Shown in pieces: positions 1-64,000 of a stretch of DNA of 64,000 nucleotides. This DNA is from Candidatus Eremiobacterota bacterium. Its GTDB lineage: Bacteria > Vulcanimicrobiota > Vulcanimicrobiia > Vulcanimicrobiales > Vulcanimicrobiaceae. The notes beneath the pieces were generated by a model that saw only the letters and a list, made by a program, of their open reading frames with translations, searched no databases and had not been told where the DNA came from. The translations under genes and the position numbers were made by a program. The DNA lies in NCBI GenBank assembly GCA_019235885.1, contig JAFAKB010000011.1, forward strand, positions 1 through 64,000. Reading direction: 5' to 3'. Every line of letters begins with the position of its first letter. Position 1 is the first letter of the stretch.

Positions 1-490
1 CGGGCATCGCCGGATGCTCGATCACGTCGTCGCCGCGCAAGACGCGCAAGCCATGCGCGTCGTGGAGCCGAACGGTGCGGTCGCGCGGTTCGACGACGAT
101 CACCAATGACGCGCCGCTTGCGAGGTAAACGCCGATCTTGTGGTCGAGCCGGCGCTTGCTGTCGCCGGGCGACAAGATTTCGATCGCGACGTCCGGCGCC
201 AACGGCGGTGCCTCGGCGTCAAGCCCGTCTTCCAAATCGGCAAACCGCTCGTTCGAGAGGTAGGAGATGTCCGGCACGAGCGGTCGGCGGATCTCGTTCG
301 GCGGCGCGACACGGAACCGCCACTCGGTCGCGATCTGTCCACGACCCTCGGCCCACGGCCAGAGCGCGACAGAAAACGCAACCTGAAGGCGCCCGTGCGC
401 CCACGTTGGGCTCACTTTCTGCACCGCGCGGCCGAGGATCCACTCGGTCTCGGGCTTGGTCTCGGGGAGGACGATCTCGTGTATCGACAT
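1..490 (-). CDS. Uma2 family (DUF820) PD-(D/E)XK nuclease-fold protein, cut by window edge
   Basis: The frame reads open from an ATG at 488-490 through the left window edge, giving the first 163 residues. Residues from about 75 show the family's core: PDISYLS, then PDVAIEILSPGDSKRRLDHK and a following LVIVVEP strand. The PD...E-x-L...K pattern is the restriction-endonuclease-like active site typical of Uma2 proteins, which are abundant in cyanobacteria and similar genomes and mostly of unknown role. It lies 51 bp downstream of the RDD gene on the same strand, so it may be the last gene of that operon. The C-terminus is outside the window. Family assignment is confident; function is not known. 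Confidence 0.85.
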   Translation of the reverse strand, partial: MSIHEIVLPETKPETEWILGRAVQKVSPTWAHGRLQVAFSVALWPWAEGRGQIATEWRFRVAPPNEIRRPLVPDISYLSNERFADLEDGLDAEAPPLAPDVAIEILSPGDSKRRLDHKIGVYLASGASLVIVVEPRDRTVRLHDAHGLRVLRGDDVIEHPAMP

Positions 491-541
491 TGGTTCACGC
501 ACGTCTATCACGCGCTCGCGCGTGAAGACAATACCTAAAGC

Positions 542-1318
542 CTAGCGCGGCCTGAACGTCGTTGCGACCGACTGCACGCCGTGCCAGGCGTGCACGGCTA
601 GATTCGGCACGAACTCGTAGAAGGTGATCAACGAGCGCATCGTCCCGCCGAAGCCGATCAGCACGACCGGGATCCCGCAGATGACGAGCACCAACACCCA
701 GCCGAGCAGCGGCGCGAACCCGCGCAGCGGGCTGCGCCCGACGATCGTTCCGGCCGCGAAGTCGCCCAGCCGCCGATGCGCCGGCAGCAATGCGAGAATC
801 CCGCCGATCAGCAGCAGATCGATCGGCCGCAGCAGACCGCGCAGGAACGCGCGCGCCAAGCCGACGCCGCGTTCGCGGAGCGCGAACACGTGCAGCCCGA
901 AGACGAGCTTCCCGATCGTCGTGCCGAAGAGCGCCTCGCTCACCCACACGTAGACGAGCGCCAGCGCGGTGCCGAGCGCGAGCGTCGCGTCGAACGCGGT
1001 CTCGTTGTTGTTCGGCAGCCCGGTGATCGGGTTGATCGCGATCAGCGAGTACATCAGCGTCGTCGCGAACACCGCGATCAGCACGAGGTCCAGCGCGAAC
1101 GCGAAGAAGCGCGCCGCGACGTACCCGAGCGGGTTTCCGACGTCGGGACGCCGCTCCGGAACGACGGTCACCCCGGGCGGCGGGATCACCGTCCCCCTGA
1201 CCGGCTCGACGACCGCCGGCTCGATGACGCGGCGCTGCGGCGGGGGCGGCGGCGTCACCCGCGGCATCGCAACGGTCGCTTCGAGGTCGTCGCCGGACGG
1301 AGGCGGAGGGGTCGACAT
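542..1318 (-). CDS. RDD family membrane protein
   Basis: This 258-residue protein has a Pro-rich, probably cytoplasmic N-terminus (about residues 1-60) followed by the RDD domain. The domain's signature Arg and first Asp are visible in ARFFAFALDLVLIAVF, and several hydrophobic helices follow. The mid-protein segment TTIGKLVFGLHVF is also typical of the family. RDD proteins are multi-spanning membrane proteins; some have been linked to ion exchange, but most have no assigned function. It sits 66 bp after the acyl-CoA ligase gene and before the Uma2 gene, all on the minus strand. Nothing here shows a substrate. Confidence 0.85.
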   Translation of the reverse strand: MSTPPPPSGDDLEATVAMPRVTPPPPPQRRVIEPAVVEPVRGTVIPPPGVTVVPERRPDVGNPLGYVAARFFAFALDLVLIAVFATTLMYSLIAINPITGLPNNNETAFDATLALGTALALVYVWVSEALFGTTIGKLVFGLHVFALRERGVGLARAFLRGLLRPIDLLLIGGILALLPAHRRLGDFAAGTIVGRSPLRGFAPLLGWVLVLVICGIPVVLIGFGGTMRSLITFYEFVPNLAVHAWHGVQSVATTFRPR

Positions 1319-1384
1319 CGCTGCTATCTACTGCCTCCCGGCCGCCATCGTTTCGCCCTCCGTATGCGGGCGGGCTCCGCCGGA

Positions 1385-2995
1385 TTAGACAAAACCGCTG
1401 GCGGCCGTCGCGCCTTTCTTGCGCAGTTCCGCTTGGCGCAGCTCGACGCGCCGGATCTTCCCGGAGCGCGTCTTCGGCAGCTCGGCGACGAACTCGATCT
1501 CGCGCGGATACTTGTACGGCGCGGTGACGCGCTTGCAGTGCTCCTGCAGCTCTTTGACGAGCGCGTCGCTCGCTTCGTATCCCGGTCGCAGCACGACGAA
1601 CGCTTTGACGACGTTTCCACGATCCGGATCGGGCGAGCCGACGACCGCCGACTCCATCACCGCCGGATGCCCCAGCAGCGCGCTCTCCACCTCGAAGGGT
1701 CCGATGCGGTATGCGCCCGACGAGATCACGTCGTCCGCGCGGCCGACGAACCAGAAGTAGCCGTCGTCGTCGACCTGCGCGCGGTCGCCGGTCAGATACC
1801 ACTCGCCGCGCCGCGAGCTCTTCGTCTCCTCGTCGTTCTTGTAGTAGCCGCGGAAGAGCGAGGGCGGATCGCCGCGCAGCGCGATGTCGCCGACCTCGCC
1901 CGGCTCGCACGCGTTGCCGTGCTCGTCGACGACCGCGACCTCGTGGCCCGGCGTCGGCTTCCCCATCGAGCCGGGGCGCACGTCCGTGCCGGGCCGGTTC
2001 GCGACCAGCAGCGTGTTCTCGGTCTGGCCGTAACCGTCGAGAATCGTCAGCCCGAACGCGTCCTTCCAGCGTTCGATCACTTCCGGGTTCAGCGGCTCGC
2101 CGGCGCTGACGCAGTGGCGCAGCTGCGGCAATTTCCAGCGCGCGCCGAGATCGGGCAGCTTCGCTTCCAGACGGTACTCGGTCGGCGCCTGGCACAGCAC
2201 GGTCACGCCGAGATCGCGAATCAGATCCATCCGCTCTTCGGGGACGAAGCCGCCTTCGTGCAAGACGATCGGCGCGCCGCACGACCACGGCCCGAGCAAC
2301 ACGTTCCACAACGACTTCGCCCAGCCGGTGCCGGCGGTGCACCACACGAGATCGTCACGCTTCACATCGAACCACACCGACGCTTGCATGCGCTTCGCGT
2401 ACGTGTAGGCGACCGAATGCACCACGCCTTTCGGGTCTTTCGTCGTGCCGCTCGTGTAGACGATGTACGCCAGGTCGTCCTTGCGCGTCGGCTCGCCTTC
2501 CCACGGCTGCGCGCGCGCGAGCAGCGGATCGGCCGCGGTCCAGCCCTCGCGCTCGCCGCCTACCAGCAGCCACGTTTTCAGGCCGGGCGCCTCGGCGCGC
2601 ATCGCGTCGAACTCGGCCGCGTTCGACACGTGCGCGACGACCGCGACCGCGCCGCTGTGGTTGGCGCGGTAGAGCAGGTCTTTGGCGCGCAGCTGCTCCG
2701 CGCTCGGCACCGCGACCGCGCCGATCCGCAGCAGCGCCGTCATGCAGAACAGCCACTCGGGAATCTTCGGCAGCACGACGACGACCCGCTCGCCCTTCTT
2801 CACGCCCGCGTCGCGCAGCACCGCCGCCCACCGCTTCGACGCATCGGCGATCTGGGTGAACGTGTACTCGCGCCGCTTTCCGGCGGCGTCGACGAACAGC
2901 AGCCCGCGCCGGTCCTCGCGCGCCAACCGGTCGATCACGTCGCGGGCGAAGTTGAACTCGGCCGGAACGTCCCAGATCAGCGCTGCTTCGGTCAT
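1385..2995 (-). CDS. AMP-dependent acyl-CoA synthetase (medium-chain/acetate type)
   Basis: A 536-residue ANL-superfamily ligase that would activate a carboxylic acid as an acyl-adenylate and transfer it to CoA in the cytoplasm. Visible motifs in order are the P-loop YTSGTTKDPKG (180-190), GYGQTEN (321-327), the hinge LTGDRA with FVGRADDVI (401-424), and the catalytic lysine in TRSGKIRR (Lys513). Length and motif spacing match acetyl-CoA or medium-chain acyl-CoA synthetases. I chose the ATG at 2995 (MTEAALIW) because it begins just before the family's conserved FNFARDVID segment. Longer in-frame starts would run into the divergent small gene. Substrate cannot be read from the sequence. Confidence 0.93.
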   Translation of the reverse strand: MTEAALIWDVPAEFNFARDVIDRLAREDRRGLLFVDAAGKRREYTFTQIADASKRWAAVLRDAGVKKGERVVVVLPKIPEWLFCMTALLRIGAVAVPSAEQLRAKDLLYRANHSGAVAVVAHVSNAAEFDAMRAEAPGLKTWLLVGGEREGWTAADPLLARAQPWEGEPTRKDDLAYIVYTSGTTKDPKGVVHSVAYTYAKRMQASVWFDVKRDDLVWCTAGTGWAKSLWNVLLGPWSCGAPIVLHEGGFVPEERMDLIRDLGVTVLCQAPTEYRLEAKLPDLGARWKLPQLRHCVSAGEPLNPEVIERWKDAFGLTILDGYGQTENTLLVANRPGTDVRPGSMGKPTPGHEVAVVDEHGNACEPGEVGDIALRGDPPSLFRGYYKNDEETKSSRRGEWYLTGDRAQVDDDGYFWFVGRADDVISSGAYRIGPFEVESALLGHPAVMESAVVGSPDPDRGNVVKAFVVLRPGYEASDALVKELQEHCKRVTAPYKYPREIEFVAELPKTRSGKIRRVELRQAELRKKGATAASGFV

Positions 2996-3035
2996 GCTCC
3001 GAGGATTCGCAGGGCGCCCCGGCGCACCCGCCCAC

Positions 3036-3272
3036 ATGGCCGTCCCCGATTTCGCCCGCATCCTGCGCGCCTCGCAGATCCGCGTCGGCAAGGTGCGCGT
3101 CCGCGGCGTTCCGGCGATCCTGCTCGGCGTCAGCACGATCGTCGCGGTCGCCGGAACCGCCCACGCGCTGGCGCTCGCGGCGCCCTCGGTCGGCGAGGCG
3201 CTCCGCGAGGCGACGAAGCTGGTCGACGCGATCAAAAGCGACCGCGGCGACCAGCGCCGGCTCAACGCCTAG
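3036..3272 (+). CDS. Small membrane protein, unknown
   Basis: A 78-residue protein starting MAVPDFARIL, divergent from the acyl-CoA ligase with 40 bp between the two starts. It has one predicted membrane segment (about residues 24-46, GVPAILLGVSTIVAVAGTAH) and a charged C-terminal tail with a likely amphipathic helix. Its stop is 12 bp from the end of the convergent TonB receptor gene. I do not recognise the family. The hydrophobic pattern and charged flanks look like real coding sequence, but the gene is short and unsupported by homology. Confidence 0.5.
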   Translation: MAVPDFARILRASQIRVGKVRVRGVPAILLGVSTIVAVAGTAHALALAAPSVGEALREATKLVDAIKSDRGDQRRLNA

Positions 3273-3284
3273 AGCGTTCGGGCG

Positions 3285-5558
3285 TCACCACGGCGCGGTC
3301 AGCCGCAGCACGATGCGCCGCGGCGCGTTCCACTGCGTCGTGTTGAAGCCGTTGTTCACCTTGATCAGATAGCGTTTGTCGAACAGGTTCTCGACCGAGA
3401 GCGTGTAGCCGACCCCGTGCGAGCTGCGGTCCGCATTGCGACCGAGCGACGCGTCGAGGATCCAGTGCGCCGGCAGCCGCCCTTGACCGTTCTCGAACTG
3501 CGTCGGGAAGCCGGTGCTGTACTCGGTCTGCAGCGTCGCGAACGATTTCAGGCCGCTGCCGAAATGGCGGGTGTAGAAGGCGTTCCCCTCCCAGGTCGCG
3601 TCGTGGTCTTCCGGCTGCAGCGTGATGTCGCTCGTCGAGCCGGGCGGAAAAAGGAACGTGCTGCCGGAGATGCCGCCGGCCAAGGCACGCTGATAGGTCG
3701 CCGAGACGCCCGCGTCGACGCGCGCCGAGGACGCGTCGAGGCGCCCCTCGATTCCGCGGTCGCGGCCGACCGTGTTGTTGAAAACGGCGAACAACGGCGT
3801 GTTGGCCAGCTGCGTCGTGTCCAGCACGTTGGTCACGTTGCGGTCGAACGCGTTGACGTATCCGCGCAAGCCCGGCTTGAACGTGTGCGCGAGGCCGACT
3901 TCGACGTACGTGTCGTGCTCGGGCTGGAGATCGTACACGGGCGCCGCGCTCGCAGACGTTTGCGTGACGACCGCGTCGCGGCGCACGTCTTCGAGAGCCG
4001 GCGCGGAATAGAGCCGGCCGTAGTAGGCGTGCAGCACCGTGTTCGGCGCGATCTCGTCGTTGATCTCGAACCGCGGGCTCAGCTGCGAGCCGCCGACGTA
4101 GCCGGTGCTGTGGTCGTAGCGCAATCCGGCGTTGATCGCCAGCCGCGGCGTCGCACTCCACTTGTCCTCGACGTACAAACCGGTCTGCGTTCCGCGCTGC
4201 GCCGCGATGTCGGTGAAGTCGGGGGTGCCGGTGATCCGGATCAGCGAGTTGGAGCTGAAGTTCTCCGCCTGCACGTCGGCACCGATCTTCAGGGCGTGCC
4301 GGTCGCTGGCGCGGAATGCCGAGACGCGCAACCCGGTGTAGGTCGCCGCGCGGTCCTCGCGCAGGCCGTTCTGCGGCGTCAGCGAGCCGTCCGGGTTGAC
4401 GACGTTCGCCAGCACGTCGTTGGCGAGATCGCCCGCGTAGACGACGCGGTTGTAGCGCGCCCACGGCACGACGCGCACGTAGCCGTTGCCGTCCTTCGAG
4501 GTGTGCGTGTACGAGAGGCTGGCGAAGCGGTCGTACTCGCGCTGCACGTCGTCGGTCCCCGGAACCGAGACGAGCGGCGACTGGAACGAGCCCACGGTGT
4601 TGATCGGAATCTGAAACGAGGAGTACTGGTTGGACAGATCGGCGGCGAGCAGATCGCGCTCGCCCATCGGCAGCGCGATGCGCAGAAACTGGTCCGCGCT
4701 CGAGGCGTCATCGTGCTGCGCGTTCTGCGAGGGCGCGTCGAGGCCGCGGCCGGTGCGCGAGCCGTTGAGCGCGAGCGAGAACGACGCGCGGCCGGCGGTG
4801 AAGTGCTCCGCCAAGCGCGCGTCGGAGGTGCCGAGCTCGCCCGCGCCGAGCGTCAGCGCGCCGCCCGAGCCCGCTTCCGTTCCGCCGCTGAGCACGTTCA
4901 CGACCGCGCCCTGGCGCGAGCCGCCGAACTCGGCCGGAAACGCGCCGGTGAAGACTTCGACCGCCTGCGCGTTGCGCGGGTCGATGAGCTGCGCGAAGTT
5001 CGAGCTGGTCGACTGCGGCAGCGGCGCCCCGTCGAGCTCGTAGCTCAAACCGTGGAAACCGTGCGCGACGGGCTCGTTGTACGAGAACCGCACCACGCCG
5101 GGGACTTGCTCGACGATCGCGTCGAGCCGGTCGTTGCGCGGCAGCGCCGCCAGCCGGCGCGCGCCGTACGCGTTCTCCGAGACGGGCGTGCCGCGCACGC
5201 TGGTCGTCGTCGCGCCGGTGCGGCCGATCACGGGCGTCGGAACGAGCGCGACGTCGACGATCGCGTCGCTCGCGACGTCGATGCTCGCGAGCGCCGGACC
5301 CTCGGCGGTCGCCGCGCTCAGGTTGTAGTGTCCGAACGGCACGCGCGGGAACGCGAAGCGGCCGTCGGAGCCGGTCGTTGCGGTCAGGCTGGTGCGGTCG
5401 CCGGCCAGCGTCACGATCACGCCGGCGAGCGGGCGGTGGTCGGCGCGCGTCAGCGTGCCGCGCACGACGCCGACGACGTCGGCGCGCGCCGGCGCCGCCG
5501 AGACGACGGCGATCGAAGCGCAGGTGAGCGCGGCGAGCGCCGCGCGGATGGGATTCAT
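3285..5558 (-). CDS. TonB-dependent receptor with N-terminal carboxypeptidase-like domain (1 of 3)
   Basis: A 757-residue outer-membrane receptor. A signal peptide (MNPIRAALAALTCASIAVVS, cleaved near APARA) precedes a carboxypeptidase-regulatory-like beta domain (about 28-110, GVVRGTLTRADHRPLAG). A plug domain follows (VEVFTGAFPAEFGGSRQGAVVNVLSG, about 225-255), then a beta-barrel ending in an aromatic residue (RLTAPW), as expected for BAM-inserted proteins. Such receptors import metal chelates, cobalamin or carbohydrates using TonB energy; the substrate is not evident here. A GGAG sits 7 nt before the ATG at 5558 and only 1 nt before an ATG at 5564, so 5558 is preferred. The Met/His-bearing membrane protein upstream could indicate metal-related uptake. 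Confidence 0.92.
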   Translation of the reverse strand: MNPIRAALAALTCASIAVVSAAPARADVVGVVRGTLTRADHRPLAGVIVTLAGDRTSLTATTGSDGRFAFPRVPFGHYNLSAATAEGPALASIDVASDAIVDVALVPTPVIGRTGATTTSVRGTPVSENAYGARRLAALPRNDRLDAIVEQVPGVVRFSYNEPVAHGFHGLSYELDGAPLPQSTSSNFAQLIDPRNAQAVEVFTGAFPAEFGGSRQGAVVNVLSGGTEAGSGGALTLGAGELGTSDARLAEHFTAGRASFSLALNGSRTGRGLDAPSQNAQHDDASSADQFLRIALPMGERDLLAADLSNQYSSFQIPINTVGSFQSPLVSVPGTDDVQREYDRFASLSYTHTSKDGNGYVRVVPWARYNRVVYAGDLANDVLANVVNPDGSLTPQNGLREDRAATYTGLRVSAFRASDRHALKIGADVQAENFSSNSLIRITGTPDFTDIAAQRGTQTGLYVEDKWSATPRLAINAGLRYDHSTGYVGGSQLSPRFEINDEIAPNTVLHAYYGRLYSAPALEDVRRDAVVTQTSASAAPVYDLQPEHDTYVEVGLAHTFKPGLRGYVNAFDRNVTNVLDTTQLANTPLFAVFNNTVGRDRGIEGRLDASSARVDAGVSATYQRALAGGISGSTFLFPPGSTSDITLQPEDHDATWEGNAFYTRHFGSGLKSFATLQTEYSTGFPTQFENGQGRLPAHWILDASLGRNADRSSHGVGYTLSVENLFDKRYLIKVNNGFNTTQWNAPRRIVLRLTAPW

Positions 5559-5592
5559 AGACATGCTCCGGTTCAGTGGCGAAAGGCGAACC

Positions 5593-5614
5593 GCCGTGGA
5601 CTTGCCGCCACGGC
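5593..5614 (-). promoter_or_regulatory. Hairpin in the leader of the first TonB receptor gene
   Basis: GCCGTGG and CCACGGC form a perfect 7-bp stem with an 8-nt loop, 35 to 56 bp upstream of the receptor start. The surrounding 112 bp between this gene and the upstream membrane-protein gene shows no other structure I can name. It is not a recognisable cobalamin riboswitch: a GCCACTG string occurs nearby but the rest of the conserved core is missing. It may act as a leader hairpin or weak intercistronic terminator. Confidence 0.35.
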
Positions 5615-5670
5615 GTCTAGCTTGCGTGGAGCCCGTGAAAACCGCGTGAAACGCGGCCCAGAACGGGCGG

Positions 5671-6336
5671 CTAGCGCCGGACCGGAGGTGCGCGCGAAGG
5701 CCGGCGGCGCGCGAGCCGGACGCCGGCCGGAACGAAGAGCGGGTCGGGGACGAGCTTCCACGGCGCTTCGCCGCCGCGGGCGAAGAGCCGCAGGGCCGCA
5801 AACACGGCGATCACCAGGCGCTCGGCGAGCGCGAGCACGAGCCGCGCCGCTGCGGCGAGCCCGAGCGCGCTCAGCAGCGCTCCGCCGGTTAGGGCGGCCA
5901 GCGCGGCGAGGGCCGGAATCCCGGCCAGCCCGCCGTCCAGCGACAGGATCGCGAGCAGCGGCAGCGCGCCGGCGAGCCCGACGCACGCGGTGAGCGGGGC
6001 AAGCCGCTGTCCGGCGACCAGCCGGGCGACGGCGGTCAGCACCGCGGGCTCCTGCGCGCGCAGCCGCACGAACGCCAGCAGCGAGAGCAGGGCCAGCCCC
6101 GCGGCGAGCGCCGCGGCGAAGATCAGGACCGGGCAGAGTCCCTCGCCCGCCTGGCCGGCTTGCGGCAGGCCCATTCCGGTCATCCGGCCGGCGATCATCG
6201 CCGGCCCGGAGGACACGGCGTGATGGCAGACGTGCGCACCGGTCGCCGCCAGCACGGCGATCGCCAGCGCCGCCGATCCGGCGAGTGCGGCGAAGAGCGC
6301 GGGCGCTGCGCGCCGCGCTCGGTCCTGCTTACGCAT
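5671..6336 (-). CDS. Multi-spanning membrane protein with HVCHH and Met-containing loop
   Basis: A protein of about 221 residues with four or five hydrophobic segments and a basic, Arg/Pro-rich C-terminus. After the first membrane helix comes AHVCHHAVSS, then MIAGRMTGMGLP and a conserved-looking LCPVL. Clusters of His, Cys and Met outside the membrane are common in copper- or haem-handling proteins, and the gene precedes a TonB receptor on the same strand with 112 bp between them. That suggests a metal-related pair, but this is inference. The start is uncertain: an ATG at 6360 (MPHVITVG) would add eight residues. I chose the ATG at 6336 (MRKQDRARRA) because basic residues then lead straight into the first helix. 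Confidence 0.65.
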   Translation of the reverse strand: MRKQDRARRAAPALFAALAGSAALAIAVLAATGAHVCHHAVSSGPAMIAGRMTGMGLPQAGQAGEGLCPVLIFAAALAAGLALLSLLAFVRLRAQEPAVLTAVARLVAGQRLAPLTACVGLAGALPLLAILSLDGGLAGIPALAALAALTGGALLSALGLAAAARLVLALAERLVIAVFAALRLFARGGEAPWKLVPDPLFVPAGVRLARRRPSRAPPVRR

Positions 6337-6383
6337 TCCTACGGTGATAACGTGCGGCACGGGCCTGTGGTTCGCCTGGCAAT

Positions 6384-6403
6384 CCCGCCGGCCACCCGGC
6401 GGG
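6384..6403. other. Intergenic hairpin between divergent genes
   Basis: CCCGCCGG and CCGGCGGG form an 8-bp stem with a 4-nt CCAC loop in the 101-bp space between the divergent membrane-protein and bolA genes. It lies about 35 bp upstream of the bolA start. There is no T-run, so it is not a standard terminator. It may be part of a leader or an operator. Confidence 0.35.
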
Positions 6404-6437
6404 TGCGGGGCGGCCGGAGGTCGTAGACGGGGCGCTC

Positions 6438-6680
6438 GTGATCGATGCAGTGATAACCGCGATGCTCCGCGAGACGATGCCGGACGCGCACGTCAAGGTC
6501 TACGACATGACCGGCACCATGGACCACCTGGAAGTGTTGGTGACTTCGAAAGCGTTCGCGGGCGTCTCGCCGCTCGACCGCCACCGGATGGTCGAGAAGG
6601 CGCTCGCTCCCGCCCGCGCCGACGGCCGCATCCACGCCCTCCAAATTCGCACCGCCACCCCCGAGGACTCACATGGCTGA
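6438..6680 (+). CDS. bolA: BolA family protein
   Basis: An 80-residue BolA-type protein starting at a GTG. The compact fold is recognisable from VYDMTGTMDHLEVLVTSKAF followed by GVSPLDRHRMVEKAL, which carries the conserved His used for Fe-S ligation with glutaredoxins. BolA proteins pair with CGFS monothiol glutaredoxins to bind and pass on [2Fe-2S] clusters. The next gene, which it overlaps by 8 bp, is just such a glutaredoxin, so the two are almost certainly translated together and act as a complex in the cytoplasm. The overlap strongly supports both calls. Confidence 0.9.
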   Translation: MIDAVITAMLRETMPDAHVKVYDMTGTMDHLEVLVTSKAFAGVSPLDRHRMVEKALAPARADGRIHALQIRTATPEDSHG

Positions 6681-7023
6681 CCTGCACGACGAGATCAAGC
6701 GCGAGATCGCCGACAACACGATTCTCGTCTACGGCAAAGGAACCAAAGACGCGCCGCGCTGCGGCTTCACGCTCGAGACGATTCAATTCTTCAGCGCGTT
6801 CGGCTACCCGTTCGAGGTGATCGACGTGCTCGAGGACATGCCCAAGCGCGAAGCGCTCTCGCAGATGACCGACTGGAACACGCTGCCGAAAGTCTTCATC
6901 GACGGCCAGTTCTACGGCGACACCGACATCCTGGGACCGATGGCGCAGAGCGGCGAGCTGACGAAGGTGTTGGAGAAGGCGTTCGAAGGCAAGGGCGTCA
7001 CGCCGACGATCCAGCTCCGCTAG
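6673..7023 (+). CDS. grxD: Monothiol glutaredoxin (Grx4/GrxD family)
   Basis: A 116-residue single-domain glutaredoxin. Residues TILVYGKGTKDAPRCGFT contain the family's Lys (GKGTK) and the active-site Cys30 in CGFT. Downstream TLPKVFIDGQFYGDTDIL gives the cis-Pro and glutathione-binding region. Grx4-type proteins bind a bridging [2Fe-2S] cluster with glutathione, either as homodimers or with BolA. The usual motif is CGFS; Thr replaces Ser here, which keeps a hydroxyl. The gene overlaps bolA by 8 bp and is followed by a strong terminator, so the two form a closed bicistronic unit. Confidence 0.93.
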   Translation: MADLHDEIKREIADNTILVYGKGTKDAPRCGFTLETIQFFSAFGYPFEVIDVLEDMPKREALSQMTDWNTLPKVFIDGQFYGDTDILGPMAQSGELTKVLEKAFEGKGVTPTIQLR

Positions 7024-7045
7024 CGCCGAGCTCCGGCCGGTAAAC

Positions 7046-7079
7046 GAAGAGGGCCGTGTCGCGAGACGCGGCCCTCTTC
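7046..7079. terminator. Bidirectional intrinsic terminator between grxD and TonB receptor
   Basis: A 15-bp stem (GAAGAGGGCCGTGTC against GACGCGGCCCTCTTC, one G-T mismatch) closes on a GCGA tetraloop. ATTTATAA follows on the plus side and a GTTTA run on the minus side. It lies 23 bp after the grxD stop and 19 bp after the stop of the convergent receptor gene, so it can end transcription from both directions. Confidence 0.85.
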
Positions 7080-7097
7080 ATTTATAACCTCCCCGGC

Positions 7098-9989
7098 TTA
7101 GCGCCCGAAGCTATGCGAGATCTGGAACTTGAACTGACGCGGTCCGTAGTTCTTGAGGGTGGTCGCATAGTATTGACCGCCCTGGAACGGAATTTGGATC
7201 CCCGCGAAGTTCGTCGGGAACAGGTCGGAGTCCCGATTGAACAGGTTGTCGACCGACATTTGGAACGTCGTGTACTTGTCGTGGATCGGAAAGCGGAGCG
7301 ACCCGCTGAAGAACCACACCGCCGGCAAGTCCCAGTCGTTGTTCGGTCCGTAGTACGTAGCTCCGAACAGGACGAGCGCGTTGCTCGCGGTGCGATAGCT
7401 GATCTCACCGTAGCCCTGCGCGTATGGAATCGCCTGGTTCGAGACCGACTGGTCGGTGAAGTTGACGTCGTTCACGATCCCTGGTTTGCCGGGATATCCG
7501 CCGGGTGGAACGCCGAGCGCATAACCACGGAGAACAGCGCCTTGCGCAACATACCCGAAGCCTACCGGCGGCGCGCGATTGATTCCTAACTCGATCCCTT
7601 CGTAACGCGCGCGGGAGAGGTTTCCGAACTGGTTGACGTACAGCGGATACGTGCCCGCTGGGGCCGATCCCAAGGCGGGGACGGCAATCGTTCCGTTCGC
7701 GAACGTCGTCTTCACGAACTGGTTGAAGAGATTCTCGCGGTAGAGGTCTAGCGTCAGCACGGTTGAGGGATCGTTCCGCAACCGCATGTCGCCCCCGACG
7801 TCGAAGCCGAAGGAAACCTCAGGGAGCACGTTTGCGCCGGTGGTCGAGGCCACGGCCGCCGTTCCCGGACCTACCCCGGACGGGCACGTCGGCGAAATAG
7901 CCTGCCCCGGCACGCCGCAGATCAACGCCGGCTTGTTCGGCGTGGAGAGGACTGCCAAATACGGTGGGGCAACGGCCGAGCCGATCGCGAACCGCAAGCT
8001 CAGGTCGCGCGAAGCCCGATAGGCCAGGCCGATTCGCGCATCGCTGTGGTAGAAGTTCTGATCGCCGAACGCAAGCGTCGGCGTCGGACTCGGGGTCTTC
8101 GCGGTGGCGATCGGGAAGTTGCCAAATCCGAAATGCGCGCGGAAGTCGGTCAGATAATACGCGAGCGTCGCGTTGAGGCGCTCGCCGAACCCGACCTGAC
8201 CGCGCAGCAGATACGTGGTAACGTCCTGCGTCGAGCCTTTCGGCACGGTCGCCGTCGCCTCGCTGCCGAACGGGTTGTAAGAATGCCCGTCGGTGTGGTT
8301 CGTGTCGGCTGCGAACGTGATGAGGTCGCCCTTTGGTCCGACCGGGTGGTCGTACTCGAACGAGTAGCCGTAAATCTTGTCCTCCTCGTTCGACTGAAAC
8401 GCCCAGCCCGACGTCTCTTGCGCGCGGTACGGCTGTCCGAACGGGTCGAGCCCGTTCAGCGGCGCGCCGTTGGTCTGGGTCCCGTACAGCTTCACGTTCC
8501 ACACCGGGCTCATCTGGGTGGCGAAGCGGCCACCGTTGTTTTGGTCGCGCACGATCCCCGCATGATAGTAGCGCGCCAGGATGCTGTCGTTGTGAAACGA
8601 CGTGCGGAACTCGCCTTGGAAGATCGGTTCGTTGTCGAGCTCCCATTCGTCGCCGTAGCCGAAGGGATTCTTGTAGACCACCGTCGGGCCGGTCGGATAC
8701 GATCCGGAGTACGCGGCGCCGGGGGAGAAGTTCGTCGGTACGTAGTCGCCATTGTTGCCGTTCTGATCGGACCAGCCTTGCTCGCCGAGGTACGAGGCCG
8801 TGATCGAGGTCGCCGACGAGAGGTTGTACCGCAGCTTCACGAGCTCGTTATGCGTGGTGAACGTATCGGGTGCGAGCGCCCCGAACGCCAGCACGGGAAC
8901 AACCGCGTTGTTGTTCTTGTTGTTCTGGGTCGGCGGGTTCGGTTGCTGCGATGGCGGCGGCGGCTTGGCCGGCGTCACCAAGTTGCCGTGTGAATCGTGG
9001 TAGACCGAGAACGCGTCCGGCAGCGAGAACACCTGATAGCTCGTCGTTCCCGGCGGTCCGGGTGTTCCGTCGACCGCGTAAACCAGCGCGATCCCGAGCT
9101 TGCCGTTGAGCAGCGTGTTGGTGTAGCGCAGCGTCGAGTACGACCCGCCGAAGCTGTCGACGCCGAAGGTGATGTCGCCGGCCGGTCGGGCGGTGGGGCT
9201 CAGCGTGCGGAAGTTGACCGTCCCGCCGATCGCGCGCTGAATCTCCGGCGCGGCGGCGCCGGGTCCCTTGATCACTTCGACGCCGCTGAAGACGGCCGGA
9301 TTCAGGAAGGTCGTCACGAAGTCGCCGAAGTCGGAGACGGCCAGGGGGTGACCGTCGATCAGCGCGGCGGTCTCGAAGGACAGCGCGCCGCGAATGTTCG
9401 GAAACGTGATGGCGCCGGGCGAGGCGGGATTGACCGCCGGAGGCAGCGCACTGATGATTCCCGGCGTCTGGTTCAGCTCGTCCCGCAGCTGTGTCGACGC
9501 GTTGTCCTGAAACACTTGCGCAGTGATCACGTCCTGCGAAGCGGGCGTGACGTTGAACGACGTGCGCGCCGCCGTCGATGCTCGCGACGAGACCCGGCCG
9601 ATTTGTTGCAGCGACTCGAAGGACGAGGGCTGCAGGCGGATCGTGACGTTCAACGGGGTTCCGGCCGTGACGGCGATTTCGTCGGTCGTTCCTGTCTGGT
9701 AGCCGCCCTTCGTCGCGACGGCGGAATAGACGCCGGTGGCCAAATTTACGCTGAAGCGGCCGTTGCCGTCCGTGGTCGCGGTCGCGTTCTGCGGCCCGTT
9801 GAAGGTGATGGTCACGCCGCTCAACGGCGTGCCGGAGGTGCTGGTCACGACGCCGCTGACCAGTGCGAAAGCGGCGGGCGCCGCCTGGGCGACCGGCCCG
9901 CTCTGCGCGAGCGCCGGCGCCACGCACATGGGCCCGCCGAGCACCGCAAAAAGACCGAAAGCCGTCATGGTGGGTGACAACTTGAACAC
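7098..9989 (-). CDS. TonB-dependent receptor with N-terminal carboxypeptidase-like domain (2 of 3)
   Basis: A 963-residue receptor. Signal peptide residues include MTAFGLFAVLGGPMCVAPAL, then a carboxypeptidase-like domain (about 45-125, VSGVVTSTSGTPLSGVTITF). The plug region contains VEVIKGPGAAAPEIQRAIGG, and a long beta-barrel ends KFQISHSFGR. A Pro/Gln/Asn-rich low-complexity loop (PPPPSQQPNPPTQNNKNNN) lies near residue 355. I chose the GTG at 9989 because a GAGGAG lies 5 nt before it; a downstream ATG at 9968 is possible. It would import an unknown ligand across the outer membrane. No inner-membrane transporter genes are adjacent. Confidence 0.92.
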   Translation of the reverse strand: MFKLSPTMTAFGLFAVLGGPMCVAPALAQSGPVAQAAPAAFALVSGVVTSTSGTPLSGVTITFNGPQNATATTDGNGRFSVNLATGVYSAVATKGGYQTGTTDEIAVTAGTPLNVTIRLQPSSFESLQQIGRVSSRASTAARTSFNVTPASQDVITAQVFQDNASTQLRDELNQTPGIISALPPAVNPASPGAITFPNIRGALSFETAALIDGHPLAVSDFGDFVTTFLNPAVFSGVEVIKGPGAAAPEIQRAIGGTVNFRTLSPTARPAGDITFGVDSFGGSYSTLRYTNTLLNGKLGIALVYAVDGTPGPPGTTSYQVFSLPDAFSVYHDSHGNLVTPAKPPPPSQQPNPPTQNNKNNNAVVPVLAFGALAPDTFTTHNELVKLRYNLSSATSITASYLGEQGWSDQNGNNGDYVPTNFSPGAAYSGSYPTGPTVVYKNPFGYGDEWELDNEPIFQGEFRTSFHNDSILARYYHAGIVRDQNNGGRFATQMSPVWNVKLYGTQTNGAPLNGLDPFGQPYRAQETSGWAFQSNEEDKIYGYSFEYDHPVGPKGDLITFAADTNHTDGHSYNPFGSEATATVPKGSTQDVTTYLLRGQVGFGERLNATLAYYLTDFRAHFGFGNFPIATAKTPSPTPTLAFGDQNFYHSDARIGLAYRASRDLSLRFAIGSAVAPPYLAVLSTPNKPALICGVPGQAISPTCPSGVGPGTAAVASTTGANVLPEVSFGFDVGGDMRLRNDPSTVLTLDLYRENLFNQFVKTTFANGTIAVPALGSAPAGTYPLYVNQFGNLSRARYEGIELGINRAPPVGFGYVAQGAVLRGYALGVPPGGYPGKPGIVNDVNFTDQSVSNQAIPYAQGYGEISYRTASNALVLFGATYYGPNNDWDLPAVWFFSGSLRFPIHDKYTTFQMSVDNLFNRDSDLFPTNFAGIQIPFQGGQYYATTLKNYGPRQFKFQISHSFGR

Positions 9990-10249
9990 GTATGCTCCTC
10001 GATGAAGCGTAAGCGTGCCGCCGCGTCTGAAGGGACGCAGCGCGCCGAATGCCGGCCGCGGAAGATTCCGGGGCCGTCGCAGTCTAGCACGGGACAGATT
10101 AACCATACCTTATGCGGTTTCCCCGCTCGCGCGCCCGGCGAGAGGACAGACCAGCGTCAAGATTTGTTGTCACGGCGGCGCTGGGTGAGCTCGGGCCGGG
10201 CGCACCGGCGCACGCCCGGAAAAGCGCCGCACGCGACGAAGCCGGCCGT

Positions 10250-10708
10250 GTGCCGAGGTACTGGCTGTTCAAGTCCGAGCCGGAGGCGTTCTCGATCGAC
10301 GACCTCGAGCGCGACGGGACGACCGAATGGTCCGGCGTGCGCAGCCCGCAGGCGCGCAACCTCATGCGCGAGATGAAAGCCGGCGATCTCGGCTTCTTCT
10401 ACCACTCCAGCGTGCAGCCGCCGGGGATCGTCGGCATTTGCGAGGTCGTCGCCGAGGCGCATCCCGACTCGACGCAGTGGAACAAGAAAAGCGAGTACTA
10501 CGACGGCAGCTCGAAACGCGACGATCCGAAGTGGTGGTGCGTCGACGTGCGCTTCGTGCGCAAGCTGCCGCGGATGATTCCGATCGACGAACTGCGCGCG
10601 ATTCCCGCACTCGCCTTCATGCCGCTGCTGCGCCGCGGGCAGCGCCTCTCGGTGCAGCCCGTCTCACCGCAAGAGTGGGAGCGGATCCTAGATCTGGTCG
10701 ACCTCTAG
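10250..10708 (+). CDS. EVE-domain protein (thymocyte nuclear protein 1-like)
   Basis: A 152-residue protein that is one EVE domain of the PUA-like superfamily. The N-terminus PRYWLFKSEPEAFSIDDL, the WSGVRSPQARNLM segment and GDLGFFYHS are family hallmarks. EVE domains bind modified bases in DNA or RNA (for example 5-methylcytosine derivatives), and similar stand-alone bacterial proteins occur next to varied genes. The GTG at 10250 places the conserved RYWLFK at residues 3-8; the frame is open further upstream but that part is low-complexity and GC-rich. The 260 bp before it, back to the TonB receptor, shows no other gene. Cellular role is unknown. Confidence 0.9.
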   Translation: MPRYWLFKSEPEAFSIDDLERDGTTEWSGVRSPQARNLMREMKAGDLGFFYHSSVQPPGIVGICEVVAEAHPDSTQWNKKSEYYDGSSKRDDPKWWCVDVRFVRKLPRMIPIDELRAIPALAFMPLLRRGQRLSVQPVSPQEWERILDLVDL

Positions 10709-10723
10709 GAGCCTGGGAAAAGA

Positions 10724-10933
10724 CTACCCGGCCCGCTCGCGGAACCGCTCGAGTATGGCCTCGGCCGTACCGACGAACTCGGCAGTCGGCGGAATAGAGC
10801 GGCCGGTCACGACATCCTCAGCGGGATTCGTCGGGATACGCTGTACGACCGCGCTGCCGCCGGACGGGAAACGCCCGGCATCCTGTCCGTTCAGTCGTTT
10901 CGGCGCCTTTCGGCCGAATAATGGGAAGCCCAT
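10724..10933 (-). CDS. Small unknown protein, second gene of an accessory pair
   Basis: A 69-residue protein beginning MGFPLFGRKAPKRLN and ending in a likely helix (AEAILERFRERAG). A TGAGGACC lies just before the ATG. Its start is 6 bp beyond the stop of the membrane-anchored protein upstream, so the two overlap slightly and are probably co-translated. I recognise no family. The sequence is Pro/Gly-rich in the middle (SGGSAVVQRIPTNPAEDVV). It is convergent with the EVE gene, 15 bp away. Confidence 0.5.
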   Translation of the reverse strand: MGFPLFGRKAPKRLNGQDAGRFPSGGSAVVQRIPTNPAEDVVTGRSIPPTAEFVGTAEAILERFRERAG

Positions 10934-10938
10934 GGTCC

Positions 10939-11541
10939 TCAATACCCTCCTGTCTCCGGCAGGGTTGCCGGAATTTTCCAGAGGAGCGCGTAGCGATCCT
11001 CGAACCCTAAAGCAGGTCGCTCGATCGGTACGACGATCCCTTTGATTGCCTCCGGGCTGAGACCTGAATGCGCTTTCACAACAAGCCGGTCTGCGTCCCG
11101 TACAAATACGACCATTTTGTTCGCATCGCTTGTTCCGTACGTGATCCCTTTGGGAATCCATTCGCACAAGTATCGTAGCGCGTCGTCTTTGGAAATCTCG
11201 CTCGTACCGGCGCGAAATGCATCTAGCCTGCGAAGAGTCGCCTCGATAGACTTGAACATGATCCCATGACCACGCAGCAGCAAGCCTAAATCGCCGATCG
11301 CCCGCCGTGCCTCCTTCATCCGGTTCGACGCCTTGAACAATCCTAGGAACTCCACTTCGTCACCGCTGATCAACTTCAGGAGGATGATGATTAGGTATAC
11401 GACGACGAAAAGAGAAACGATCAACCCTAGTGGGCCGCCCGGGTAGTGCTGAAAGGTCTCCACGATCCCCGCGATGCCCCAGTCCGGTACCGGTGAGCCG
11501 GCGGAATGTGGCGACGGGCTAGGAGATGGGACGGGAATCAT
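10939..11541 (-). CDS. Membrane-anchored protein with GAF-like C-terminal region, unknown
   Basis: A 200-residue protein with a Pro/Ser-rich N-terminus, one strong membrane helix (about 37-57, GLIVSLFVVVYLIIILLKLI), a helical middle (NRMKEARRAIGDLGLLLRG) and a C-terminal alpha/beta region (NKMVVFVRDADRLVVKAHSG). That last part resembles a GAF-type sensor fold, but the match is by eye only. Local GC is clearly lower than in neighbouring genes, which suggests acquired DNA. It overlaps the small gene after it. The ribosome binding site before the ATG at 11541 is weak. Confidence 0.55.
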   Translation of the reverse strand: MIPVPSPSPSPHSAGSPVPDWGIAGIVETFQHYPGGPLGLIVSLFVVVYLIIILLKLISGDEVEFLGLFKASNRMKEARRAIGDLGLLLRGHGIMFKSIEATLRRLDAFRAGTSEISKDDALRYLCEWIPKGITYGTSDANKMVVFVRDADRLVVKAHSGLSPEAIKGIVVPIERPALGFEDRYALLWKIPATLPETGGY

Positions 11542-11631
11542 CGCGGGAATCCATATGGTCTTAGCCGTTATGGTGCGCAGGTCGGCCCCGAATTATGACT
11601 CTGGCAGCCGGTGTAAGCGACGAGTGGCGGC

Positions 11632-13749
11632 TTACACCGCCTGGTAGCGTTTGAGCAGAATCTGCTGCGCGTCGACCGGGAGCTCGCCTGGGAGCACCGT
11701 GCGGCGCTCGTACGTGCCGTCGGAGCGCAGCACGCGCGCTTTGACGTTGTCGGCCAAGTAGACGTCGAGGATCTCGTTGCAGATCAGGTCGCGCAACAAC
11801 GGGTCGAGCACCGGGACGACGCTTTCGACGCGGCGGTCGAGGTTGCGGCCCATCCAGTCGGCGCTTCCGATGTAGACCTCGCGCTCGCCGCCGTTGGTGA
11901 ACACGAACGTGCGCGAGTGCTCCAGGAAGCGCCCGACGATGCTGCGCACGCGGATCGTCTCGCTCACGCCGGGGACGCCCGGGCGCAGCACGCACATGCC
12001 GCGCACGATCAAGTCGACCGGGACGCCGGCGCGCGAGGCGCGGTAGAGCCGCTGCACGACCCCCGCGTCGCTGATCGCGTTGAGCTTCGCGACGATCCCG
12101 CACGGCCGGCCCGCTTCCGCGTGCGCGGTCTCGCGGTCGATCAGCTCTTCGAACCCCGGGCGCAAGCCCACCGGGGCGACCATCAGCTGCTCGTAGTGGT
12201 CGGCCTTCGAGAAGCCGGTCAGCGCGTTGAAGAGCTGCGAGGCGTCCGCGCCGAGGTCGGCGCGGCACGTGAACAGGGAAAGATCGGTGTACGTGCGCGC
12301 CGTCCGGTCGTTGTAGTTGCCGGTCCCGAAGTGCATGTAGCGCCGGATCCCGTCCGGCTCGTTGCGCACGACGAGCGTCACCTTCGCGTGCGTCTTCAAC
12401 CCGGCGACACCGTAGATCACGTGCACGCCGACGCGCTCCAGCGTGCGCGCCCAGTGGATGTTGTTCTCTTCGTCGAAGCGCGCCTTGAGCTCGATGAGCG
12501 CGGCGACCTGCTTGCCGTCCTCCGCCGCGTCCGCCAGCGCCGCGACGACCGGCGAGTTTCCGGAGGTGCGGTACAGCGTCTGCTTGATCGCGAGCACGTC
12601 CGGATCGTTCGCGGCCTGCTTGACGAACTGCACGACCGGGTCGAACGACTCGAACGGATGGTGCAGGAGCAGATCGCCCTCGCGAATCGCCGCGAAGATG
12701 TCGGTCTGCCCGATCAGCCGCTTCGGGATCGCGGGCGTGAACGGCGGATCGTGCAGCTCGGGATAGTCCAGGTTCACCAGCGCCCACAGATCGGCAGTGC
12801 CCATCATCCCGTCGACTTCGTAGCAGTCGGTGCGGTCGAGCTCGAGCGCCTTGAGCACCTGCTCGCGCAGCGGCTCCGGCATCGCCGGCTCGACCTCGAG
12901 CCGCACCGGCTCGCCGAAGCGGCGCCGGCGCAATTCCGACTCGATCGCGCGCAGCAGATCGTCGGCTTCGTCTTCCTGCAAGTCGAGGTCCGCGTCGCGG
13001 GTGACCCGGAACAGGTACGAGTCCTTCACCCGCAGCCCCGGGAAGAGCGACTCCAGGTTGTGCGCGATGATGTCCTCGAGCATCACGAACCAGCGCTGGC
13101 CCTTGGGCGCAGAGTCGATCGGGACGAAGCGCGGAAGCTTGCCCGGCACCTTCACCCGCGCGAAGTAGCTGATCGGGCCGTCCGGCGTAGTCTCCTCCAG
13201 CTCGACGGCGAGCGAGATCGAGAGGTTCGAGATGTACGGGAACGGATGCGCCTTGTCGATCGCCAGCGGCGTGAGCACCGGGAAGACGCGCTCCTCGAAG
13301 TAGCGGCGCGTCGCGCGCGTCGTCTCGACGTCGAGCTGATCGACGGCGAGGATGCGGATGCCGTGCCGCTCCAGGGCCGGAAAGAGCTGGTTCTGCAGGC
13401 AGTCCGCCATGGTCGCGAGCGAACGGCGCAGCCGCGCGCTTACCATGTCAAGTTGCTCTTCCGGGGTGTGGCCGTCGTCGGAGCGCTTGTGGACCTCGGC
13501 CGCCAGCTGCTGCATGAGTCCGGCGATGCGGATCATGAAGAACTCGTCGAGGTTGGTCCCGTAGATCGCGATGAACTTGAGCCGCTCGAGCAGCGGGTTG
13601 CGCTCGTCGAGCGCCTCTTCGAGGACCCGGTCGTTGAACTCGAGCCACGACGTCTCGCGGTTGATGTAGAGCGAGGGGTCGTCGAGGGCGGTCGGCACGG
13701 CGAGAGACGGTGGGCGGAGCTGGGCGCCGACCTGCGAACCGGAGAGCAT
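11632..13749 (-). CDS. ppk: Polyphosphate kinase 1
   Basis: A protein of about 705 residues with the full PPK1 architecture: N-domain (YINRETSWLEFNDRVLEEA, then FIAIYGTNLDEFFMIR), head domain, and two phospholipase-D-like C-domains. The phosphorylated His is in AGLKTHAKVTLVV; RRYMHFGTGNYND and IGSADWMGRNLDRRVE complete the active site. It makes polyphosphate from ATP reversibly. The ATG at 13749 leaves only 21 bp to the divergent transporter gene. A GTG inside (before PTALDDPSLYINRE) is an alternative start that would leave more room for promoters and better matches the usual N-terminal length. Confidence 0.95.
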   Translation of the reverse strand: MLSGSQVGAQLRPPSLAVPTALDDPSLYINRETSWLEFNDRVLEEALDERNPLLERLKFIAIYGTNLDEFFMIRIAGLMQQLAAEVHKRSDDGHTPEEQLDMVSARLRRSLATMADCLQNQLFPALERHGIRILAVDQLDVETTRATRRYFEERVFPVLTPLAIDKAHPFPYISNLSISLAVELEETTPDGPISYFARVKVPGKLPRFVPIDSAPKGQRWFVMLEDIIAHNLESLFPGLRVKDSYLFRVTRDADLDLQEDEADDLLRAIESELRRRRFGEPVRLEVEPAMPEPLREQVLKALELDRTDCYEVDGMMGTADLWALVNLDYPELHDPPFTPAIPKRLIGQTDIFAAIREGDLLLHHPFESFDPVVQFVKQAANDPDVLAIKQTLYRTSGNSPVVAALADAAEDGKQVAALIELKARFDEENNIHWARTLERVGVHVIYGVAGLKTHAKVTLVVRNEPDGIRRYMHFGTGNYNDRTARTYTDLSLFTCRADLGADASQLFNALTGFSKADHYEQLMVAPVGLRPGFEELIDRETAHAEAGRPCGIVAKLNAISDAGVVQRLYRASRAGVPVDLIVRGMCVLRPGVPGVSETIRVRSIVGRFLEHSRTFVFTNGGEREVYIGSADWMGRNLDRRVESVVPVLDPLLRDLICNEILDVYLADNVKARVLRSDGTYERRTVLPGELPVDAQQILLKRYQAV

Positions 13750-13770
13750 GGCTTCGGACGGGTTCGGCGC

Positions 13771-14364
13771 GTGAGCGCGGACTTCATCGCCCACCTCGGC
13801 ACACACGTGGCGCTGGCAGGTTCGGCGCTCGTCCTGGCAGCCGCGATCGGCATCCCGCTCGCCGGGCTCGCGGCCGACCGCGCGCTTCCGCGCGGCGTGC
13901 TGCTCGCGCTGGCGGGCGGCTTCCGGGTCGTCCCCTCGCTCGCGATCCTGACCTTGGCGCTCCCGCTGCTCGGGCTGGGATTCCGGCCCGCGCTCCTCGC
14001 GCTGGTCGTGCTGGCCCTGCCGCCGATCCTCGTCAACACCGACGTCGGCCTGCGCGCGGTCCCGCGCGCGACGCTCGAGGCGGCGCGCGGCACCGGGATG
14101 ACCGAACGGCAGGTCGGGCTGCGCGTGCGCTGGCCGCTCGCGCTCCCGGTCGTCGCGGTCGGCGTGCGCACCGCGACGGTCGAAGTGATCGCCTCGGCGA
14201 CGCTCGCGGCGTTCATCGGCGGCGGCGGGCTGGGCGACTACATCGTCGGCGGCTTGCAGACCGCCAACCCCTCCGAGCTGTTCCTGGGCGCCGTCTCGGT
14301 CGCCGTGCTCGCACTCCTCGCCGACGCCGCGCTCGGGTACGCGCAGCGCAGGCTCGCCGTCTGA
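13771..14364 (+). CDS. Osmoprotectant ABC transporter permease (OpuCB/OpuCD type), first copy
   Basis: A 197-residue inner-membrane permease with six hydrophobic segments and the EAA-type coupling loop (ATLEAARGTGMTERQVGLRV). FIGGGGLGDYIVGGL is typical of glycine betaine/choline permeases. It begins at a GTG 21 bp from the divergent ppk start and ends 15 bp before the binding-lipoprotein gene. Together with the next three genes it makes a complete importer for compatible solutes such as glycine betaine or choline. Confidence 0.9.
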   Translation: MSADFIAHLGTHVALAGSALVLAAAIGIPLAGLAADRALPRGVLLALAGGFRVVPSLAILTLALPLLGLGFRPALLALVVLALPPILVNTDVGLRAVPRATLEAARGTGMTERQVGLRVRWPLALPVVAVGVRTATVEVIASATLAAFIGGGGLGDYIVGGLQTANPSELFLGAVSVAVLALLADAALGYAQRRLAV

Positions 14365-14378
14365 AACGTACGAGGCCG

Positions 14379-15272
14379 ATGCAACCCATGCTCTCGCGCG
14401 CCCGCGCGCTCACGCTGCTCGCCGCCGCGCCGCTCGTCGCTTCTTGCGGCAGCGGAAACGCCGCCGTCAAGGTGGGGTCGAAGAACTTCACCGAGGAGCT
14501 GATCCTCGGCGAGATCTACGCGCAGCGTCTCGAGCAGACCGGACAGCAGGTGACGCGCAAGCTCAACCTCGGCACGACCGACATCGCGATGGCGGCGCTG
14601 AAGCGCGGCGAGATCGACCTGTATCCGGAGTACACCGGCACCGCGCTGCTGAACGTGCTGCACTTGCCGCCGACCGGTGACCCGCAGCGCGCGTTCGACA
14701 CCGTGAAGAGCGCGTACGCGAAGCAGTTCGGGCTGGTGTGGCTCGACCGCTCGCCCTTCAACGACACGCAGGCGATGGCGACGACGCAGAAAGTCGCCGG
14801 CTACTACGCGCTCGGCCGGCTCAGCGATCTGGCGGCGAAGGCGAACGAGCTCCGGCTCGGCGCGGTGCCGGAGTTCCTCACCCGCGCCGACGGGCTCCCC
14901 GGCCTGCAGAAAAAATATGGCGGTTTCAAGTTCAAGCAGACGAAGATCGTCGACAACGGCTTGAAGTACGAGGCGCTCGAGCGCGGCGACGTCGACGTGA
15001 TCATCGCCTTCTCCACCGAAGGCCGGCTCAAGGCCGACAGCTTGGTGGTGCTCGAGGACGACAAGCACGTTTTCCCGGTCTACAACGCGGCGCCGGTCGT
15101 GCGCAAAGCGGTGCTCGACGCGAACTCCGCGATCGCGGGCCCGCTGAACAAGCTCGCGCCGCTGCTGACGAACGACGTGATGCAGAATCTGAACCTGCAG
15201 GTCGACGGCCCGCAGAAGCGCGAGCCGGCCGACGTGGCGCGTGACTTCCTCAAGTCGAACGGGCTCGCCTGA
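14379..15272 (+). CDS. Osmoprotectant-binding lipoprotein (OpuAC/OsmF family)
   Basis: A 297-residue extracytoplasmic substrate-binding protein. The lipobox LVASC gives lipidated Cys23. The mature start VKVGSKNFTEELILGEIYAQ and the segment RGEIDLYPEYTGTALLNVL are diagnostic of the QAT-family glycine betaine/choline/carnitine binding proteins. It delivers ligand to the two permeases flanking the ATPase. A GAGG sits shortly before the ATG at 14379. The gene overlaps the ATPase gene by 32 bp, supporting coupled expression. Confidence 0.93.
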   Translation: MQPMLSRARALTLLAAAPLVASCGSGNAAVKVGSKNFTEELILGEIYAQRLEQTGQQVTRKLNLGTTDIAMAALKRGEIDLYPEYTGTALLNVLHLPPTGDPQRAFDTVKSAYAKQFGLVWLDRSPFNDTQAMATTQKVAGYYALGRLSDLAAKANELRLGAVPEFLTRADGLPGLQKKYGGFKFKQTKIVDNGLKYEALERGDVDVIIAFSTEGRLKADSLVVLEDDKHVFPVYNAAPVVRKAVLDANSAIAGPLNKLAPLLTNDVMQNLNLQVDGPQKREPADVARDFLKSNGLA

Positions 15273-16059
15273 CGACGCCGGCGGCGCGCGCGTCGAGCTG
15301 CGCACGCTCGCCGTCCGCTATCCGAACGCGCGCGTTCCCGCCGTCCACGACGTCGACCTGACGATCGAAGCCGGCGAGTTCACCGTGCTCCTCGGCCCCT
15401 CCGGCTGCGGCAAGAGCACCCTGCTGCGCACGATCAACCGGCTCGTCGAGCCGACGGCCGGAACGGTGCTGATCGACGGCGTCGACGCGCGCGCGCGCGA
15501 TCCCGTGGAGCTGCGGCGCGGAATCGGTTACGTGATCCAAGCCGTCGGTCTGTTTCCGCACTACACCGTCGCCGAGAACGTCGGCGTGGTGCCGCGGCTG
15601 CTCGGCTGGCCGAAGCCGCAGATCGGCGCGCGCGTCGACGAGCTGCTGCGGCTGATCCGGCTCGAGCCCGCGACCTACCGGAACCGTAAGCCGCGCGAGC
15701 TCTCCGGCGGCGAGGCGCAGCGTGTCGGCGTCGCGCGTGCGCTCGCGGCACGCCCGCGCGTGCTGCTGATGGACGAGCCGTTCGCCGCGGTCGACGCGAT
15801 CGTACGCGCTTCACTGCAGGACGAGATCGCGCGCGTTCACCGCGAGCTGCGCACGACGGTCGTGTTCGTCACCCACGACGTCGACGAGGCGCTGCGCCTG
15901 GCCGACCGCATCGTGGTGATGAACGCAGGCCGCGTGGTGCAGACCGGTCCGCCCGACGAGATTCTCGAGCATCCCGCCGACGCGTTCGTGCGCGAGCTGG
16001 TCGGCGTCGATCCGCAGACGCGCCGGCTCGTCCTCGAGCGTCCGCTCATCGAGCGGTGA
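15241..16059 (+). CDS. Osmoprotectant ABC transporter ATP-binding protein (OpuCA/ProV type)
   Basis: A 272-residue ATPase with Walker A GPSGCGKST, Q-loop region VIQAVGLFPHYTV, signature LSGGEAQR, Walker B VLLMDEPFAAVD and switch His in VTHDVDEA. It lacks the C-terminal CBS domains that many OpuCA proteins carry, so ionic-strength sensing through CBS repeats is unlikely here. The GTG start overlaps the binding-protein gene by 32 bp; a later start is possible because the first 15 residues are not conserved. It powers the flanking permeases. Confidence 0.93.
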   Translation: MTSSSRTGSPDDAGGARVELRTLAVRYPNARVPAVHDVDLTIEAGEFTVLLGPSGCGKSTLLRTINRLVEPTAGTVLIDGVDARARDPVELRRGIGYVIQAVGLFPHYTVAENVGVVPRLLGWPKPQIGARVDELLRLIRLEPATYRNRKPRELSGGEAQRVGVARALAARPRVLLMDEPFAAVDAIVRASLQDEIARVHRELRTTVVFVTHDVDEALRLADRIVVMNAGRVVQTGPPDEILEHPADAFVRELVGVDPQTRRLVLERPLIER

Positions 16060-16075
16060 TCGCACCGGTGCGCTC

Positions 16076-16687
16076 ATGACGTACCTCGCCTCGCACCCCG
16101 CGCGCGTGGGCGCGCTGCTCGGCGAGCACGTGGTGCTGGTCGCCGTCGCGCTCGCGATCGCGCTCGTCATCGCCTTGCCGCTCGGCGTGCTGGCGGCGCG
16201 CAATGCGCGCGCGGCCGGCGCGATCCTCGGAGTCGCCGGCGTGCTCTACACGATTCCGAGCCTCGCGCTGCTGGCGATCCTGGTCACCGTGCTGGGGCTC
16301 GGCAAGCCGACCGCGATCGTGGCGCTCGTCGTCTACGCGCAGATGATCTTGATTCGCGCCGTCGTCGCGGCGTTGCGGGGCGTCGATCCGGCGCTCGTCG
16401 ACGCGGCGCGCGGGATCGGCTTCACCGCGCGCCAGACGCTGCTGCGGGTCGAGCTTCCGGCGGGATTGCCGGTGATGCTCGGCGGCGTGCGCGTCGCCGC
16501 GGTCTCCCTCGTCGCGCTCGCGACCGTCGCGGCCTGGATCAACGCGGGCGGCCTCGGCGCGCTGCTCTTCGAAGGGATCAGCACGAACAACCCCGCGAAA
16601 ATCTTCGCCGGCGCGCTCGCCGCGGCGCTCCTCGCGATCGCCGCCGACGTCGCGCTGCGCGGCGCCGAGCGCGCGGTTCGAACCTGA
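16076..16687 (+). CDS. Osmoprotectant ABC transporter permease, second copy
   Basis: A 203-residue permease with six membrane segments, the PSLALLAIL segment and a coupling loop (ALVDAARGIGFTARQTLLRV). It is clearly related to the permease at 13771 but only moderately similar, so the transporter probably uses a heterodimeric channel as in OpuC. It starts at an ATG 16 bp after the ATPase stop and its TGA overlaps the ATG of the next gene. Confidence 0.9.
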   Translation: MTYLASHPARVGALLGEHVVLVAVALAIALVIALPLGVLAARNARAAGAILGVAGVLYTIPSLALLAILVTVLGLGKPTAIVALVVYAQMILIRAVVAALRGVDPALVDAARGIGFTARQTLLRVELPAGLPVMLGGVRVAAVSLVALATVAAWINAGGLGALLFEGISTNNPAKIFAGALAAALLAIAADVALRGAERAVRT

Positions 16688-17145
16688 TGCGGCGCCGGGA
16701 AGACCGCACCGGGACGCGGCTCTTCGGCTACGGCACGTTCCGCCGCACCGCCTGGCGCGACGCGATCCTCGGCGCGGAGTACCCCGCGCAGCCGGCGACG
16801 CTGCGCGGCTACCGCCGGATCGCGTGCGCGTCCGGTTACCTCTCGCTGCGGCCGACGCTGTTCGACGTCGGCTTGATCCACGGCGTGCTGATCGAGCTCG
16901 ACGAAGCCGGCTGGCGCGTCGCCGACGCGTGGGAAGAGGTCCCGAAATACGTCGCCACGCCGGTCACCGTGAACTCGATGAACGGCCCGGTCGACGCGCT
17001 GACGTATCTGTGCGCGAACGACGACGGCGCCACGCCGGTCGACGATGATCGCTTCGCGCTGCTCACCGACGCCGAAGTCGAAAACTCGATCGAGTTCTTC
17101 GGAAAGCAGATGCGCCACATTCGGCGCAGCTTCGAATCGAGCTAA
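16687..17145 (+). CDS. Gamma-glutamylcyclotransferase-like (AIG2/GGCT) protein
   Basis: A 152-residue protein with the family's opening strand and loop LFGYGTFRRTAWRDAILG, then PATLRGYRRIACASGYLSLRP and a VHGVLIEL-like strand (IHGVLIELDEAGW). These proteins convert gamma-glutamyl amines or dipeptides to 5-oxoproline, or act on related amides. Its TGATG junction with the permease upstream makes it the last gene of the osmoprotectant operon, though a functional link is not obvious. It is convergent with egtD, and the stops overlap by 4 bp. Confidence 0.75.
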   Translation: MRRREDRTGTRLFGYGTFRRTAWRDAILGAEYPAQPATLRGYRRIACASGYLSLRPTLFDVGLIHGVLIELDEAGWRVADAWEEVPKYVATPVTVNSMNGPVDALTYLCANDDGATPVDDDRFALLTDAEVENSIEFFGKQMRHIRRSFESS

Positions 17146-18146
17146 ACGACGGTCAGCAGCGAGAGCGCGTAACGTCCCGCGGCGTCGGTGTACGTCTTCT
17201 TCTCTTTGAAGCCGCAGTCGGCGCCGAGCGCGACGATCTCTTCGCGGGTGAACTTGTACGAAGACTCGGTGTGAATCGTCTCGCCGGCGGCGAAGTCGAC
17301 CGTCAGCTTCGAGGCGGGAACGCGCACGCGCTGCTCGCGCTCGCTCACCAGGAACGACTCCACCGCCCCGCTCTCTTCGTTCCAGCGGGCGCGGAACCGG
17401 AACGCGCACAGATCGAAGTCCGCGCCCAGCTCGCGGTTCATTCGCGCGAGCAGGTTCTTGTTGAAGGCGGCCGTGACGCCGGTCGGATCGTCGTACGCGA
17501 GCTCCAGGATGGTCGGGTCTTTCTTGAGATCGTAGCCGAGCAGCAGCCCGTCACCGGGATGTCGCGCCGCCGCGAGCAATCGCAGCAGCTCGCGCGCTTC
17601 GGCCGGCTCGAAGTTCCCGATGTTCGAGCCGAGGAACAGCGCCAGCACGCGGCCGTGCGTCACCAGCCGCTTCTCACGCAGCGCGGGGAAATAGTCGCTC
17701 GCGTACGCGATGATCCGCAGCCGCTCGTACGCGCCCGCAAGTGCAAGCGACGACTCGGTCACCGCTTCGGCCGAGATATCGACGGGATGGTACGTGAGCG
17801 CCGGCTGGCGCTCGAGGATCGCGTCGATCAGCAGCCGTGTCTTGACCGCGCTGCCGCTGCCCAGCTCGACGAGCTCGAGCGGGCCGTCGAGCGAGCCGAC
17901 GATCTCGCGGCCGTAGGTCGCGAGCAGATCGCGCTCAACCCGGGTCAGGTAGTATTCCGGCAGCCGGGTGATCGCCTCGAACAACGCGGAGCCAAGATCG
18001 TCGTAGAAATACTTTGCCGACAGGCTGAGCGGCCGCGTCCCCAGCCCGGCGCGGACGTCCTCGGCGAACGAGGCGACGCGGGCCGGATGCGGGTCGCGGT
18101 GCAGGACGAAGCGGTCGGAGAATCCCCGTGAGGTCGCCGAAGTCAT
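17142..18146 (-). CDS. egtD: L-histidine N-alpha-methyltransferase (EgtD family)
   Basis: A 334-residue protein of the EgtD/DUF2260 family. Recognisable are SLSAKYFYDDLGSALFEAI, LPEYYLTRVERDLL, the SAM-binding LVELGSGSAVKTRLL (about 93-107), the ALFLGSNIGNF segment and the C-terminal HTESSYKFT. EgtD trimethylates histidine to hercynine, the first step of ergothioneine synthesis. No EgtB, EgtC or EgtE gene is nearby, so either they are elsewhere or the product is hercynine. The ATG at 18146 precedes the conserved region by a normal distance. Confidence 0.88.
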   Translation of the reverse strand: MTSATSRGFSDRFVLHRDPHPARVASFAEDVRAGLGTRPLSLSAKYFYDDLGSALFEAITRLPEYYLTRVERDLLATYGREIVGSLDGPLELVELGSGSAVKTRLLIDAILERQPALTYHPVDISAEAVTESSLALAGAYERLRIIAYASDYFPALREKRLVTHGRVLALFLGSNIGNFEPAEARELLRLLAAARHPGDGLLLGYDLKKDPTILELAYDDPTGVTAAFNKNLLARMNRELGADFDLCAFRFRARWNEESGAVESFLVSEREQRVRVPASKLTVDFAAGETIHTESSYKFTREEIVALGADCGFKEKKTYTDAAGRYALSLLTVV

Positions 18147-18252
18147 CGTATCGCGCCTAACCCCAGGTTGCTCGGCCGGTTTGCACGGAGACGCCGGGCA
18201 GCCCAAAGCGCGTCGCGGGAGGCGCCCACCCGGGCTCACGGGTTCACGAGGC

Positions 18253-18912
18253 TCAACGGCCGACGATTCGCGACCAGCGGTCGCGCACGTCGGCGATGTA
18301 CTCGCGCGTCTCCGGATACGGCGGGACGCCGCGATAGCGCGAGACCGCGCCCGGGCCTGCGTCGTACGCCGAAAGCGCGAGCGCGTACGGATCTTCTTCG
18401 CGTCCACGGTATTGCTCGACATACGCCGAGAGCAGCTGCGCGGCGCCGGCGATGGCGGAGTGCGGCTCCCACGGATCGACGCCGTACTCTTCAGCGGTCG
18501 GGCCGGTGAACTGCGCGATGCCGACCGCGCCTGCCGAGGAGATCGCGCCGGGATCGAAGGCCGATTCCTGAAGCAGCGTCGCGGCCAGGAACGGTGCGGA
18601 GAGCTTGTGCCCGTGCGCTTGCTCGAGGACCTCGGTGGCGAGCGAGAGCGCGTCGGCCGCGCCTATGCGCGGGTTCGCCCGCATCGCCTCGCGCGCGACC
18701 TTCACGCTGAGCGGCGCTCTGCGGCCCGCGTCCATCACCAGGCGCAGCCCTCGCATAACGGGGACCGGCGGGGGTATATGCCACGACAGCGCGGCGTCCC
18801 GCAACCCGCCGATCCGAACGCCGGTAACGGACAACGTCAAGGCCAAGGCCACGACCACGGTCGGGAGAGGGTTTCCAGGAGTCGGGACCAATCCGCCGTT
18901 AGCCCTCTTCAC
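18253..18912 (-). CDS. Membrane-anchored lytic transglycosylase (SLT domain)
   Basis: A 219-residue protein with a signal anchor (about 17-31, LPTVVVALALTLSVT) and a C-terminal transglycosylase domain. Catalytic Glu116 lies in LLQESAFDP, followed by the GAVGIAQFTGPTAEEYG motif and ALSAYDAGPGAVSRY. It would cleave the MurNAc-GlcNAc bond in peptidoglycan in the periplasm. It is divergent from the desaturase-like gene at 18927, with only 14 bp between starts. About 106 bp on its downstream side separate it from egtD. Confidence 0.9.
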   Translation of the reverse strand: MKRANGGLVPTPGNPLPTVVVALALTLSVTGVRIGGLRDAALSWHIPPPVPVMRGLRLVMDAGRRAPLSVKVAREAMRANPRIGAADALSLATEVLEQAHGHKLSAPFLAATLLQESAFDPGAISSAGAVGIAQFTGPTAEEYGVDPWEPHSAIAGAAQLLSAYVEQYRGREEDPYALALSAYDAGPGAVSRYRGVPPYPETREYIADVRDRWSRIVGR

Positions 18913-18926
18913 TCACAAGGATCAGC

Positions 18927-19529
18927 GTGAACACGTTCTTGTCGGGCTCGCCGGTGTTCTCCGCGGCCGTGGCGATGCTCGTCGTCTTGATCGCCGGAGA
19001 CTTCGCATCGACGTTCTTCTACCACGTGCCGCAGCACGTGTGGGGCAAGCTCCACCTCCGCACGCACCACGACCGTCGAAGGTCGTACTGGGATCATGCG
19101 GTGCTCTCGCGCGATCCCGGCGTCCTGCTCGACGGCTTCCTCGGCGCGGTCCCGTACATGATCATCGCGCTGGCCTGCTTCCGGCTCTCGGTCTACGGAG
19201 CCCTCGCCGGCTTGGTGCTGGGCCAGCTGCACGTCTGGTGGCGGCACACCACCGAGCTGGGCTGGCGGACCCCCCGCTGGGCGGCACGGGTCGCGCGGGC
19301 CCTGCAGATCGTCCTCCCCGAGGACCATGACGGCCATCACCGGAATCCGGAGATCGAGTTCGGCGACATCTTCCGCTTCTACGACGCTCCGGCGCGCGCG
19401 ACGATCGCGTTCTGCCGGAACCTCGATCCGAAGCGCAGAGCCGCCGCCCTTCGGCGCGCGGCGATCGCGCGCCGGCGCGAGACCGCAGCCGCGCTGAAGC
19501 GGCGGAAGATGGTCAAGCAGACCGGCTGA
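18927..19529 (+). CDS. Fatty acid hydroxylase / sterol desaturase superfamily protein
   Basis: A 200-residue membrane di-iron protein. The His clusters expected for the superfamily are visible: HLRTHHD (about 43-49), HVWWRHTTELG, and DHDGHHRNPEIEFGDIFRFYD. These ligands bind two irons that hydroxylate or desaturate a lipid substrate. It begins at a GTG. The gene is followed after 6 bp by an MGDG-synthase-like glycosyltransferase, which supports a role in membrane lipid modification; the exact substrate is unknown. The C-terminal 40 residues are strongly basic. Confidence 0.85.
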   Translation: MNTFLSGSPVFSAAVAMLVVLIAGDFASTFFYHVPQHVWGKLHLRTHHDRRRSYWDHAVLSRDPGVLLDGFLGAVPYMIIALACFRLSVYGALAGLVLGQLHVWWRHTTELGWRTPRWAARVARALQIVLPEDHDGHHRNPEIEFGDIFRFYDAPARATIAFCRNLDPKRRAAALRRAAIARRRETAAALKRRKMVKQTG

Positions 19530-19535
19530 GGTGGG

Positions 19536-20699
19536 ATGACAAAACGCGTCCTCTTTTTGATCTCCGACACCGGCGGCGGGCACCGCGCCGGGGCGCAAGC
19601 CGTCGGCGCGGCGCTCGACGAGATCGAGGGAGCGACGCGCTTCGAGTGGCGCATCGACGACATCGCGACCCATTGCACGTTTCCGCTCTCCAAGCTGGGG
19701 CCGGCGTACAGCGCGGCCCTTCGCTATGCCCCGCCGATCTACGGCGCGCTCTACCACGCGACGAACGGCCGGCGGCGCTACAAGACGATCGTGCGCTTCT
19801 GCGAGCCGCTCTACCGCGAGCGCTTGCGCGAGGTCTTCCAGCAGTACCAGCCCGACGTGATCGTGTCGGTGCACCCGCTGCTCAACCACGCCGCGCTGCG
19901 CGCGCGCGCCGACGCCGGGATGCAGCACGTCCCGATCGTCACGGTCATCACCGACCTCGGGCGCGTTCACGAAGGCTGGCTGCTGCCGGAAGCGGATCTC
20001 ACCGTCGTTCCGGCGCGTGAAGTCTACCAGCGCGCGATCGACCGCGGCGTCCCGCCGGAGCGGCTGCGGCTGCTCGGGCACCCGATCCACCCGCGCTTCG
20101 AAGACGTCTCCGGCACCAAGGCGGAGATTCGCAAGAAGCTCGGCCTCCCCGAGCGCGCGACGATCGCGCTGCTGATGGCTGGTGGCGAAGGCGGCGGAAA
20201 GCTCTTGCCGACCACGCTAGCGCTCGCGAAAGCCGGATTGGACTATCATCTCGTCGTCGTGACGGGCCGCAACGCGGCGCTGCGCACGAAGCTCGAGGAG
20301 CTCGCACCCGCGTTGCCGACGCCGATGACGGTGCTCGGCTTCCGCAACGACGTCCCCGAACTGATGCGCGCCGCCGATTTGCTCGTCACCAAGGCGGGTC
20401 CCGGAACGATCGCGGAGGCGTCGGTCGCCGAAGTTCCGGTCGTGGTCTACGACTACGTCCCGGGCCAGGAGCGCGGCAACCTCGACTACGTGCGCACCAA
20501 CGGAATCGGCGTCGTCGCGCTGACGACAGCCGAGGTCGTGCAGTCCGTCGCGCGGATCGTGCACAATCAGGAGCGCTTGGCGAAGATGCGCTTGCAGCAA
20601 ACCGCGATCGCGCCGCGCGGCAGTTCGCGCCGCATCGCCGAGCTGATCGCGCAGATCGCCGTCAGCGGCCGCCGCCCCACGATTCCCGCCGCCGGATAG
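19536..20699 (+). CDS. MGDG-synthase-like glycosyltransferase (GT28; processive diacylglycerol type)
   Basis: A 387-residue glycosyltransferase. The N-terminal lobe has VLFLISDTGGGHRAGAQAV, the diacylglycerol-binding signature of MGDG synthase/UgtP enzymes. The C-terminal lobe has LLMAGGEGGGKLL and the nucleotide-sugar site DLLVTKAGPGTIAEAS. It would transfer a sugar from a UDP donor to diacylglycerol at the cytoplasmic face of the inner membrane. It lies between the desaturase-like gene (6-bp gap) and an amidohydrolase (3-bp gap), so these three are probably co-transcribed. Confidence 0.88.
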   Translation: MTKRVLFLISDTGGGHRAGAQAVGAALDEIEGATRFEWRIDDIATHCTFPLSKLGPAYSAALRYAPPIYGALYHATNGRRRYKTIVRFCEPLYRERLREVFQQYQPDVIVSVHPLLNHAALRARADAGMQHVPIVTVITDLGRVHEGWLLPEADLTVVPAREVYQRAIDRGVPPERLRLLGHPIHPRFEDVSGTKAEIRKKLGLPERATIALLMAGGEGGGKLLPTTLALAKAGLDYHLVVVTGRNAALRTKLEELAPALPTPMTVLGFRNDVPELMRAADLLVTKAGPGTIAEASVAEVPVVVYDYVPGQERGNLDYVRTNGIGVVALTTAEVVQSVARIVHNQERLAKMRLQQTAIAPRGSSRRIAELIAQIAVSGRRPTIPAAG

Positions 20700-20702
20700 C
20701 GC

Positions 20703-21887
20703 GTGCCCGCGACGCTGACGATCGACGTTCCCGCCGACGTCGCGGCCGAGGTCGTCGCGACTCGGCGCGACTTGCACGAGCATCCCGAGCTCGGCTTCGA
20801 AGAGGTTCGCACCAGCGGGATCGTCGCGCAGCGCTTGCGTGCGCTCGGTTTCGAGGTGCACACCGGGATCGGGCAGACGGGCGTCGTCGGTGTCGTGCAC
20901 GGCGCGCGGCCCGGCAAGACGATCATGCTGCGCGCCGACATGGACGCGCTCCCGATCGACGAGGAGAACGACGTTCCGTACCGCTCGCAGACGGCGGTGC
21001 ACATGCACGCGTGCGGCCATGACGGCCACGTCGCGATGCTGCTCGGCGCGGCGCGGATCGTGATGTCGCGCCGCGACGAGCTCGCCGGCACGGTGTGCTT
21101 TTTGTTCCAGCCCGCCGAGGAAGGAAAAGGCGGCGCGAAGGCGATGGTCGAGGACGGCGTCCTCGAGCGCTTCGGCGTCGAGCGCGCGTACGGCTTGCAC
21201 CTTGCGTCGGCGCATCCGGCCGGCCACGTCGGTTTCCACGAAGGCGCGTTCTACGCCTCGAGCGACTCGATCGAGATCACGGTCGAAGGAAAAGGCGGCC
21301 ACGGCGCCGCGCCGCACCTCTCGATCGATCCGGTCTACGTCGCGGCGCAGTTCGTGGTCGCGGTGCAGCAGGTGGTTTCGCGCCAGATCGATCCGATCGA
21401 GCCGGCGGTGGTGACGATCGGCGCGATCAGCGGCGGAACGACGCACAACGTGATCCCGAGCCGGGTGAAGCTGCTCGGCACGGTGCGCGCGTTCGACGCC
21501 GGCGTGCGGGCGAAGATGGCGGAGCGGATCGAGCGCGTGCTGCGCGGCGTCTGCGAAAGCTCCGGCGCGACGTACGAGTTCACGTACCTCTGGCGCTATC
21601 CGGTCACCTCGAACGACGTGGAGCAGACGCGCTACGTGCGCGCGCTCGCGCAGCAGGTCGCCGGCGACGAACGCGTCGACGACGTGCCGCGCTTGATGGG
21701 CGCCGAGGACTTCTCGTTCTTCGCCGAGCGCGTCCCGGCGTGTTTCTTCACCATCGGCAGCCACGGCGGCGAGAACAGCGCGTTCCCGCACCACCACGCC
21801 CGCTTCGACATCGACGAGTCCGCCCTCGAAACCGGCGTCCGCATGATGACCGCCCTCGCCCTCGACGCGCCGGACCACGCCCCGTAG
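20703..21887 (+). CDS. M20 family amidohydrolase (hippurate hydrolase/N-acyl amino acid type)
   Basis: A 394-residue zinc-dependent amidohydrolase. The M20D hallmarks are RRDLHEHPELGFEE, LRADMDALPI, the metal site HACGHDGH, and FQPAEEGKGGA with the catalytic Glu. GGHGAAPHLSIDP is the dimerisation-domain His region and MGAEDFSFF the C-terminal metal-ligand segment. Such enzymes release amino acids from N-acyl derivatives, including auxin conjugates in some species. It starts at a GTG 3 bp after the glycosyltransferase stop. Substrate is not predictable. Confidence 0.92.
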   Translation: MPATLTIDVPADVAAEVVATRRDLHEHPELGFEEVRTSGIVAQRLRALGFEVHTGIGQTGVVGVVHGARPGKTIMLRADMDALPIDEENDVPYRSQTAVHMHACGHDGHVAMLLGAARIVMSRRDELAGTVCFLFQPAEEGKGGAKAMVEDGVLERFGVERAYGLHLASAHPAGHVGFHEGAFYASSDSIEITVEGKGGHGAAPHLSIDPVYVAAQFVVAVQQVVSRQIDPIEPAVVTIGAISGGTTHNVIPSRVKLLGTVRAFDAGVRAKMAERIERVLRGVCESSGATYEFTYLWRYPVTSNDVEQTRYVRALAQQVAGDERVDDVPRLMGAEDFSFFAERVPACFFTIGSHGGENSAFPHHHARFDIDESALETGVRMMTALALDAPDHAP

Positions 21888-21891
21888 CGCG

Positions 21892-22095
21892 CTACTCCCG
21901 CACGACCGCGTTGCGGTCTTTGATGATCGGCTTGCCGCTGAAGTGGCTGACCACGTAGAAGTTTGGAGGCCGCCGCTCTCCCGGCTGGAGCGGACGAATT
22001 CCCAGCTCACGCGCAAGTTCGCGCGCCGCAGCTCGAAGCTCCGGCGACACTTTTCCGATTCGGCCGACCCGACGTACTTGCTTCATTACATGCAT
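21892..22095 (-). CDS. Small basic protein, unknown
   Basis: A 67-residue protein rich in Arg, with a helical middle (VSPELRAAARELARELGI) and a C-terminal strand pair (NFYVVSHFSGKPIIKDRN). The start overlaps the last 10 bp of the membrane protein gene upstream, so the two are probably co-translated. An internal ATG at 22086 (MKQVRRVGR) is a possible start. I do not recognise the family. Base composition is lower in GC than in the flanking genes, as for its partner. Confidence 0.45.
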   Translation of the reverse strand: MHVMKQVRRVGRIGKVSPELRAAARELARELGIRPLQPGERRPPNFYVVSHFSGKPIIKDRNAVVRE

Positions 22096-22661
22096 CGTAT
22101 CACCCCAGGCGCCGATCGCGCTACTGCCGTCACCAATGTACCGAGGATGAGCGACGTCAGCGCCACTGCGACGGCGATCCGTTTGATCTTCCGGTCCGTC
22201 GCATTGGGATAGTACGCCGCGACTGTTCCCAAAATCGCGTTCGTGGTTGTTGCAGCCGGCCGCTCCGCAAAGTCAATCACAAATGTGTGCGGGTCGATCG
22301 GCTCGCGAGCTTTAAGGAGTCGTATCCCGTAGCCGATTGTGCACGCGAGCGCACTGCAGGCGAGCAGGCTGCATGCGATCCATTGCCAGGGTGGTGCGAG
22401 CTCGCTGAACTTGTCGATTCCGAAGACCACAACGGCAGCGACGGCAGCCAAGACGGCGAGGAGTGCAAGGTCGGCTGTATCGACATTGCTGACGACGCCT
22501 TCGTTCGTCCGCGCGACTACGTCGTAGACGAAGTCGTCGCCCGGATACTCCTCTTCATCCGGCCGCAAGGGTGCAACCGGTCCACGCTCGCGACGAACAT
22601 CGCACCTCGGCGCTGTAACGACGGTTAGCACATCTAGGAGAAACGGAAGCCAGCCTCCCAC
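22086..22661 (-). CDS. Membrane protein with cytosolic tail, unknown
   Basis: A 191-residue protein starting at a GTG. It has a mixed N-terminal region, then two adjacent membrane helices (about 66-83 LALLAVLAAVAAVVVFGI, and 92-110 WQWIACSLLACSALACTIG), and a third near the C-terminus (AVAVALTSLILGTLVTAV). No family is recognised. Lower GC and isolated position suggest an accessory two-gene insertion with the following small protein. The 150 bp upstream holds the terminator of the neighbouring gene. Confidence 0.6.
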   Translation of the reverse strand: MGGWLPFLLDVLTVVTAPRCDVRRERGPVAPLRPDEEEYPGDDFVYDVVARTNEGVVSNVDTADLALLAVLAAVAAVVVFGIDKFSELAPPWQWIACSLLACSALACTIGYGIRLLKAREPIDPHTFVIDFAERPAATTTNAILGTVAAYYPNATDRKIKRIAVAVALTSLILGTLVTAVARSAPGVIRCM

Positions 22662-22742
22662 ACTGCCGACTCTTCGCCCGGCACATCCGGGGGCCTGAGG
22701 TCAGGCCGTAGCATTCTACGAACCTGGCCGGAAGGTACCAAT

Positions 22743-22780
22743 AGAAAAAGCACCCGGCCGGTTTGGGGAGACCGGCCGGG
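22743..22780 (-). terminator. Intrinsic terminator of the small zinc-ribbon gene
   Basis: Read on the minus strand, a perfect 10-bp stem (CCCGGCCGGT against ACCGGCCGGG, 8-nt loop) is followed by TGCTTTTTCT. It lies about 30 bp after the stop of the gene at 22811-23056 and would end transcripts coming from it and from the upstream ROK kinase gene. Confidence 0.85.
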
Positions 22781-22810
22781 CTCACACCCGGCACACCCGG
22801 TAGAGGACGG

Positions 22811-23056
22811 CTAGTTCAGCGAGGCTTGGGCGCGGCGTTCGAGGAGCTCTGCGGGAGGGCGGGGGTACCGCGCGCCGAGGATCTCGCGCAGCGTCGTCGT
22901 GCACCCGCAGGTGCGCGACGGGGAGCCGCGGCCGAGCAGCAGGGCCCGGCAGCCGTCCAGATGATGCAATGAGGCCCGGTGGCCACAGTCGTCGCAAATC
23001 GGTGGCAGCACCGGGAATTCGCGCTCTTTCACACGACCAGTCTCGCAGCGTCCCAT
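22811..23056 (-). CDS. Small Cys/His-rich protein, possible zinc ribbon
   Basis: An 81-residue protein with CDDCGHRASLHH early on, a later C-x(18)-CGC arrangement (GCRALLLG to RTCGCTT), and a basic C-terminal helix. The spacing suggests a bound zinc ion. A GTG at 23032 could be the true start and would keep all the cysteines. It follows the ROK kinase gene by 58 bp and is ended by a clear terminator, supporting a real transcript. No family is recognised. Confidence 0.55.
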   Translation of the reverse strand: MGRCETGRVKEREFPVLPPICDDCGHRASLHHLDGCRALLLGRGSPSRTCGCTTTLREILGARYPRPPAELLERRAQASLN

Positions 23057-23114
23057 GTCGGGCCGCTTACGGACGCTTACGAAGCGCTTACGCGATCGTC
23101 CCGAAGCGTGCAGT

Positions 23115-24113
23115 TCAGGCGACGACGTGCGCGGTTGCGTTCAGCGCCGGGGCGGGCAGCTGCGCGATCAGCCCGCCGCGCAGCGCGGCGGTGGCGGCGC
23201 CGACCGCGCCGGCGTCGTTCCCGAGCGTCGCCCGCACGATCCGGGTCGTTCCGCGCGGGACCATCGTCGTGCGCAGCTCGACCGCCGGCCGGACCCGCTC
23301 CAGCATGAACTCGCCGGCGCTCGAGACGCCCCCGCCGAGCGCGATCACCTCGGGGTTCACGAACGCGATGATGTTCGAGAGGCCCAGCGCCAGGTCGTCG
23401 CAGTAGGCACTCCAGGCCGCCAGCGCGTGAGCATCGCCGGCCTGCGCGGCCTTGCGGATCGCCTTCGAGCCGAGCTTCTCCCGCGGGACGTCGAGCAGGG
23501 CCGAGCGCGGAAACGAGGGCGCCAGCCGGAAGGCGTGGCGGATCAGGGCCGTCCCCGACGCCTGCGCCTCGAAGCAGCCGATCTTCCCGCAGCCGCAGAT
23601 GAAGCCGCCGTCGGGCCGAATTTGGTGATGGCCGATCTCGCCGGCGCCCATCTGGTAGCCGAGCGAGAGGGCGCCGCCCGAGACGATCCCGCCGCCGATC
23701 CCGGTGCCGAGCGTGAGCAGGACGAAGTCGCGCGTCCCCTGCCCGATGCCGTGCACGTACTCCCCCAGCGTCGCGCAGCGCGCGTCGTTTGCGACGAAGA
23801 CCGGGTACTTCGGAAACTCGTCGCGGACGCGCTGGCCCAGCGGGACGTTCTCCCAGCCGAGGTTGGGCGAGTAGCGGATCGTCCCGGTCGCCGGGTCGAT
23901 ATTGCCGGGCGAGCCGATTCCGATCCCGGCGATCTCGTCCTTCGTCGCGCCGATCGCGTCCTTCACCACCTCGGCGAGCGCGCCGACGACGGCGCTCGGC
24001 GCGTGGTCGTCGATGTCGTGCTCGAACTTGGCCTGAAACTCGCCGGCCTCGTCGACGACGCCCGCCATCACGTGCGAGCCGCCGAGATCGACGCCGATCG
24101 CGACCCGTGCCAT
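23115..24113 (-). CDS. ROK family sugar kinase (glucokinase)
   Basis: A 332-residue ROK protein. It begins MARVAIGVDLGGSHVMAGVV, the phosphate-1 motif. The catalytic Asp is in FVANDARCATLGE, and the zinc site is GHHQIRPDGGFICGCGKIGCFEAQ-like, with His and three Cys (CxCGxxGC) all present. Enzymes of this type phosphorylate glucose or other hexoses with ATP in the cytoplasm. No DNA-binding domain is attached, so it is a kinase rather than a repressor. Its ATG overlaps the TGA of the secreted-protein gene upstream. Confidence 0.92.
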   Translation of the reverse strand: MARVAIGVDLGGSHVMAGVVDEAGEFQAKFEHDIDDHAPSAVVGALAEVVKDAIGATKDEIAGIGIGSPGNIDPATGTIRYSPNLGWENVPLGQRVRDEFPKYPVFVANDARCATLGEYVHGIGQGTRDFVLLTLGTGIGGGIVSGGALSLGYQMGAGEIGHHQIRPDGGFICGCGKIGCFEAQASGTALIRHAFRLAPSFPRSALLDVPREKLGSKAIRKAAQAGDAHALAAWSAYCDDLALGLSNIIAFVNPEVIALGGGVSSAGEFMLERVRPAVELRTTMVPRGTTRIVRATLGNDAGAVGAATAALRGGLIAQLPAPALNATAHVVA

Positions 24114-24685
24114 CAGCGGGGCGCGGGGCTGGCGACGGTCGGGATCGTCACCACGTTGGCCGGGTCGTCGTAGCGCGAGAACACCAAGCTGAATCCTTCG
24201 TTGACGCAGTCGTTGAGGCGGTACGTCTTCTTGTCGTAGGTGCAGGTCAGGTGCTGGTCCTTCTCCGGGCCGGCCGCGGTCGTCGCGAACTGCCCCCAGC
24301 TCTTGCCCGCGAGGACCTTGTCGGGGAGAAGCTGGTCGACCGGGACGTTGCGGAGTTGCGACTGCGCCTCCAGGACGGCGGGCGGCGTGTCGGTCTTGCG
24401 GTAGCTCTGGCCGCCGTCGGCGCTCACGTACGCCACGGGCCCGATCAAGACGATGTCGCGCGTCCCGCCGCCGTAGGCGAGCGAGCTGTGGTAGCGGTCG
24501 GGCGCGACGAACGTCAGCGTGACGGTGAATCCCGTCGACGCCGTGGTCGTGACGACGAACGACTTCGCGCCCTGCATCGCGCCGGCGACCTTGGCGCGCA
24601 CGGTGGCGAGGTCGTCGGCGCGGGCCGGGGCCGAGGGGACCGCCAGGAAGGCAGCCAGAGCGAGCGGGACGAGACGGCGGAGCAT
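24113..24685 (-). CDS. Secreted protein, LolA/LppX-like fold suspected
   Basis: A 190-residue exported protein. A signal peptide (MLRRLVPLALAAFLAVPSAPARA) precedes a region of alternating strands such as VVTTTASTGFTVTLTFVAPDRYHSS and DIVLIGPVAYVSADGGQSYRK. That pattern recalls the half-barrel of LolA- and LppX-type lipid-binding proteins, but this is a judgement by eye. Two Cys (CTYDKK and NDCVNEG) may form a disulfide. Its stop overlaps the ROK kinase start (TGATG), which suggests co-expression without an obvious functional link. Confidence 0.65.
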   Translation of the reverse strand: MLRRLVPLALAAFLAVPSAPARADDLATVRAKVAGAMQGAKSFVVTTTASTGFTVTLTFVAPDRYHSSLAYGGGTRDIVLIGPVAYVSADGGQSYRKTDTPPAVLEAQSQLRNVPVDQLLPDKVLAGKSWGQFATTAAGPEKDQHLTCTYDKKTYRLNDCVNEGFSLVFSRYDDPANVVTIPTVASPAPR

Positions 24686-24747
24686 GGCCCGACGACGTTC
24701 TCCGAATCGCCGGGTTCGCCCGCCGCGGGCCCCGAAGAACCCGGGCC

Positions 24748-25500
24748 ATGCAAGAAACGATCGATCTCATCGCGCACCGCGAGCTGCGCAACCTCCAACG
24801 CTTCTCGCGCGAGACCGGTCAGCCGACGAAGCTCGCCAGCCTCGACGTCGACCCGATGACGAACGTGCAGTCGATCGAGATCGACGAAGAGCACATCACC
24901 GTCGAGTACAACACCAAGACGACGAAGTACTACAACGCGAGCGAGATCACCAAGAAGGAGTGGGTCTACAAGTACAACGACGACGCCGAGTTCGTCGCCG
25001 CGATCCGCGCCGTGATCGAGCTCGCGCGCAAGCACCAGTACGACTTGCCGGAGAACGTGACGTGCCCGCCGGGCTGCGCCGAGTGCTGCAGCGGCTACGA
25101 GCCGTTCGTCAACAAGGCCGACGTGCAGCGCATCGCCGATCACCTCGGAATGACGTACGCCGACGTGATGAACGAGTACGTGGTGCCGCGCGAGTCGGCC
25201 GACGGCTACACCGTCGGCTGGCTGCGCAAGGTCGACGAGAAAGGCGAGTTCAGCGAAGACGCCGTGCACAAGTGCGTGTTCCTGATGGGGAACCGCTCGG
25301 GCCGCCACTACTGCGGGATTTACGAGGCGCGGCCGCACGACTGCGGCGCGTTCACGCCGGTCGGCTGCGAGGACGTCGACTGGTCGCTCCCGCGCCACGG
25401 CCAGTACAAGGTCGGCAAACCGTTCGAGCCCAAGCGCAAGCGTGCGCTGAACTCGAACGCGCGCAGCAACGGCGCGCGGAACGGTCGCACCACGAAGTGA
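24748..25500 (+). CDS. YkgJ-type cysteine-cluster protein
   Basis: A 250-residue protein. The N-terminal 100 residues are charged and unknown. The second half carries the cluster CPPGCAECCSGYEPF (starting about residue 108), then KCVFL, YCGIYEARPHDCGAF and VGC. This arrangement is the zinc- or iron-binding Cys-rich domain of the YkgJ/FliB-like family, where clusters are thought to bind a metal. The last 30 residues are a basic tail. Its TGA overlaps the GTG of the following oxidoreductase, so the two are translationally coupled. Confidence 0.85.
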   Translation: MQETIDLIAHRELRNLQRFSRETGQPTKLASLDVDPMTNVQSIEIDEEHITVEYNTKTTKYYNASEITKKEWVYKYNDDAEFVAAIRAVIELARKHQYDLPENVTCPPGCAECCSGYEPFVNKADVQRIADHLGMTYADVMNEYVVPRESADGYTVGWLRKVDEKGEFSEDAVHKCVFLMGNRSGRHYCGIYEARPHDCGAFTPVGCEDVDWSLPRHGQYKVGKPFEPKRKRALNSNARSNGARNGRTTK

Positions 25501-27074
25501 GCTGGGACGCGATCGTCGTCGGCGGCGGGCACAACGGGCTCGTGACCGCCTGCTACCTCGCGCGCGCGAAGTGGAAGGTGCTCGTCCTGGAACGGCGCTA
25601 CGTCGTCGGCGGCGCGTGCGTGACCGAAGAGACGTTCCCGGGCTTCAAGGTGTCGACGGCGGCGTACGTCAACAGCCTGTTCCGGCCCGAGATCATACGC
25701 GACTTGAAGCTGCGCGAGTACGGGTTCGAGCTGCTCGAGCGCGACCCGTCCTCGTTCTCGCCGTTCCCCGACGGCCGCTACCTGATGCTCGGCGCCGATC
25801 CGACGTTCAACGCGCGCGAGATCGCGAAGTTCAGCGCGCGCGACGCGGAGAGCTATCCGCGGTACGTCGCGATGCTGGAGCGGGTCGCGGCGGTGATCGA
25901 GCCGACGCTCATTCAAACGCCGCCCAACCCGGTGAAGCCGGGGATCGGCGATCTGCTCTCGCTGGGGCGGCTCGGTCTGAGCGTCAAATCGCTCGACGGT
26001 TCGCTGGGCGAAGCGGTCGAGATTCTCACCGGCGCGGCGCGGCCGATCCTCGACCGCTGGTTCGAGTCCGAGGAGCTGAAAGCGACGCTCGCGACCGACG
26101 CGATCATCGGCGCGTTCGCCGCGCCCTCGATGCCGGGGACGGCGTACGTGCTGTTCCACCACGTCATGGGCGAGACGAACGGCGCGCGCGGCGTGTGGAG
26201 CTACGTCAAAGGCGGGATGGGCGGGCTCACCCAAGCGCTCGCGAAGGCGGCTACGGATCTCGGCGTCGAGATCCGCACCGAAGCCGAAGTCAGCCGCATC
26301 GTGGTCGAGAACGGCAGCGCGGTCGGGGTCGTGCTCGCGAACGGCGACGAGCTGCGCGCGCGCCGCATCGCGAGCAACGTCGACTGCCGGCTGACGTTCG
26401 AGCGGTTCATCGACCCGCAGCAGCTGCCGTCGGAGTTCGTCGCCGAACTGGAGCGGATCGACTACGGCAGCGCGTCGGCGAAGATCAACGTCGCGCTCGA
26501 CGCGCTGCCGAACTTCACCGCGTGCCCGGGAGGCGAGCCGGGCCCGCAGCACCGCGGCACGGTGCACCTCTGCCCCGATCAGGACTACATCGAGCGCAGC
26601 TACGACGAGGCGAAGTACGGGCGTGCCTCGAGCGAGCCGGTCGTCGAGTGCACGATTCCGTCGGCGGTCGATCCGACGGTCGCGCCGCCCGGCAAGCACT
26701 TGATGTCGATGTTCTGCCAGTACGCGCCGTACGACGTCGCCGGCGGCTGGACCGAGGCGGCGAAGAACGCGTTCGCCGACCGCTGCTTCGCGGTGGTCGA
26801 GCGCTACGCGCCGGGCTTCACGGCCTCCGTGATCGACCGGCAGGTGCTCAGCCCGGTCGACATCGAGGCGACGTTCAATCTGACCGGGGGCAACATCTTC
26901 CAGGGCGCGATGAGCTTGAACAAGCTGTTCATGTTCCGTCCCGCGCCCGGCTATGCCGACTACCGCACGCCGATCAAGCACCTCTTCCTGTGCGGGTCGG
27001 CGGCGCATCCCGGTGGCGGCGTCATGGGCACGCCGGGCTGGAACGCGGCGCGCGAGATGCTGCGCGCGCGCTGA
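25497..27074 (+). CDS. Phytoene-desaturase-like FAD oxidoreductase (PYROXD2/CrtI family)
   Basis: A 525-residue flavoprotein. The N-terminal dinucleotide fold is IVVGGGHNGLVTACYLAR with VLVLERR, and GGACVTEETFPGFKVS follows. The C-terminal FAD-contacting segment is LFLCGSAAHPGGGVMGTPGWNAA. The overall pattern matches the PYROXD2 branch rather than true carotenoid desaturases; its substrates are not defined. The GTG start forms a GTGA overlap with the cysteine-cluster gene before it, suggesting the two act together, possibly with the cluster protein as an accessory. Confidence 0.88.
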   Translation: MSWDAIVVGGGHNGLVTACYLARAKWKVLVLERRYVVGGACVTEETFPGFKVSTAAYVNSLFRPEIIRDLKLREYGFELLERDPSSFSPFPDGRYLMLGADPTFNAREIAKFSARDAESYPRYVAMLERVAAVIEPTLIQTPPNPVKPGIGDLLSLGRLGLSVKSLDGSLGEAVEILTGAARPILDRWFESEELKATLATDAIIGAFAAPSMPGTAYVLFHHVMGETNGARGVWSYVKGGMGGLTQALAKAATDLGVEIRTEAEVSRIVVENGSAVGVVLANGDELRARRIASNVDCRLTFERFIDPQQLPSEFVAELERIDYGSASAKINVALDALPNFTACPGGEPGPQHRGTVHLCPDQDYIERSYDEAKYGRASSEPVVECTIPSAVDPTVAPPGKHLMSMFCQYAPYDVAGGWTEAAKNAFADRCFAVVERYAPGFTASVIDRQVLSPVDIEATFNLTGGNIFQGAMSLNKLFMFRPAPGYADYRTPIKHLFLCGSAAHPGGGVMGTPGWNAAREMLRAR

Positions 27075-27147
27075 CCAGTGCCGAAAGGCGGTCGTCGCGG
27101 CCGTGCGGAAGGCGGCTTCCTCGACCGCTTGAAGGAGGCATCATACG

Positions 27148-27603
27148 ATGAAGTTCCGTCTTTCCACGCTCGCGCTCGGCACGGCGCTGGTCTTCACCGC
27201 AACGATTCCGGTCGGTGCGCAAGACACCGGCGGCTCGATGAAGGGCCACAAGGGCGGCGCCATGATGATGGCGATGGCGCTGCGGATCCCGATGAAGGCG
27301 CTCAACGGTTCCGGCGAAGACGGCCAAGCGACGCTTCGCGACACGCCGAAAGGGCTCGTCGTCACGATCCACATCAAGAACGCGAAGGGACCGCAGCCGG
27401 CGCACATTCACAAGGGCACCTGCGCGAAGCTCGATCCGAAGCCGGAAGAGCCGCTGCACAACGTCGTCAACGGGATGTCGATCACGACGGTCCCCGGCGT
27501 GACGATCGCCAAGCTGCTCGCGTCGAAGCACGCGATCAACGTGCACAAGTCGCTGACCGACCTGCCGACCTACGTGTCGTGCGGCGACATCGCCAGGTAC
27601 TAG
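27148..27603 (+). CDS. Secreted HIHKGTC-motif protein (copy 1)
   Basis: A 151-residue exported protein. A signal peptide ends near VGAQD, a Met/Gly/Lys/His-rich linker (SMKGHKGGAMMMAMAL) follows, and then comes the domain shared with two neighbours. It contains PAHIHKGTCAKLDPKPEEPL and AINVHKSLTDLPTYVSCGDI, with two Cys and three His that could bind a metal or form a disulfide. The fold may be CHRD-like, but I cannot confirm it. AAGGAGG lies 9 nt before the ATG, a strong ribosome binding site. Its paralogue follows after 10 bp. Confidence 0.7.
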   Translation: MKFRLSTLALGTALVFTATIPVGAQDTGGSMKGHKGGAMMMAMALRIPMKALNGSGEDGQATLRDTPKGLVVTIHIKNAKGPQPAHIHKGTCAKLDPKPEEPLHNVVNGMSITTVPGVTIAKLLASKHAINVHKSLTDLPTYVSCGDIARY

Positions 27604-27613
27604 GCACACGACG

Positions 27614-28024
27614 ATGAGAGCGCTCTTCGTCTCGGCCGCGGTGGGCGCCGCGCTCGTGCTCGCCGTACCCGCGGCGCAGGCGGCGATGACGCCGCTGCAG
27701 TTCCGGCTCGCCGAGCAGAACAACTCCGGCGAGCACGGCACCGCGACGCTCTTGCAAGGCGTCAACGGCGTCATCGTGAAGCTGCGGCTGAGCGGCTATG
27801 CCGAAGGCGTCGATCAGCCCGCGCACATTCACAAGGGAACCTGCGCGAAGCTCGATCCGAAACCGACCTATCCGCTCGCGATGGTCAAGGACGGAGAGTC
27901 GCAGTTCACCGTCCCGAACGTGACCCTCGCGGACCTGCAGAAGGGCGACTACGCGATCAACGTCCACAAGTCCGCGAAGGAAGCTTCGATCTATGTCGCC
28001 TGCGGGAACATCCCCAAAAAGTAG
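27614..28024 (+). CDS. Secreted HIHKGTC-motif protein (copy 2)
   Basis: A 136-residue exported paralogue of the gene before it. A signal peptide ends near AAQAAM. The shared domain carries QPAHIHKGTCAKLDPKPTYPL and YAINVHKSAKEASIYVACGNI, with all His and Cys positions kept. It lacks the Met-rich linker of copy 1. Its last 32 bp overlap the start of the AhpD-like gene in another frame. Tandem placement and high motif identity indicate duplication. Role unknown; export and conserved His/Cys suggest metal or redox binding in the periplasm. Confidence 0.75.
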   Translation: MRALFVSAAVGAALVLAVPAAQAAMTPLQFRLAEQNNSGEHGTATLLQGVNGVIVKLRLSGYAEGVDQPAHIHKGTCAKLDPKPTYPLAMVKDGESQFTVPNVTLADLQKGDYAINVHKSAKEASIYVACGNIPKK

Positions 28025-28634
28025 TCACCCTCCGTTCAACGAGGGCGCCGCGCACAACGCGGCGCCCTCGCGTTTCGGGGCGCCCTCGCTCGACGAGATG
28101 CCCGACGACATTCGCGCGATCTGCGAGGAGACGCGCGCGAAGATCGGCTTCATCCCGAACGTGTTCCTGGCGTACGCGAAGCGCCCCGAGCACTTCCGCG
28201 CCTTCATGCACTACCACGACCTGCTGATGAAAGGCCCGAGCGGGCTCTCGCGCGCCGAGCGCGAGTCGGTGGTCGTCGCGGTCTCGGCCGAGAACGACTG
28301 TCTGTACTGCGTCGTCGCGCACGGCGCGGCGCTGCGCATCCTCGGCAAGGACCCGATCGTCGCCGACCAGATCGCGACGAACTGGCGCACCGCCGACCTC
28401 TCGCCGCGGCTGCGCGCGATCCTCACGTTTGCGTCGCGGGTGAACGAGCGCGGCTTCGCCGCGAGCGACAAAGAACTGGCGGAGCTCAAGGCGGTCGGGC
28501 TGAGCGACGACGACGCCTGGGACATCACCTCGGTCGCAGCGTTCTTCGGCTTCTCCAATCGCATGGCCGGCTTCATGGACATGCGTCCGAACCCGCAGTT
28601 CTACGAGATGGGCCGCGCCGGGCACACCCGCTAG
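27993..28634 (+). CDS. Peroxidase-related AhpD/carboxymuconolactone decarboxylase-like protein
   Basis: A 213-residue protein with the AhpD-type active site NDCLYCVVAHGAAL (Cys103, Cys106, His110), a proton-relay CxxCxxxH arrangement. The lead-in IGFIPNVFLAYAKRPEHF and the C-terminal MRPNPQFYEMGR are characteristic of the alkylhydroperoxidase-related subgroup. It may reduce peroxides using a thiol partner. The first 32 bp overlap the secreted paralogue; a later start just before MPDDIRAICEE would avoid this. A frameshifted copy of its last ~100 bp lies at 32359-32464. Confidence 0.88.
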   Translation: MSPAGTSPKSSHPPFNEGAAHNAAPSRFGAPSLDEMPDDIRAICEETRAKIGFIPNVFLAYAKRPEHFRAFMHYHDLLMKGPSGLSRAERESVVVAVSAENDCLYCVVAHGAALRILGKDPIVADQIATNWRTADLSPRLRAILTFASRVNERGFAASDKELAELKAVGLSDDDAWDITSVAAFFGFSNRMAGFMDMRPNPQFYEMGRAGHTR

Positions 28635-28689
28635 CTTAGACTGGCAGGGCGGCCGGAGGGACCACCCGCCCGCCCGCTAAATCTCCCGC

Positions 28690-31600
28690 ATGGGTAGCTG
28701 GGCACGGGCCGTTTCGGCCACTTTCGCCGCCGCCGGTGTGATACTGGCGGCCTTCTCGCCCGTCGCGGTGACGGCGGGGACGACCGGCACGATCGTCGGC
28801 CGCATCATCGACCAAAATTCCGGCGCCGCGGTCGCCGGCGCGAACGTGAGCGTCGCCTCGCCCTCGCAGAGCGAGAGCTCGACGACGGACGCGAACGGCA
28901 GCTTCCGTTTCCTCTCGCTTGCGCCGGACACGTACGCAGTGACGGTCGAGCGCACCGGCTACGAGACACTGAGCCTCGGCGGCGTGACGGTTCAGGCCGA
29001 TCAGACGCAGACGCTGAACCGCGCGCTCGTTCCGCGCCTGCAGCGGATCGGCGGAACGACAGCGCGCCGGGCGACCGATTTGGTGAAGCCCGGCACGACC
29101 AGCGACGTCTACTCGGTGAACGGCGCGCTGCAGGACGCAACGCAGGCGCTCGGCGGACCGGGCGGCCTCAGCAACGCGTACAGCGCGATCCAGGCGATTC
29201 CCGGCGCGTCGGTGCAGCAAGGACAACAAGGCTGGTACCAACAGCTCTCGATCCGCGGCGGCGACATCGACCAAGTCGGCTACGAGCTCGACGGGATCCC
29301 GGTGAACCGCGTCTACGACAACGCGCCGCAGACGATGCTCTCGACGCTCGGCCAGCAAGAATTGCAAGTGTACACCGGCGGAACGCCGTCGACGTCGGAC
29401 GGACAAGGTCTCTCGGGCTACGTCAACCAGGTCATCAAGACCGGAACGTTCCCCGGTTTCTCGACGCTCGGCGCGGGGCTCGGCACGCCGGCGTTCTTCC
29501 ACCGGCTCTCGTTCGAGACCGGCGGCGCGACGAAGAACCGCAACTTCTCGTACTACGTCGGCGTCGCGGGCGCGAACCAAGACTACCGCTACTCCGATGC
29601 GAACAACGGCGCGAGCGATCCGCAGCTCTTCTACCCGATCGCGTTTCCGTTCGGCGACAGCTTCAACCGCTTCAACATCTGGGACGGCTCGCCGATCCCC
29701 GGCACGACGACGCCGGCGACGGTCGGCAACGGGCTGTACTTCGCCGGACCGAACACGTACGCGATCGCGACGACCGCGCAGCGCGACAACGTGGTGAACC
29801 TGCACTGGGGTCTGCCGCACGGCAAGGACGGGCTCAAGGACGACGTTCAGGCGCTGTACCTGACCAGCGAGCTGTTCACGAACTACTACAGCTCGGTGAA
29901 CGACCAGGGCGGACCGGTTTGGGTCGGTGCTGCGCTCGACGTCGGCAACAACGGCGTCGCCCCCGGGACGAGCGGGCCGTACCAGGCGTTCTGGCACGAC
30001 GGCTTCGTCTACAACGGCGCGCTGTTCGCGCCGCCGAACGCCGCGCTGGTGACGCCGTACTTCTTCATGAGCAGCCCGTCCGGCCGCGCCTTCGGCGCCA
30101 ACGCGCCGAACAGCCTGCGCGACAGCAACGACAACGGCGTCTCGGTGCTCAAGCTGCAGTACCAGCGCAACATCAACCCACGCTCGTTCCTGCGGCTGTT
30201 CGGCTACTCGGTGTACTCGCGCTGGTTCATCACCGGCGATGCGAACCAGAACTTCACCTGCTGTTTCGGCGCCGAGCTGAACGACTACGAGATCCCCAGC
30301 CACACCTACGGCGCTTCGCTGAACTACTCGAACCAGATCACCGACAAGCACCTGCTCACGTTCGGCGCGACCGAGAGCCAGACGAAGCTCCAGCGCCGGT
30401 ACTTCTACCAGTTCCCCGGCAACCAAGGGATGGGGACGGCGTTCACCAACTTGATCGACCCGGCGAACGCCGCGCAGACCGGCCACTGCTACGATCCGGG
30501 CACCGGCGCGTACACGAGCTGCTTCAACGGGCCGCGCGGCACGTTCGGCGCGCCGACGATGCCGATCACGGCGGCGGCGTTCGCCGGCGGCGCAAACCCG
30601 CAGTGGCTGGTGACCGAGAACGGCCCGCTCGGCCGCGTCAACAACGTCTCGCCGGTCTTCAGCGCGGTCGCGCTCAACGACACCTGGACGCCGACCGACA
30701 AACTGACCCTCACGCTCGGGCTGCGGGTCGAGAACTACACCAACCGGCTCGACGGCACGACGGCAAGCCCGACCGGACGGAGCGCGGCGAACCGCGCGTT
30801 CTGGGTGAAAGCGTACGACAACGAGTTCTGCTACAAGCCCGGCGTGTTCGGCGCCGTCAACGTCGGCGGCGCCACGCCGGACGCGAACGGCGTCTTCGCG
30901 ACGCCGGCGAACTGCGCGGCGATCGGGCCCGGCTACCTCCCGGCGAACTTCGTGAACGTCAGCGGCGGCACGCTTTCGAACACGACCTGGCAGCCGCGCG
31001 TCGCGTTCACGTACGCGGTGAACCCGGACACGGTGCTGCGCGGCTCGTACGGCGTCTACTCGCGGCCGGTCAACACCTCGTGGCTGCAGTACAACAACCT
31101 GAACGACCGCGACTACCTGCGCTACGCGGCGTCAAACTTCTTGGGCTACGGCTTCAACACGCCGGTTCACGGCCTGCGGCCGGACACCTCGTACAACTAC
31201 GATCTCTCGCTCGAGCAGCATCTGCGCGGCACCGACGTCTCGTACAAGCTGACGCCGTTCTATCGCAGTACGCGCGACCAGCTGCAGGCGTTCCCGATCG
31301 GCGTCGGCGGGATTGTCAGCGGCTTCAACGTCGGGCACCAGACTTCGTACGGCGTCGAGCTGGCGCTGCGCAAGGGCGACTTCAGCCGCGACGGCTTCGC
31401 CGGCCAGCTCGCCTACACGTACACCCACAGCCGGATCAAGTACACCAAGTTTCCGTCCGGCACGAACGTGATCGACAGCATCAACTTGTACGTGAAGGAG
31501 TATAACGCGTACACGTCGTTCTGCGCGAGCAACCCGGGCGACGCGCGCTGCGGGACGACGACGAGCGGCGTCGTCGCGGCGCCGTGCTACAACGCGGCCG

Positions 31601-32328
31601 GCGCGCCCGTCGCGTGCGGGACGGCTGGGGCCGTCGTCAACCCGTACTTCAACCAGCCGGTGCAGCCGCTGTTCCCGGTCGACGCAGAGTACACGACGTA
31701 CGACCAGATTCCACAGCCGTTCGTCGGCTCGAACGGCTACGAGACGCCGCACGTGCTCGCGCTGGTGCTCCAGTGGAAGCACCAGAAACTCGCGATCACG
31801 CCCAGCCTCACGTACAGCTCCGGCGCGTCGTACGGCTCGCCGCTGAGCTATCCCGGCTACATCCCCAACGGGAACTGCGCCGACCCGGCACACCCGTACT
31901 CGTGCACGGGCTCGGGCGCAACGAACGGCTTCTCGAACGTCAGCGGGCTGGATTTCCTGTTCATCCCGAATGCGTTCACCGGCCGCTTCGACAATCTCGG
32001 CGCCTTCAAAGAGCCCTCACGCCTGACGCTCAACCTGCAGACGTCGTACGACCTCAGCTCGCGCACGCGTCTAACGCTCACGCTCACCGGTCTGGTCGAC
32101 AAGTGCTTCCAGCGCGGCTACGCCTGGGACGACCCCAACATCTGCGTCTATTCGGAGCTCCCGTCCGGCGGCGCCGGCCTCGGGCCCTCCGGCAACTTCG
32201 TCCCGATCGCCCAAACCCCGATCCAGCTCCGCTACCCCTACGGCATGTTCAGCGACAACCTGAACACCGGCTTCATCGGCACGAAGATCCCGTTCCAAGC
32301 CGCACTGGATTTGCGCATTCGGATCTAG
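28690..32328 (+). CDS. Large TonB-dependent receptor with N-terminal carboxypeptidase-like domain (3 of 3)
   Basis: A 1,212-residue receptor, much longer than the other two. A signal peptide leads to a carboxypeptidase-like domain (about 32-110, GTIVGRIIDQNSGAAVAGAN), a plug (QQLSIRGGDIDQVGYELDGI and GLSGYVNQVIKTG) and a long barrel ending ALDLRIRI. Several loops carry Cys pairs (NFTCCFGAE, CYDPGTGAYTSC, CASNPGDARC) that suggest disulfide-stabilised extracellular loops. Size and layout resemble the Oar-like receptors of Acidobacteria and relatives. It sits inside a region of local duplication: related secreted-protein genes lie on both sides. No good ribosome binding site is visible at this start. 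Confidence 0.9.
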   Translation: MGSWARAVSATFAAAGVILAAFSPVAVTAGTTGTIVGRIIDQNSGAAVAGANVSVASPSQSESSTTDANGSFRFLSLAPDTYAVTVERTGYETLSLGGVTVQADQTQTLNRALVPRLQRIGGTTARRATDLVKPGTTSDVYSVNGALQDATQALGGPGGLSNAYSAIQAIPGASVQQGQQGWYQQLSIRGGDIDQVGYELDGIPVNRVYDNAPQTMLSTLGQQELQVYTGGTPSTSDGQGLSGYVNQVIKTGTFPGFSTLGAGLGTPAFFHRLSFETGGATKNRNFSYYVGVAGANQDYRYSDANNGASDPQLFYPIAFPFGDSFNRFNIWDGSPIPGTTTPATVGNGLYFAGPNTYAIATTAQRDNVVNLHWGLPHGKDGLKDDVQALYLTSELFTNYYSSVNDQGGPVWVGAALDVGNNGVAPGTSGPYQAFWHDGFVYNGALFAPPNAALVTPYFFMSSPSGRAFGANAPNSLRDSNDNGVSVLKLQYQRNINPRSFLRLFGYSVYSRWFITGDANQNFTCCFGAELNDYEIPSHTYGASLNYSNQITDKHLLTFGATESQTKLQRRYFYQFPGNQGMGTAFTNLIDPANAAQTGHCYDPGTGAYTSCFNGPRGTFGAPTMPITAAAFAGGANPQWLVTENGPLGRVNNVSPVFSAVALNDTWTPTDKLTLTLGLRVENYTNRLDGTTASPTGRSAANRAFWVKAYDNEFCYKPGVFGAVNVGGATPDANGVFATPANCAAIGPGYLPANFVNVSGGTLSNTTWQPRVAFTYAVNPDTVLRGSYGVYSRPVNTSWLQYNNLNDRDYLRYAASNFLGYGFNTPVHGLRPDTSYNYDLSLEQHLRGTDVSYKLTPFYRSTRDQLQAFPIGVGGIVSGFNVGHQTSYGVELALRKGDFSRDGFAGQLAYTYTHSRIKYTKFPSGTNVIDSINLYVKEYNAYTSFCASNPGDARCGTTTSGVVAAPCYNAAGAPVACGTAGAVVNPYFNQPVQPLFPVDAEYTTYDQIPQPFVGSNGYETPHVLALVLQWKHQKLAITPSLTYSSGASYGSPLSYPGYIPNGNCADPAHPYSCTGSGATNGFSNVSGLDFLFIPNAFTGRFDNLGAFKEPSRLTLNLQTSYDLSSRTRLTLTLTGLVDKCFQRGYAWDDPNICVYSELPSGGAGLGPSGNFVPIAQTPIQLRYPYGMFSDNLNTGFIGTKIPFQAALDLRIRI

Positions 32329-32358
32329 CGCGCCGATATATACCGAAGCATTCGATTT

Positions 32359-32464
32359 CGCCGGTCGCTGCGTTCGCCGGATTCTCCAGCCGCATGGCCG
32401 GTTTCAGGACATGCGTCCGAACCCTCAGTTCTACGAGATGGGCCGCGCCGCGAACACCCGGTAA
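32359..32464 (+). pseudogene. Frameshifted remnant of the AhpD-like gene 3' end
   Basis: About 100 bp closely match the last ~100 bp of the AhpD-like gene (28531-28634). The translation in one frame begins VAAFAGFSSRMAGF against VAAFFGFSNRMAGF in the intact gene. A 2-bp deletion (TTCATGGAC to TTCAGGAC) then shifts the frame, but the DNA match continues through CGTCCGAACC and CTACGAGATGGGCCGCGCCG to a stop. There is no start codon or upstream part. It is a duplication scar beginning about 30 bp after the TonB receptor stop. Confidence 0.85.
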
Positions 32465-32496
32465 CATTCACAGCAACTCCGAGTACCATCATTCGT

Positions 32497-32883
32497 ATGC
32501 GTATACGGATTGCGATGGTCGGCGGGGCGCTCGCCGCGCTCGCGTTCGGGATGCCGGCTCTCGCGGTCGACAACCCGTTGGTGGTCGAAGTTCAGCCCGT
32601 CGGCGCGGACGGCGTGCACGGGAACGCGACGCTCTTTCAGCTCGGCGACCACGTCGATGTCGCGGTGAATCTCGACGGGAACGAAAGCGGCTCGCAAGCC
32701 GTGGACGTTCGCAGAGGAAGCTGCAAGAGCTACGCCGAGGGCGCGAAGTGGCCGCTCGGGTCGTCGCAAGAGACGCGGCTGCCGAACATCAAGCTCGAGT
32801 CGCTGCTCGGCAACGTACTGCTGATCCACAAGACCGCCGAGCAGAGCTCGCCGGTGGTCGGCTGCGCGCAGATCAAGGGCTAG
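32497..32883 (+). CDS. Secreted HIHKGTC-family protein, diverged (copy 3)
   Basis: A 128-residue exported protein related to the genes at 27148 and 27614. It keeps the strand pattern and the two Cys (RRGSCKSYAEG and VVGCAQIKG), but the HIHKG His pair has become VDVRRG and INVHKS has become LLIHKT. If the His residues bind metal in the other copies, this one has lost most of the site. It lies directly after the AhpD-like remnant, in the same relative order as the intact block but reversed around it. Convergent with the YdeI-like gene, 3 bp between stops. Confidence 0.7.
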   Translation: MRIRIAMVGGALAALAFGMPALAVDNPLVVEVQPVGADGVHGNATLFQLGDHVDVAVNLDGNESGSQAVDVRRGSCKSYAEGAKWPLGSSQETRLPNIKLESLLGNVLLIHKTAEQSSPVVGCAQIKG

Positions 32884-32886
32884 CTT

Positions 32887-33438
32887 TCAAACGGCTCGCG
32901 CGGGAGCGCTGAAGCCCTTACTGTATTTTCCGGAGCGGTCGAAGCAGCACACGCGCCGCTTCCCCGAGGAGAGCATCGAGCAGGCCTTCTCGATGCGGAT
33001 CCCGCGCGTTTCCGCTCGCTTGCCAGATACGATCCAGCTGATCCAGTCTCGGCGCGCGGTCGGCGTGATGTCCGACCACGCCGCCAGCGCCTTCGGGTGC
33101 GCGGCGAGCGCCTTCCGGAAATCCGCCGGCACCTTCGGTTCGAGCTGGTTCTGTGCCGGCGCAATCTCCAGCGTGACGATGTCACCGACGTCCGCGCCCG
33201 CCGCTTCGCGCAGCTTCCGCTCCACTCGGAGCCAGTGGCTTCCTTGGCCGTCCGGCTCCAGCGTAGCTTGAAAGGGGGCGCCGTTGATGGTGCCTTCAAC
33301 CGACGTCGCGCTCCGCGTAGGAAGCTTCGCGCTCGCACCCTTCGGCACGGTAAGAAAGCTCCAAGTGCCGTTCTTCGCGGTCTCGGCCGGCCGATAGAGG
33401 GTCGCTTTGAAACGGATCGTCGAAGGAGTCTTGACCAT
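32887..33438 (-). CDS. DUF1905 / YdeI (OmpD-associated) domain protein
   Basis: A 183-residue protein with two recognised parts. The N-terminal DUF1905 barrel is IRFKATLYRPAETAKNGTW through GADVGDIVTLEI. The C-terminal YdeI-type helical region is VPADFRKALAAHPKALAAW, RRDWISWIVSGKRAETRGI and IEKACSML. The last 25 residues add two adjacent Cys (RVCCFDRS) and are not typical. The combination is common in soil bacteria, with a suggested but unproven role in peptide resistance. The ATG at 33438 shares its CATG with the divergent protease start, so an earlier or later start cannot be excluded. Confidence 0.82.
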   Translation of the reverse strand: MVKTPSTIRFKATLYRPAETAKNGTWSFLTVPKGASAKLPTRSATSVEGTINGAPFQATLEPDGQGSHWLRVERKLREAAGADVGDIVTLEIAPAQNQLEPKVPADFRKALAAHPKALAAWSDITPTARRDWISWIVSGKRAETRGIRIEKACSMLSSGKRRVCCFDRSGKYSKGFSAPARAV

Positions 33439-35272
33439 GTCCCGATTTTCTCTTGCGCTCGCGCTTCTCATGTTCGGCACGGCAGTGCCGGCCTCTTCGC
33501 AAGCGGCCGGCCCGCGCGCGGAGTTCGCCGCGGAACACGCGGCCGTCGGCGGCGCCGCTTGGAACTCCGTGGGCGGAATTCTCACGAGCGGGACGCAGGT
33601 CAGCGGCGGCGCGCCCGCCTCGTTCCGCCAGGTGGTCGACCACCGCACCGGGTTCTCGCGCGAGACAGTCGACAGCGGTCCGCTCCACGACGTGAGCGGC
33701 TTCGACGGCACGACGTGGGATGCGCACAACGGCATCGTCTCGCAGGCCGATCTACCGGGCATCGTCGCGGACGGCGTAACGGGCGCGTACATGGCACGCG
33801 ACGGCTGGTGGAACGCGAACGATGCTGCGACGATGACGGCGCTCCCGTCGCAAACACTCGCCGGGCGATCGGTCGACGTCATCAGCGTCGTCCCGCGCGG
33901 CGGCAGCCCGGTCGACGTTTGGCTCGACCGCAGCTCGCACCTCATCGTGCGCACGGTCCAGCACACCGACAGCGGCGACGTCACCAGCGACTACCTCGAC
34001 TATCGCACGACGAACGGTGCTCGCGTTCCGTATCGCATCACGACCGTCGACCCGACGCAGGCGCACACCGACGTGACGGTCGCGTCCGCAACGCTGCTGC
34101 GCGCGGTCCCGAAGGCCGACCTGCAGCGCCCGGCGACCGATCCGCGCGGCTCCTTCAGCGGCGCGCCGCCGGCCGTCGTGCCGTTCCGCCTCGGATCGAT
34201 CGACACCGGGCACGTCGTCGTCGACGCGACGTTCGGCGGCAAGCCGGCGACGCTGATCTTCGATACGGGCGGAGCGAACTATCTCGTGCCGGACGCCGCT
34301 CGCCGGCTGGGCCTGGTGACCGGCGGCGGTGCGGACATCAGCGGCGTCGGTAATGCGAGCCAGGCGGTGTCGTTCGCGAACGTCGGCGCGATCGACGTGG
34401 GCTCCTCGCGCTTGCGCGATCAGACGGCGATCGTCGCACCGTTACCGTACTTCGTGCAACACGAGCGCGCCGGCGTCACCGCCGACGGGCTGATCGGATT
34501 TGAGACGCTCTCCGCCTTTCGCACCACGTTCGACTATGCAGCGCGCACGCTCACGCTCGCGCCGTTCGACAGCCCGCCGCCGACGGGCGGTACGACGGTG
34601 CATTTCGTGAGCGAGGGGGTGCACGCGTACGTTCCGGTCACGATCGACGGCGCGACGGGACTCTTCGGGCTCGACACGGGCGACTCCGGAGCGCTCACGG
34701 TGTTTCGGCGCTTCGCCCGCGCGCACGGGATCTTTTCCGGCCCCGGCGTGCCGTTCGTCGCGGCCGGCGGCGTCGGCGGCACGCTCGGGTTTTCACTTTA
34801 CCGCGGCACGTCGATGACGATCGGCCGGACGACGCTTCCGGCGCCGGTGGTCACGGTGACGGACGCCGCCGCCGGCGCGTTCGCATCGCGCTCGATCGAC
34901 GGTAACATCGGCGCCCGCATCCTTGAGCGGTTCAAAGTAACGTTCGATTTCCGCGCCAGAACAGTCACGTTCGTCCCGAACGACCGCGTCAACGAGCACT
35001 TCGAAGCGAACCGAACCGGCATGTCGCTGAACCAAACCGACCCGAATGCGTTCGTCGTCCTCTCCGTCGCGCCGAACTCACCCGCGTCGGATGTCGGTAT
35101 CCGCGCCGGGGACCGTATCGTCACGGTAGACGGCAGATCCGTGGCGGGCGAGCACCTCGGCGGCGGCGATCTCACTCCGATCGTCAAAAACCGAACCGCT
35201 GATTTGCCGTTGGTCATCCGCCGCGGCACCTCGGACATAAACGTCGTTCTAAAGCCGCGCGAGCTGGTGTAA
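33437..35272 (+). CDS. Exported two-lobed aspartyl protease with C-terminal PDZ domain
   Basis: A 611-residue exported protein. A signal peptide (MSRFSLALALLMFGTAVPASS) leads to a beta-rich N-terminal region. Two retropepsin-like lobes follow: ATLIFDTGGANYLV (about 270-283) and GLFGLDTGDSGALTV (about 412-426), each with a DTG catalytic motif. The C-terminal PDZ domain starts near FVVLSVAPNSPASDVGIRAGDRIV. Two DTG motifs in one chain allow a pseudo-dimeric active site. The AAGGAG 8 nt before the ATG at 33437 fixes the start well. It probably acts in the periplasm or on the surface; substrates are unknown. Confidence 0.85.
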   Translation: MSRFSLALALLMFGTAVPASSQAAGPRAEFAAEHAAVGGAAWNSVGGILTSGTQVSGGAPASFRQVVDHRTGFSRETVDSGPLHDVSGFDGTTWDAHNGIVSQADLPGIVADGVTGAYMARDGWWNANDAATMTALPSQTLAGRSVDVISVVPRGGSPVDVWLDRSSHLIVRTVQHTDSGDVTSDYLDYRTTNGARVPYRITTVDPTQAHTDVTVASATLLRAVPKADLQRPATDPRGSFSGAPPAVVPFRLGSIDTGHVVVDATFGGKPATLIFDTGGANYLVPDAARRLGLVTGGGADISGVGNASQAVSFANVGAIDVGSSRLRDQTAIVAPLPYFVQHERAGVTADGLIGFETLSAFRTTFDYAARTLTLAPFDSPPPTGGTTVHFVSEGVHAYVPVTIDGATGLFGLDTGDSGALTVFRRFARAHGIFSGPGVPFVAAGGVGGTLGFSLYRGTSMTIGRTTLPAPVVTVTDAAAGAFASRSIDGNIGARILERFKVTFDFRARTVTFVPNDRVNEHFEANRTGMSLNQTDPNAFVVLSVAPNSPASDVGIRAGDRIVTVDGRSVAGEHLGGGDLTPIVKNRTADLPLVIRRGTSDINVVLKPRELV

Positions 35273-35345
35273 CGGCGACGCTGTTAGACTCAACTTAGGT
35301 ATGGTCTACGCGCAAGCGCTCTGCTAGAATCATTCATGGCGAGAT

Positions 35346-35362
35346 GCGCGTCGAAGACGCGC
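35346..35362 (+). other. Tight hairpin after the protease gene
   Basis: GCGCGTC and GACGCGC form a perfect 7-bp stem around a 3-nt GAA loop, 73 bp after the protease stop. GCTCTTCACTAAC follows, which is only weakly T-rich. It could help end transcription before the accessory island. A TAGAAT hexamer at about 35324-35329 could be a -10 element, but no convincing -35 is visible. Confidence 0.35.
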
Positions 35363-35384
35363 GCTCTTCACTAACAACAAAGCG

Positions 35385-35414
35385 GCCCGATCGGTGCTCG
35401 AACACCGACCGGGC
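35385..35414 (+). promoter_or_regulatory. Leader hairpin upstream of the accessory HTH-like gene
   Basis: GCCCGATCGGTG pairs with CACCGACCGGGC (one mismatch) around a 6-nt CTCGAA loop. It lies 25 bp before the first island gene and is preceded by an A-rich stretch (AACAACAAAG). It could be a terminator of the region upstream or an attenuator-like or operator structure for the gene pair at 35440. No peptide leader is obvious. Confidence 0.4.
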
Positions 35415-35439
35415 CCGTCACGCGATGAGGTAACATCGA

Positions 35440-35712
35440 ATGACAAGCCCCATATTCGGCGCACGCACGCCGAACCCGCCCGCAACTTCCCCGGAGCCCG
35501 CGGCCAATCGCCGCATCGCGCGAGCCGCCTGGCTCATCGCCCGACTCGTGCGCAAAGAACCGACCCGCTACAACGACTTCGAAGAGCGCTTCGGCCGTCC
35601 CGGGCGTTCGTTCTGCTGCGAAGTCGCCGCCCTGCGCTCCGTCGGCATCTACCGCGCCAGGGAGCTGCTCAGCTCGCCGAACCCGAAGCGGAGTCGGAAG
35701 GGCGCACGATGA
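35440..35712 (+). CDS. Small protein with winged-helix-like segment, unknown
   Basis: A 90-residue protein. A Pro-rich N-terminus (about 1-22) is followed by RIARAAWLIARLVRKEPTRY and FEERFGRPGRSFCCEVAALR, a helix pattern like the N-terminal DNA-binding part of DeoR/WYL-type regulators. A GAGG lies 9 nt before the ATG. Its TGA overlaps the ATG of the next gene (ATGA), so the pair is co-translated. It opens the accessory island. A regulator of DNA binding is a guess. Confidence 0.5.
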   Translation: MTSPIFGARTPNPPATSPEPAANRRIARAAWLIARLVRKEPTRYNDFEERFGRPGRSFCCEVAALRSVGIYRARELLSSPNPKRSRKGAR

Positions 35713-36032
35713 TAAAGAACGTCGTGCCCTTCAAGACCCCCGACACGTTCGCCCGCGCCGGCATCAATTGGACAAGAGCCGCCAAAACCGAACACGAGCG
35801 CGCAGTTCGCGAGGCCTTCCTCACCCACCAAACCTCATGCGGCATGAGCGGCCTCGTGACTCTGCTTCTGCTGGCCGTCGTCTCCCGCCGCCAAGGCTCC
35901 GTTGCTGAAGATCTCCAAGGCGCCGCAGACTTCGCCGAAATCATCCTGGCCATGCAGTTGCGCAAACACCAAGATGACACGCTTGCCGCGGCACAGTCTT
36001 ACGTCAAAACTAATGGACCGCTCTGGTCGTAG
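35709..36032 (+). CDS. Small unknown protein, partner of the HTH-like gene
   Basis: A 107-residue protein starting MIKNVVPFKTPDTFARAG. It has a charged helical N-terminal half, a hydrophobic stretch (SGLVTLLLLAVVS, about 48-60) that may be a membrane or buried helix, and a helical C-terminus (DFAEIILAMQLRKHQDDTLA). The ATGA junction with the preceding gene implies translational coupling. No family is recognised. The sequence is visibly lower in GC than the chromosome backbone. Confidence 0.5.
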   Translation: MIKNVVPFKTPDTFARAGINWTRAAKTEHERAVREAFLTHQTSCGMSGLVTLLLLAVVSRRQGSVAEDLQGAADFAEIILAMQLRKHQDDTLAAAQSYVKTNGPLWS

Positions 36033-36103
36033 CAGGCAACAAGATTCCGTTGTACCGCAATCGATTTTTCCGAGTGGCATGATCGAATTGCAGTGCTGTC
36101 ATC

Positions 36104-36436
36104 CTATTCGGCGCCTGCAAAGCCAGGCGGTAAATTAGTAAATTTCACGTCAATACCCGCCTCCTGCATAATCGCCCTATTGTCCCGAATCGCAGAGACA
36201 ACTTCCCGTAAACACTGGTTCTCCACGGCCGTAAGTTCAACGCCAAAGCGATCAGCTTCGAGCAGCGCATGGGCAAGATCGTTCATGTCGGGAACCAGCG
36301 CGGACAGCTTTTCAAACGCCTTCCGTTCGTACGAGCCTTCCGGATAAGTGTTCACCATGTGCGCGTGAAGTTCAGGCGCGTGGACTACGTACAACAAGAG
36401 AAGGTCTACCATCGGTGGGAAGTTTTCGCTATTCAT
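36104..36436 (-). CDS. Small helical protein, unknown
   Basis: A 110-residue, mostly helical acidic protein: NFPPMVDLLLLYVVHAPELH, then AFEKLSALVPDMNDLAHALL and ECLREVV-like helices (NQCLREVVSAIRDNRAIM). It contains no membrane segment long enough to span. An AGGTTC lies just before the ATG at 36436. It is convergent with the gene pair to its left, about 70 bp apart. I do not recognise it. Codon use is less GC-rich than in the flanking chromosome. Confidence 0.5.
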   Translation of the reverse strand: MNSENFPPMVDLLLLYVVHAPELHAHMVNTYPEGSYERKAFEKLSALVPDMNDLAHALLEADRFGVELTAVENQCLREVVSAIRDNRAIMQEAGIDVKFTNLPPGFAGAE

Positions 36437-36479
36437 GAACCTAATATATCATTAAAGCGACAGAATTGCTGCGAACAAG

Positions 36480-36796
36480 CTAGCGGAGTCGCTCCTTTGT
36501 GTCAGCGATGCGACGTAAGAGGTGAAGGAGCATAGCGGCAATGAGTCCCCGAAACCGAAGACCCTCAGCGCGGTGCGTTTCGGGCTCTTCGACTTCTATC
36601 GTCAACCGTGCATAAAGCTCTCTGAAGCCTGGACCGGGCGCGTACCATTTAGTTCGAGCAGGTCCAAAACGCCGCGTTCCAACCAAAGGTGACCGCGCAA
36701 GACAGCATACAAGTCAACGCCATCGGTTAGTTGCGTCAACTTCGCAGCGACGAGGGAGAACCAGTCGACCTGTTGCCCCATATCCCAGTTCGCCAC
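36480..36796 (-). pseudogene. Island gene apparently split by a frameshift
   Basis: The first part starts at a GTG at 36796 with GGAG 4 nt before it and reads VANWDMGQQVDWFSLVAAKL then LWLERGVLDLLEL. It then runs into a short tail with a stop at 36602. A second frame, open to 36480, continues protein-like sequence: PGFRELYARLTIEVEEPETH and IAAMLLHLLRRIADTKERL. Joined at about 36650, they make one helical protein of about 105 residues. Either a frameshift mutation has split the gene or two short genes overlap. No family is recognised. Confidence 0.4.
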
Positions 36797-36797
36797 G

Positions 36798-37064
36798 TCA
36801 CTCCTTCGATCCAAACAGCGAGAATTTCACAGTGGAAGAAACTTCGGGACGCCGGCGCAGTTCCTTGGTCAAGTCCTGAATGGCTTCCACCAACTTCGCG
36901 GTATCCTGGCGCTGGTCGTCAATTTGTTTCATTTGCAGCATCGGCATTACCATAGTCAGTCGAATGCCGATAATGACGAGCACCGAAATAAAGAGTGCCG
37001 CATAAGGAATCCATCTGTCGACGTCGCTTTTTGTGACTAGGCCGTAAACACCAATTCCTATCAT
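36798..37064 (-). CDS. Small two-helix membrane protein, unknown
   Basis: An 88-residue protein with two adjacent membrane segments (MIGIGVYGLVTKS, and about 19-40 IPYAALFISVLVIIGIRLTM). A charged, probably coiled-coil stretch follows (QIDDQRQDTAKLVEAIQDLT) and the end is KFSLFGSKE. Its TGA lies within the ribosome binding region of the next island gene, so they are probably one transcript. It resembles small accessory-region membrane proteins of unknown role. No family call is possible. Confidence 0.55.
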   Translation of the reverse strand: MIGIGVYGLVTKSDVDRWIPYAALFISVLVIIGIRLTMVMPMLQMKQIDDQRQDTAKLVEAIQDLTKELRRRPEVSSTVKFSLFGSKE

Positions 37065-37093
37065 GAAAGAAGCTACGCTGCTGGCAAGCAGAG

Positions 37094-37198
37094 TTAGAGT
37101 TTCGTCTTGCCGTTGGCGTAGAGCGCCGCAATTTCCAACAGCGGTTTGTCTTCAACGTCCTTTCGTTGCAGGCCGAAGAGAAACGTTCTCATACCCAT
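37094..37198 (-). CDS. Possible 34-residue peptide gene
   Basis: An ATG at 37198 opens a 34-codon frame (MGMRTFLFGLQRKDVEDKPL and onwards, ending ANGKTKL) that stops at 37094, 30 bp before the start of the next membrane-protein gene on the same strand. The sequence looks protein-like rather than random: a short helix then IAALYANG. There is no ribosome binding site, and TAGAAT lies about 11 nt upstream, which could make it leaderless. The rest of 37065-37550 shows no gene I can support. Confidence 0.3.
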   Translation of the reverse strand: MGMRTFLFGLQRKDVEDKPLLEIAALYANGKTKL

Positions 37199-37550
37199 AG
37201 TACAATTCTATCACAGCAACCGAAGCGCCATGGCTCGACCGCCCTAAACATAACGTACGGGGCCCCACTAAGCCTGGAGGCGACCGAGGCCGATTTGATC
37301 GCGGGAGAGGCAGACTTGCGTGCTGATGTATGGCTGCGATAATGCTTCTAGTCAGCAAGCACCGCGCCAACAACGAATACTCCGCCAGCGCCTTTGTCGG
37401 TGAGCCTGGTCACTTCAGTATAGGACGAACCAACACACCCGGCCCGCTAGGCGAATATCGGTGGCTCCCAAACAGAGCGTTGAATGTTAGATCCTCGCCA
37501 GCAAGATGACGGGATCACGCGCACAGCCTCGCATCCCTGAAAGACTGAAC

Positions 37551-38225
37551 CTAGCCCATTAATCTGCGCGCCCGTCTCTCTGCCGAGCGCGCCTGTTCCT
37601 CAAGAAGGGTTGAGATTTCATGTAGCGGCCTTAGTCTGACTTGTTGCGTTCCGAAGTCGTGCGGAGGATGTGCCATCCCGTTTGCACTCACACGCCAGTA
37701 AAAGATAAAGTCTCCCGATTTTGGTCCAAAGAATGCTACCTGCGCTACTGGCGCTTCGTCGGTGACCGAAAGGCGACGTTCAATCTGCGCACTAAGGGTT
37801 CTCATGCGATTATCAGTGTGACTTCTGAACACCGACGCTTCGAGGAGCGGCAAGTTGCTATCCGGCCTACCCCCGAGTTCCGGTGGGCACGGAATGCAGA
37901 AACTCGGTAAGCCTATCGTGAGGCTGAACTTCTCTACGTCTTGTCCTTTGACGTTCCGTACCGCAACGATCGCCGCATACTTTGCATAGTCCACGTTCTT
38001 GAGGAAACTCGCCTCCAGGTCGTTATAGCGAGCAACATCTTCGACGGAAAAGAACGATTGCCCAAGATGCGCTACGCCGCCTATGTCGTATCCGTCTATG
38101 CGCGCCTCAAGCCGTTCGTGCATCTGCCGAACCCAACGGTCAACGTACGGACGAACGACGCCACCGACGACGAGGGCGACTATTCCAGTACCTGTTATCG
38201 CGGCCGTGATCGAGCTTCCGTCCAA
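37551..38225 (-). CDS. N-terminally anchored membrane protein, unknown
   Basis: A 224-residue protein with a single N-terminal membrane helix (about 6-25, ITAAITGTGIVALVVGGVV) and a soluble domain with alternating strands and helices. A central EASFLKNVDYAKYAAIVAV segment is followed by a loop with two Cys (FCIPCPPEL) and a charged C-terminal helix (ISTLLEEQARSAERRARRLM). Its organisation mirrors the gene upstream (a membrane helix, a charged helix, then a beta-rich domain ending in a YWR-type strand), so the two may be distant paralogues. The family is not recognised. Confidence 0.6.
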   Translation of the reverse strand: MDGSSITAAITGTGIVALVVGGVVRPYVDRWVRQMHERLEARIDGYDIGGVAHLGQSFFSVEDVARYNDLEASFLKNVDYAKYAAIVAVRNVKGQDVEKFSLTIGLPSFCIPCPPELGGRPDSNLPLLEASVFRSHTDNRMRTLSAQIERRLSVTDEAPVAQVAFFGPKSGDFIFYWRVSANGMAHPPHDFGTQQVRLRPLHEISTLLEEQARSAERRARRLMG

Positions 38226-38288
38226 CGCACCGTTCCTCCTTTTGTCCTATTGTCCTCCGCCGCAAACAAATTGCCCACGAACGCCCGG

Positions 38289-38948
38289 CTATGCGCGCCC
38301 TGGCTGCTCACGGTAGCCCATCTTAACGAGCAGTTTCCCGAAGCCTCCGGTGATCGGATGCCGGCCGAAGTCGTCAACGTTGCGCCAGTAGAGGTAATGA
38401 TTCCCGGGCTGGAAGTTCAACCGGACCTCGCCTTCGACCGCCTGCGGAACGTCGCTAGGCCAGACGCGTTCGAGCGGCGGAAACGTGAAGAAGATACATT
38501 CCATTTCGTCGATCGTGAAGCGCGCGTCGGACGGGTTGACGTTGTTGAGGAGCATGAGCGGCACGTACAGCTCAATGTACGCGTTCGTTGAAGTCCGTTC
38601 GCCGCGATTAATGATGTAGAAAAACAGCCGAACAGGGCTTCCACTGCGCTCACGCAGAACATCGATGGTACAATGATCCTCGCCCCGACTGAAGCAGAGC
38701 GCAAGTTTCGGGCGCCGGCTCAGATCGCCCATCTGAACTTGAACCAGCCTTGATTGTTCCTCCGCGTATTCCCGAACCTTCTTGGAGTTCTCAAGGTCAT
38801 CGCGCACAAGGCCAATCTCTGTACGCTGAAGCCCGATCTGCTTCAAAATGGCAATGAGCTAAGCAAGCGCGATCAATGCCGCCGCTAGGGCGGCGAGGGT
38901 GCCGATGATGACCCAGGGATCTGTGGTAGTCGTATCACCTAACAGCAT
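38289..38948 (-). pseudogene. Membrane-anchored island gene interrupted by an amber codon
   Basis: An ATG at 38948 starts MLLGDTTTTDPWVIIGTLAA, a membrane anchor. An in-frame TAG at 38859-38861 (codon 30) then interrupts it, and the same frame continues LIAILKQIGLQRTEIGLVRD for about 190 more residues to 38289. The downstream part includes a charged helix and a beta-rich domain with HYLYWRNVDDFGRHP. Without the stop the whole would be a 219-residue protein like its neighbour. A TTG at 38846 could restart translation, but that product would lack its anchor. Confidence 0.6.
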
Positions 38949-38991
38949 TGTTCTTTCGTTCGGCCTTCGTGAGCTGGGCTTCGAGGTTGCT

Positions 38992-39356
38992 TCAGCGCGT
39001 GGTCATCACATCGTCGCCTTCGGCAAGCCAAAACGGATCGCAGTTCAGCGCCCATGCCATCCGTAAGCCGATCGGAAACGCGTGTTCAACGAGCGTCGTT
39101 GTGTCGCCCCGCACGACGACGGGCGGGCGTGAGTAGTGCATCTTTGCGGGGCGTGTCCCGACACATACGTCGAATTCTGTCCACATGTTTGCGTTGTAGC
39201 ACCAGCGCCTCCAGGGCAGGATGAGGGTCCGCCCCGGCACCACTTGCCTTTCCTATAATTTCCCGGAAAACATCGACTCGAGGATGTAAAGCTACCCGGC
39301 TCGTCCGGGTGAGCGCGAATCCGCTGTTCGACTTCGCTTTGAAACTTTGCATTCAT
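38992..39356 (-). pseudogene. Possible decayed gene, three frames with coding-like pieces
   Basis: Three overlapping minus-strand frames each hold a protein-like stretch: MNAKFQSEVEQRIRAHPDEP (from 39356), VDVFREIIGKASGAGADPHP in a second frame, and LRMAWALNCDPFWLAEGDDV in the third (ending 38992). The last piece resembles the end of an XRE-type helix-turn-helix protein. Two frameshifts would be needed to join them, so this may be a degraded regulator gene. The signal is weak. I see nothing else in the stretch 38949-39574 except a 6-bp hairpin at 39551-39566. Confidence 0.25.
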
Positions 39357-39550
39357 ACCTTCATCGCTGTGTCAGTCGATATTTAGGCCATTATCCGGAG
39401 CGTGCAGATCCAATAGCCCTTGCCTGACCGGAGTTTCGAAATGTTCCATTAGTACAGCCTATAACGCCGACTCATTTTCATGTCAAGACGGAGCAGAAGG
39501 CGCTGCTAAGCGTACGCTACGCTCCATCGCCTTAGACTCGCTATCGCCGT

Positions 39551-39566
39551 GTCGTCTAGCGACGAC
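39551..39566. other. Small hairpin downstream of the dehydratase gene
   Basis: GTCGTC and GACGAC form a perfect 6-bp stem around TAGC, just before the stop of the PLP dehydratase at 39575. On the minus strand the sequence after it is not T-rich, so terminator activity is doubtful. It marks the boundary between the low-GC island and the chromosome backbone. Confidence 0.25.
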
Positions 39567-39574
39567 ATCGCGAT

Positions 39575-40552
39575 TTAGGGGTTGCTGAGCGAGGCGGCGA
39601 AGGTCGCTGGGTCCACGTTGCCGCCGCTCAGCACGATGCCGGTGCGCATGCCGGCCGTGTTCACCCGCTTGTGCAGCAACGCTGCGAGGGCGCTGGCTCC
39701 GCTCGGTTCGATCACCAGCTTCAACCGCTCGAAAGCGAAGCGCATTGCGGCGCGGATTTCATCATCCGTCACTGTTACTACGGCCGCGCCAAGGGCGCGA
39801 ACGATAGGCCACGTCAGTTCGCCAGGCGCTTGGGTTTGCTGGCCGTCGGCGATTGTTTTTGGGACTGGGATCGACACGATGCGGTTTTCGCGCCAGGAGC
39901 GGAGCCAATCGTCGCCGGCTTCGGGTTCGACGCCGTAGATGCGGATGCCGGGGGAGAGTGCCGTTGCGGCGAGGCAGCTGCCGGCGAGGAGGCCGCCGCC
40001 GCCGAGGGGGACCAGGAGGACGTCGAGAGGGCCGGTGTCTTCGATCAGTTCCATCACCGCGGTGCCTTGGCCGGCGATGATGTTCGCGTCGTCGTACGGG
40101 GGGATCAAGGTTGCGCCGGTATCGGCGGCGAGCTTTGCGGCGATCTCCGCGCGGTTCATGCGCTCGCGGTCGTAGGTGACGATCTCCGCGCCGTAGCCGC
40201 GCGTCGCGGCGGCTTTGGCGGCGGGCGCGTCGGTGGGCATGACGATCGTCGCCGGGACACCGAGCAGCTTCGCCGCCAGGGCGACGCCTTGGGCATGATT
40301 GCCGCTTGAGAATGCCACCACGCCGCGGCGCTTTTGCTCGGGGTCGAGCTGCGCGATCGCGTTGTAGGCGCCGCGGAACTTGAAGGCGCCGATGCGCTGC
40401 AGGTTCTCTGCTTTCAGGAAGACGCGCACGCCGGTGCGAGCGTCGAGCGTCGAGGACGTCACGACCGGTGTGCGGTGCGCGACGCCGCGGAGGCGCTCGG
40501 CCGCCGCCTGCACGTCGGCGAACGTCGCGGCGAAGCCGGGAGACTCGATCAC
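39575..40552 (-). CDS. PLP-dependent threonine/serine ammonia-lyase (or serine racemase-like)
   Basis: A 325-residue fold-type II PLP enzyme. Lys58 in GAFKFRGAYNAI is the Schiff-base lysine; FSSGNHAQGVALAA is the substrate loop, and VPLGGGGLLAG is the glycine loop that binds phosphate. KTIADGQQTQAPGELTW is a segment shared with serine racemases and hydroxyaspartate dehydratases. There is no C-terminal ACT regulatory domain, so it is the catabolic or short type. Its ATG overlaps the TGA of the membrane protein gene upstream. Confidence 0.9.
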   Translation of the reverse strand: MIESPGFAATFADVQAAAERLRGVAHRTPVVTSSTLDARTGVRVFLKAENLQRIGAFKFRGAYNAIAQLDPEQKRRGVVAFSSGNHAQGVALAAKLLGVPATIVMPTDAPAAKAAATRGYGAEIVTYDRERMNRAEIAAKLAADTGATLIPPYDDANIIAGQGTAVMELIEDTGPLDVLLVPLGGGGLLAGSCLAATALSPGIRIYGVEPEAGDDWLRSWRENRIVSIPVPKTIADGQQTQAPGELTWPIVRALGAAVVTVTDDEIRAAMRFAFERLKLVIEPSGASALAALLHKRVNTAGMRTGIVLSGGNVDPATFAASLSNP

Positions 40553-41022
40553 TTCGTCTTTACGGGCGGGTCGAAGTTGAACAGAAATACCTTGTCGGTC
40601 GGGTCGAACGTGAAGTGTTCGTGCACGCTTCCATTTTGGAACACCACGTCGAAATCGTGTGTGCGCGGAGGCGCATCGCTCGGCGTCGTCTCCCGAACGT
40701 GCTCGATCTTTCCGAGCGGCGCGATCACGTCGACAGCGTGTCCGAATCTACCACGGGTTTGATTGACAACGGTTTCGGGATTCTCAAACTTCACGACCGC
40801 GTTGTAGTCGTTATTCTGAATGTCCTGGGTGAACTCGTGCGCGATGTGCTCGTACTTGTTCTCGTGGCCGGAGCACGCGCGGACCAGCAGCACCAGAGCG
40901 ATCACGAACACCGCCAGGCCGATGATCTGGTTCCGGCGCGCGGTGCCGTCCGGCGTCGTCACCGCGCGCGCTCCGCCGGACGGCGGCGGGGTGACGTTCT
41001 TGATCGGCGGGCCGGGGTTCAT
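40549..41022 (-). CDS. Single-pass membrane protein, unknown
   Basis: A 157-residue protein with a Pro-rich, probably cytoplasmic N-terminus, one membrane helix (about 33-47, IIGLAVFVIALVLLV) and a soluble domain outside it. The domain begins HENKYEHIAHEFTQDIQNND and ends FNFDPPVKTK, with a layout like small DUF4878- or NTF2-like domains. Its ATG overlaps the prfC TGA, and its own TGA overlaps the dehydratase ATG. Three unrelated proteins are thus translationally coupled. Function unknown. Confidence 0.7.
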   Translation of the reverse strand: MNPGPPIKNVTPPPSGGARAVTTPDGTARRNQIIGLAVFVIALVLLVRACSGHENKYEHIAHEFTQDIQNNDYNAVVKFENPETVVNQTRGRFGHAVDVIAPLGKIEHVRETTPSDAPPRTHDFDVVFQNGSVHEHFTFDPTDKVFLFNFDPPVKTK

Positions 41023-42623
41023 GCCGGCACCTCGCGGGCGAGATCGCGCGCGCCGAACGGCTCGAACGCCAGCCCGGGATTCCACTGCTGCGCCAAGTTG
41101 ATGCTCCACTCGCTCTCGAACAGCGCGAGCGCGTTGCCGTCCCAGTCCTCGACGAGCCGCGCGGAGGAGCCGAGCGTCGCCGCGCCGGGGTTCTCCCCGC
41201 GCACGCGCCGCGCCGTCGAATAGGGCAATGTTTGGAAGACCGTCTTCACGTTGTACTCCGACTCCAAGCGGTACTTCACGACCTCGAACTGGAGCGCGCC
41301 CACCGCGGCGAGGATCGGCTCGATCCGGGTCTGTCCGTAGGGATAGAAGACCTGGATCGCTCCCTCCTCGCGAAGCTGCGCGATCCCTTTCTGAAACGAC
41401 TTGTAGGTCGCCGTGTCGGTACTCCGCACCAGCGCGAAATGTTCCGGCTCGAAGGCCGGGATCGGCTCGAAGCGCACCCCGTCCGATTCCGCGAGCGTGT
41501 CGCCGATCGCGAAGACGCCCGGGTTCGCCAGCCCGACCACGTCGCCGGCGAACGCTACTTCGACCGACTCGCGCTCGGAGGCGAACAGCTTCATCGCGCG
41601 CGTCAGCCGCACGTCCTTTCCGGTCCGCACGTTGCGCACCGTCATGTCGCGCTCGAACTTTCCGCTGCACACGCGCACGAACGCGATCCGGTCGCGGTGC
41701 CGCGGGTCCATGTTGGCTTGAATCTTGAACACGAACCCGCTGAAGCGCTCGTCGGTCGGCTCGACGAGGTGCTTCTCCGCATCGACGCGCGGCGCCGGCG
41801 GCGGCCCCATCCGCACGAACGCGTCCAGGAACAGCTCGACGCCGAAGTTCGTCACCGCGCTGCCGAAGAACACCGGCGAGACGTCGCCGCGGAGCATCGC
41901 CGCGCGGTCGAACTCCGCGCCCGCCCCTTCGAGCAGCTCCAACTGGTCGAGGAACTCGCGATAGGTGCGCTCGTCGACCAGCGCGGCGATCGCCGGATCG
42001 GTCGGCGAGCTCGTGCGCACCGGCGCGCGCTTCGCGCCGTGCTGCGTGCGCTCGAAGGTATGCACCTCGCCCGAGCTGCGGTCGTAGACGCCGCGGAAGG
42101 TCTCGCCGTTGCCGAGCGGCCAGTTCATCGGGTACGCGCCGATGCCGAGCACGTTCTCCAGCTCGTCCAGCAGCTCCAGCGGATCGCGCGACGGCCGGTC
42201 CATCTTGTTGATGAACGTGAAGAGCGGGATGCGGCGCGCGCGGCAGATCGCGAACAGCTTCTTCGTCTGCGGCTCGACGCCGCGCGCCGCGTCGATCAGC
42301 ATCACCGCGGCGTCGGCGGCGAGCAGCGTGCGGTACGTGTCCTCGCCGAAGTCTTGGTGGCCCGGCGTGTCGAGCAGGTTCATCGTGTGCCCGTCGTACG
42401 GGAACTGCAGCACCGTCGAGGTGATCGAGATCCCGCGCTCGCGCTCCAGCTCCATCCAGTCCGAGGTCGCCGCGCGCGCGCGCCGGCGCGCCGCCACCTG
42501 CCCCGCCGTAACGATCGCCCCGCCGTAGAGGAGAAGCTTCTCGGTGAGGGTCGTCTTGCCGGCGTCGGGGTGCGAGATGATCGCGAACGTGCGCCGCTTG
42601 GCGACTTCCTCCCGGATCTCCAT
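41019..42623 (-). CDS. prfC: Peptide chain release factor 3
   Basis: A 534-residue translational GTPase. G1 is SHPDAGKTTLTEKLL, switch I/II contain GISITSTVLQF and LLDTPGHQDFGEDTY, and G4 is FINKMDRPSRDP. C-terminal RF3-specific segments include FVFKIQANMDPRHRDRIAF and IQVFYPYG. Length matches E. coli RF3 (529 residues). It recycles RF1/RF2 after termination. The ATG at 42623 is right for the conserved EEVAKRRTFAIISHPD start. It is followed with overlap by a membrane protein and a PLP enzyme gene. Confidence 0.96.
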   Translation of the reverse strand: MEIREEVAKRRTFAIISHPDAGKTTLTEKLLLYGGAIVTAGQVAARRRARAATSDWMELERERGISITSTVLQFPYDGHTMNLLDTPGHQDFGEDTYRTLLAADAAVMLIDAARGVEPQTKKLFAICRARRIPLFTFINKMDRPSRDPLELLDELENVLGIGAYPMNWPLGNGETFRGVYDRSSGEVHTFERTQHGAKRAPVRTSSPTDPAIAALVDERTYREFLDQLELLEGAGAEFDRAAMLRGDVSPVFFGSAVTNFGVELFLDAFVRMGPPPAPRVDAEKHLVEPTDERFSGFVFKIQANMDPRHRDRIAFVRVCSGKFERDMTVRNVRTGKDVRLTRAMKLFASERESVEVAFAGDVVGLANPGVFAIGDTLAESDGVRFEPIPAFEPEHFALVRSTDTATYKSFQKGIAQLREEGAIQVFYPYGQTRIEPILAAVGALQFEVVKYRLESEYNVKTVFQTLPYSTARRVRGENPGAATLGSSARLVEDWDGNALALFESEWSINLAQQWNPGLAFEPFGARDLAREVPA

Positions 42624-42688
42624 CGAAACGCCCGTTCGACGCGGCCGCGGAGAACTATTGCATAGGAGGTCTTGCTCGCTCAAGGCCC

Positions 42689-43159
42689 TCAGTAGACGCG
42701 CACCTCCGTGCGGCCGTTGTGGCGGTACACGAGCGTGAGCCCTTCCGGGCCGTTGTAGAGCCGCGCGTCGGGCGGAACGCGCAAGCGGTCGCGGCCGCGA
42801 AAGACCCAGATGTCGTCCCGGCGCACGATCACGGTGCAGTTGCCGCGGCGCAGCGTCGTGCCGGGCGCGATGCGCAGCGCGTCCTGCGGCACGTCGGCGC
42901 GCAGCAGCACGGACGGGCCTTCTTTGGCGGACTGCTGCGTGAAGCAGGCCGGCAGCGCGCTCAAGACCCACGCCCCTTGCCCGACGAACGACGGCGGCGG
43001 CGTGACGACGAAGCCGGTGTTGCCGTTCCCCTGCCGGCTCGACGGCGCGCCGCGCGACGCCACGTGCAACTTCCAGTCTCCGGTCGCGACGCGGTGCCCG
43101 AGCACGACGCTGCCGAACGCGACCACGATCACCGTCGCGATCGCGTAGTAGCGCCACAT
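42689..43159 (-). CDS. Secreted or membrane-anchored protein, unknown
   Basis: A 156-residue protein with an N-terminal membrane anchor (MWRYYAIATVIVVAFGSVVL), a Gly/Ser/Asn-rich linker, then a beta-rich domain with two Cys (LPACFTQQ and RRGNCTVIV). It ends GLTLVYRHNGRTEVRVY. The Cys pair may form a disulfide in the periplasm. It lies 12 bp after the GH130 gene and 66 bp before prfC. I do not recognise the family. Alternating strand pattern and export signal support a real protein. Confidence 0.65.
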   Translation of the reverse strand: MWRYYAIATVIVVAFGSVVLGHRVATGDWKLHVASRGAPSSRQGNGNTGFVVTPPPSFVGQGAWVLSALPACFTQQSAKEGPSVLLRADVPQDALRIAPGTTLRRGNCTVIVRRDDIWVFRGRDRLRVPPDARLYNGPEGLTLVYRHNGRTEVRVY

Positions 43160-43170
43160 CGGACGCTCGG

Positions 43171-44250
43171 TTATCGCGCGCGCTCCTCGGACGGGGCGTT
43201 GAGCTGCAGCAGCGCGCGGCCGATGCGCGCGTCGGCCATCCCGTAGTAGAACTCGTAGAACCGCTCGCCGAGCGCCGCGATCGCGGTCGGGAAAACGACG
43301 TTGCTCACGATGCCGTGCGTCTCGGCGATCCCTTGAGGAACCATCTCCGGCTGCGGCGAGCGGTAGCGCACGACGTGCGGGCGCTCGGCGTCGTGCACGA
43401 CGAACCCCGCGCTGTACTGCATCACCCACTTGCCCTCGCCGGCCTCGTGCGCGTCGACGCCGTGGAAGATCGAGAACCAGCCTTCGTCGATCCGCACCGG
43501 CGGCGTTCCCGCGCCCGTTTTGATCCGGCACCACGGCAAGTCGGGGACCAGCACGATCGCGCTCTCGCGCGCGTCGAGCAGGTTCTTCACGTCGCGCAGC
43601 ACGGGCTCCAGCGGAATGTACGCGATGCGCACCGACTCGCGCTCCGGCGGCGGGAGCTCGAGCAGCGCCGGAACCGCAGCGCGGCCGTCGACCGTCGAAT
43701 CGTGCCGCATCGGCCGGTGATAGAGCGCGATCGAGCGCACGCCTTCCGGTGAGATCACGGGTTCCGGAAAGAAGGCGCCGTCCTTGTCGTGGCCTTGCCG
43801 CAGCCCTGCGGCGAACAGCACGAGACCGAGCCGCGTCCAGCGATAGCCGTCCTGCGAGAGCGCCACCGCGATCCGCGGCCCGTCGGGGCCGAACGCGGTG
43901 TACGCCATCACGTAGCGGTCGAGCACCGGGATGAAGGTGACGCGCGGATCTTCGCAGCCCATCCCGCCCGGCGCGCTGCGCACTTCGTACGGCGCTTCCG
44001 GCTGCAGCACGAAGCCGCACCGTTCGAAGTGAACGTCATCGCCGTTGCGCGTGCCGCGGCACAACTCGACGCGCGAGACGTTGCCCTCGGCAACGGCGCG
44101 CGGATAGAGCAGCTGCGTCCCGTCGCGCGCGGTCGCGCCGGCCGGGTTGAGCACGCCTTCGATCTCTTGCGGCGAGCCGTCGGGGCTGAGGGCGATCCCC
44201 TTGCGGGTGATCGTGCCGCCGAATCGCGTCAGCGGTTCGACCGTCGTCAT
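43171..44250 (-). CDS. GH130-family glycoside phosphorylase/hydrolase
   Basis: A 359-residue five-bladed beta-propeller enzyme. Family landmarks are GCEDPRVTFIP (with the catalytic-site Asp), YVMAYTAFGPDGPRIAVALS, the DEGWFSIFHGVDAHE region and NVVFPTAIAALGERFYEFYYGMADARIG near the end. GH130 enzymes phosphorolyse or hydrolyse beta-mannosidic links, for example in mannosyl-GlcNAc or mannobiose. The next gene is a secreted protein of unknown role, and no sugar transporter is adjacent. The substrate is therefore open. Stop and start overlap by 4 bp with the racemase gene. Confidence 0.85.
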   Translation of the reverse strand: MTTVEPLTRFGGTITRKGIALSPDGSPQEIEGVLNPAGATARDGTQLLYPRAVAEGNVSRVELCRGTRNGDDVHFERCGFVLQPEAPYEVRSAPGGMGCEDPRVTFIPVLDRYVMAYTAFGPDGPRIAVALSQDGYRWTRLGLVLFAAGLRQGHDKDGAFFPEPVISPEGVRSIALYHRPMRHDSTVDGRAAVPALLELPPPERESVRIAYIPLEPVLRDVKNLLDARESAIVLVPDLPWCRIKTGAGTPPVRIDEGWFSIFHGVDAHEAGEGKWVMQYSAGFVVHDAERPHVVRYRSPQPEMVPQGIAETHGIVSNVVFPTAIAALGERFYEFYYGMADARIGRALLQLNAPSEERAR

Positions 44251-45218
44251 CTACCAGCCAAACCTACCACCAGCGCGTGCGGCGTAATCCTCGCGCGCGC
44301 GGCCATCCGGTCCAGATCGAACGAGGCCCCGACCAAAAGCCGTGGGTCGACGCCGTCGTGCATGACGCGCGCGGTGTACTGCATCCCTACGGAGAGAATA
44401 TCGGCAGCTCCGGCCAGCGCCTGCGGAAAACCGTCACCGTAACCGCAACGTAACACGGCGACGCTGCGGTCCGCCGGCACCGGGACGTCGCCGTATCCGG
44501 CCCAGCCGGTTTCGCGCGGCCCGAACCGGCGCACGAGCGGCGCGACCACGCGCACGGCGCACTCCGTGTCGACCGAGCTACCGAGCCGCGACCCGAACAA
44601 GCCGATCCCCACCCGCAGCCGGTCGAACGCGAGCCCGCGGCGCGCCGCCGCGGTGCTGGCCGCGTCGACCGAGACGACGCGAACGCCGGCCGCCTCGAAC
44701 GCGCGCCGCGCCGCGAGGAACGCGTCCAGGATCGCCTGCGCGCGCGTCTCGGAGACCAGGTGGGTCCACAGCTCGACCGAGAGCCCCGTCCCCGCCAGCG
44801 CCGCCGCGAACGCCCCGGCGTCGGCGGCGCGGATCGCGCCCCAGCCGGCGGCGTCGAGGATGCCGACCCGCACCGTCAGCCCTCGGCGCGCCGCGGCCTC
44901 GGCCGCGGCTTCGGCCAGCGCCTCACGGCTCGAGACGTTCGGGATTCCGCCCAAGTCGAGCACGCGGCGCAGGCGGCCGGGCGGGGCGTCGGCGAGCAGG
45001 CGCACCGGTTTGTCCGTCGCGGGCCGCAGCGCGGCCAGCTCGTCGTCGTCACCGACGACGTAGGAGTCGACGACGGCGTCGAGCTCGCGCGCGAGCGTGC
45101 GCGCGCCCCAGCCGTAGCCGTCGTGTTTCACCACCGCGGCGACCGGCGCGCCGAGCGCGGCGAACGCCGCCGCGTTGGCGCGCAGCACCGCCCCGTCGAG
45201 CGACTTCTCCGGCCGCAC
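44247..45218 (-). CDS. Alanine-racemase-like PLP enzyme, divergent
   Basis: A 323-residue fold-type III PLP protein. Lys31 in AVVKHDGYGWGARTL is the cofactor lysine (usual form AVVKANAYGHG). FDRLRVGIGLFGSRL, GYGDGFPQALAGAADILSV and the C-terminal GMQYTARV follow the alanine racemase order. The usual Cys-Met-Asp segment before the C-terminus is changed to GMQYT, and overall length is short for Alr (usually 360-380). It may be a true alanine racemase or a racemase for another amino acid. The GTG at 45218 overlaps the TAG of the lipoprotein gene (TAGTG). Confidence 0.75.
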   Translation of the reverse strand: MRPEKSLDGAVLRANAAAFAALGAPVAAVVKHDGYGWGARTLARELDAVVDSYVVGDDDELAALRPATDKPVRLLADAPPGRLRRVLDLGGIPNVSSREALAEAAAEAAARRGLTVRVGILDAAGWGAIRAADAGAFAAALAGTGLSVELWTHLVSETRAQAILDAFLAARRAFEAAGVRVVSVDAASTAAARRGLAFDRLRVGIGLFGSRLGSSVDTECAVRVVAPLVRRFGPRETGWAGYGDVPVPADRSVAVLRCGYGDGFPQALAGAADILSVGMQYTARVMHDGVDPRLLVGASFDLDRMAARARITPHALVVGLAGR

Positions 45219-45655
45219 TACTTGAGGGTCGTCGCCGCGATCGGCTCGCCCGAGGGCGAGACGACTTCGACCCGCGCCCCCGCCCGGTAGGCGATGTTGG
45301 GGACGAACCAGGCCGTGTAGGTCCGGTACTCCTTGGGCGCCGGCTCGCCGCCGTCGAGCGGCGCGCGCTCGAAGGCGACGATGCGAATGCGGTCGGTGTT
45401 CGGCCGGATCGACTCGATGATCTGGATCCAGCCCGTCTCTTTGTGCGGCCCCATCAGCAGCACGACGACGAACTCGTGCCGGAAGTCCGCTTGCAACGCG
45501 ATGCCGAGCGACTCGAGCGCTCGCCGGTCGCGAACGACGGCGACTTCGCGCGGTCCGACGACGGGAGTCGTCCCGGACCGGACCGTGTTGACCCGCACCT
45601 CGCGGCAGCCGGTGAGAAGCACGGCCGCGACCAGGGCGGCGAGGACGCGCCGCAT
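45218..45655 (-). CDS. Lipoprotein, PrcB-C-like domain possible
   Basis: A 145-residue lipoprotein. MRRVLAALVAAVLLTGC has a clear lipobox, giving lipidated Cys17. The mature part has REVAVVRDRRALESLG, then FVVVLLMGPHKETGWIQIIE and RIRIVAFERAP. That order of strands around a K-x-TGW turn resembles the C-terminal domain of PrcB-type protease inhibitors, but the match is not certain. Its TAG shares a G with the GTG of the racemase gene, so they are coupled. The 83-bp divergent gap to its right holds the promoters. Confidence 0.6.
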   Translation of the reverse strand: MRRVLAALVAAVLLTGCREVRVNTVRSGTTPVVGPREVAVVRDRRALESLGIALQADFRHEFVVVLLMGPHKETGWIQIIESIRPNTDRIRIVAFERAPLDGGEPAPKEYRTYTAWFVPNIAYRAGARVEVVSPSGEPIAATTLK

Positions 45656-45738
45656 CGGCGAGCGTCGTTCGACAGTTCGGACCGAGGATACCCCGCGGGT
45701 GCGACGGAATCGGGTATCCTTCACTCGGGAGTCCGTCC

Positions 45739-46458
45739 ATGCTGATGCTTCTGCCGATCGTCGTCGCGCTTGCCGCAACCGAGCCCGTCCCTGCCGCGAG
45801 CACCGCTCCGACCACCTCGTCCGCCCCCACGCCGCTGAAGGAGATCGGCCGCGTTCGCGCGCTGCCGGCCTGCGTGCCGATCGTCGCGCACGCGAACGGC
45901 GCGATCTCGCAAGCGCTCGACAACGACCGCACGCTGGCGATCATGACGAACAACTTGCACGCGACCGACTTCGACAAGCTGAACATGCTGCAGCGCCGCA
46001 ACGCGATCGAAGCGCTGATGAAGCAGGCCGAGGCGATGCGCGTCGCCTCTTCCGCCGGCGACGTCGAGGTGAAGAAGCTCCGCGAGTACGCGGTCAACTC
46101 GCCCGACCCGCAGCGCAAGGCCGAGCTCAAAGCGTTCGCCGACGCGCTCGGCGGCGCGCTCTACCGCCAGAAGAAAGCCGCGGTCGAGTTCATGCGCGAC
46201 GTCACCATCATGCGCGGGCGCGAGGAGGCGCAGGAAGCGCGCGACATCATGCACCGCGACAATCCGGTCCCGCCCTCGCTGATCGCGCAGCAGATGAACG
46301 AGACCGCCGCGAACGGCGGGCCGCTGCCGCAGCCGCCGGCGACCTACAACAAGCAGATGCGCCTGATCGGCGACACGCTGAACGAGCTCACGCAAGGAAT
46401 CTTGGTCGACGAAGGGATCGCCGCCGATCACAGCATCGCGGCGACGTCCGGCTGCTGA
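45739..46458 (+). CDS. Secreted helical protein, unknown
   Basis: A 239-residue exported protein. The signal peptide is MLMLLPIVVALAATEPVPAA. The mature part is almost wholly helical, with NMLQRRNAIEALMKQAEAMR and RKAELKAFADALGGALYRQK among the longest helices, and two isolated Cys (LPACVPIVAH and the C-terminal Cys). No family is recognised. It precedes ctaB by 4 bp on the same strand, so co-transcription with haem O synthesis is likely. It may act in the periplasm. Confidence 0.65.
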   Translation: MLMLLPIVVALAATEPVPAASTAPTTSSAPTPLKEIGRVRALPACVPIVAHANGAISQALDNDRTLAIMTNNLHATDFDKLNMLQRRNAIEALMKQAEAMRVASSAGDVEVKKLREYAVNSPDPQRKAELKAFADALGGALYRQKKAAVEFMRDVTIMRGREEAQEARDIMHRDNPVPPSLIAQQMNETAANGGPLPQPPATYNKQMRLIGDTLNELTQGILVDEGIAADHSIAATSGC

Positions 46459-46462
46459 CGGC

Positions 46463-47398
46463 ATGAGCTCGACGCTCTCGCGCGTCGACGGAGCGCAGAA
46501 TCCCGGGCCGGCGAGCGGCCCTTTCGCTACGTTGAACGACTATTACGAGCTGGCCAAGCCGCGCATCATCTACCTGCTGCTGGTGACGACCTTCGCCGCG
46601 ATGGCGATGGCCGCGCGCGGCGTCCCGCCGCTGCTGCTGACGCTCTGGACGCTGCTCGGCGGAGCGCTCTCGGCCGCCTCGGCCGGCGCGATCAACTGCG
46701 TGTGGGACCGCGACATCGACCGCTTGATGACGCGCACGAAAGGGCGCCCGGTCGCGCGCGGCGCGATCTCGCCGCGTGACGCGCTGATCTTCGCGGCGCT
46801 CGCGCAAATCGCCGGCTTCGCGCTCTTGTACGTGCTGGTCAATCCGCTCGCGGCGTGGCTCTCGCTCGCCGGCAACGCCTACTACGTGGTGATCTACACG
46901 ATGTGGCTTAAGCGGGTGACGCCGCTGAACATCGTGATCGGCGGCGCGGCCGGCGCGGTTCCGCCGCTGGTCGGCTGGGCGGCCGTCACGGGACACCTCG
47001 GCTCGCCCGCGTTCGCGCTGTTCGCGCTGATCTTCTTGTGGACGCCGCCGCACTTCTGGGCGCTCTCGCTGATGACCAACGTCGACTACGACAAAGCCGG
47101 AATCCCGATGCTTCCGAACGTCAAAGGCATTCCGCGCACGAAGCGTGAGATCATGATCTACTCGCTGGTGCTGGTCGGCGTCTCGCTCGCGTTCTTTCCG
47201 CTGCACGTGCTGGGCCCGTGCTACGGCGGCTGCGCGGCGGTCCTCGGCGCGGTGTTCCTGTGGGATGCGTGGAAGATCCACGGCGACCCGACGAAGCGCG
47301 GTGCGCGCGTGCTGTTCAAGTACTCGCTGCTGTACCTGGCGCTGATGTGCGCGGCGATGGTGCTCGACCGCGTCGTCCGCTTGCCGCACATCCTCTGA
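46463..47398 (+). CDS. ctaB: Haem O synthase (protohaem IX farnesyltransferase)
   Basis: A 311-residue UbiA-superfamily membrane enzyme. DYYELAKPRIIYLLLVTTF is the N-terminal signature. The prenyl diphosphate/Mg site is NCVWDRDIDRLMTRTKGRPV (N/DxxxD), and LFLIFLWTPPHFWALSLM-type sequence and YDKAGIPMLPNVKG follow. It farnesylates haem B to haem O for haem-copper oxidases, in the inner membrane. Cytochrome oxidase genes are not in this window; the CusF-Sco gene at 54971 would serve the same enzyme. An MFS transporter gene follows 14 bp later. Confidence 0.95.
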   Translation: MSSTLSRVDGAQNPGPASGPFATLNDYYELAKPRIIYLLLVTTFAAMAMAARGVPPLLLTLWTLLGGALSAASAGAINCVWDRDIDRLMTRTKGRPVARGAISPRDALIFAALAQIAGFALLYVLVNPLAAWLSLAGNAYYVVIYTMWLKRVTPLNIVIGGAAGAVPPLVGWAAVTGHLGSPAFALFALIFLWTPPHFWALSLMTNVDYDKAGIPMLPNVKGIPRTKREIMIYSLVLVGVSLAFFPLHVLGPCYGGCAAVLGAVFLWDAWKIHGDPTKRGARVLFKYSLLYLALMCAAMVLDRVVRLPHIL

Positions 47399-47412
47399 CG
47401 CCAGGCGCAAAG

Positions 47413-48822
47413 GTGGCCGCCGGCGCCGACACGACGGTAGCCGGCCACCGGCTCGACCGCGGGACGTTCCCGCTGCTGCTCACGCTCGGGCTCGGCGTGT
47501 TCGCCGGCGCGCTGGATCTCGGCGTGCTCTCGCCGGCGCTGCCGGCGCTCGGCGCGGCGTTCGGCGTCGGTCCGCGCAATCTCGCGTGGGTCTTCACTCT
47601 GTACCTGCTTGCCAACGTGGTGTCGATTCCCATCGCGACGAAGCTGGCCGATCGCTACGGCCGGCGCCCGATCTACATCGGATGCGTTGCCGTGTTCGCA
47701 TGCGGCAGCGTTCTCGCGATCGCTGCGCCGTCGTTCGCGGTGTTTCTCGCAGCGCGGGCGATTCAAGCCGCGGGAGCAGGTGGAATCTTTCCCGTCGCGA
47801 CGGCCGCGATCGCCGACCGCGTCCCGCCGGACCGCCGCGGTGCGGCGCTCGGGCTCGTGGCGGCGACATGGGGGCTGGCAGCCGTGCTCGGGCCGGTGAT
47901 CGGCGGTCTGATCACCCACTTCATCTCGTGGCGCTGGGTCTTCGCGCTGAACGTGCCGCTCGCAGCCGTCGTGGTGGTACTGGCGCGCACGCACGTCCCG
48001 GCGAACCCGGCGAAAGCGCGCGGCCCGCTCGACGTCGCCGGGATCGCGACCCTTGCGCTCGGCCTGCTCGCGCTGATGGGTTTGTTGACGCGGTTGTACG
48101 CGTTCTCCGGGACGGTCGATCCCGCGCTGGCGTGGACGATGGTCGCGGTGGGTGGGATCGCCTTCGCGGCGTTCGCGCTCGTCGAACGCCGCGCCGCGCA
48201 GCCGGTGATTCCGCCGGCGTTCTTTCGCGACCGCCAGCTCGTCGTCACCTACGCGCTCGAGGTGCTGATCGGCGCGCTCGAAGGTTCGCTCTTCTTCATC
48301 CCGGCGGCGCTCGTCGCCGCGCAACATCTCTCGTACGCCGCAGCCGGCGGCGTCGCGGCGCTCGGCGCGTGCTGCTTCGTCGGCGTGATCCCGCTCTCGG
48401 GCAGCGCGCTCGACCGCGTCGGCAGCCGCGTCGTCCTGATGTCCGGAACGGCGCTCACCGCCGCCGGGCTCGCGATCTTCGCCTTCGGGTTCGGCAACAT
48501 ATGGACCGCGCTGCTGGCGATGATCGTGGCCGGCGCAGGATTCGGCGCGCTGCTCGGCGCGCCGACGCGCTACATCGTCACCAGCCACGTCGCGCCCGAG
48601 CAGCGCGCGAGCGCCGTCGGGCTGCTCTCCGTGTTCTTGATCATCGGACAGATCGTCGGCGGTTCGCTCGGCGGCGGCGTCGCCGGCTCACACGGCACCC
48701 TCGTCGCCGGCTATCGCATCGCGTACCTCGTCTTCGCGGGGATCGCCCTGGGCGCGCTGCTGCTCACCGCCGCGCTCTCATCGCACCGCGCCGAGCTGGC
48801 GCGGGCGCGCGCGCACCACTGA
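47413..48822 (+). CDS. MFS drug/solute efflux transporter (DHA2-like)
   Basis: A 469-residue protein of about 13-14 membrane helices. The MFS loop motif LADRYGRRPIYIG lies between helices 2 and 3, and RAIQAAGAGGIFPVATAAIAD and LGLVAATWGLAAVLGPVIGG give the family's helix 4-5 region, including a motif-C-like Gly/Pro run typical of drug antiporters. It exports unknown compounds with proton exchange. The GTG at 47413 lies 14 bp after ctaB. Its C-terminus is basic (RARAHH). Confidence 0.88.
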   Translation: MAAGADTTVAGHRLDRGTFPLLLTLGLGVFAGALDLGVLSPALPALGAAFGVGPRNLAWVFTLYLLANVVSIPIATKLADRYGRRPIYIGCVAVFACGSVLAIAAPSFAVFLAARAIQAAGAGGIFPVATAAIADRVPPDRRGAALGLVAATWGLAAVLGPVIGGLITHFISWRWVFALNVPLAAVVVVLARTHVPANPAKARGPLDVAGIATLALGLLALMGLLTRLYAFSGTVDPALAWTMVAVGGIAFAAFALVERRAAQPVIPPAFFRDRQLVVTYALEVLIGALEGSLFFIPAALVAAQHLSYAAAGGVAALGACCFVGVIPLSGSALDRVGSRVVLMSGTALTAAGLAIFAFGFGNIWTALLAMIVAGAGFGALLGAPTRYIVTSHVAPEQRASAVGLLSVFLIIGQIVGGSLGGGVAGSHGTLVAGYRIAYLVFAGIALGALLLTAALSSHRAELARARAHH

Positions 48823-48863
48823 GCCAGGGCGACGACTGCCGCTAGACGAAGGATCCGGGTCCT

Positions 48864-50039
48864 TTGCCGAGCCTCGTCGACGACGCGCCGCGGTGTCACG
48901 TCGCGGTCACGAAGGTCGCCAGCCGGTGCAACCTCAACTGCACCTATTGCTACGTGTACAACGCGGGCGACGAGACGTACGCGGCGCAGCCGCGTGTCAT
49001 GGCGCGCGCGACGGTCGATGCGCTCATCGAGCGCGCCGCCGAACACTGCGCCCGGCACGATCTGGAGTGGTTCGAGTTCGTCTTCCACGGCGGTGAGCCG
49101 CTGCTGGCGGGGCCGGAGTTCTTCACCTACTTCGCCGAGCGCGCCGCCGCACGTCTGCCGCCATCGACCGCGCCGCGGTTCAGCATGCAGACGAACGGCA
49201 CGCTGTTGACCGCGCCCTGGTGCGAGCTGCTCCGCGCGCTCGACGTGCGCCTCGGGATCAGCGTCGACGGCCCGCAAGCGATCAACGACCGGCAGCGCGT
49301 CGACCATCGCGGCAAAGGCTCGTACGAGCGCATTCGGCGCGGCTGGGAGCTGGCGCAAGCACACGGCCTCGATCCCGGGCTGCTCGCCGTCATCGACGTG
49401 CAGGCAGATCCGCTTGAAGTGTTCGCGCACGTGCTCGAGCTGAAACCGCGCAAAGCCGACTTTCTCTTGCCGCAGGCGAACCACGACAAGCCGCCGCCGC
49501 ACGCCGCGCCCGGGACGACACCGTACGCCGACTGGCTGTTGCAGGTCTTCGCCGTGTGGATCGACGACGCGACGCCGCCGGTGCGCATCCGGCTGTTCGA
49601 GCGGATCGTGCACGCCGTTCTCGGCCTGGCGAACGCGTCCGACGCGATGGGACCCGGCCGCAACGAAGTGCTGGTCGTAGAGACCGACGGCGGAATCGAG
49701 CCGGTCGACGTCCTGAAGATCTGCGGTCACGGAATCACGAAGACGCCGCTCAACGTCGCGCGCGACGAGCTCGACGACGCGTTCGCGATCCCGCTGCTGC
49801 AGCTGTACCACTTCAGCGGCCGGCGGCTGTGCGCGACGTGCAACGCCTGCCCGATTCGCGAGATCTGCGCGGGCGGCTACCTGCCGCACCGCTTCAGCAA
49901 AGCGAACGCGTTCGACAACCCGTCGGTCTACTGCGCCGACCTGCTGAAGCTCATCGCCGGAATCCAGAACTGGGTCGTCGCGCAGCTTCCGGCCGAGCTC
50001 ACCGCGCGGCTCGGGCTCGTCCCGCTCGCGCCGGCGTAA
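48864..50039 (+). CDS. Radical SAM/SPASM peptide maturase-like protein
   Basis: A 391-residue radical SAM protein. The SAM-binding cluster is Cys22, Cys26 and Cys29 in SRCNLNCTYCYVYN. FVFHGGEPLLAG, SMQTNGTLL and LGISVDGPQ are the usual core strands. The C-terminal SPASM domain has Cys287, 323, 326, 329, 335 and 357 (CATCNACPIREICAGGYLPH), enough for auxiliary Fe-S clusters. Relatives form Cys or C-C crosslinks in RiPPs or mature sulfatases. It converges on the MNIO RiPP operon with 3 bp between stops, and no sulfatase is nearby, so peptide modification is likely. Confidence 0.85.
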   Translation: MPSLVDDAPRCHVAVTKVASRCNLNCTYCYVYNAGDETYAAQPRVMARATVDALIERAAEHCARHDLEWFEFVFHGGEPLLAGPEFFTYFAERAAARLPPSTAPRFSMQTNGTLLTAPWCELLRALDVRLGISVDGPQAINDRQRVDHRGKGSYERIRRGWELAQAHGLDPGLLAVIDVQADPLEVFAHVLELKPRKADFLLPQANHDKPPPHAAPGTTPYADWLLQVFAVWIDDATPPVRIRLFERIVHAVLGLANASDAMGPGRNEVLVVETDGGIEPVDVLKICGHGITKTPLNVARDELDDAFAIPLLQLYHFSGRRLCATCNACPIREICAGGYLPHRFSKANAFDNPSVYCADLLKLIAGIQNWVVAQLPAELTARLGLVPLAPA

Positions 50040-50042
50040 GCC

Positions 50043-51074
50043 TCACAACTGCACGAGGTGCAGAAAGCGCGCGATCCCGTCGTGCTCGCCTTCGGCGTGC
50101 GCGACCAGCGTGCAGCCGGTTCGCCGGTAGATCTCCCGCCACGCGTCCAGGTTCGCGGGCGGCACGCCTTCGCCGGAGACGACTTGCGCGAGGTCGTGGA
50201 GGAGCGTGCGGCGGAAGCGCACCGGCTCGTCGCCGACCGCGCCGAGCCGGCCGTAGTAGTCGAACAGAAATAGGAAACGATTCGGGAAGAGCGCCTGGAG
50301 CGCGCGCAAGAAGTCGTCGACCGAACGGCCGCGGTAGCCCGCGGCGTACGCGTTCGCGACGCTGACGGCGGCGAGCGCGTCGACGCTCGCGCGGCGCTCC
50401 TCGGACAGCAGCACGCCGACTTCCGCGAGATCGCCGCACACCACTTCGACGCGCCCGTCCAAGCCGCGCGCCGCGAGCAGCTGCCGTGCTGCGCCGACGG
50501 CGGCCGGGTTGGCGTCGATTCCGATCCCGTGAAACGCCGGACTGCTCTCCGCGAGTGCGGCGAGCAGCTGACCGCCGCCGCAGCCGACGTCGAGCAGCAC
50601 GTTGATGCCGAGCTCGCCGGCGAGCGCGACCAGCTCGGGTGCGTTCGAGCCGGTGCTGGCGCGCCGGTACGCGTCGGCGTGCCGCGCGCGGTCGACGAAC
50701 CGCCCGGCCTCGGCCGGCGCGCGCATCACTTCCTGCAAGTTCAGCAAGCAGGGACCGAAGGCGCCGGCGTATTGATCGAGCAGATACGCGGCCGTCCCGC
50801 TCTCGCGGTACGCCGCGCTCGCGGTGAACCGCGCCCCGCGCGGATCGTCGATTCGCTCGACGAGGTCCGAGCGCAGCGCCGCGTACTCGAGCAGCTTCAC
50901 GAGCGCGCCGGCGTCGAAGCCGAGCCGTTCGGCGAGCGGCACCACGTCTTCGCCGGCGCCGAGCGCGGCGAGGACGCCTTCACGGTGCAAAAAATCGAGC
51001 ACCGCCGCGACGTACGTCCCTTCCAGCGCGTCGAGCAGCGTGAGGCGCGCGCCGTCGTGCGGAGCGCCGGACAT
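50043..51074 (-). CDS. SAM-dependent methyltransferase of the RiPP operon
   Basis: A 343-residue methyltransferase. The N-terminal part (about 10-90) is helical, like the dimerisation winged-helix of O-methyltransferases (LLDALEGTYVAAVLDFLHRE). The Rossmann core follows with the SAM motif LLDVGCGGGQLLAAL (160-174) and the acidic VVCGDLAEVG. It begins 2 bp after the radical SAM gene stop and is the last gene of the minus-strand RiPP operon. In aminopyruvatide clusters a methyltransferase acts on the carbon next to the MNIO-made alpha-keto acid; here that is only a hypothesis. Confidence 0.85.
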   Translation of the reverse strand: MSGAPHDGARLTLLDALEGTYVAAVLDFLHREGVLAALGAGEDVVPLAERLGFDAGALVKLLEYAALRSDLVERIDDPRGARFTASAAYRESGTAAYLLDQYAGAFGPCLLNLQEVMRAPAEAGRFVDRARHADAYRRASTGSNAPELVALAGELGINVLLDVGCGGGQLLAALAESSPAFHGIGIDANPAAVGAARQLLAARGLDGRVEVVCGDLAEVGVLLSEERRASVDALAAVSVANAYAAGYRGRSVDDFLRALQALFPNRFLFLFDYYGRLGAVGDEPVRFRRTLLHDLAQVVSGEGVPPANLDAWREIYRRTGCTLVAHAEGEHDGIARFLHLVQL

Positions 51075-51076
51075 CC

Positions 51077-53065
51077 CTAGCCGGCGGCGACGAGCGTGCG
51101 CCGCGGCAGCTCGCACACGAGCGCGCCGAGCTCGACCAGCGATGCGACGCCGTTCCAATCGGCGAACGGCTCCGTGCATCGCGCGGCTGCCGCGCCGTAC
51201 TCCCAGTACGACGCCGGCCGCTCGAACGCACGCAGAACGCCCGCGGTCGCCGTGCCGATCGCATAGGTCGCGACGATCTTTTTCCCGGCCGCGGGCGTGC
51301 ACACGAGCAGCAGCGTCGTGAGCGGGCCGTCGGACGACGTCAGCGGTTCGGCCTCGCCGTGTTCGAACCGCCGCAGCAGCGCAACGCAGTCGTGCACGTC
51401 CTCGAGCACGGCGGCGCGTGCGCTCAGCCGCAGCGCGACGTCGCGCGGGTCGCCGTGCGCGCCCAAAAGCGGGGGCGCATTCGGCTCGCGCGCGGCGCAA
51501 ATCGCATTCGACGCGTGCGCGTAGCGAAACAGCGAAACCAGCTGGTGGCGCGCGCCGAAGCGCGCGGTGAGGAACGCGATCAGGTCGGACGCGCTCGCGC
51601 CGTCCGCCGTGACGGCGCGCTCCCCGTACCACTCGTACGCTTCGCGCATGAAGTGGGCGAGGCTCCCGCCGAACGCGCGCAGCGCGCACACCGCGGCCGG
51701 GCGGCCCAGCGTGCAGAGCGCGATCCAGGCCGACGCAACGAAGACGTTTCGCGCGCGCGGGAGCACCGTCGCAAAGTGCTGGTGGTTCGCGAAGATCGCC
51801 GGCTCGGCGGCGAGCAGCGCGCCGTCGTCCGGGTGCAGGCGCGGAAAGTTGAAGTCGGTGACGTAGCCATCGAAGCGCAGCGCGGCGTGGTGCTCCTCGA
51901 TCAGCTGCGTGCCGGGCTCGGGGGTGAGCAGATGGATCTGCGAGGTCGTCCGCGCACCGGGCCGGCACCACAGGCGGCCGGCCATCTCGAGCGTCGCGTC
52001 CTGGTCGGCGCGCTCTTCGTCGGGATAACCGATGATGAACGAGGCGGTCGAGCGTATTCCGTTCGCGTCGCAGGCGTCGAGCACCGGCTCGACTTCGGCC
52101 AGATCGAGCCGCTTGCGCGAGCGCCGCTGCATGCGCTCGCTGCCCGCTTCGATCCCGAAGTAGATGCTGCGGCAGCCGGCACGCGCCATCGTCGACAGCA
52201 GCTCCGGATCGACGCAGTCGGTGCGCGCCGAGCAGCCCCACGTGTACGTGCGGTCGAACAGCGCCTCGCAGAACGCGCGCACCTTCGTGCGGTTCACCGT
52301 GAACAGGTCGTGGTTCAGCTTGAAGTCGCTGAACCCGTAGGTCCGGTGCAGGTGATCCATCTCGGCGAGCAGCCGCGCGACGCTCTTGAGCCGGTAGCTG
52401 CGCCCGAAGAACGACGCGGTCGAGCAGAACGTGCAGCTGAACGGACAGCCGCGACCGGCCTCGACGCGGATCGTTTCGAGCCCGAGCTCGCCGATCGGAT
52501 AACAGTCATACGCCGGGACGGGGAGCCCGTCGAGGTCCTGCACGATCGGGCTCGCCGCGCCGCAGACGAGCTCGCCCGCCGCCCCGCGGTACGAGACGCC
52601 GGTGAGCTCACCGAAATCGCGTTCGTGAACCCGCGCGAGGAGCGGGAGCAGCGTCTCCTCGGCTTCGCCGCGCACGACGAAGTCGAACTGCGGAAAGCGA
52701 TTCACGATCTCGCGGTGGAGGATCGTCGCGTGCGGTCCGCCGAGCAGAACCGGCAGCGCGAGATCGATCTGCTTCAGCCGGCGCGCGACGTTGACGACGC
52801 AGTGCATGTTGCAGCCCAGCGCCGTGAAGCCGACGACGTCCGGTCCGCGCGCTGCAATCTGCTCCGCCATCGCCGAGTAGAGCGAAGCGTCCAGCGCGAG
52901 CTCGCCGCGCGTCAGCGCCAGCTTCGGGTCGTACACCTGCGCGTCGACTCCGGCGCCGCGCGCGACGGCGACCAGCGAGAGCAGTCCGAGGTGCGGCTGC
53001 AGGTCGAACACCGGCGCGCTCGCCGTGCCTTCGTAGAGCAGGTTGTCGACGAAGACTACGCGCAC
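51077..53065 (-). CDS. Cobalamin-dependent radical SAM enzyme with long C-terminal extension
   Basis: A 662-residue enzyme. Residues 1-150 form a B12-binding-type Rossmann domain (MRVVFVDNLLYEG, PDVVGFTALGCNMHC, LPVLLGGPHA). The radical SAM core has Cys207, Cys211 and Cys214 in RGCPFSCTFCST, then FSDFKLNHDLFTVN, IYFGIEAGSERMQ and ASFIIGYPDEE. About 230 further residues after residue 430 do not resemble the core and include a segment VASLVELGALVCEL. B12-radical SAM enzymes methylate unactivated carbons. Its GTG start overlaps the partner gene by 10 bp. It probably C-methylates the precursor peptide. Confidence 0.88.
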   Translation of the reverse strand: MRVVFVDNLLYEGTASAPVFDLQPHLGLLSLVAVARGAGVDAQVYDPKLALTRGELALDASLYSAMAEQIAARGPDVVGFTALGCNMHCVVNVARRLKQIDLALPVLLGGPHATILHREIVNRFPQFDFVVRGEAEETLLPLLARVHERDFGELTGVSYRGAAGELVCGAASPIVQDLDGLPVPAYDCYPIGELGLETIRVEAGRGCPFSCTFCSTASFFGRSYRLKSVARLLAEMDHLHRTYGFSDFKLNHDLFTVNRTKVRAFCEALFDRTYTWGCSARTDCVDPELLSTMARAGCRSIYFGIEAGSERMQRRSRKRLDLAEVEPVLDACDANGIRSTASFIIGYPDEERADQDATLEMAGRLWCRPGARTTSQIHLLTPEPGTQLIEEHHAALRFDGYVTDFNFPRLHPDDGALLAAEPAIFANHQHFATVLPRARNVFVASAWIALCTLGRPAAVCALRAFGGSLAHFMREAYEWYGERAVTADGASASDLIAFLTARFGARHQLVSLFRYAHASNAICAAREPNAPPLLGAHGDPRDVALRLSARAAVLEDVHDCVALLRRFEHGEAEPLTSSDGPLTTLLLVCTPAAGKKIVATYAIGTATAGVLRAFERPASYWEYGAAAARCTEPFADWNGVASLVELGALVCELPRRTLVAAG

Positions 53066-53838
53066 GCGGCGCCGCTCGTGATGAACCCTTGCGCCGCGGC
53101 GTCGGCGAAGAACTCCTCGACGCGCGCCGGCACCAGCTTGCCGAACCCCAGCGCGGCGACGGCGGCGGCGACGTCGTGCGCACTGCGCCGCCCGTCGACG
53201 AGCGAGAGCAGCAGCCAGGTGAGCTCGTCGACTTCGAAAAACGCGACCTCCGCGCGATCCGGCATGCGCCGGTAGAGCAGGATCTGCTCGCGCAGCACCA
53301 CGTCCGTCGCGAAGTCGAAGCGCCGGGCGCGCAACGCCGCGCACGCGCGCCCGACGTCGACGCCGTAGCGGTTGAACGCCGCGCCGCCGCGCCAGCGCAG
53401 CGCCTTGCCCGGGCCGAAATCCGGCGCGTCGGCCGTGGTCGTAAGGCGGTGCACCGTCGACTCGTGCAGCAGCACGCCGCGCAGCAGCGCGCGCATCTCG
53501 GCCGGCCGCTCTGCGACGAAGTCGTCGAGCTGCCGGCCGAGCAGCTCGATGCGGCGCTGGTCCGAGAGTGGACCCTGCGCGCGCTCCGCCGCGAACGCCG
53601 GCGCGTAGGCGGCGAAGAAGTCGATCTCGGCGCCCAACAGCGCGAGCAGTCGGAACGTGCACGGCAGCACGGTGCGCAGCGGGTTGTGCTTGACCTTGGT
53701 GATGAACCCGGCGAACAGCGCCAGCTTCTTCAGATCGGCGCCCTCGAACACAGCCGTTTCGTCCGCGCGCGCCGCCGCCAGGAACGCCGGCTCGCTCAGG
53801 CAGCGCGCTACGAAAGCGTGAGCGCGGTCGGCGTCCAC
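53056..53838 (-). CDS. MNIO partner protein with PqqD/RRE-like C-terminal domain
   Basis: A 260-residue protein. The middle (NPLRTVLPCTFRLLALLG, FFAAYAPAFAAE, RQLDDFVAERP) is helical, like the DUF2063/MbnC-type partners that work with DUF692 oxidases. The C-terminal 70 residues (VAFFEVDELTWLLLSLVDGR, DVAAAVAALGFGKLV, ARVEEFFADAAAQGFI) follow the strand-turn-helix pattern of PqqD-type RiPP recognition elements. It would hold the leader of the precursor and position the core for the oxidase. It overlaps the MNIO gene by 31 bp and the radical SAM gene by 10 bp, which supports a complex. Confidence 0.75.
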   Translation of the reverse strand: MDADRAHAFVARCLSEPAFLAAARADETAVFEGADLKKLALFAGFITKVKHNPLRTVLPCTFRLLALLGAEIDFFAAYAPAFAAERAQGPLSDQRRIELLGRQLDDFVAERPAEMRALLRGVLLHESTVHRLTTTADAPDFGPGKALRWRGGAAFNRYGVDVGRACAALRARRFDFATDVVLREQILLYRRMPDRAEVAFFEVDELTWLLLSLVDGRRSAHDVAAAVAALGFGKLVPARVEEFFADAAAQGFITSGAACA

Positions 53839-54734
53839 GTCGGCTCACGCCGGTGCGCGGCTGCGGCGATGAGGCTGCGCGCGCGGCCAACGTCGCCCTC
53901 GACGATCTCGAGCGGGAAGCCGGCGTCCCAGTTGTACTCGATCGTCACCGCGCGCGGCATCGTGCGCGCGAGTAAACGCTCGAGCAGCTCGAACACGACC
54001 GGCGGCGCCGGCTCGACGTGATCGTCCCACGCGACCCCCGACTGCTCGCGCGCGCCCGACAGGTGAACTTCCACCACGCGCTCGAGCGGCAGCGCGTCGA
54101 GCGCTTCGAACGGGTCGGCGCCGGTGTTGCGGCAGGTCGCCCACAGGTGCGCGAGGTCGAGCAGCAGCAGCACGTCGTCCGAGCGCGCGCACAGCTCGCA
54201 CAGGAACGCGAACTGCGACATCGTGCTGCCGGGCATCGTGAAGTAGATCGGTCCGTTCTCGAGCAGCACCGGGAGCCCGAAGCGCCGCGTCCACGCGCCG
54301 AGCGCGGCGGCGACGCGGTCGATCACCGCGGCGCTGAGCTGCGGGCTGACCGTGTAGCCGACGTTGAACGGCGCGGCGGGAGCGCTTCCCGCGGTGAACG
54401 CGGGGTGCTCTGCGTATTCGCGCAACACGCCGTCGGCGCGCACGTACGCGAGGTGCTCGCCGAGCCACGGCGTCTTCGTCTCGGTGATCCAGCGCTCGAG
54501 CTGCTCGACGGTCTCCGCCGCGGGCGGAACGTTCCCGGCCAGCGACAAGCTCGCGCAGTGCAGAACGAGCGGCGTCTCCCGGCAGTGCTGCGCCACGTCC
54601 GGCGTGCCGGCGAGCTGCTCGAACGCGATCTCGACGAAGTCGACCAGTCCCGGCGCTGTTGCGAGCAGCGTTCGGGTGTACGGGCTGTAGGCGACCCCGA
54701 CCGCGGTGCTAGTCGATCCTTTGGTCGAAACCAC
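53808..54734 (-). CDS. DUF692 / multinuclear non-haem iron oxidase (MNIO) of the RiPP operon
   Basis: A 308-residue TIM-barrel oxidase. Metal-ligand candidates are in place: His59 (LVLHCASLSLAG), Glu93 and His94 (WLGEHLAYV), Glu159 (LLENGPIYF), Asp193 and His196 (LLDLAHLW), His224 (VEVHLSGA), Asp238/His239 (WDDHVEP) and Glu266 (TIEYNWD). Family members bind two or three irons and oxidise Cys, Asn or Asp residues of RiPP precursors. The GTG at 54734 overlaps the precursor gene by 26 bp; an AAAGGA further in has no usable start after it. This is the key enzyme of the locus. Confidence 0.88.
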   Translation of the reverse strand: MVSTKGSTSTAVGVAYSPYTRTLLATAPGLVDFVEIAFEQLAGTPDVAQHCRETPLVLHCASLSLAGNVPPAAETVEQLERWITETKTPWLGEHLAYVRADGVLREYAEHPAFTAGSAPAAPFNVGYTVSPQLSAAVIDRVAAALGAWTRRFGLPVLLENGPIYFTMPGSTMSQFAFLCELCARSDDVLLLLDLAHLWATCRNTGADPFEALDALPLERVVEVHLSGAREQSGVAWDDHVEPAPPVVFELLERLLARTMPRAVTIEYNWDAGFPLEIVEGDVGRARSLIAAAAHRREPTWTPTALTLS

Positions 54735-54894
54735 CGTCGCTGCCGAGCGCGAAGCCTTTGAGCTCAGAGGTGATCGTGAGCTTGCCGCGCTTCTCGATGC
54801 ACTCGTGGATCTTCGCCTTCGTCGCCTCGTCGGTGATGTTCACTTCGACGTGATACTTGTGCCCGGTGTCTCCGGACCGTCCTTCACTCGCCAT
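54709..54894 (-). CDS. Candidate RiPP precursor peptide (61 residues, ends in Asp)
   Basis: A 61-residue peptide starting MASEGRSGDTGHKYHVEVN, with AGGGGGCC just before the ATG at 54894. Residues 12-46 look like a structured leader (EVNITDEATKAKIHECIEKR, then KLTITSELK). The tail GFALGSDGGFDQRID has Asp at 53, 57 and 61, one every four residues, and ends in Asp61. The only Cys (32) is in the leader, so Cys-based MNIO chemistry is unlikely and Asp is the likely target. It is the first gene of the operon and overlaps the MNIO gene. No protease or transporter gene is adjacent. Confidence 0.7.
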   Translation of the reverse strand: MASEGRSGDTGHKYHVEVNITDEATKAKIHECIEKRGKLTITSELKGFALGSDGGFDQRID

Positions 54895-54970
54895 GGAGGC
54901 CCCCTTTCGTGCGGCAGTGACGTTCCGCAATCTTAGCTCAAAGCGCTGCCCGAGGCAAGCGTCTCGGCCG

Positions 54971-55987
54971 CTAGACCCCGTGAGCGAAGATCTTCCGCGC
55001 GAACCGGTAGACGAGGTATGCGAACGCGCCGAACACCAGCAGCAGCACGGCGAGATCGGTCAGCCCGCTGAACCCCGCGACGCCGTCGCCGAACAATGCG
55101 ACGGCCCGCGACGAGAGCCAGAGGTTCAGCCGCGCGACCGGGTTGACGGCGCGACCGTTCGCGTCGACCTGCGCCAGGATCTGCGCGGGCAGCCAGGACG
55201 GGTCGGGGAACATCTCGGCGATGCGGCCGTCGCGGTCGACGATCACCGTGTTCTCGGCGTGGATCAGCCCGCCGTTCGGATCGGGGAACGCTGCGACGCC
55301 GAAACCCGCGGCGAAGTCGAGCGTCGGTTCGGCGTCGCCGACGACGAGGCTCCAGCGCTTCGGATCGGCGCCGAACGTCCGCGCGTAGCGCGCGAGCACC
55401 GGCGGGCGGTCGTAGGCGGGATCGAGCGTCACCTCGACGAGGTGCAGGCTGCGCCCGCCGCGCTGCTGCTGGAGCTGGCGGAACTTCGCGCTGATCAGCG
55501 GGCACATGCGCGCGTCTTGGCAGCGCGTGTAGATGAACGACAGCACGACCGCCTGGCCGCGCAGCTGCGAGAACCGGAACGGCTTGCCGTTCTGATCGAC
55601 GAACGGCGTGTCGGGCACGAGCTCGCCGACGTGCAGCTGCTTCACATGACGCGCGCCGGCGTTCTCGGTGAGCGCTTGCGCGGCGCCGCTGCGCACGTTG
55701 CGCAGCGTCCAGGGTTCCGTGCGCGTGTCGACGTCGGCGTCGATCACCGCGCCGGGCTGAAGCTGCGCCGCACGTTCCTTCGGCACAATGCGAAACGGCA
55801 TCGTCATCGCCGGCATCGCGCCGAACGCGTCGTGGCGCACGATCGCTTCGCCGGTCTTGGGCGTCACCGCCAGGACGACGCCGTGCAACTGTGCCGTGCC
55901 GCTCGCGCAGGCCGGGAACGGCAGCGCGAGGGCTGCTGCGAGTGCGAGCACCACGGCGGCGAAGGCCGGCCGGCTCACGTTTGGCAT
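54971..55987 (-). CDS. Copper chaperone: CusF-like domain fused to Sco1/SenC, membrane-anchored
   Basis: A 338-residue exported protein. A signal peptide ends near ACASG. Residues 34-100 form a CusF-type copper domain (HGVVLAVTPKTGEAIVRH and AMPAMTMPF with Met ligands). The Sco thioredoxin-like domain follows, with Cys156 and Cys162 in YTRCQDARMCPL (CX5C instead of the usual CX3C) and a later IHAENTVIVDRDG holding the third copper ligand. A C-terminal membrane helix (TDLAVLLLVFGAFAYLVY) anchors it. It probably loads copper into the CuA or CuB site of cytochrome oxidase. Confidence 0.87.
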   Translation of the reverse strand: MPNVSRPAFAAVVLALAAALALPFPACASGTAQLHGVVLAVTPKTGEAIVRHDAFGAMPAMTMPFRIVPKERAAQLQPGAVIDADVDTRTEPWTLRNVRSGAAQALTENAGARHVKQLHVGELVPDTPFVDQNGKPFRFSQLRGQAVVLSFIYTRCQDARMCPLISAKFRQLQQQRGGRSLHLVEVTLDPAYDRPPVLARYARTFGADPKRWSLVVGDAEPTLDFAAGFGVAAFPDPNGGLIHAENTVIVDRDGRIAEMFPDPSWLPAQILAQVDANGRAVNPVARLNLWLSSRAVALFGDGVAGFSGLTDLAVLLLVFGAFAYLVYRFARKIFAHGV

Positions 55988-56116
55988 TGTCTATTTTTTC
56001 GCGGCCGGCGCACCGTTTCCGGCTGGGAAGCGGCGATCCGCCGCCGAAGCTGCGCCTGCTCGGCGAAACGCCGAGACCGCAATTGTCACTCCGATATACA
56101 GCTCAAGGAGACGTGA

Positions 56117-56416
56117 ATGAACGAGAACGACACGCCGATCTCACGCGGCGGCATGCTCCAAAGAATGGCCGTCGCCCCGATCGCGATCGGCGCGTTTGCA
56201 GCCCTGCAGGCGGAGGCCGACGCCGCCGCCTCGATCGACAAGAAGACAGCCGCCTACGTCGACCATCCGAATCACGGCCAGCAGTGCTCGGGCTGCAACC
56301 TCTTCCTGCCCGCGAAGAAGAACCCGATGAAGTCCGACGGAGCTTGCAAGCTGGTCAAAGGCAGCATCAGCCCGCACGGCTGGTGCAAGTTCTACTCGCC
56401 GAAGCCGCACCACTAG
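56117..56416 (+). CDS. High-potential iron-sulfur protein (HiPIP)
   Basis: A 99-residue exported electron carrier. A hydrophobic leader (MLQRMAVAPIAIGAFAALQA) precedes a mature part of about 60 residues with Cys57, Cys60, Cys77 and Cys90 (CSGCNLFLPA, DGACKLVKG, GWCKFYSPK). The C-x2-C-x16-C-x12-C spacing fits HiPIP, which binds one [4Fe-4S]3+/2+ cluster in the periplasm. HiPIPs carry electrons between the bc1-type complex and oxidase or reaction centre. The twin-arginine signal usual for HiPIP is not present in standard form (SRGGMLQRM). AAGGAG lies 6 nt before the ATG. Confidence 0.85.
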   Translation: MNENDTPISRGGMLQRMAVAPIAIGAFAALQAEADAAASIDKKTAAYVDHPNHGQQCSGCNLFLPAKKNPMKSDGACKLVKGSISPHGWCKFYSPKPHH

Positions 56417-56443
56417 CGGCAGAACCGGCCGAACCGGGGGCGT

Positions 56444-56629
56444 TTACTTGCGAACGTTCCCCGGGTTCGCCGTCTGCGGCGAGCTGGCGTTCAGGGCCAA
56501 CTCGTCCGCCGAGGGATAGGTGGACCACCCGCCGATGTTCCAGCGGCCGTCCGCGTAGTAGCTGCTCGCGGTGGGCCCGTTCGCGGCCTTGGTGAAGTCG
56601 TTGCACAAGGCAGGCTTGTCGGTGGGCAC
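56444..56629 (-). CDS. Small soluble protein, unknown
   Basis: A 61-residue protein beginning MPTDKPALCNDFTKAANGPT, then SYYADGRWNIGGWSTYPSAD and ending ANPGNVRK. An AGGAG with a 7-nt spacer precedes the GTG at 56629, a strong initiation signal, so the gene is probably real. It has one Cys and aromatic-rich, strand-like sequence, and no signal peptide. It is convergent with the HiPIP gene, 27 bp apart. No family is recognised. Confidence 0.6.
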   Translation of the reverse strand: MPTDKPALCNDFTKAANGPTASSYYADGRWNIGGWSTYPSADELALNASSPQTANPGNVRK

Positions 56630-56799
56630 GATGCTTCTCCTCTTGGAACGGCTTGGAACGGCGGCGCGGGACGCCGAACGCGGCTGATGGCGGTATTATA
56701 CCCGAACCCGGGTACGGAACGGTTCCGCGGGCGTTGCCCGCTCCCGCGCGCTTGGCCGCCGGGACCGGACGCGCCGGCCGGGAGGTCGAAGTAACGCTG

Positions 56800-57114
56800 A
56801 TGCCCACCCAAGACGAAGTTCGCGAAGCGCTGCGCGACGTGCAGGACCCCGAGCTCATGATGAGCATGGTCGACCTCGGGCTTATCTACGGCATCGACGT
56901 CGCGGGCGAACAAGACGAAGACGTGAAGGTCACCATGACCTTCACCTCGCCGATGTGTCCGGTCGGTCCCGAGTTCAAGAAGTCGGTCGAGGACAAAGTC
57001 AGCTCGCTGGAGGGCGTCAAGTCGGTCGCGGTCGAGATCACCTTCACGCCGCCGTGGGATCCGCGCATCCATGCCAGCGAGGACGCGAAATTCGACCTCG
57101 GAATCTGGTTCTAG
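56800..57114 (+). CDS. DUF59 (MIP18/SufT family) metal-sulfur cluster protein
   Basis: A 104-residue single-domain protein. PTQDEVREALRDVQDPELMM, then SMVDLGLIYGIDV, and the invariant Cys in MTFTSPMCPVGPEF identify the DUF59 family. Members help mature or deliver Fe-S clusters (SufT, PaaD, Cia2). The ATG at 56800 lies 15 nt after a GGAGG, a long spacing, and a nearby CTG would shorten it. An upstream TATTATACC could be part of a promoter. Its 170-bp upstream gap contains a short tandem repeat of TTGGAACGGC and no gene. Convergent with the PNPOx-like gene; the stops overlap by 4 bp. Confidence 0.88.
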   Translation: MPTQDEVREALRDVQDPELMMSMVDLGLIYGIDVAGEQDEDVKVTMTFTSPMCPVGPEFKKSVEDKVSSLEGVKSVAVEITFTPPWDPRIHASEDAKFDLGIWF

Positions 57115-57596
57115 CCGGCGCCCGCGCGAAGCAGCTCGACGATCGCCGCACCGCCCAGATCGTGCGCGGAGGCGAAGCCCAGCACGAGGCGGCCGCTCAG
57201 CGGCGCCAGCGAAACCGCTTGAAAATCCGGCAGCCTTCGTAACACGCGCACCGTTCCGCCCTGGCGCTGCTCGAGCGCCGACCAGATCGCTTCGGCCGGC
57301 GCCGACTCGGCCGCGTGCGGCCACACCGACACCGCAACCGACAAGCGCGTTCGCGTGTACGCGTCGCGCCGTTCCGCCTCGTCCTCGACGAGCAGCACGG
57401 ACGCGGGCCGCCGCGCCGCCAGGTTCGCGGCGTGCGCGGCCAGCCGGCTCACGACGATGCCGAACGCGCCGCCGGCGGGCGCGAACGGCACGTAGCTCAG
57501 CACTGGGACGCCGCTCTCGTCGATGGTCGCCAGCGCGAGCCACGACTGCGCCGCGATCAGCCGAGCCGCGGCGCCCCGGCGATCTTCTCCCTCCAT
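57111..57596 (-). CDS. Pyridoxamine-phosphate-oxidase-like split-barrel protein (HugZ-like)
   Basis: A 161-residue flavin- or haem-binding split-barrel protein. LIAAQSWLALATIDESGVPV and LSYVPFAPAGGAFGIVVSRL give the N-terminal strands, then AANLAARRPASVLLVEDEA. This segment is typical of the PNPOx-like family that includes HugZ haem oxygenases and general stress FMN proteins. The C-terminal part (VRVLRRLPDFQAVSLAPLSG) matches HugZ-type proteins more than PNPOx itself. Its cofactor and substrate cannot be fixed from sequence. Confidence 0.8.
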   Translation of the reverse strand: MEGEDRRGAAARLIAAQSWLALATIDESGVPVLSYVPFAPAGGAFGIVVSRLAAHAANLAARRPASVLLVEDEAERRDAYTRTRLSVAVSVWPHAAESAPAEAIWSALEQRQGGTVRVLRRLPDFQAVSLAPLSGRLVLGFASAHDLGGAAIVELLRAGAG

Positions 57597-57651
57597 GCAG
57601 CGCGATTCGACGACGGCGCCGGAGAAGCGTTCTCCGGGCCGCGCCGCGCGC

Positions 57652-58014
57652 TCAGCCGCCGCGCTCCTCGGGGCTCGGCGGGAGCGGAAAACCGCACAGC
57701 TCGCAATTTCGCAGACGGCGCGGCGGCGGTGGCTGTGGGGCCGGTGCGGGGGCGACCGGGACCGCGACCACCTCCGCTTCGAGCGCCGTGACGAGGCGGA
57801 GGGCGTCTTCCTCGGAGAGTGCCCCGGCCGCGCGCCCGTACGAGCTCGGATAGTACCAGCCGTGGACCAGGAGGGCGAGGCGTTCCTCGCCGCGGCGCTC
57901 GACCTCCGCGGCCAGCTCGGCCGGGGTCAGTCCCGACGCTGCCAGGGGCAGTAGCCCCCGCGCGCTCGCGGCGTGCACCGCGCGCAGCCACAGGACGGCC
58001 GCGCTCGGGCTCAC
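57652..58014 (-). CDS. Small protein of the MoxR/DUF58 locus with a C-terminal Cys pair
   Basis: A 120-residue protein whose GTG at 58014 overlaps the TGA of the gene before it. It begins VSPSAAVLWLRAVHAASARG, continues GLTPAELAAEVERRGEERLA and LVHGWYYPSSYGRAAG, and ends with a Pro-rich linker and NCELCGFPLPPS. The middle resembles the cytoplasmic end of DUF4129-type proteins found in MoxR/DUF58 gene sets. Assignment is tentative. The last two Cys could bind a metal. A Pro/Ala-rich tail makes the C-terminus probably flexible. Confidence 0.55.
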   Translation of the reverse strand: MSPSAAVLWLRAVHAASARGLLPLAASGLTPAELAAEVERRGEERLALLVHGWYYPSSYGRAAGALSEEDALRLVTALEAEVVAVPVAPAPAPQPPPPRRLRNCELCGFPLPPSPEERGG

Positions 58015-58400
58015 CGGCGCGCTCCGCGAGAGCCCGGCAGGGCGTGGCGCAGCAGGAACACCACCGCGAGCGCCGCCACGGCGAGCGCGTCGATGACGAG
58101 AGCCGGCAGGGTCAGCAGGCCCCACAGCGTCGGCGGTTGCGCCGGCCCGGCGCCGATCGAAGCCGCACCGGGCGGAGCGGCAACGGGGCGCGGCGTTGCG
58201 GCGCTGGCAGCGGTCGGCGGCGCGCCGAAGCGCGCGGGCGGCGCCGTTGCCACCGCGGCGGGGCCGGCCGCGCGTGGATGGCGCGGCAGCGTCGCGAGCC
58301 ATGCCAGGAGGAGCGAGAGCACGAGCGCGGCGAGCGCGACCGCGGCGAGCGCCAGCGCCGAGCGGCGCTCCCCGCTAGTCGAGCCGGCAAATGACGGCAT
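58011..58400 (-). CDS. Two-helix membrane protein of the MoxR/DUF58 locus
   Basis: A 129-residue protein with membrane segments at about 17-35 (LALAAVALAALVLSLLLAWL) and 98-115 (PALVIDALAVAALAVVFLL), joined by an Ala/Pro-rich low-complexity linker. Its start overlaps the end of the larger membrane protein gene by 26 bp and its TGA overlaps the next GTG. The tight overlaps make it part of the operon. The family is not recognised. Confidence 0.6.
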   Translation of the reverse strand: MPSFAGSTSGERRSALALAAVALAALVLSLLLAWLATLPRHPRAAGPAAVATAPPARFGAPPTAASAATPRPVAAPPGAASIGAGPAQPPTLWGLLTLPALVIDALAVAALAVVFLLRHALPGSRGARR

Positions 58401-59232
58401 GGTGATGCGAACGGTCCAGCAACGGCACGATGCTCTGAGGCAGCGTCAGCACGCCCCGGGGGCGCGCCAGCAGCTCGGCTCGCCGAATGCGGCCGGCCAC
58501 CACGCAGACGCCGAGGTAGGCGACGGCGAGCGCGGCGATCTCCGCCCGAACGGCCGGCGCCAGCGCCGCGGCGTCGAAGCCCGCGGCGTACGCGCACGCG
58601 AGCAGCAGCGCAGCGAGCGCGCCCCACGTCAACACCTGCGCGCGAAGGCGCCAGACCGGCGCGATCGCCCACACGGCGGCGAGTCCGGCGGCGGCCGCGA
58701 GGATGCCGCCGGCCAGCCGCAGCACGACCGGCGGATACGCCGGCATCCGTTCGCCGAACAAGACGCCGACCGCGAGGGCCGGCAGCGCGGCGCGAGCGCG
58801 TCCGCCGCCGCTCAGCGCGAGCGCCGCCCCGGCGAGCAGCGCGGTCACGATGACCCCCAGATCCAGGCGCGTCCACAGCGCGGGGATCGCCACCAGCGCG
58901 AGCCCGGCGAGCGCGGCGCGCCAGCTCGCCGCGGCGCCGTGCCGGGTCGACCACGGCAGCGCGCGCGCCCCCGCGACGGCCAGCACGGCGAACGCCCACA
59001 CCGTCGGCCACTCGCCGCGCGCGTTGAGCGCGCCCGCGCCGGTCACCGCGGCGTATGCGGCGGCCGCGACCACGGCCGTCGCGACGTGCAGCAGCCGGTC
59101 CGAGGCGAGCACCTCGAGCCGCACCTCGGCTTGCGCGTCGTCGGTGTACCGGGCGATCTCCGCCTGCGCCCGCAGCAGGTGCGGTTCTTTGCCGTAGAAC
59201 GCCGGGTCGGCGCGGCGCAGCCAGTCGATCAC
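58375..59232 (-). CDS. Multi-spanning membrane protein of the MoxR/DUF58 locus
   Basis: A 285-residue protein starting at a GTG that overlaps the DUF58 gene stop (GTGA). A soluble N-terminal segment (VIDWLRRADPAFYGKEPHLL, then EIARYTDDAQAEVRLEVLA) precedes seven or so hydrophobic helices, and it ends with VLTLPQSIVPLLDRSHHHAV. It probably belongs to the set of membrane proteins (often with transglutaminase or DUF4129 domains) that accompany DUF58 proteins. No such catalytic domain is visible here. Confidence 0.7.
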   Translation of the reverse strand: MIDWLRRADPAFYGKEPHLLRAQAEIARYTDDAQAEVRLEVLASDRLLHVATAVVAAAAYAAVTGAGALNARGEWPTVWAFAVLAVAGARALPWSTRHGAAASWRAALAGLALVAIPALWTRLDLGVIVTALLAGAALALSGGGRARAALPALAVGVLFGERMPAYPPVVLRLAGGILAAAAGLAAVWAIAPVWRLRAQVLTWGALAALLLACAYAAGFDAAALAPAVRAEIAALAVAYLGVCVVAGRIRRAELLARPRGVLTLPQSIVPLLDRSHHHAVICRLD

Positions 59233-60392
59233 GCTCCGACGACCTCGCGGGTGAAGACCGGGACGTGGTCGGGCGTCAGCGTCACCATCGAAAGCCGCTG
59301 CTGCTCCAGCGCTTCGCGCGAGCGCAGGCTCACGAAGATGACGGCCGCGCCGTGGCGGCGGACTTCGCCGAGCAGTGCGCGCACGACCGTCGCGCGGTCT
59401 CCGCGCAATCCGACGTGCGCCAGCTCGCGGTCGAGACGATCGAGATCGGCGTCGAGCGGCCGCACCCGGAGCGACAAGAGATCGTGCTTTCCGCGCTGGC
59501 AGACGAACCGCACGGTCAGGCGCCGCGCCGCGAACGCGCGGCACAGCGCCGAGACGAACGCGATCGCTTTCTCGAAGCGGTAGCGGTGCAGCTCTTCGTT
59601 GCCGTCGAGCGGCGGCGCGGTGTCGAGCACGACGCTCAGATCGTCGCGGCTCGGATCTCTGAACTCGCGCACGAAGAACTGGTTCGGATCGGGCGCGCGC
59701 AGCGAGAGCACGCGATGGATCGTCTTCGGCGAGTCGCCGGGCCGGTATTCGCGCGAGCCGACGTACTCCTCGATCGCCGCCGGCAGCATCTGAAAGCGCG
59801 CGCCGGCGACGTGCCGCCCGGCGAGCAGCGCTTCGACGAACGGGTGCAGCTGATAGACCGCCGGCAGGACGTTGACGGCGTAGACTCGGTCGAAGAGCGC
59901 GGTCGCGCGTATCGCGCTGCCCGGAAGCTCGACGGCGGCGCGGAACGGTCCGACGAGCAGCGTCCCGCGCTGCTTCGCCATCACCTGCCAGTGGGTCGTC
60001 GTGGCGCGGCCGACCCCGAGCATCGGAATCTCCGCCCACGGGCCGACGTCGAGCGCGACGCCGGCGGCCGAGATGCGCGCCTTCGTCAGGACGCCGATCG
60101 CCGGAAACAGACGCCCGACGTTGGCGAGCGTGAAGCCCAAGCGAAACGTGCTCAGCGCGCGGGTGTGCGCCGGCAGCTCGGCGCCGGCGGCGCGCAGCGC
60201 GCGCGCCGCGGCATACGAAATCGTCGTCGCCAGCGCGACCCACAGCAGCGGAAACGCGCCGGCGAACACGACCAGCGCGCGCAGCGCGGGGTGCGCCGTT
60301 CCGGCGAGCGCGAGCACGACGAACGACAGCGCGAACGCGGCCAGACCGGCCGGCGGCGCGAGCGTCAAGTCGATGCGGGACGCGCGCTCCAT
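59229..60392 (-). CDS. DUF58 protein (MoxR-associated)
   Basis: A 387-residue protein. Two membrane helices (about 10-55, LAAFALSFVVLALAG and ALRALVVFAGAFPLLWVALA) come first. DUF58 proper follows, with EEYVGSREYRPGDSPKTIHR as its signature and a vWA-like region after it (FFVREFRDPSRDDLSVVLDT). DUF58 proteins usually pair with MoxR ATPases, which act as chaperones in assembly of metal or membrane complexes. Start is the ATG at 60392, 11 bp after the MoxR gene stop. Confidence 0.9.
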   Translation of the reverse strand: MERASRIDLTLAPPAGLAAFALSFVVLALAGTAHPALRALVVFAGAFPLLWVALATTISYAAARALRAAGAELPAHTRALSTFRLGFTLANVGRLFPAIGVLTKARISAAGVALDVGPWAEIPMLGVGRATTTHWQVMAKQRGTLLVGPFRAAVELPGSAIRATALFDRVYAVNVLPAVYQLHPFVEALLAGRHVAGARFQMLPAAIEEYVGSREYRPGDSPKTIHRVLSLRAPDPNQFFVREFRDPSRDDLSVVLDTAPPLDGNEELHRYRFEKAIAFVSALCRAFAARRLTVRFVCQRGKHDLLSLRVRPLDADLDRLDRELAHVGLRGDRATVVRALLGEVRRHGAAVIFVSLRSREALEQQRLSMVTLTPDHVPVFTREVVGA

Positions 60393-60403
60393 CTCCGCGC
60401 CGT

Positions 60404-61354
60404 TCAGCGGGGAGCCGGGATCAGCTCGACGAGCCGCTTCACGATCTGCGTCTTCCACTCGGTCATGCTCATGACCGATTCCGGCATCATCTTCGGGATC
60501 ACGCGGTGCGGCAGCGTGTGCACGAACAGCGCCTTGACGTCGTCGGGGACGACGTATTCGCGCCCTTGCACGAGCGCGTACGCGCGGGCGAGCTGCATCA
60601 GCTGCAGCGCCGCGCGCGGGCTCGCGCCGAGCGCGAGCTCCTCCGCCACGCGGCTTTGCCGCACCGCCGCCGCGATGTAGCGCAGCAGCCGCTCGTCGAC
60701 GACGACGTGCGCGACGAGCGCGATCAGCGAACGCACGCGCTCGACGGAGAGCACTGCGCCGACGCGGTTCAGCGGATCGTCGGCCATCCGGTCGCCGAGG
60801 ATCTCGACCTCTTCGCTCTCGCTCGGATAGCCGGGCGAGAGCAGGAGCTGGAAGCGGTCGAGCTGCGCTTCGGGCAGATCGTTCACGCCGGAGTGCTCGA
60901 TCGGGTTCTGCGTCGCGATCACCATGAACGGATCGGGGAGCGGGTAGGTGCGGCCGTCGACGGTGACCTGCGTCTCGCCCATCGCTTCCAGCAGCGCGCT
61001 CTGCGTGCGCGGCATCGCGCGGTTGAGCTCGTCCGCGAGCACGATGTTCGCGAACACCGCGCCCGGGACGAAGCGCTCCTTGCGCGGGTCGACGTAGCCG
61101 GTGACGTCGACCGGCAGCAGATCGGGCGTGCACTGGATGCGCTTGAAGTCGCACGAGATCGAGCGGGCCAGCGTGCGCGCGAGCATCGTCTTCGCGACGC
61201 CCGGCCGGTCTTCGAGCAGCACGTGACCGCGCGAGAGCAGCGCCGCGACGACGAGCCGCACGACCTCGCGCTTTCCGACGATGACGCGTTCGATGTTGGC
61301 GATGAGCCCTTCGACGTCGGCGTGGGCCGCTTCGAAGGTGGCGTCGCGCGTCAC
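60404..61354 (-). CDS. MoxR family AAA+ ATPase
   Basis: A 316-residue AAA+ ATPase of the MoxR family. Walker A is LLEDRPGVAKTMLART (47-62; more usually DVPGVGKT). Walker B is NIVLADELNRAMPRTQSALL, and sensor 1 is VIATQNPIEHSGVNDLPEAQ. QLDRFQLLLSPGYPS and the helical lid complete the domain. MoxR proteins are chaperones acting on partner vWA-like proteins such as the DUF58 gene that follows. The GTG at 61354 overlaps the membrane protein gene before it by 4 bp. Confidence 0.93.
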   Translation of the reverse strand: MTRDATFEAAHADVEGLIANIERVIVGKREVVRLVVAALLSRGHVLLEDRPGVAKTMLARTLARSISCDFKRIQCTPDLLPVDVTGYVDPRKERFVPGAVFANIVLADELNRAMPRTQSALLEAMGETQVTVDGRTYPLPDPFMVIATQNPIEHSGVNDLPEAQLDRFQLLLSPGYPSESEEVEILGDRMADDPLNRVGAVLSVERVRSLIALVAHVVVDERLLRYIAAAVRQSRVAEELALGASPRAALQLMQLARAYALVQGREYVVPDDVKALFVHTLPHRVIPKMMPESVMSMTEWKTQIVKRLVELIPAPR

Positions 61355-62055
61355 TTCGCGCTTCCGTGCGGCTCGTGCGCGGGGACGAGCGCGGTCGGCA
61401 GGCTGCCGGAGACGAGCGGGACGATCCACCGCGACGCCAACGCGAGGATGAACGCGACGGCGATGATGCCGGCCGCGACGGCGATCGCCGAGGTCGAGTC
61501 GAGATCGGCGGCCAGCCGTTTGCCGACGGCTCCGAACAGCGCAGCGATTCCGGCGTCGCCGCCCATCACGGCATCGCGCGGATGGAACAGGTACAGCACC
61601 AGAAAGACGCCGAACCAGCGCGCCCCGCCGCCGACGATGCGCGCCGGCTGCGCGCTCCACGTCGAGCGCGGCCAGATGCGCGCCGCGGCGACGCGCGCCA
61701 GGAAATCGGCCGCGGCAAAGATCGCCATGACGCCGGCGAGCGCCGAAGCGGCGAGCACCGCGTTCGCGAACGTCACCCCGCTCTCGTAACCGGCCGCCAC
61801 GAACGGCAACAGCACGAGGAATGCGAGCGCGCCGGCGGCGAGCGCGTCGGCGGCGCGTCCGAACGCTTCGGTTCGCGCGTGCAGCCGCGCGCAGCGCGCG
61901 CAGCGCAGCTCGGGATCGAAATCGTCCGCGCCGCCGCGCGCGAACACGAGAAACCAAGCGCCGAGCGCAGCGGCCTCGAGCACCAGCAGCAGCGCGAACG
62001 GCACGTAGCGCGGCACCACCGGGACGAGACCGAGCGGCGATTCCGCCGCGCTCAC
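61351..62055 (-). CDS. Membrane protein preceding MoxR, unknown
   Basis: A protein of about 234 residues with five or six membrane segments, beginning VSAAESPLGLVPVVPRYVPF. A pair CARCARLHAR after the first helix may bind metal. It overlaps the moxR start by 4 bp and opens the operon. The frame is open up to an ATG at 62115 (254 residues), but that ATG would share bases with the start of the divergent DUF2321 gene. The GTG at 62055 leaves 58 bp for a divergent promoter and fits a short N-terminus before the first helix. Function unknown. Confidence 0.65.
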   Translation of the reverse strand: MSAAESPLGLVPVVPRYVPFALLLVLEAAALGAWFLVFARGGADDFDPELRCARCARLHARTEAFGRAADALAAGALAFLVLLPFVAAGYESGVTFANAVLAASALAGVMAIFAAADFLARVAAARIWPRSTWSAQPARIVGGGARWFGVFLVLYLFHPRDAVMGGDAGIAALFGAVGKRLAADLDSTSAIAVAAGIIAVAFILALASRWIVPLVSGSLPTALVPAHEPHGSAK

Positions 62056-62113
62056 GTTGCGCGAGCCTTGAGCAAGGGCATGGGTCTTCCTATTCCCGGC
62101 GAAAAGCGGCGTC

Positions 62114-62641
62114 ATGGGCCCGGACGAACCGATCGAGCTGCCGGGGCTGTCGGCACAGCGCAGGGGTCCGAGCGCGGCGGTCTGCGCGAGCGGACACGTC
62201 CTTGCGTGGTTCGTCGAAGGCCCGATCGAAGAGACCTATTGCCCGAAGTGCGGCGATCCGATCCTGTTCGCGTGCGAGGCGTGCGGGCGGCCGTTGCCTC
62301 CCGACGCCGAGATGCTCCAGTGGGTGCCGTATCACGGAAACTGCATCTACTGCGGCCAGCCGTATCCGTGGCGAGCGGCGGAGATCGAGCGCGCGAAACG
62401 CTCGCTGGCGGAATACGCGGAGACCGAGCACTGGAGCGAGCCGGTGCAGGCCCGCGCGAACGAGCTGCTCGCCGACGTCGCGGCGGACCGGATCGCGCCC
62501 TCGGCCGTCGTCGCCGGGGTGAAGTGGCTCGAGCAGCACGCCGGCGAACATGCGCCGGCGACGATCCTCGACGCGATCGAACGGCTCGGAAGCGCGACGC
62601 TCAAACAAGCGCTGCGGCCGAGCTTTCCGGGGATTTTCTAA
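62114..62641 (+). CDS. DUF2321-like zinc-ribbon protein
   Basis: A 175-residue protein. An N-terminal Cys/His region (AAVCASGHVLAWF, YCPKCGDPILFACEACGRPL, CIYCGQPYPW) forms two or three zinc knuckles. The C-terminal half is helical (EIERAKRSLAEYAETEHWSE and onwards, ending KQALRPSFPGIF). The layout matches DUF2321 proteins, whose function is not established. It is divergent from the MoxR operon. Its stop overlaps the convergent small gene by 4 bp. Confidence 0.78.
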   Translation: MGPDEPIELPGLSAQRRGPSAAVCASGHVLAWFVEGPIEETYCPKCGDPILFACEACGRPLPPDAEMLQWVPYHGNCIYCGQPYPWRAAEIERAKRSLAEYAETEHWSEPVQARANELLADVAADRIAPSAVVAGVKWLEQHAGEHAPATILDAIERLGSATLKQALRPSFPGIF

Positions 62642-62955
62642 GCACCCGCATCGGGCGCGTAGTCTTCCCCGTTGGCGCGGTAGATGTCGGCGACCGACAC
62701 CGGGGCCGCCGGAAACATCGACGTGGTGACGATCAGCATCGCCGCGTCCTTGTTGACGCCGTGCTCGGCGTTGAACGTCTCGACCGCCTTTTGCGCGGCG
62801 GCATAGTCGGTGCCGTAATCCCAGTCCGTCGCCCGAAAACCCGGCTCGTGCGCCGTCACGAAAGCCGGGTAGAAGTGGCGCTCGCCGTCGGCGTGGCTCC
62901 TGCTCAGGTTCTCGGTGACGAAAAGGCAAGCCGGCTTGCCGTCGATCGTGTACAT
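62638..62955 (-). CDS. Small soluble protein, unknown
   Basis: A 105-residue protein starting MYTIDGKPACLFVTENLSRS, then FYPAFVTAHEPGFRATDWDY and ending NGEDYAPDAGA. It looks like a compact alpha/beta protein with no membrane segment or signal peptide. An AAGAAGCG lies before the ATG at 62955; an upstream ATG at 62994 would add 13 residues. I do not recognise the family. It lies 16 bp after the TPR-like gene on the same strand. Confidence 0.6.
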   Translation of the reverse strand: MYTIDGKPACLFVTENLSRSHADGERHFYPAFVTAHEPGFRATDWDYGTDYAAAQKAVETFNAEHGVNKDAAMLIVTTSMFPAAPVSVADIYRANGEDYAPDAGA

Positions 62956-62971
62956 GTCGTCGCTTCTTACG

Positions 62972-63538
62972 TCAGCGCCCGCGCGACGGCGCAAAAGCGA
63001 CGAACCGGATGCTTCGCTTCACGCTCATCAGGACGTCGAGCGCGTCCGAGGCTTGGGTGAACTCGCCGAGCGCCTCGAACGCTTGCGCTTGACCTCGCCA
63101 GGCCTGGGCGAGGATGATCTGCCGGTCGAGCTCGTCGACGTCGTCGAGCGCTTCCGCGCGCGCCACCGCGTCCTTGAGGCGCGCGAGCGCGCGCTCGTAG
63201 TCGTGCATCTTCAACAGCAGCAGCCCGTAGCCGAGAAACGCGAGGGCCGCTTCCTGCGTCGTCAACTGCGCGGCGACGGCGATCTCCAGCGCTTCGGTCT
63301 GAATGAACTCCGCCTCCGGGAGCGCGTCGGTGCTCTCCAGGATCCCGGCGTACTGCAAGAGCGCGCGAAACAGGGTCACCGACGCCGGCGGAAGCGAGGC
63401 GCGAGCCGCGCTCATGACGCGGCGCATCAAGTCGACGGCCGTCTTCGGTTCGCCGAGCAGCACCAGCGCCTGCGCGTGGCGATACGCCTCGTCGCGGCGT
63501 GCGGCCCCAGCGTCGCCGTCGTTCGCACCGTCGTTCAT
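62972..63538 (-). CDS. TPR-like helical protein
   Basis: A 188-residue, almost fully helical protein. Repeating pairs of helices are visible: AYRHAQALVLLGEPKTAVDL, ASVTLFRALLQYAGILESTD, EAALAFLGYGLLLLKMHDYE, ALARLKDAVARAEALDDVDE and AQAWRGQAQAFEALGEFTQA. The spacing of A/G/Y residues fits about four tetratricopeptide repeats, a protein-protein interaction scaffold. The ATG at 63538 follows a short acidic N-terminus. The preceding gene (FNT) ends 56 bp upstream. No partner is identified. Confidence 0.7.
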   Translation of the reverse strand: MNDGANDGDAGAARRDEAYRHAQALVLLGEPKTAVDLMRRVMSAARASLPPASVTLFRALLQYAGILESTDALPEAEFIQTEALEIAVAAQLTTQEAALAFLGYGLLLLKMHDYERALARLKDAVARAEALDDVDELDRQIILAQAWRGQAQAFEALGEFTQASDALDVLMSVKRSIRFVAFAPSRGR

Positions 63539-63594
63539 CTGCCGGCCCACCCTCACGCATCCGATTTCGCAGCATGCTCGCGGCCGGTCGCGTC

Positions 63595-64000
63595 CTACGC
63601 GGCGGCGCGCCGAGTCCGGTACGCCCAGCCGACCGCGGCACCCGTCAACAGGAAGCCGCCGACGAAGTTGCCGATCGTCACCGGCAGCTCGTTCCACAGC
63701 CACCAATCGGTCAGCGTGATGTGGGCTCCGTAGAGCATCGCGGACGGCATGACGAACATGTTGACGACCAAGTGCTCCCAGCCCATCGAGAAGAACATGT
63801 AGATCGGGATGAACGTCGCGATCGCTTTGCCGATCACCGAGCGGGTCGTCATCGGCAGGATCACGCCGAGCGTCACGAACCAGTTGCAGAGAATGCCCTT
63901 CACGAACGCCGTGAACTGGCCGCTCAGGCCGAACGGCTCGTAGTGCACCGTCTTCGCCAAGGCGGTTTTGATCATCACGCCGGAGATGCCCGGCGCACCC
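63595..64000 (-). CDS. Formate/nitrite transporter family protein, 5' end beyond window
   Basis: The reading frame is open from the right window edge to its stop at 63595, giving the last 135 or so residues. Family hallmarks are visible: KGILCNWFVTLGVILP, GWEHLVVNMFVMPSAML and NELPVTIGNFVGGFLLTG. FNT proteins form pentameric channels for formate, nitrite or hydrosulfide. The ATG that opens MMIKTALAK is internal, because protein-like sequence (APGISGV) continues before it to the edge. The substrate subtype cannot be read from this fragment. Confidence 0.9.
   Translation of the reverse strand, partial: GAPGISGVMIKTALAKTVHYEPFGLSGQFTAFVKGILCNWFVTLGVILPMTTRSVIGKAIATFIPIYMFFSMGWEHLVVNMFVMPSAMLYGAHITLTDWWLWNELPVTIGNFVGGFLLTGAAVGWAYRTRRAAA

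Follow-up and report, generated by a model that had tools for sequence, protein, structure and literature searches.

The locus

The window (the whole stretch of DNA analysed, 64,000 nucleotides) contains a block of six genes. Five of them (A, H, I, D and S) lie on the minus strand, and the sixth (F) lies on the plus strand, convergent to S (Table 1). In its compactness and in its order (precursor, MNIO, partner protein, B12 radical SAM enzyme and methyltransferase, with A first) the minus-strand set resembles the published aminopyruvatide (apy) cluster.

Table 1. Features of the block, with positions in the window
Feature	Position	Strand	Evidence
Six-gene block	48823..54970		Absent between the MFS and SCO1 genes in congeners
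F, radical SAM/SPASM of FxsB/YhhB type	48864..50039	plus	NCBIfam FxsB 363.4, cut-off 370; YhhB 335.6, cut-off 445
S, methyltransferase (ApyS-like)	50043..51074	minus	NCBIfam ApyS 271.4 bits, cut-off 400; PDB MppJ 1.2e-10
D, B12 radical SAM C-methyltransferase-like (ApyD-like)	51077..53065	minus	NCBIfam ApyD 688.8, cut-off 750; Pfam B12-binding, Radical_SAM
I, MNIO partner (ApyI-like)	53056..53838	minus	NCBIfam ApyI 145.9 bits, cut-off 200
H, MNIO (ApyH-like)	53808..54734	minus	NCBIfam ApyH 353.6 bits, cut-off 400; Pfam MbnB_TglH_ChrH 1.7e-39
Precursor peptide gene A	54709..54894	minus	61 aa + stop; translation, GC3, relatives, NCBIfam broader_ApyA
Tail, Phe56-Asp-Gln-Arg-Ile-Asp61	54712..54729	minus	Predicted sites: F56-Q58 cross-link, I60 methylation, D61 MNIO
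Leader motif CBX3G, Cys32-Ile-Glu-Lys-Arg-Gly37	54784..54801	minus	Cys, Gly and next Lys invariant in 4/4
Ribosome-binding site of A, AAAGGGGG	54900..54907	minus	Read directly from the sequence

Gene A opens with ATG at 54892-54894 and ends with a last codon at 54712-54714 and a stop at 54709-54711; its translation is MASEGRSGDTGHKYHVEVNITDEATKAKIHECIEKRGKLTITSELKGFALGSDGGFDQRID. The frame looks coding because its third-codon-position G+C is 0.82 (0.56 for the overlapping plus-strand ORF, 0.89-0.93 for seven other genes measured), it follows a ribosome-binding site, its stop overlaps the start of H (GTG at 54734) by 26 bases, and A-like peptides occupy the same place before the MNIO gene in three other genomes. 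The residues named in the original prediction are all right: the translation has Asp at 53, 57 and 61, Phe at 48 and 56 and a single Cys at 32, on the minus strand, and the tail reads GFDQRID. The peptide is present in single copy in its own genome and has no significant match in the PDB. The family model broader_ApyA (NCBIfam NF050152) gives it 27.0 bits, under the curated cut-off of 40.

Four of the neighbouring enzymes match the apy set. An MNIO of the ApyH kind is described as class-defining for aminopyruvatides; among the NCBIfam models for H, ApyH comes first and is followed by BufB (106.8 bits), and TglH is matched in the PDB (2.4e-18). Eight residues of H (His59, His94, Glu159, Asp193, His224, Asp236, His238 and Glu264) match one or the other of two solved MNIO-family proteins and are putative iron ligands. 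A fold search with the model of I (pLDDT 56) returned TglI as its best match, at a non-significant E of 0.29. The best solved relative of S is MppJ, the alpha-keto-acid C-methyltransferase that the apy authors regard as closest in structure to ApyS. Against an aminopyruvatide reading, none of the five Apy models reaches its curated cut-off in the block, and neither does the FxsB model.

The sixth enzyme sets the block apart. None of the six genes matches a P450 in Pfam or NCBIfam, and F instead carries a radical SAM motif, CNLNCTYC (CxxxCxxC), and a Cys-rich C-terminal motif, CATCNACPIREICAGGY, both conserved in a 51% identical relative that holds the same convergent position in Paracoccus. 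Both proteins fall just under the FxsB (TIGR04269) cut-off of 370, at 363.4 for the window and 356.5 for Paracoccus.

Genomic setting

The block is flanked by an MFS and an SCO1 gene, which directly adjoin each other in five of seven congener regions; of the other two, one holds a different insert between them (L070) and one shows SCO1 only (L072). Because the flanking genes adjoin in those five, the six genes look like a unit that comes and goes together. The MFS transporter was considered as the cluster's own exporter and set aside, since it adjoins SCO1 in congeners without the block. Composition does not mark the block as recent foreign DNA, as its G+C matches the surroundings, and Rfam gave no matches at 44000-60000, so that no RNA element was found near the block.

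The different insert in the MFS-SCO1 gap (L070, congener G124, 4052-7570) is a 1172-aa ORF with weak STAND/AAA ATPase and PADLOC mad8 matches. Insertions seem to favour this gap, and they perhaps include defence genes. Elsewhere in the window, 36001-39000 has a G+C of 0.53-0.57 (about 0.69 in the rest) and is a possible island. Just past SCO1, at 56117-56413, lies a gene for a high-potential iron-sulfur protein (Pfam HIPIP, 29.4 bits; NCBIfam iron oxidase, 47.9 with a cut-off of 100).

Relatives and distribution

An initial direct scan of the genome_contigs collection, described as covering 84,980 species, returned no relatives. The collection was also scanned with a degenerate DNA pattern made from two of the blocks of the window MNIO that score highest in the NCBI ApyH model. 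This pattern needs exact matches and fixed spacing, so that clusters varying there are missed; the published Burkholderia clusters were not matched. Four loci were found, three of them with an ApyH relative: Paracoccus limosus (L010, with L018 as the longer stretch), a Sediminibacterium MAG (L011/L020) and a Myxococcales MAG (L012/L021). The fourth (L009) was set aside because its ApyH match was too poor to keep (tblastn E 0.47).

The Paracoccus locus has A, H, I, D and S in the window's order, with F convergent to S. The Sediminibacterium locus has A, H, I, D and S, and no relative of F was found in the genome of that MAG at E 1e-10. The Myxococcales locus has the precursor and a truncated H: the MNIO gene breaks off where the opening stretch of the contig recurs (about 3650-3850 of L021), and the assembly is likely chimeric. 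The precursor there was chosen by eye for its Cys motif among the short ORFs before the MNIO gene and was later found above the broader_ApyA cut-off.

Several other features were seen beside these loci. In the Paracoccus stretch (L018) a transposase-like ORF lies beside the apy-like block (14025-15119), and a second RiPP-like pair (15454-17236) consists of a short protein ending in CESCWCDNVWC and an ORF weakly matching F. On the other side of the block (1044-6945) are long ORFs that may encode phage-tail or gene-transfer-agent proteins. In the Sediminibacterium stretch (L020) S is followed at 12447-13874 by a 475-aa ORF with TPR repeats and a C-terminal part without an assignment, possibly another exchangeable cluster enzyme.

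The apy-like family is rare and scattered within the genomes searched. Among 149 genomes of the phylum the precursor sequence was found in its own genome only, and the ApyH model at E 1e-30 was matched in five, the other four at 107-114 bits vs 353 for the window. Around the relatives, no genome other than the one at the centre matched this model at E 1e-45 in sets of 394, 282, 87, 385 and 349 genomes (the sets overlap partly). Plasmids yielded nothing closer than distant MNIOs and B12 radical SAM proteins, and one plasmid search yielded no match at all. Of four viral-contig scans, three gave no relatives and the fourth only B12 radical SAM proteins, all of them distant. Many Escherichia plasmid records (e.g., NZ_CP024225.1) carry a DUF692/MNIO-type protein with about 28% identity to H, and Escherichia accounts for 56 of the 78 plasmid records matched. 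With these loci, apy-type clusters are now seen in Sediminibacterium, in Myxococcales and in the window's lineage; the original paper named Pseudomonadota and Actinomycetota.

Conservation of the leader and tail

The four precursors share a leader motif and an ending. Cys32, Gly37, Lys38, Ile60 and Asp61 are invariant in all four, so that every leader holds Cys-x4-Gly-Lys and every peptide ends in Ile-Asp; the distance from the Cys to the end is 29, 30, 31 and 30 residues. The tails are GFDQRID in the window, AFKQLID in Paracoccus, SGTQLID in Sediminibacterium and NGKLID in Myxococcales. Published apy precursors are described as having a common CBX2-3G motif and a C-terminal Asp (PMC10635010), and by its sequence Cys32-Ile-Glu-Lys-Arg-Gly37 is that motif. 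The Paracoccus and Myxococcales precursors pass the broader_ApyA cut-off (55.7 and 46.4), and the Sediminibacterium precursor has no match to that model at E 1e-5. Masking residues of the Paracoccus peptide lowered its score by 11.4 bits for the Cys, by 8.9 for the Gly and by only 1.5 for the last Asp; the leader motif is therefore the family signature in this model. Putting the published GEGYLYD ending on the same peptide raised the score by 7.9 bits, which suggests that an Ile-Asp ending is one of the less common types in the model family. We conclude that A is a real, conserved gene, probably for a RiPP precursor of aminopyruvatide type, a class that was already known.

These comparisons bear on most of what had been predicted for the peptide. 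The original prediction saw in the last Asp a target of aminopyruvatide-type chemistry and proposed that its conservation be checked; the residue does not vary freely, all four precursors keep it, and in the window H, I, D and S lie alongside. The regular spacing of Asp every four residues, which had been read as a motif, did not hold up: it is present in the window and absent in all three relatives, where Asp53 and Asp57 have no conserved counterpart, and it looks like chance on this alignment. For the Cys, chemistry on the residue itself had been called unlikely, and this stands, as the apy Cys is described as unmodified. The residue is nevertheless not incidental: replacement of the conserved CBX2-3G Cys is reported to have abolished MNIO activity in apy, and by analogy Cys32 is probably functional. 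An unusually folded leader finds little backing in the four-sequence AlphaFold model (mean pLDDT 59.7), which shows just one helix, at 23-36 around the Cys motif (about 80), with the tail below 50 and the rest low.

Proposed pathway

Aminopyruvatide-type chemistry on Asp61 is the best guess because the Asp is invariant in all four precursors and the H, I, D and S set is present. In Burkholderia thailandensis the apy P450 is reported to cross-link Tyr-Leu-Tyr, ApyD to methylate the beta-carbon of the penultimate Tyr, H and I to convert the last Asp to aminopyruvate (-30 Da) and S then to methylate it (+14), and the MNIO step was absent without the P450 (PMC11117315). Transferred to the window, I would bind the leader and, with the help of Cys32, present the tail to H. 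H would oxidise the beta-carbon of Asp61, with loss of a carboxylate, to give aminopyruvic acid, and S would add a methyl group to the same carbon to give 3-amino-2-oxobutanoic acid. D would methylate the beta-carbon of the penultimate residue, here Ile60 instead of Tyr. The idea that the B12 enzyme acts on Phe thus loses ground, the likely target by apy analogy being Ile60. One point weighs against this step: the ApyD target described in the published work is Tyr, and methylation of the branched Ile beta-carbon would make a quaternary carbon.

The ring would be made differently. A P450 is reported in 74% of apy clusters and absent from 26%, and aromatic residues at -2 and -4 are described only with a P450 (PMC10635010). 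In A these positions are Ile and Gln, neither of them aromatic, which places the peptide outside the P450 subtype. Named members of the FxsB/YhhB group form three-residue cyclophanes by joining residue i to i+2, and links from Phe to Asn and to Ser are among them (PMC11002830). Only the window and Paracoccus precursors, the two with enzyme F, combine a Phe at -6 and a Gln at -4; counted by enzyme, Phe at -6 is found in two of two precursors with F vs none of two without, and the latter have no aromatic residue within the last 20. At two precursors against two, this co-occurrence in the sequences is suggestive only, and one of the absences is weak because the Myxococcales contig is truncated and probably chimeric. 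It suggests that F may stand in for the P450 ApyO by joining the Phe56 ring to the beta-carbon of Gln58, and the resulting cyclophane could perhaps be the pre-organised substrate that the MNIO requires. A protease would then free the product from the leader as a short cyclophane peptide that ends in an electrophilic alpha-keto acid.

On these analogies A is probably the precursor of an aminopyruvatide-type RiPP in which a Phe-x-Gln cyclophane takes the place of the P450 biaryl ring. The product is plausibly a cysteine-protease inhibitor, by analogy a natural guess because the desmethyl apy product is reported to inhibit cathepsins B and L and papain at 0.3-0.6 nM (PMC13192836).

Alternative readings

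The steps assigned to H, I, S and D could be right while F links another pair, such as Phe48 or a residue nearer Arg59, or performs other SPASM chemistry. There are just two F-bearing precursors, and the YhhB model scores F nearly as well as the FxsB model does; the products known for YhhB are described as linking Tyr or His to Arg (PMC11002830), and a Phe to Gln cyclophane is not among the triceptide examples described there. Phe48, however, is not conserved and was rejected as an enzyme target, and what both F-bearing precursors have in common in the core is a Phe at -6 and a Gln at -4. We regard a different linkage as unlikely, if worth keeping in mind. Of the two Phe residues that had been put forward as B12 radical SAM or SPASM targets, Phe56 remains plausible for the SPASM enzyme, as an aromatic residue is shared there with Paracoccus together with F, and Phe48 does not.

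F might also be an independent radical SAM enzyme that merely adjoins an apy-type cluster without a ring-forming enzyme. It lies on the opposite strand, and the quarter or so of published apy clusters described as lacking a P450 (the 26% above) would accommodate such an arrangement. The convergent arrangement nevertheless recurs in Paracoccus, no other ORF of at least 25 aa lies wholly inside the stretches checked beside F in the window, none of the family's 98 other genomes has a match to F at E 1e-30, and in the five congener regions described above MFS and SCO1 adjoin with neither F nor the rest of the block between them. Independence of F is accordingly improbable. The comparison with triceptides (XncB, OscB, MscB and YhhB, of the FxsB family) can be read alongside: by sequence F falls in the same enzyme group, and A also has a candidate i to i+2 motif with Phe. 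The difference lies in the substrate: the ApyA-like peptide is the sole candidate, and a triceptide-type precursor of its own was not seen for F.

It is about equally improbable that the MNIO only hydroxylates, either the Asp beta-carbon (as PesH and PflD do) or Phe (as PbsC does), and makes no aminopyruvate. MNIOs of other RiPPs do perform such reactions, but ApyH is by far the best model for H, an ApyS-like and MppJ-like methyltransferase is present, and the Asp-x-His of H aligns with TglH, whereas PesH and PflD reportedly lack the third-iron HxD, which is perhaps another motif. The pathways concerned differ from the window in other ways as well. Nitrilobacillin (pes) shares an MNIO acting on Asp near the C-terminus and a variable auxiliary enzyme matched by a precursor residue; there, as described, the MNIO stops at hydroxylation, the tail reads R(V/T)DN and a nitrile is formed by an Asn-synthetase-like enzyme (PMC13060819). 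No Asn-synthetase-like gene of this kind was seen in the window block. The biphenomycin-like pbs pathway has an MNIO, a partner and a B12 radical SAM enzyme, as the block does, but its MNIO is reported to hydroxylate Phe in an FRF motif and its B12 enzyme to make the ring (PMC12257519); A has no FRF, a feature of PbsA.

That A is a chance frame and not a gene, as its shortness and the mere 27 bits from the family model might suggest, is so improbable that it can be dismissed, given its GC3, its ribosome-binding site, its place before the MNIO gene and a leader motif and tail conserved in three other genomes.

A possible second aminopyruvatide architecture

We return to a precursor predicted to carry a Phe-x-Gln cyclophane in place of the biaryl ring. 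Measured against the apy cluster of B. thailandensis E264 (Nguyen et al., 2024; PMC11117315, PMC10635010), as described there, the block shares the CBX2-3G motif, the C-terminal Asp, the MNIO and its partner, the B12 radical SAM enzyme and the methyltransferase. It differs in having no P450, no aromatic residues at -2 and -4 and Ile replacing Tyr before the Asp, and in having an FxsB/YhhB-type SPASM enzyme, and all its NCBIfam scores are under cut-off. The class itself is known; the proposed exchange of a SPASM enzyme for the P450, with a matching Phe, is the new and testable part. In the literature searched, no apy cluster is described as containing a SPASM enzyme. The novelty is provisional: such clusters may be listed in the supplementary tables that accompany the apy paper, and a broader_ApyA model exists in NCBIfam.

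More broadly, there may be a second aminopyruvatide architecture across distant bacteria, in which a SPASM Phe-x-Gln cyclophane takes the role of the P450 ring next to a B12-methylated Ile and a keto-acid end; we put this forward tentatively, as a possibility of nearly even standing. If true, the keto-acid protease-inhibitor warhead would be constant and the ring-forming module swapped. A natural cluster that pairs the warhead enzymes with another ring enzyme would put to the test whether the MNIO recognises the ring, the leader Cys or only the terminal Asp, and would demonstrate that the ring module can be exchanged.
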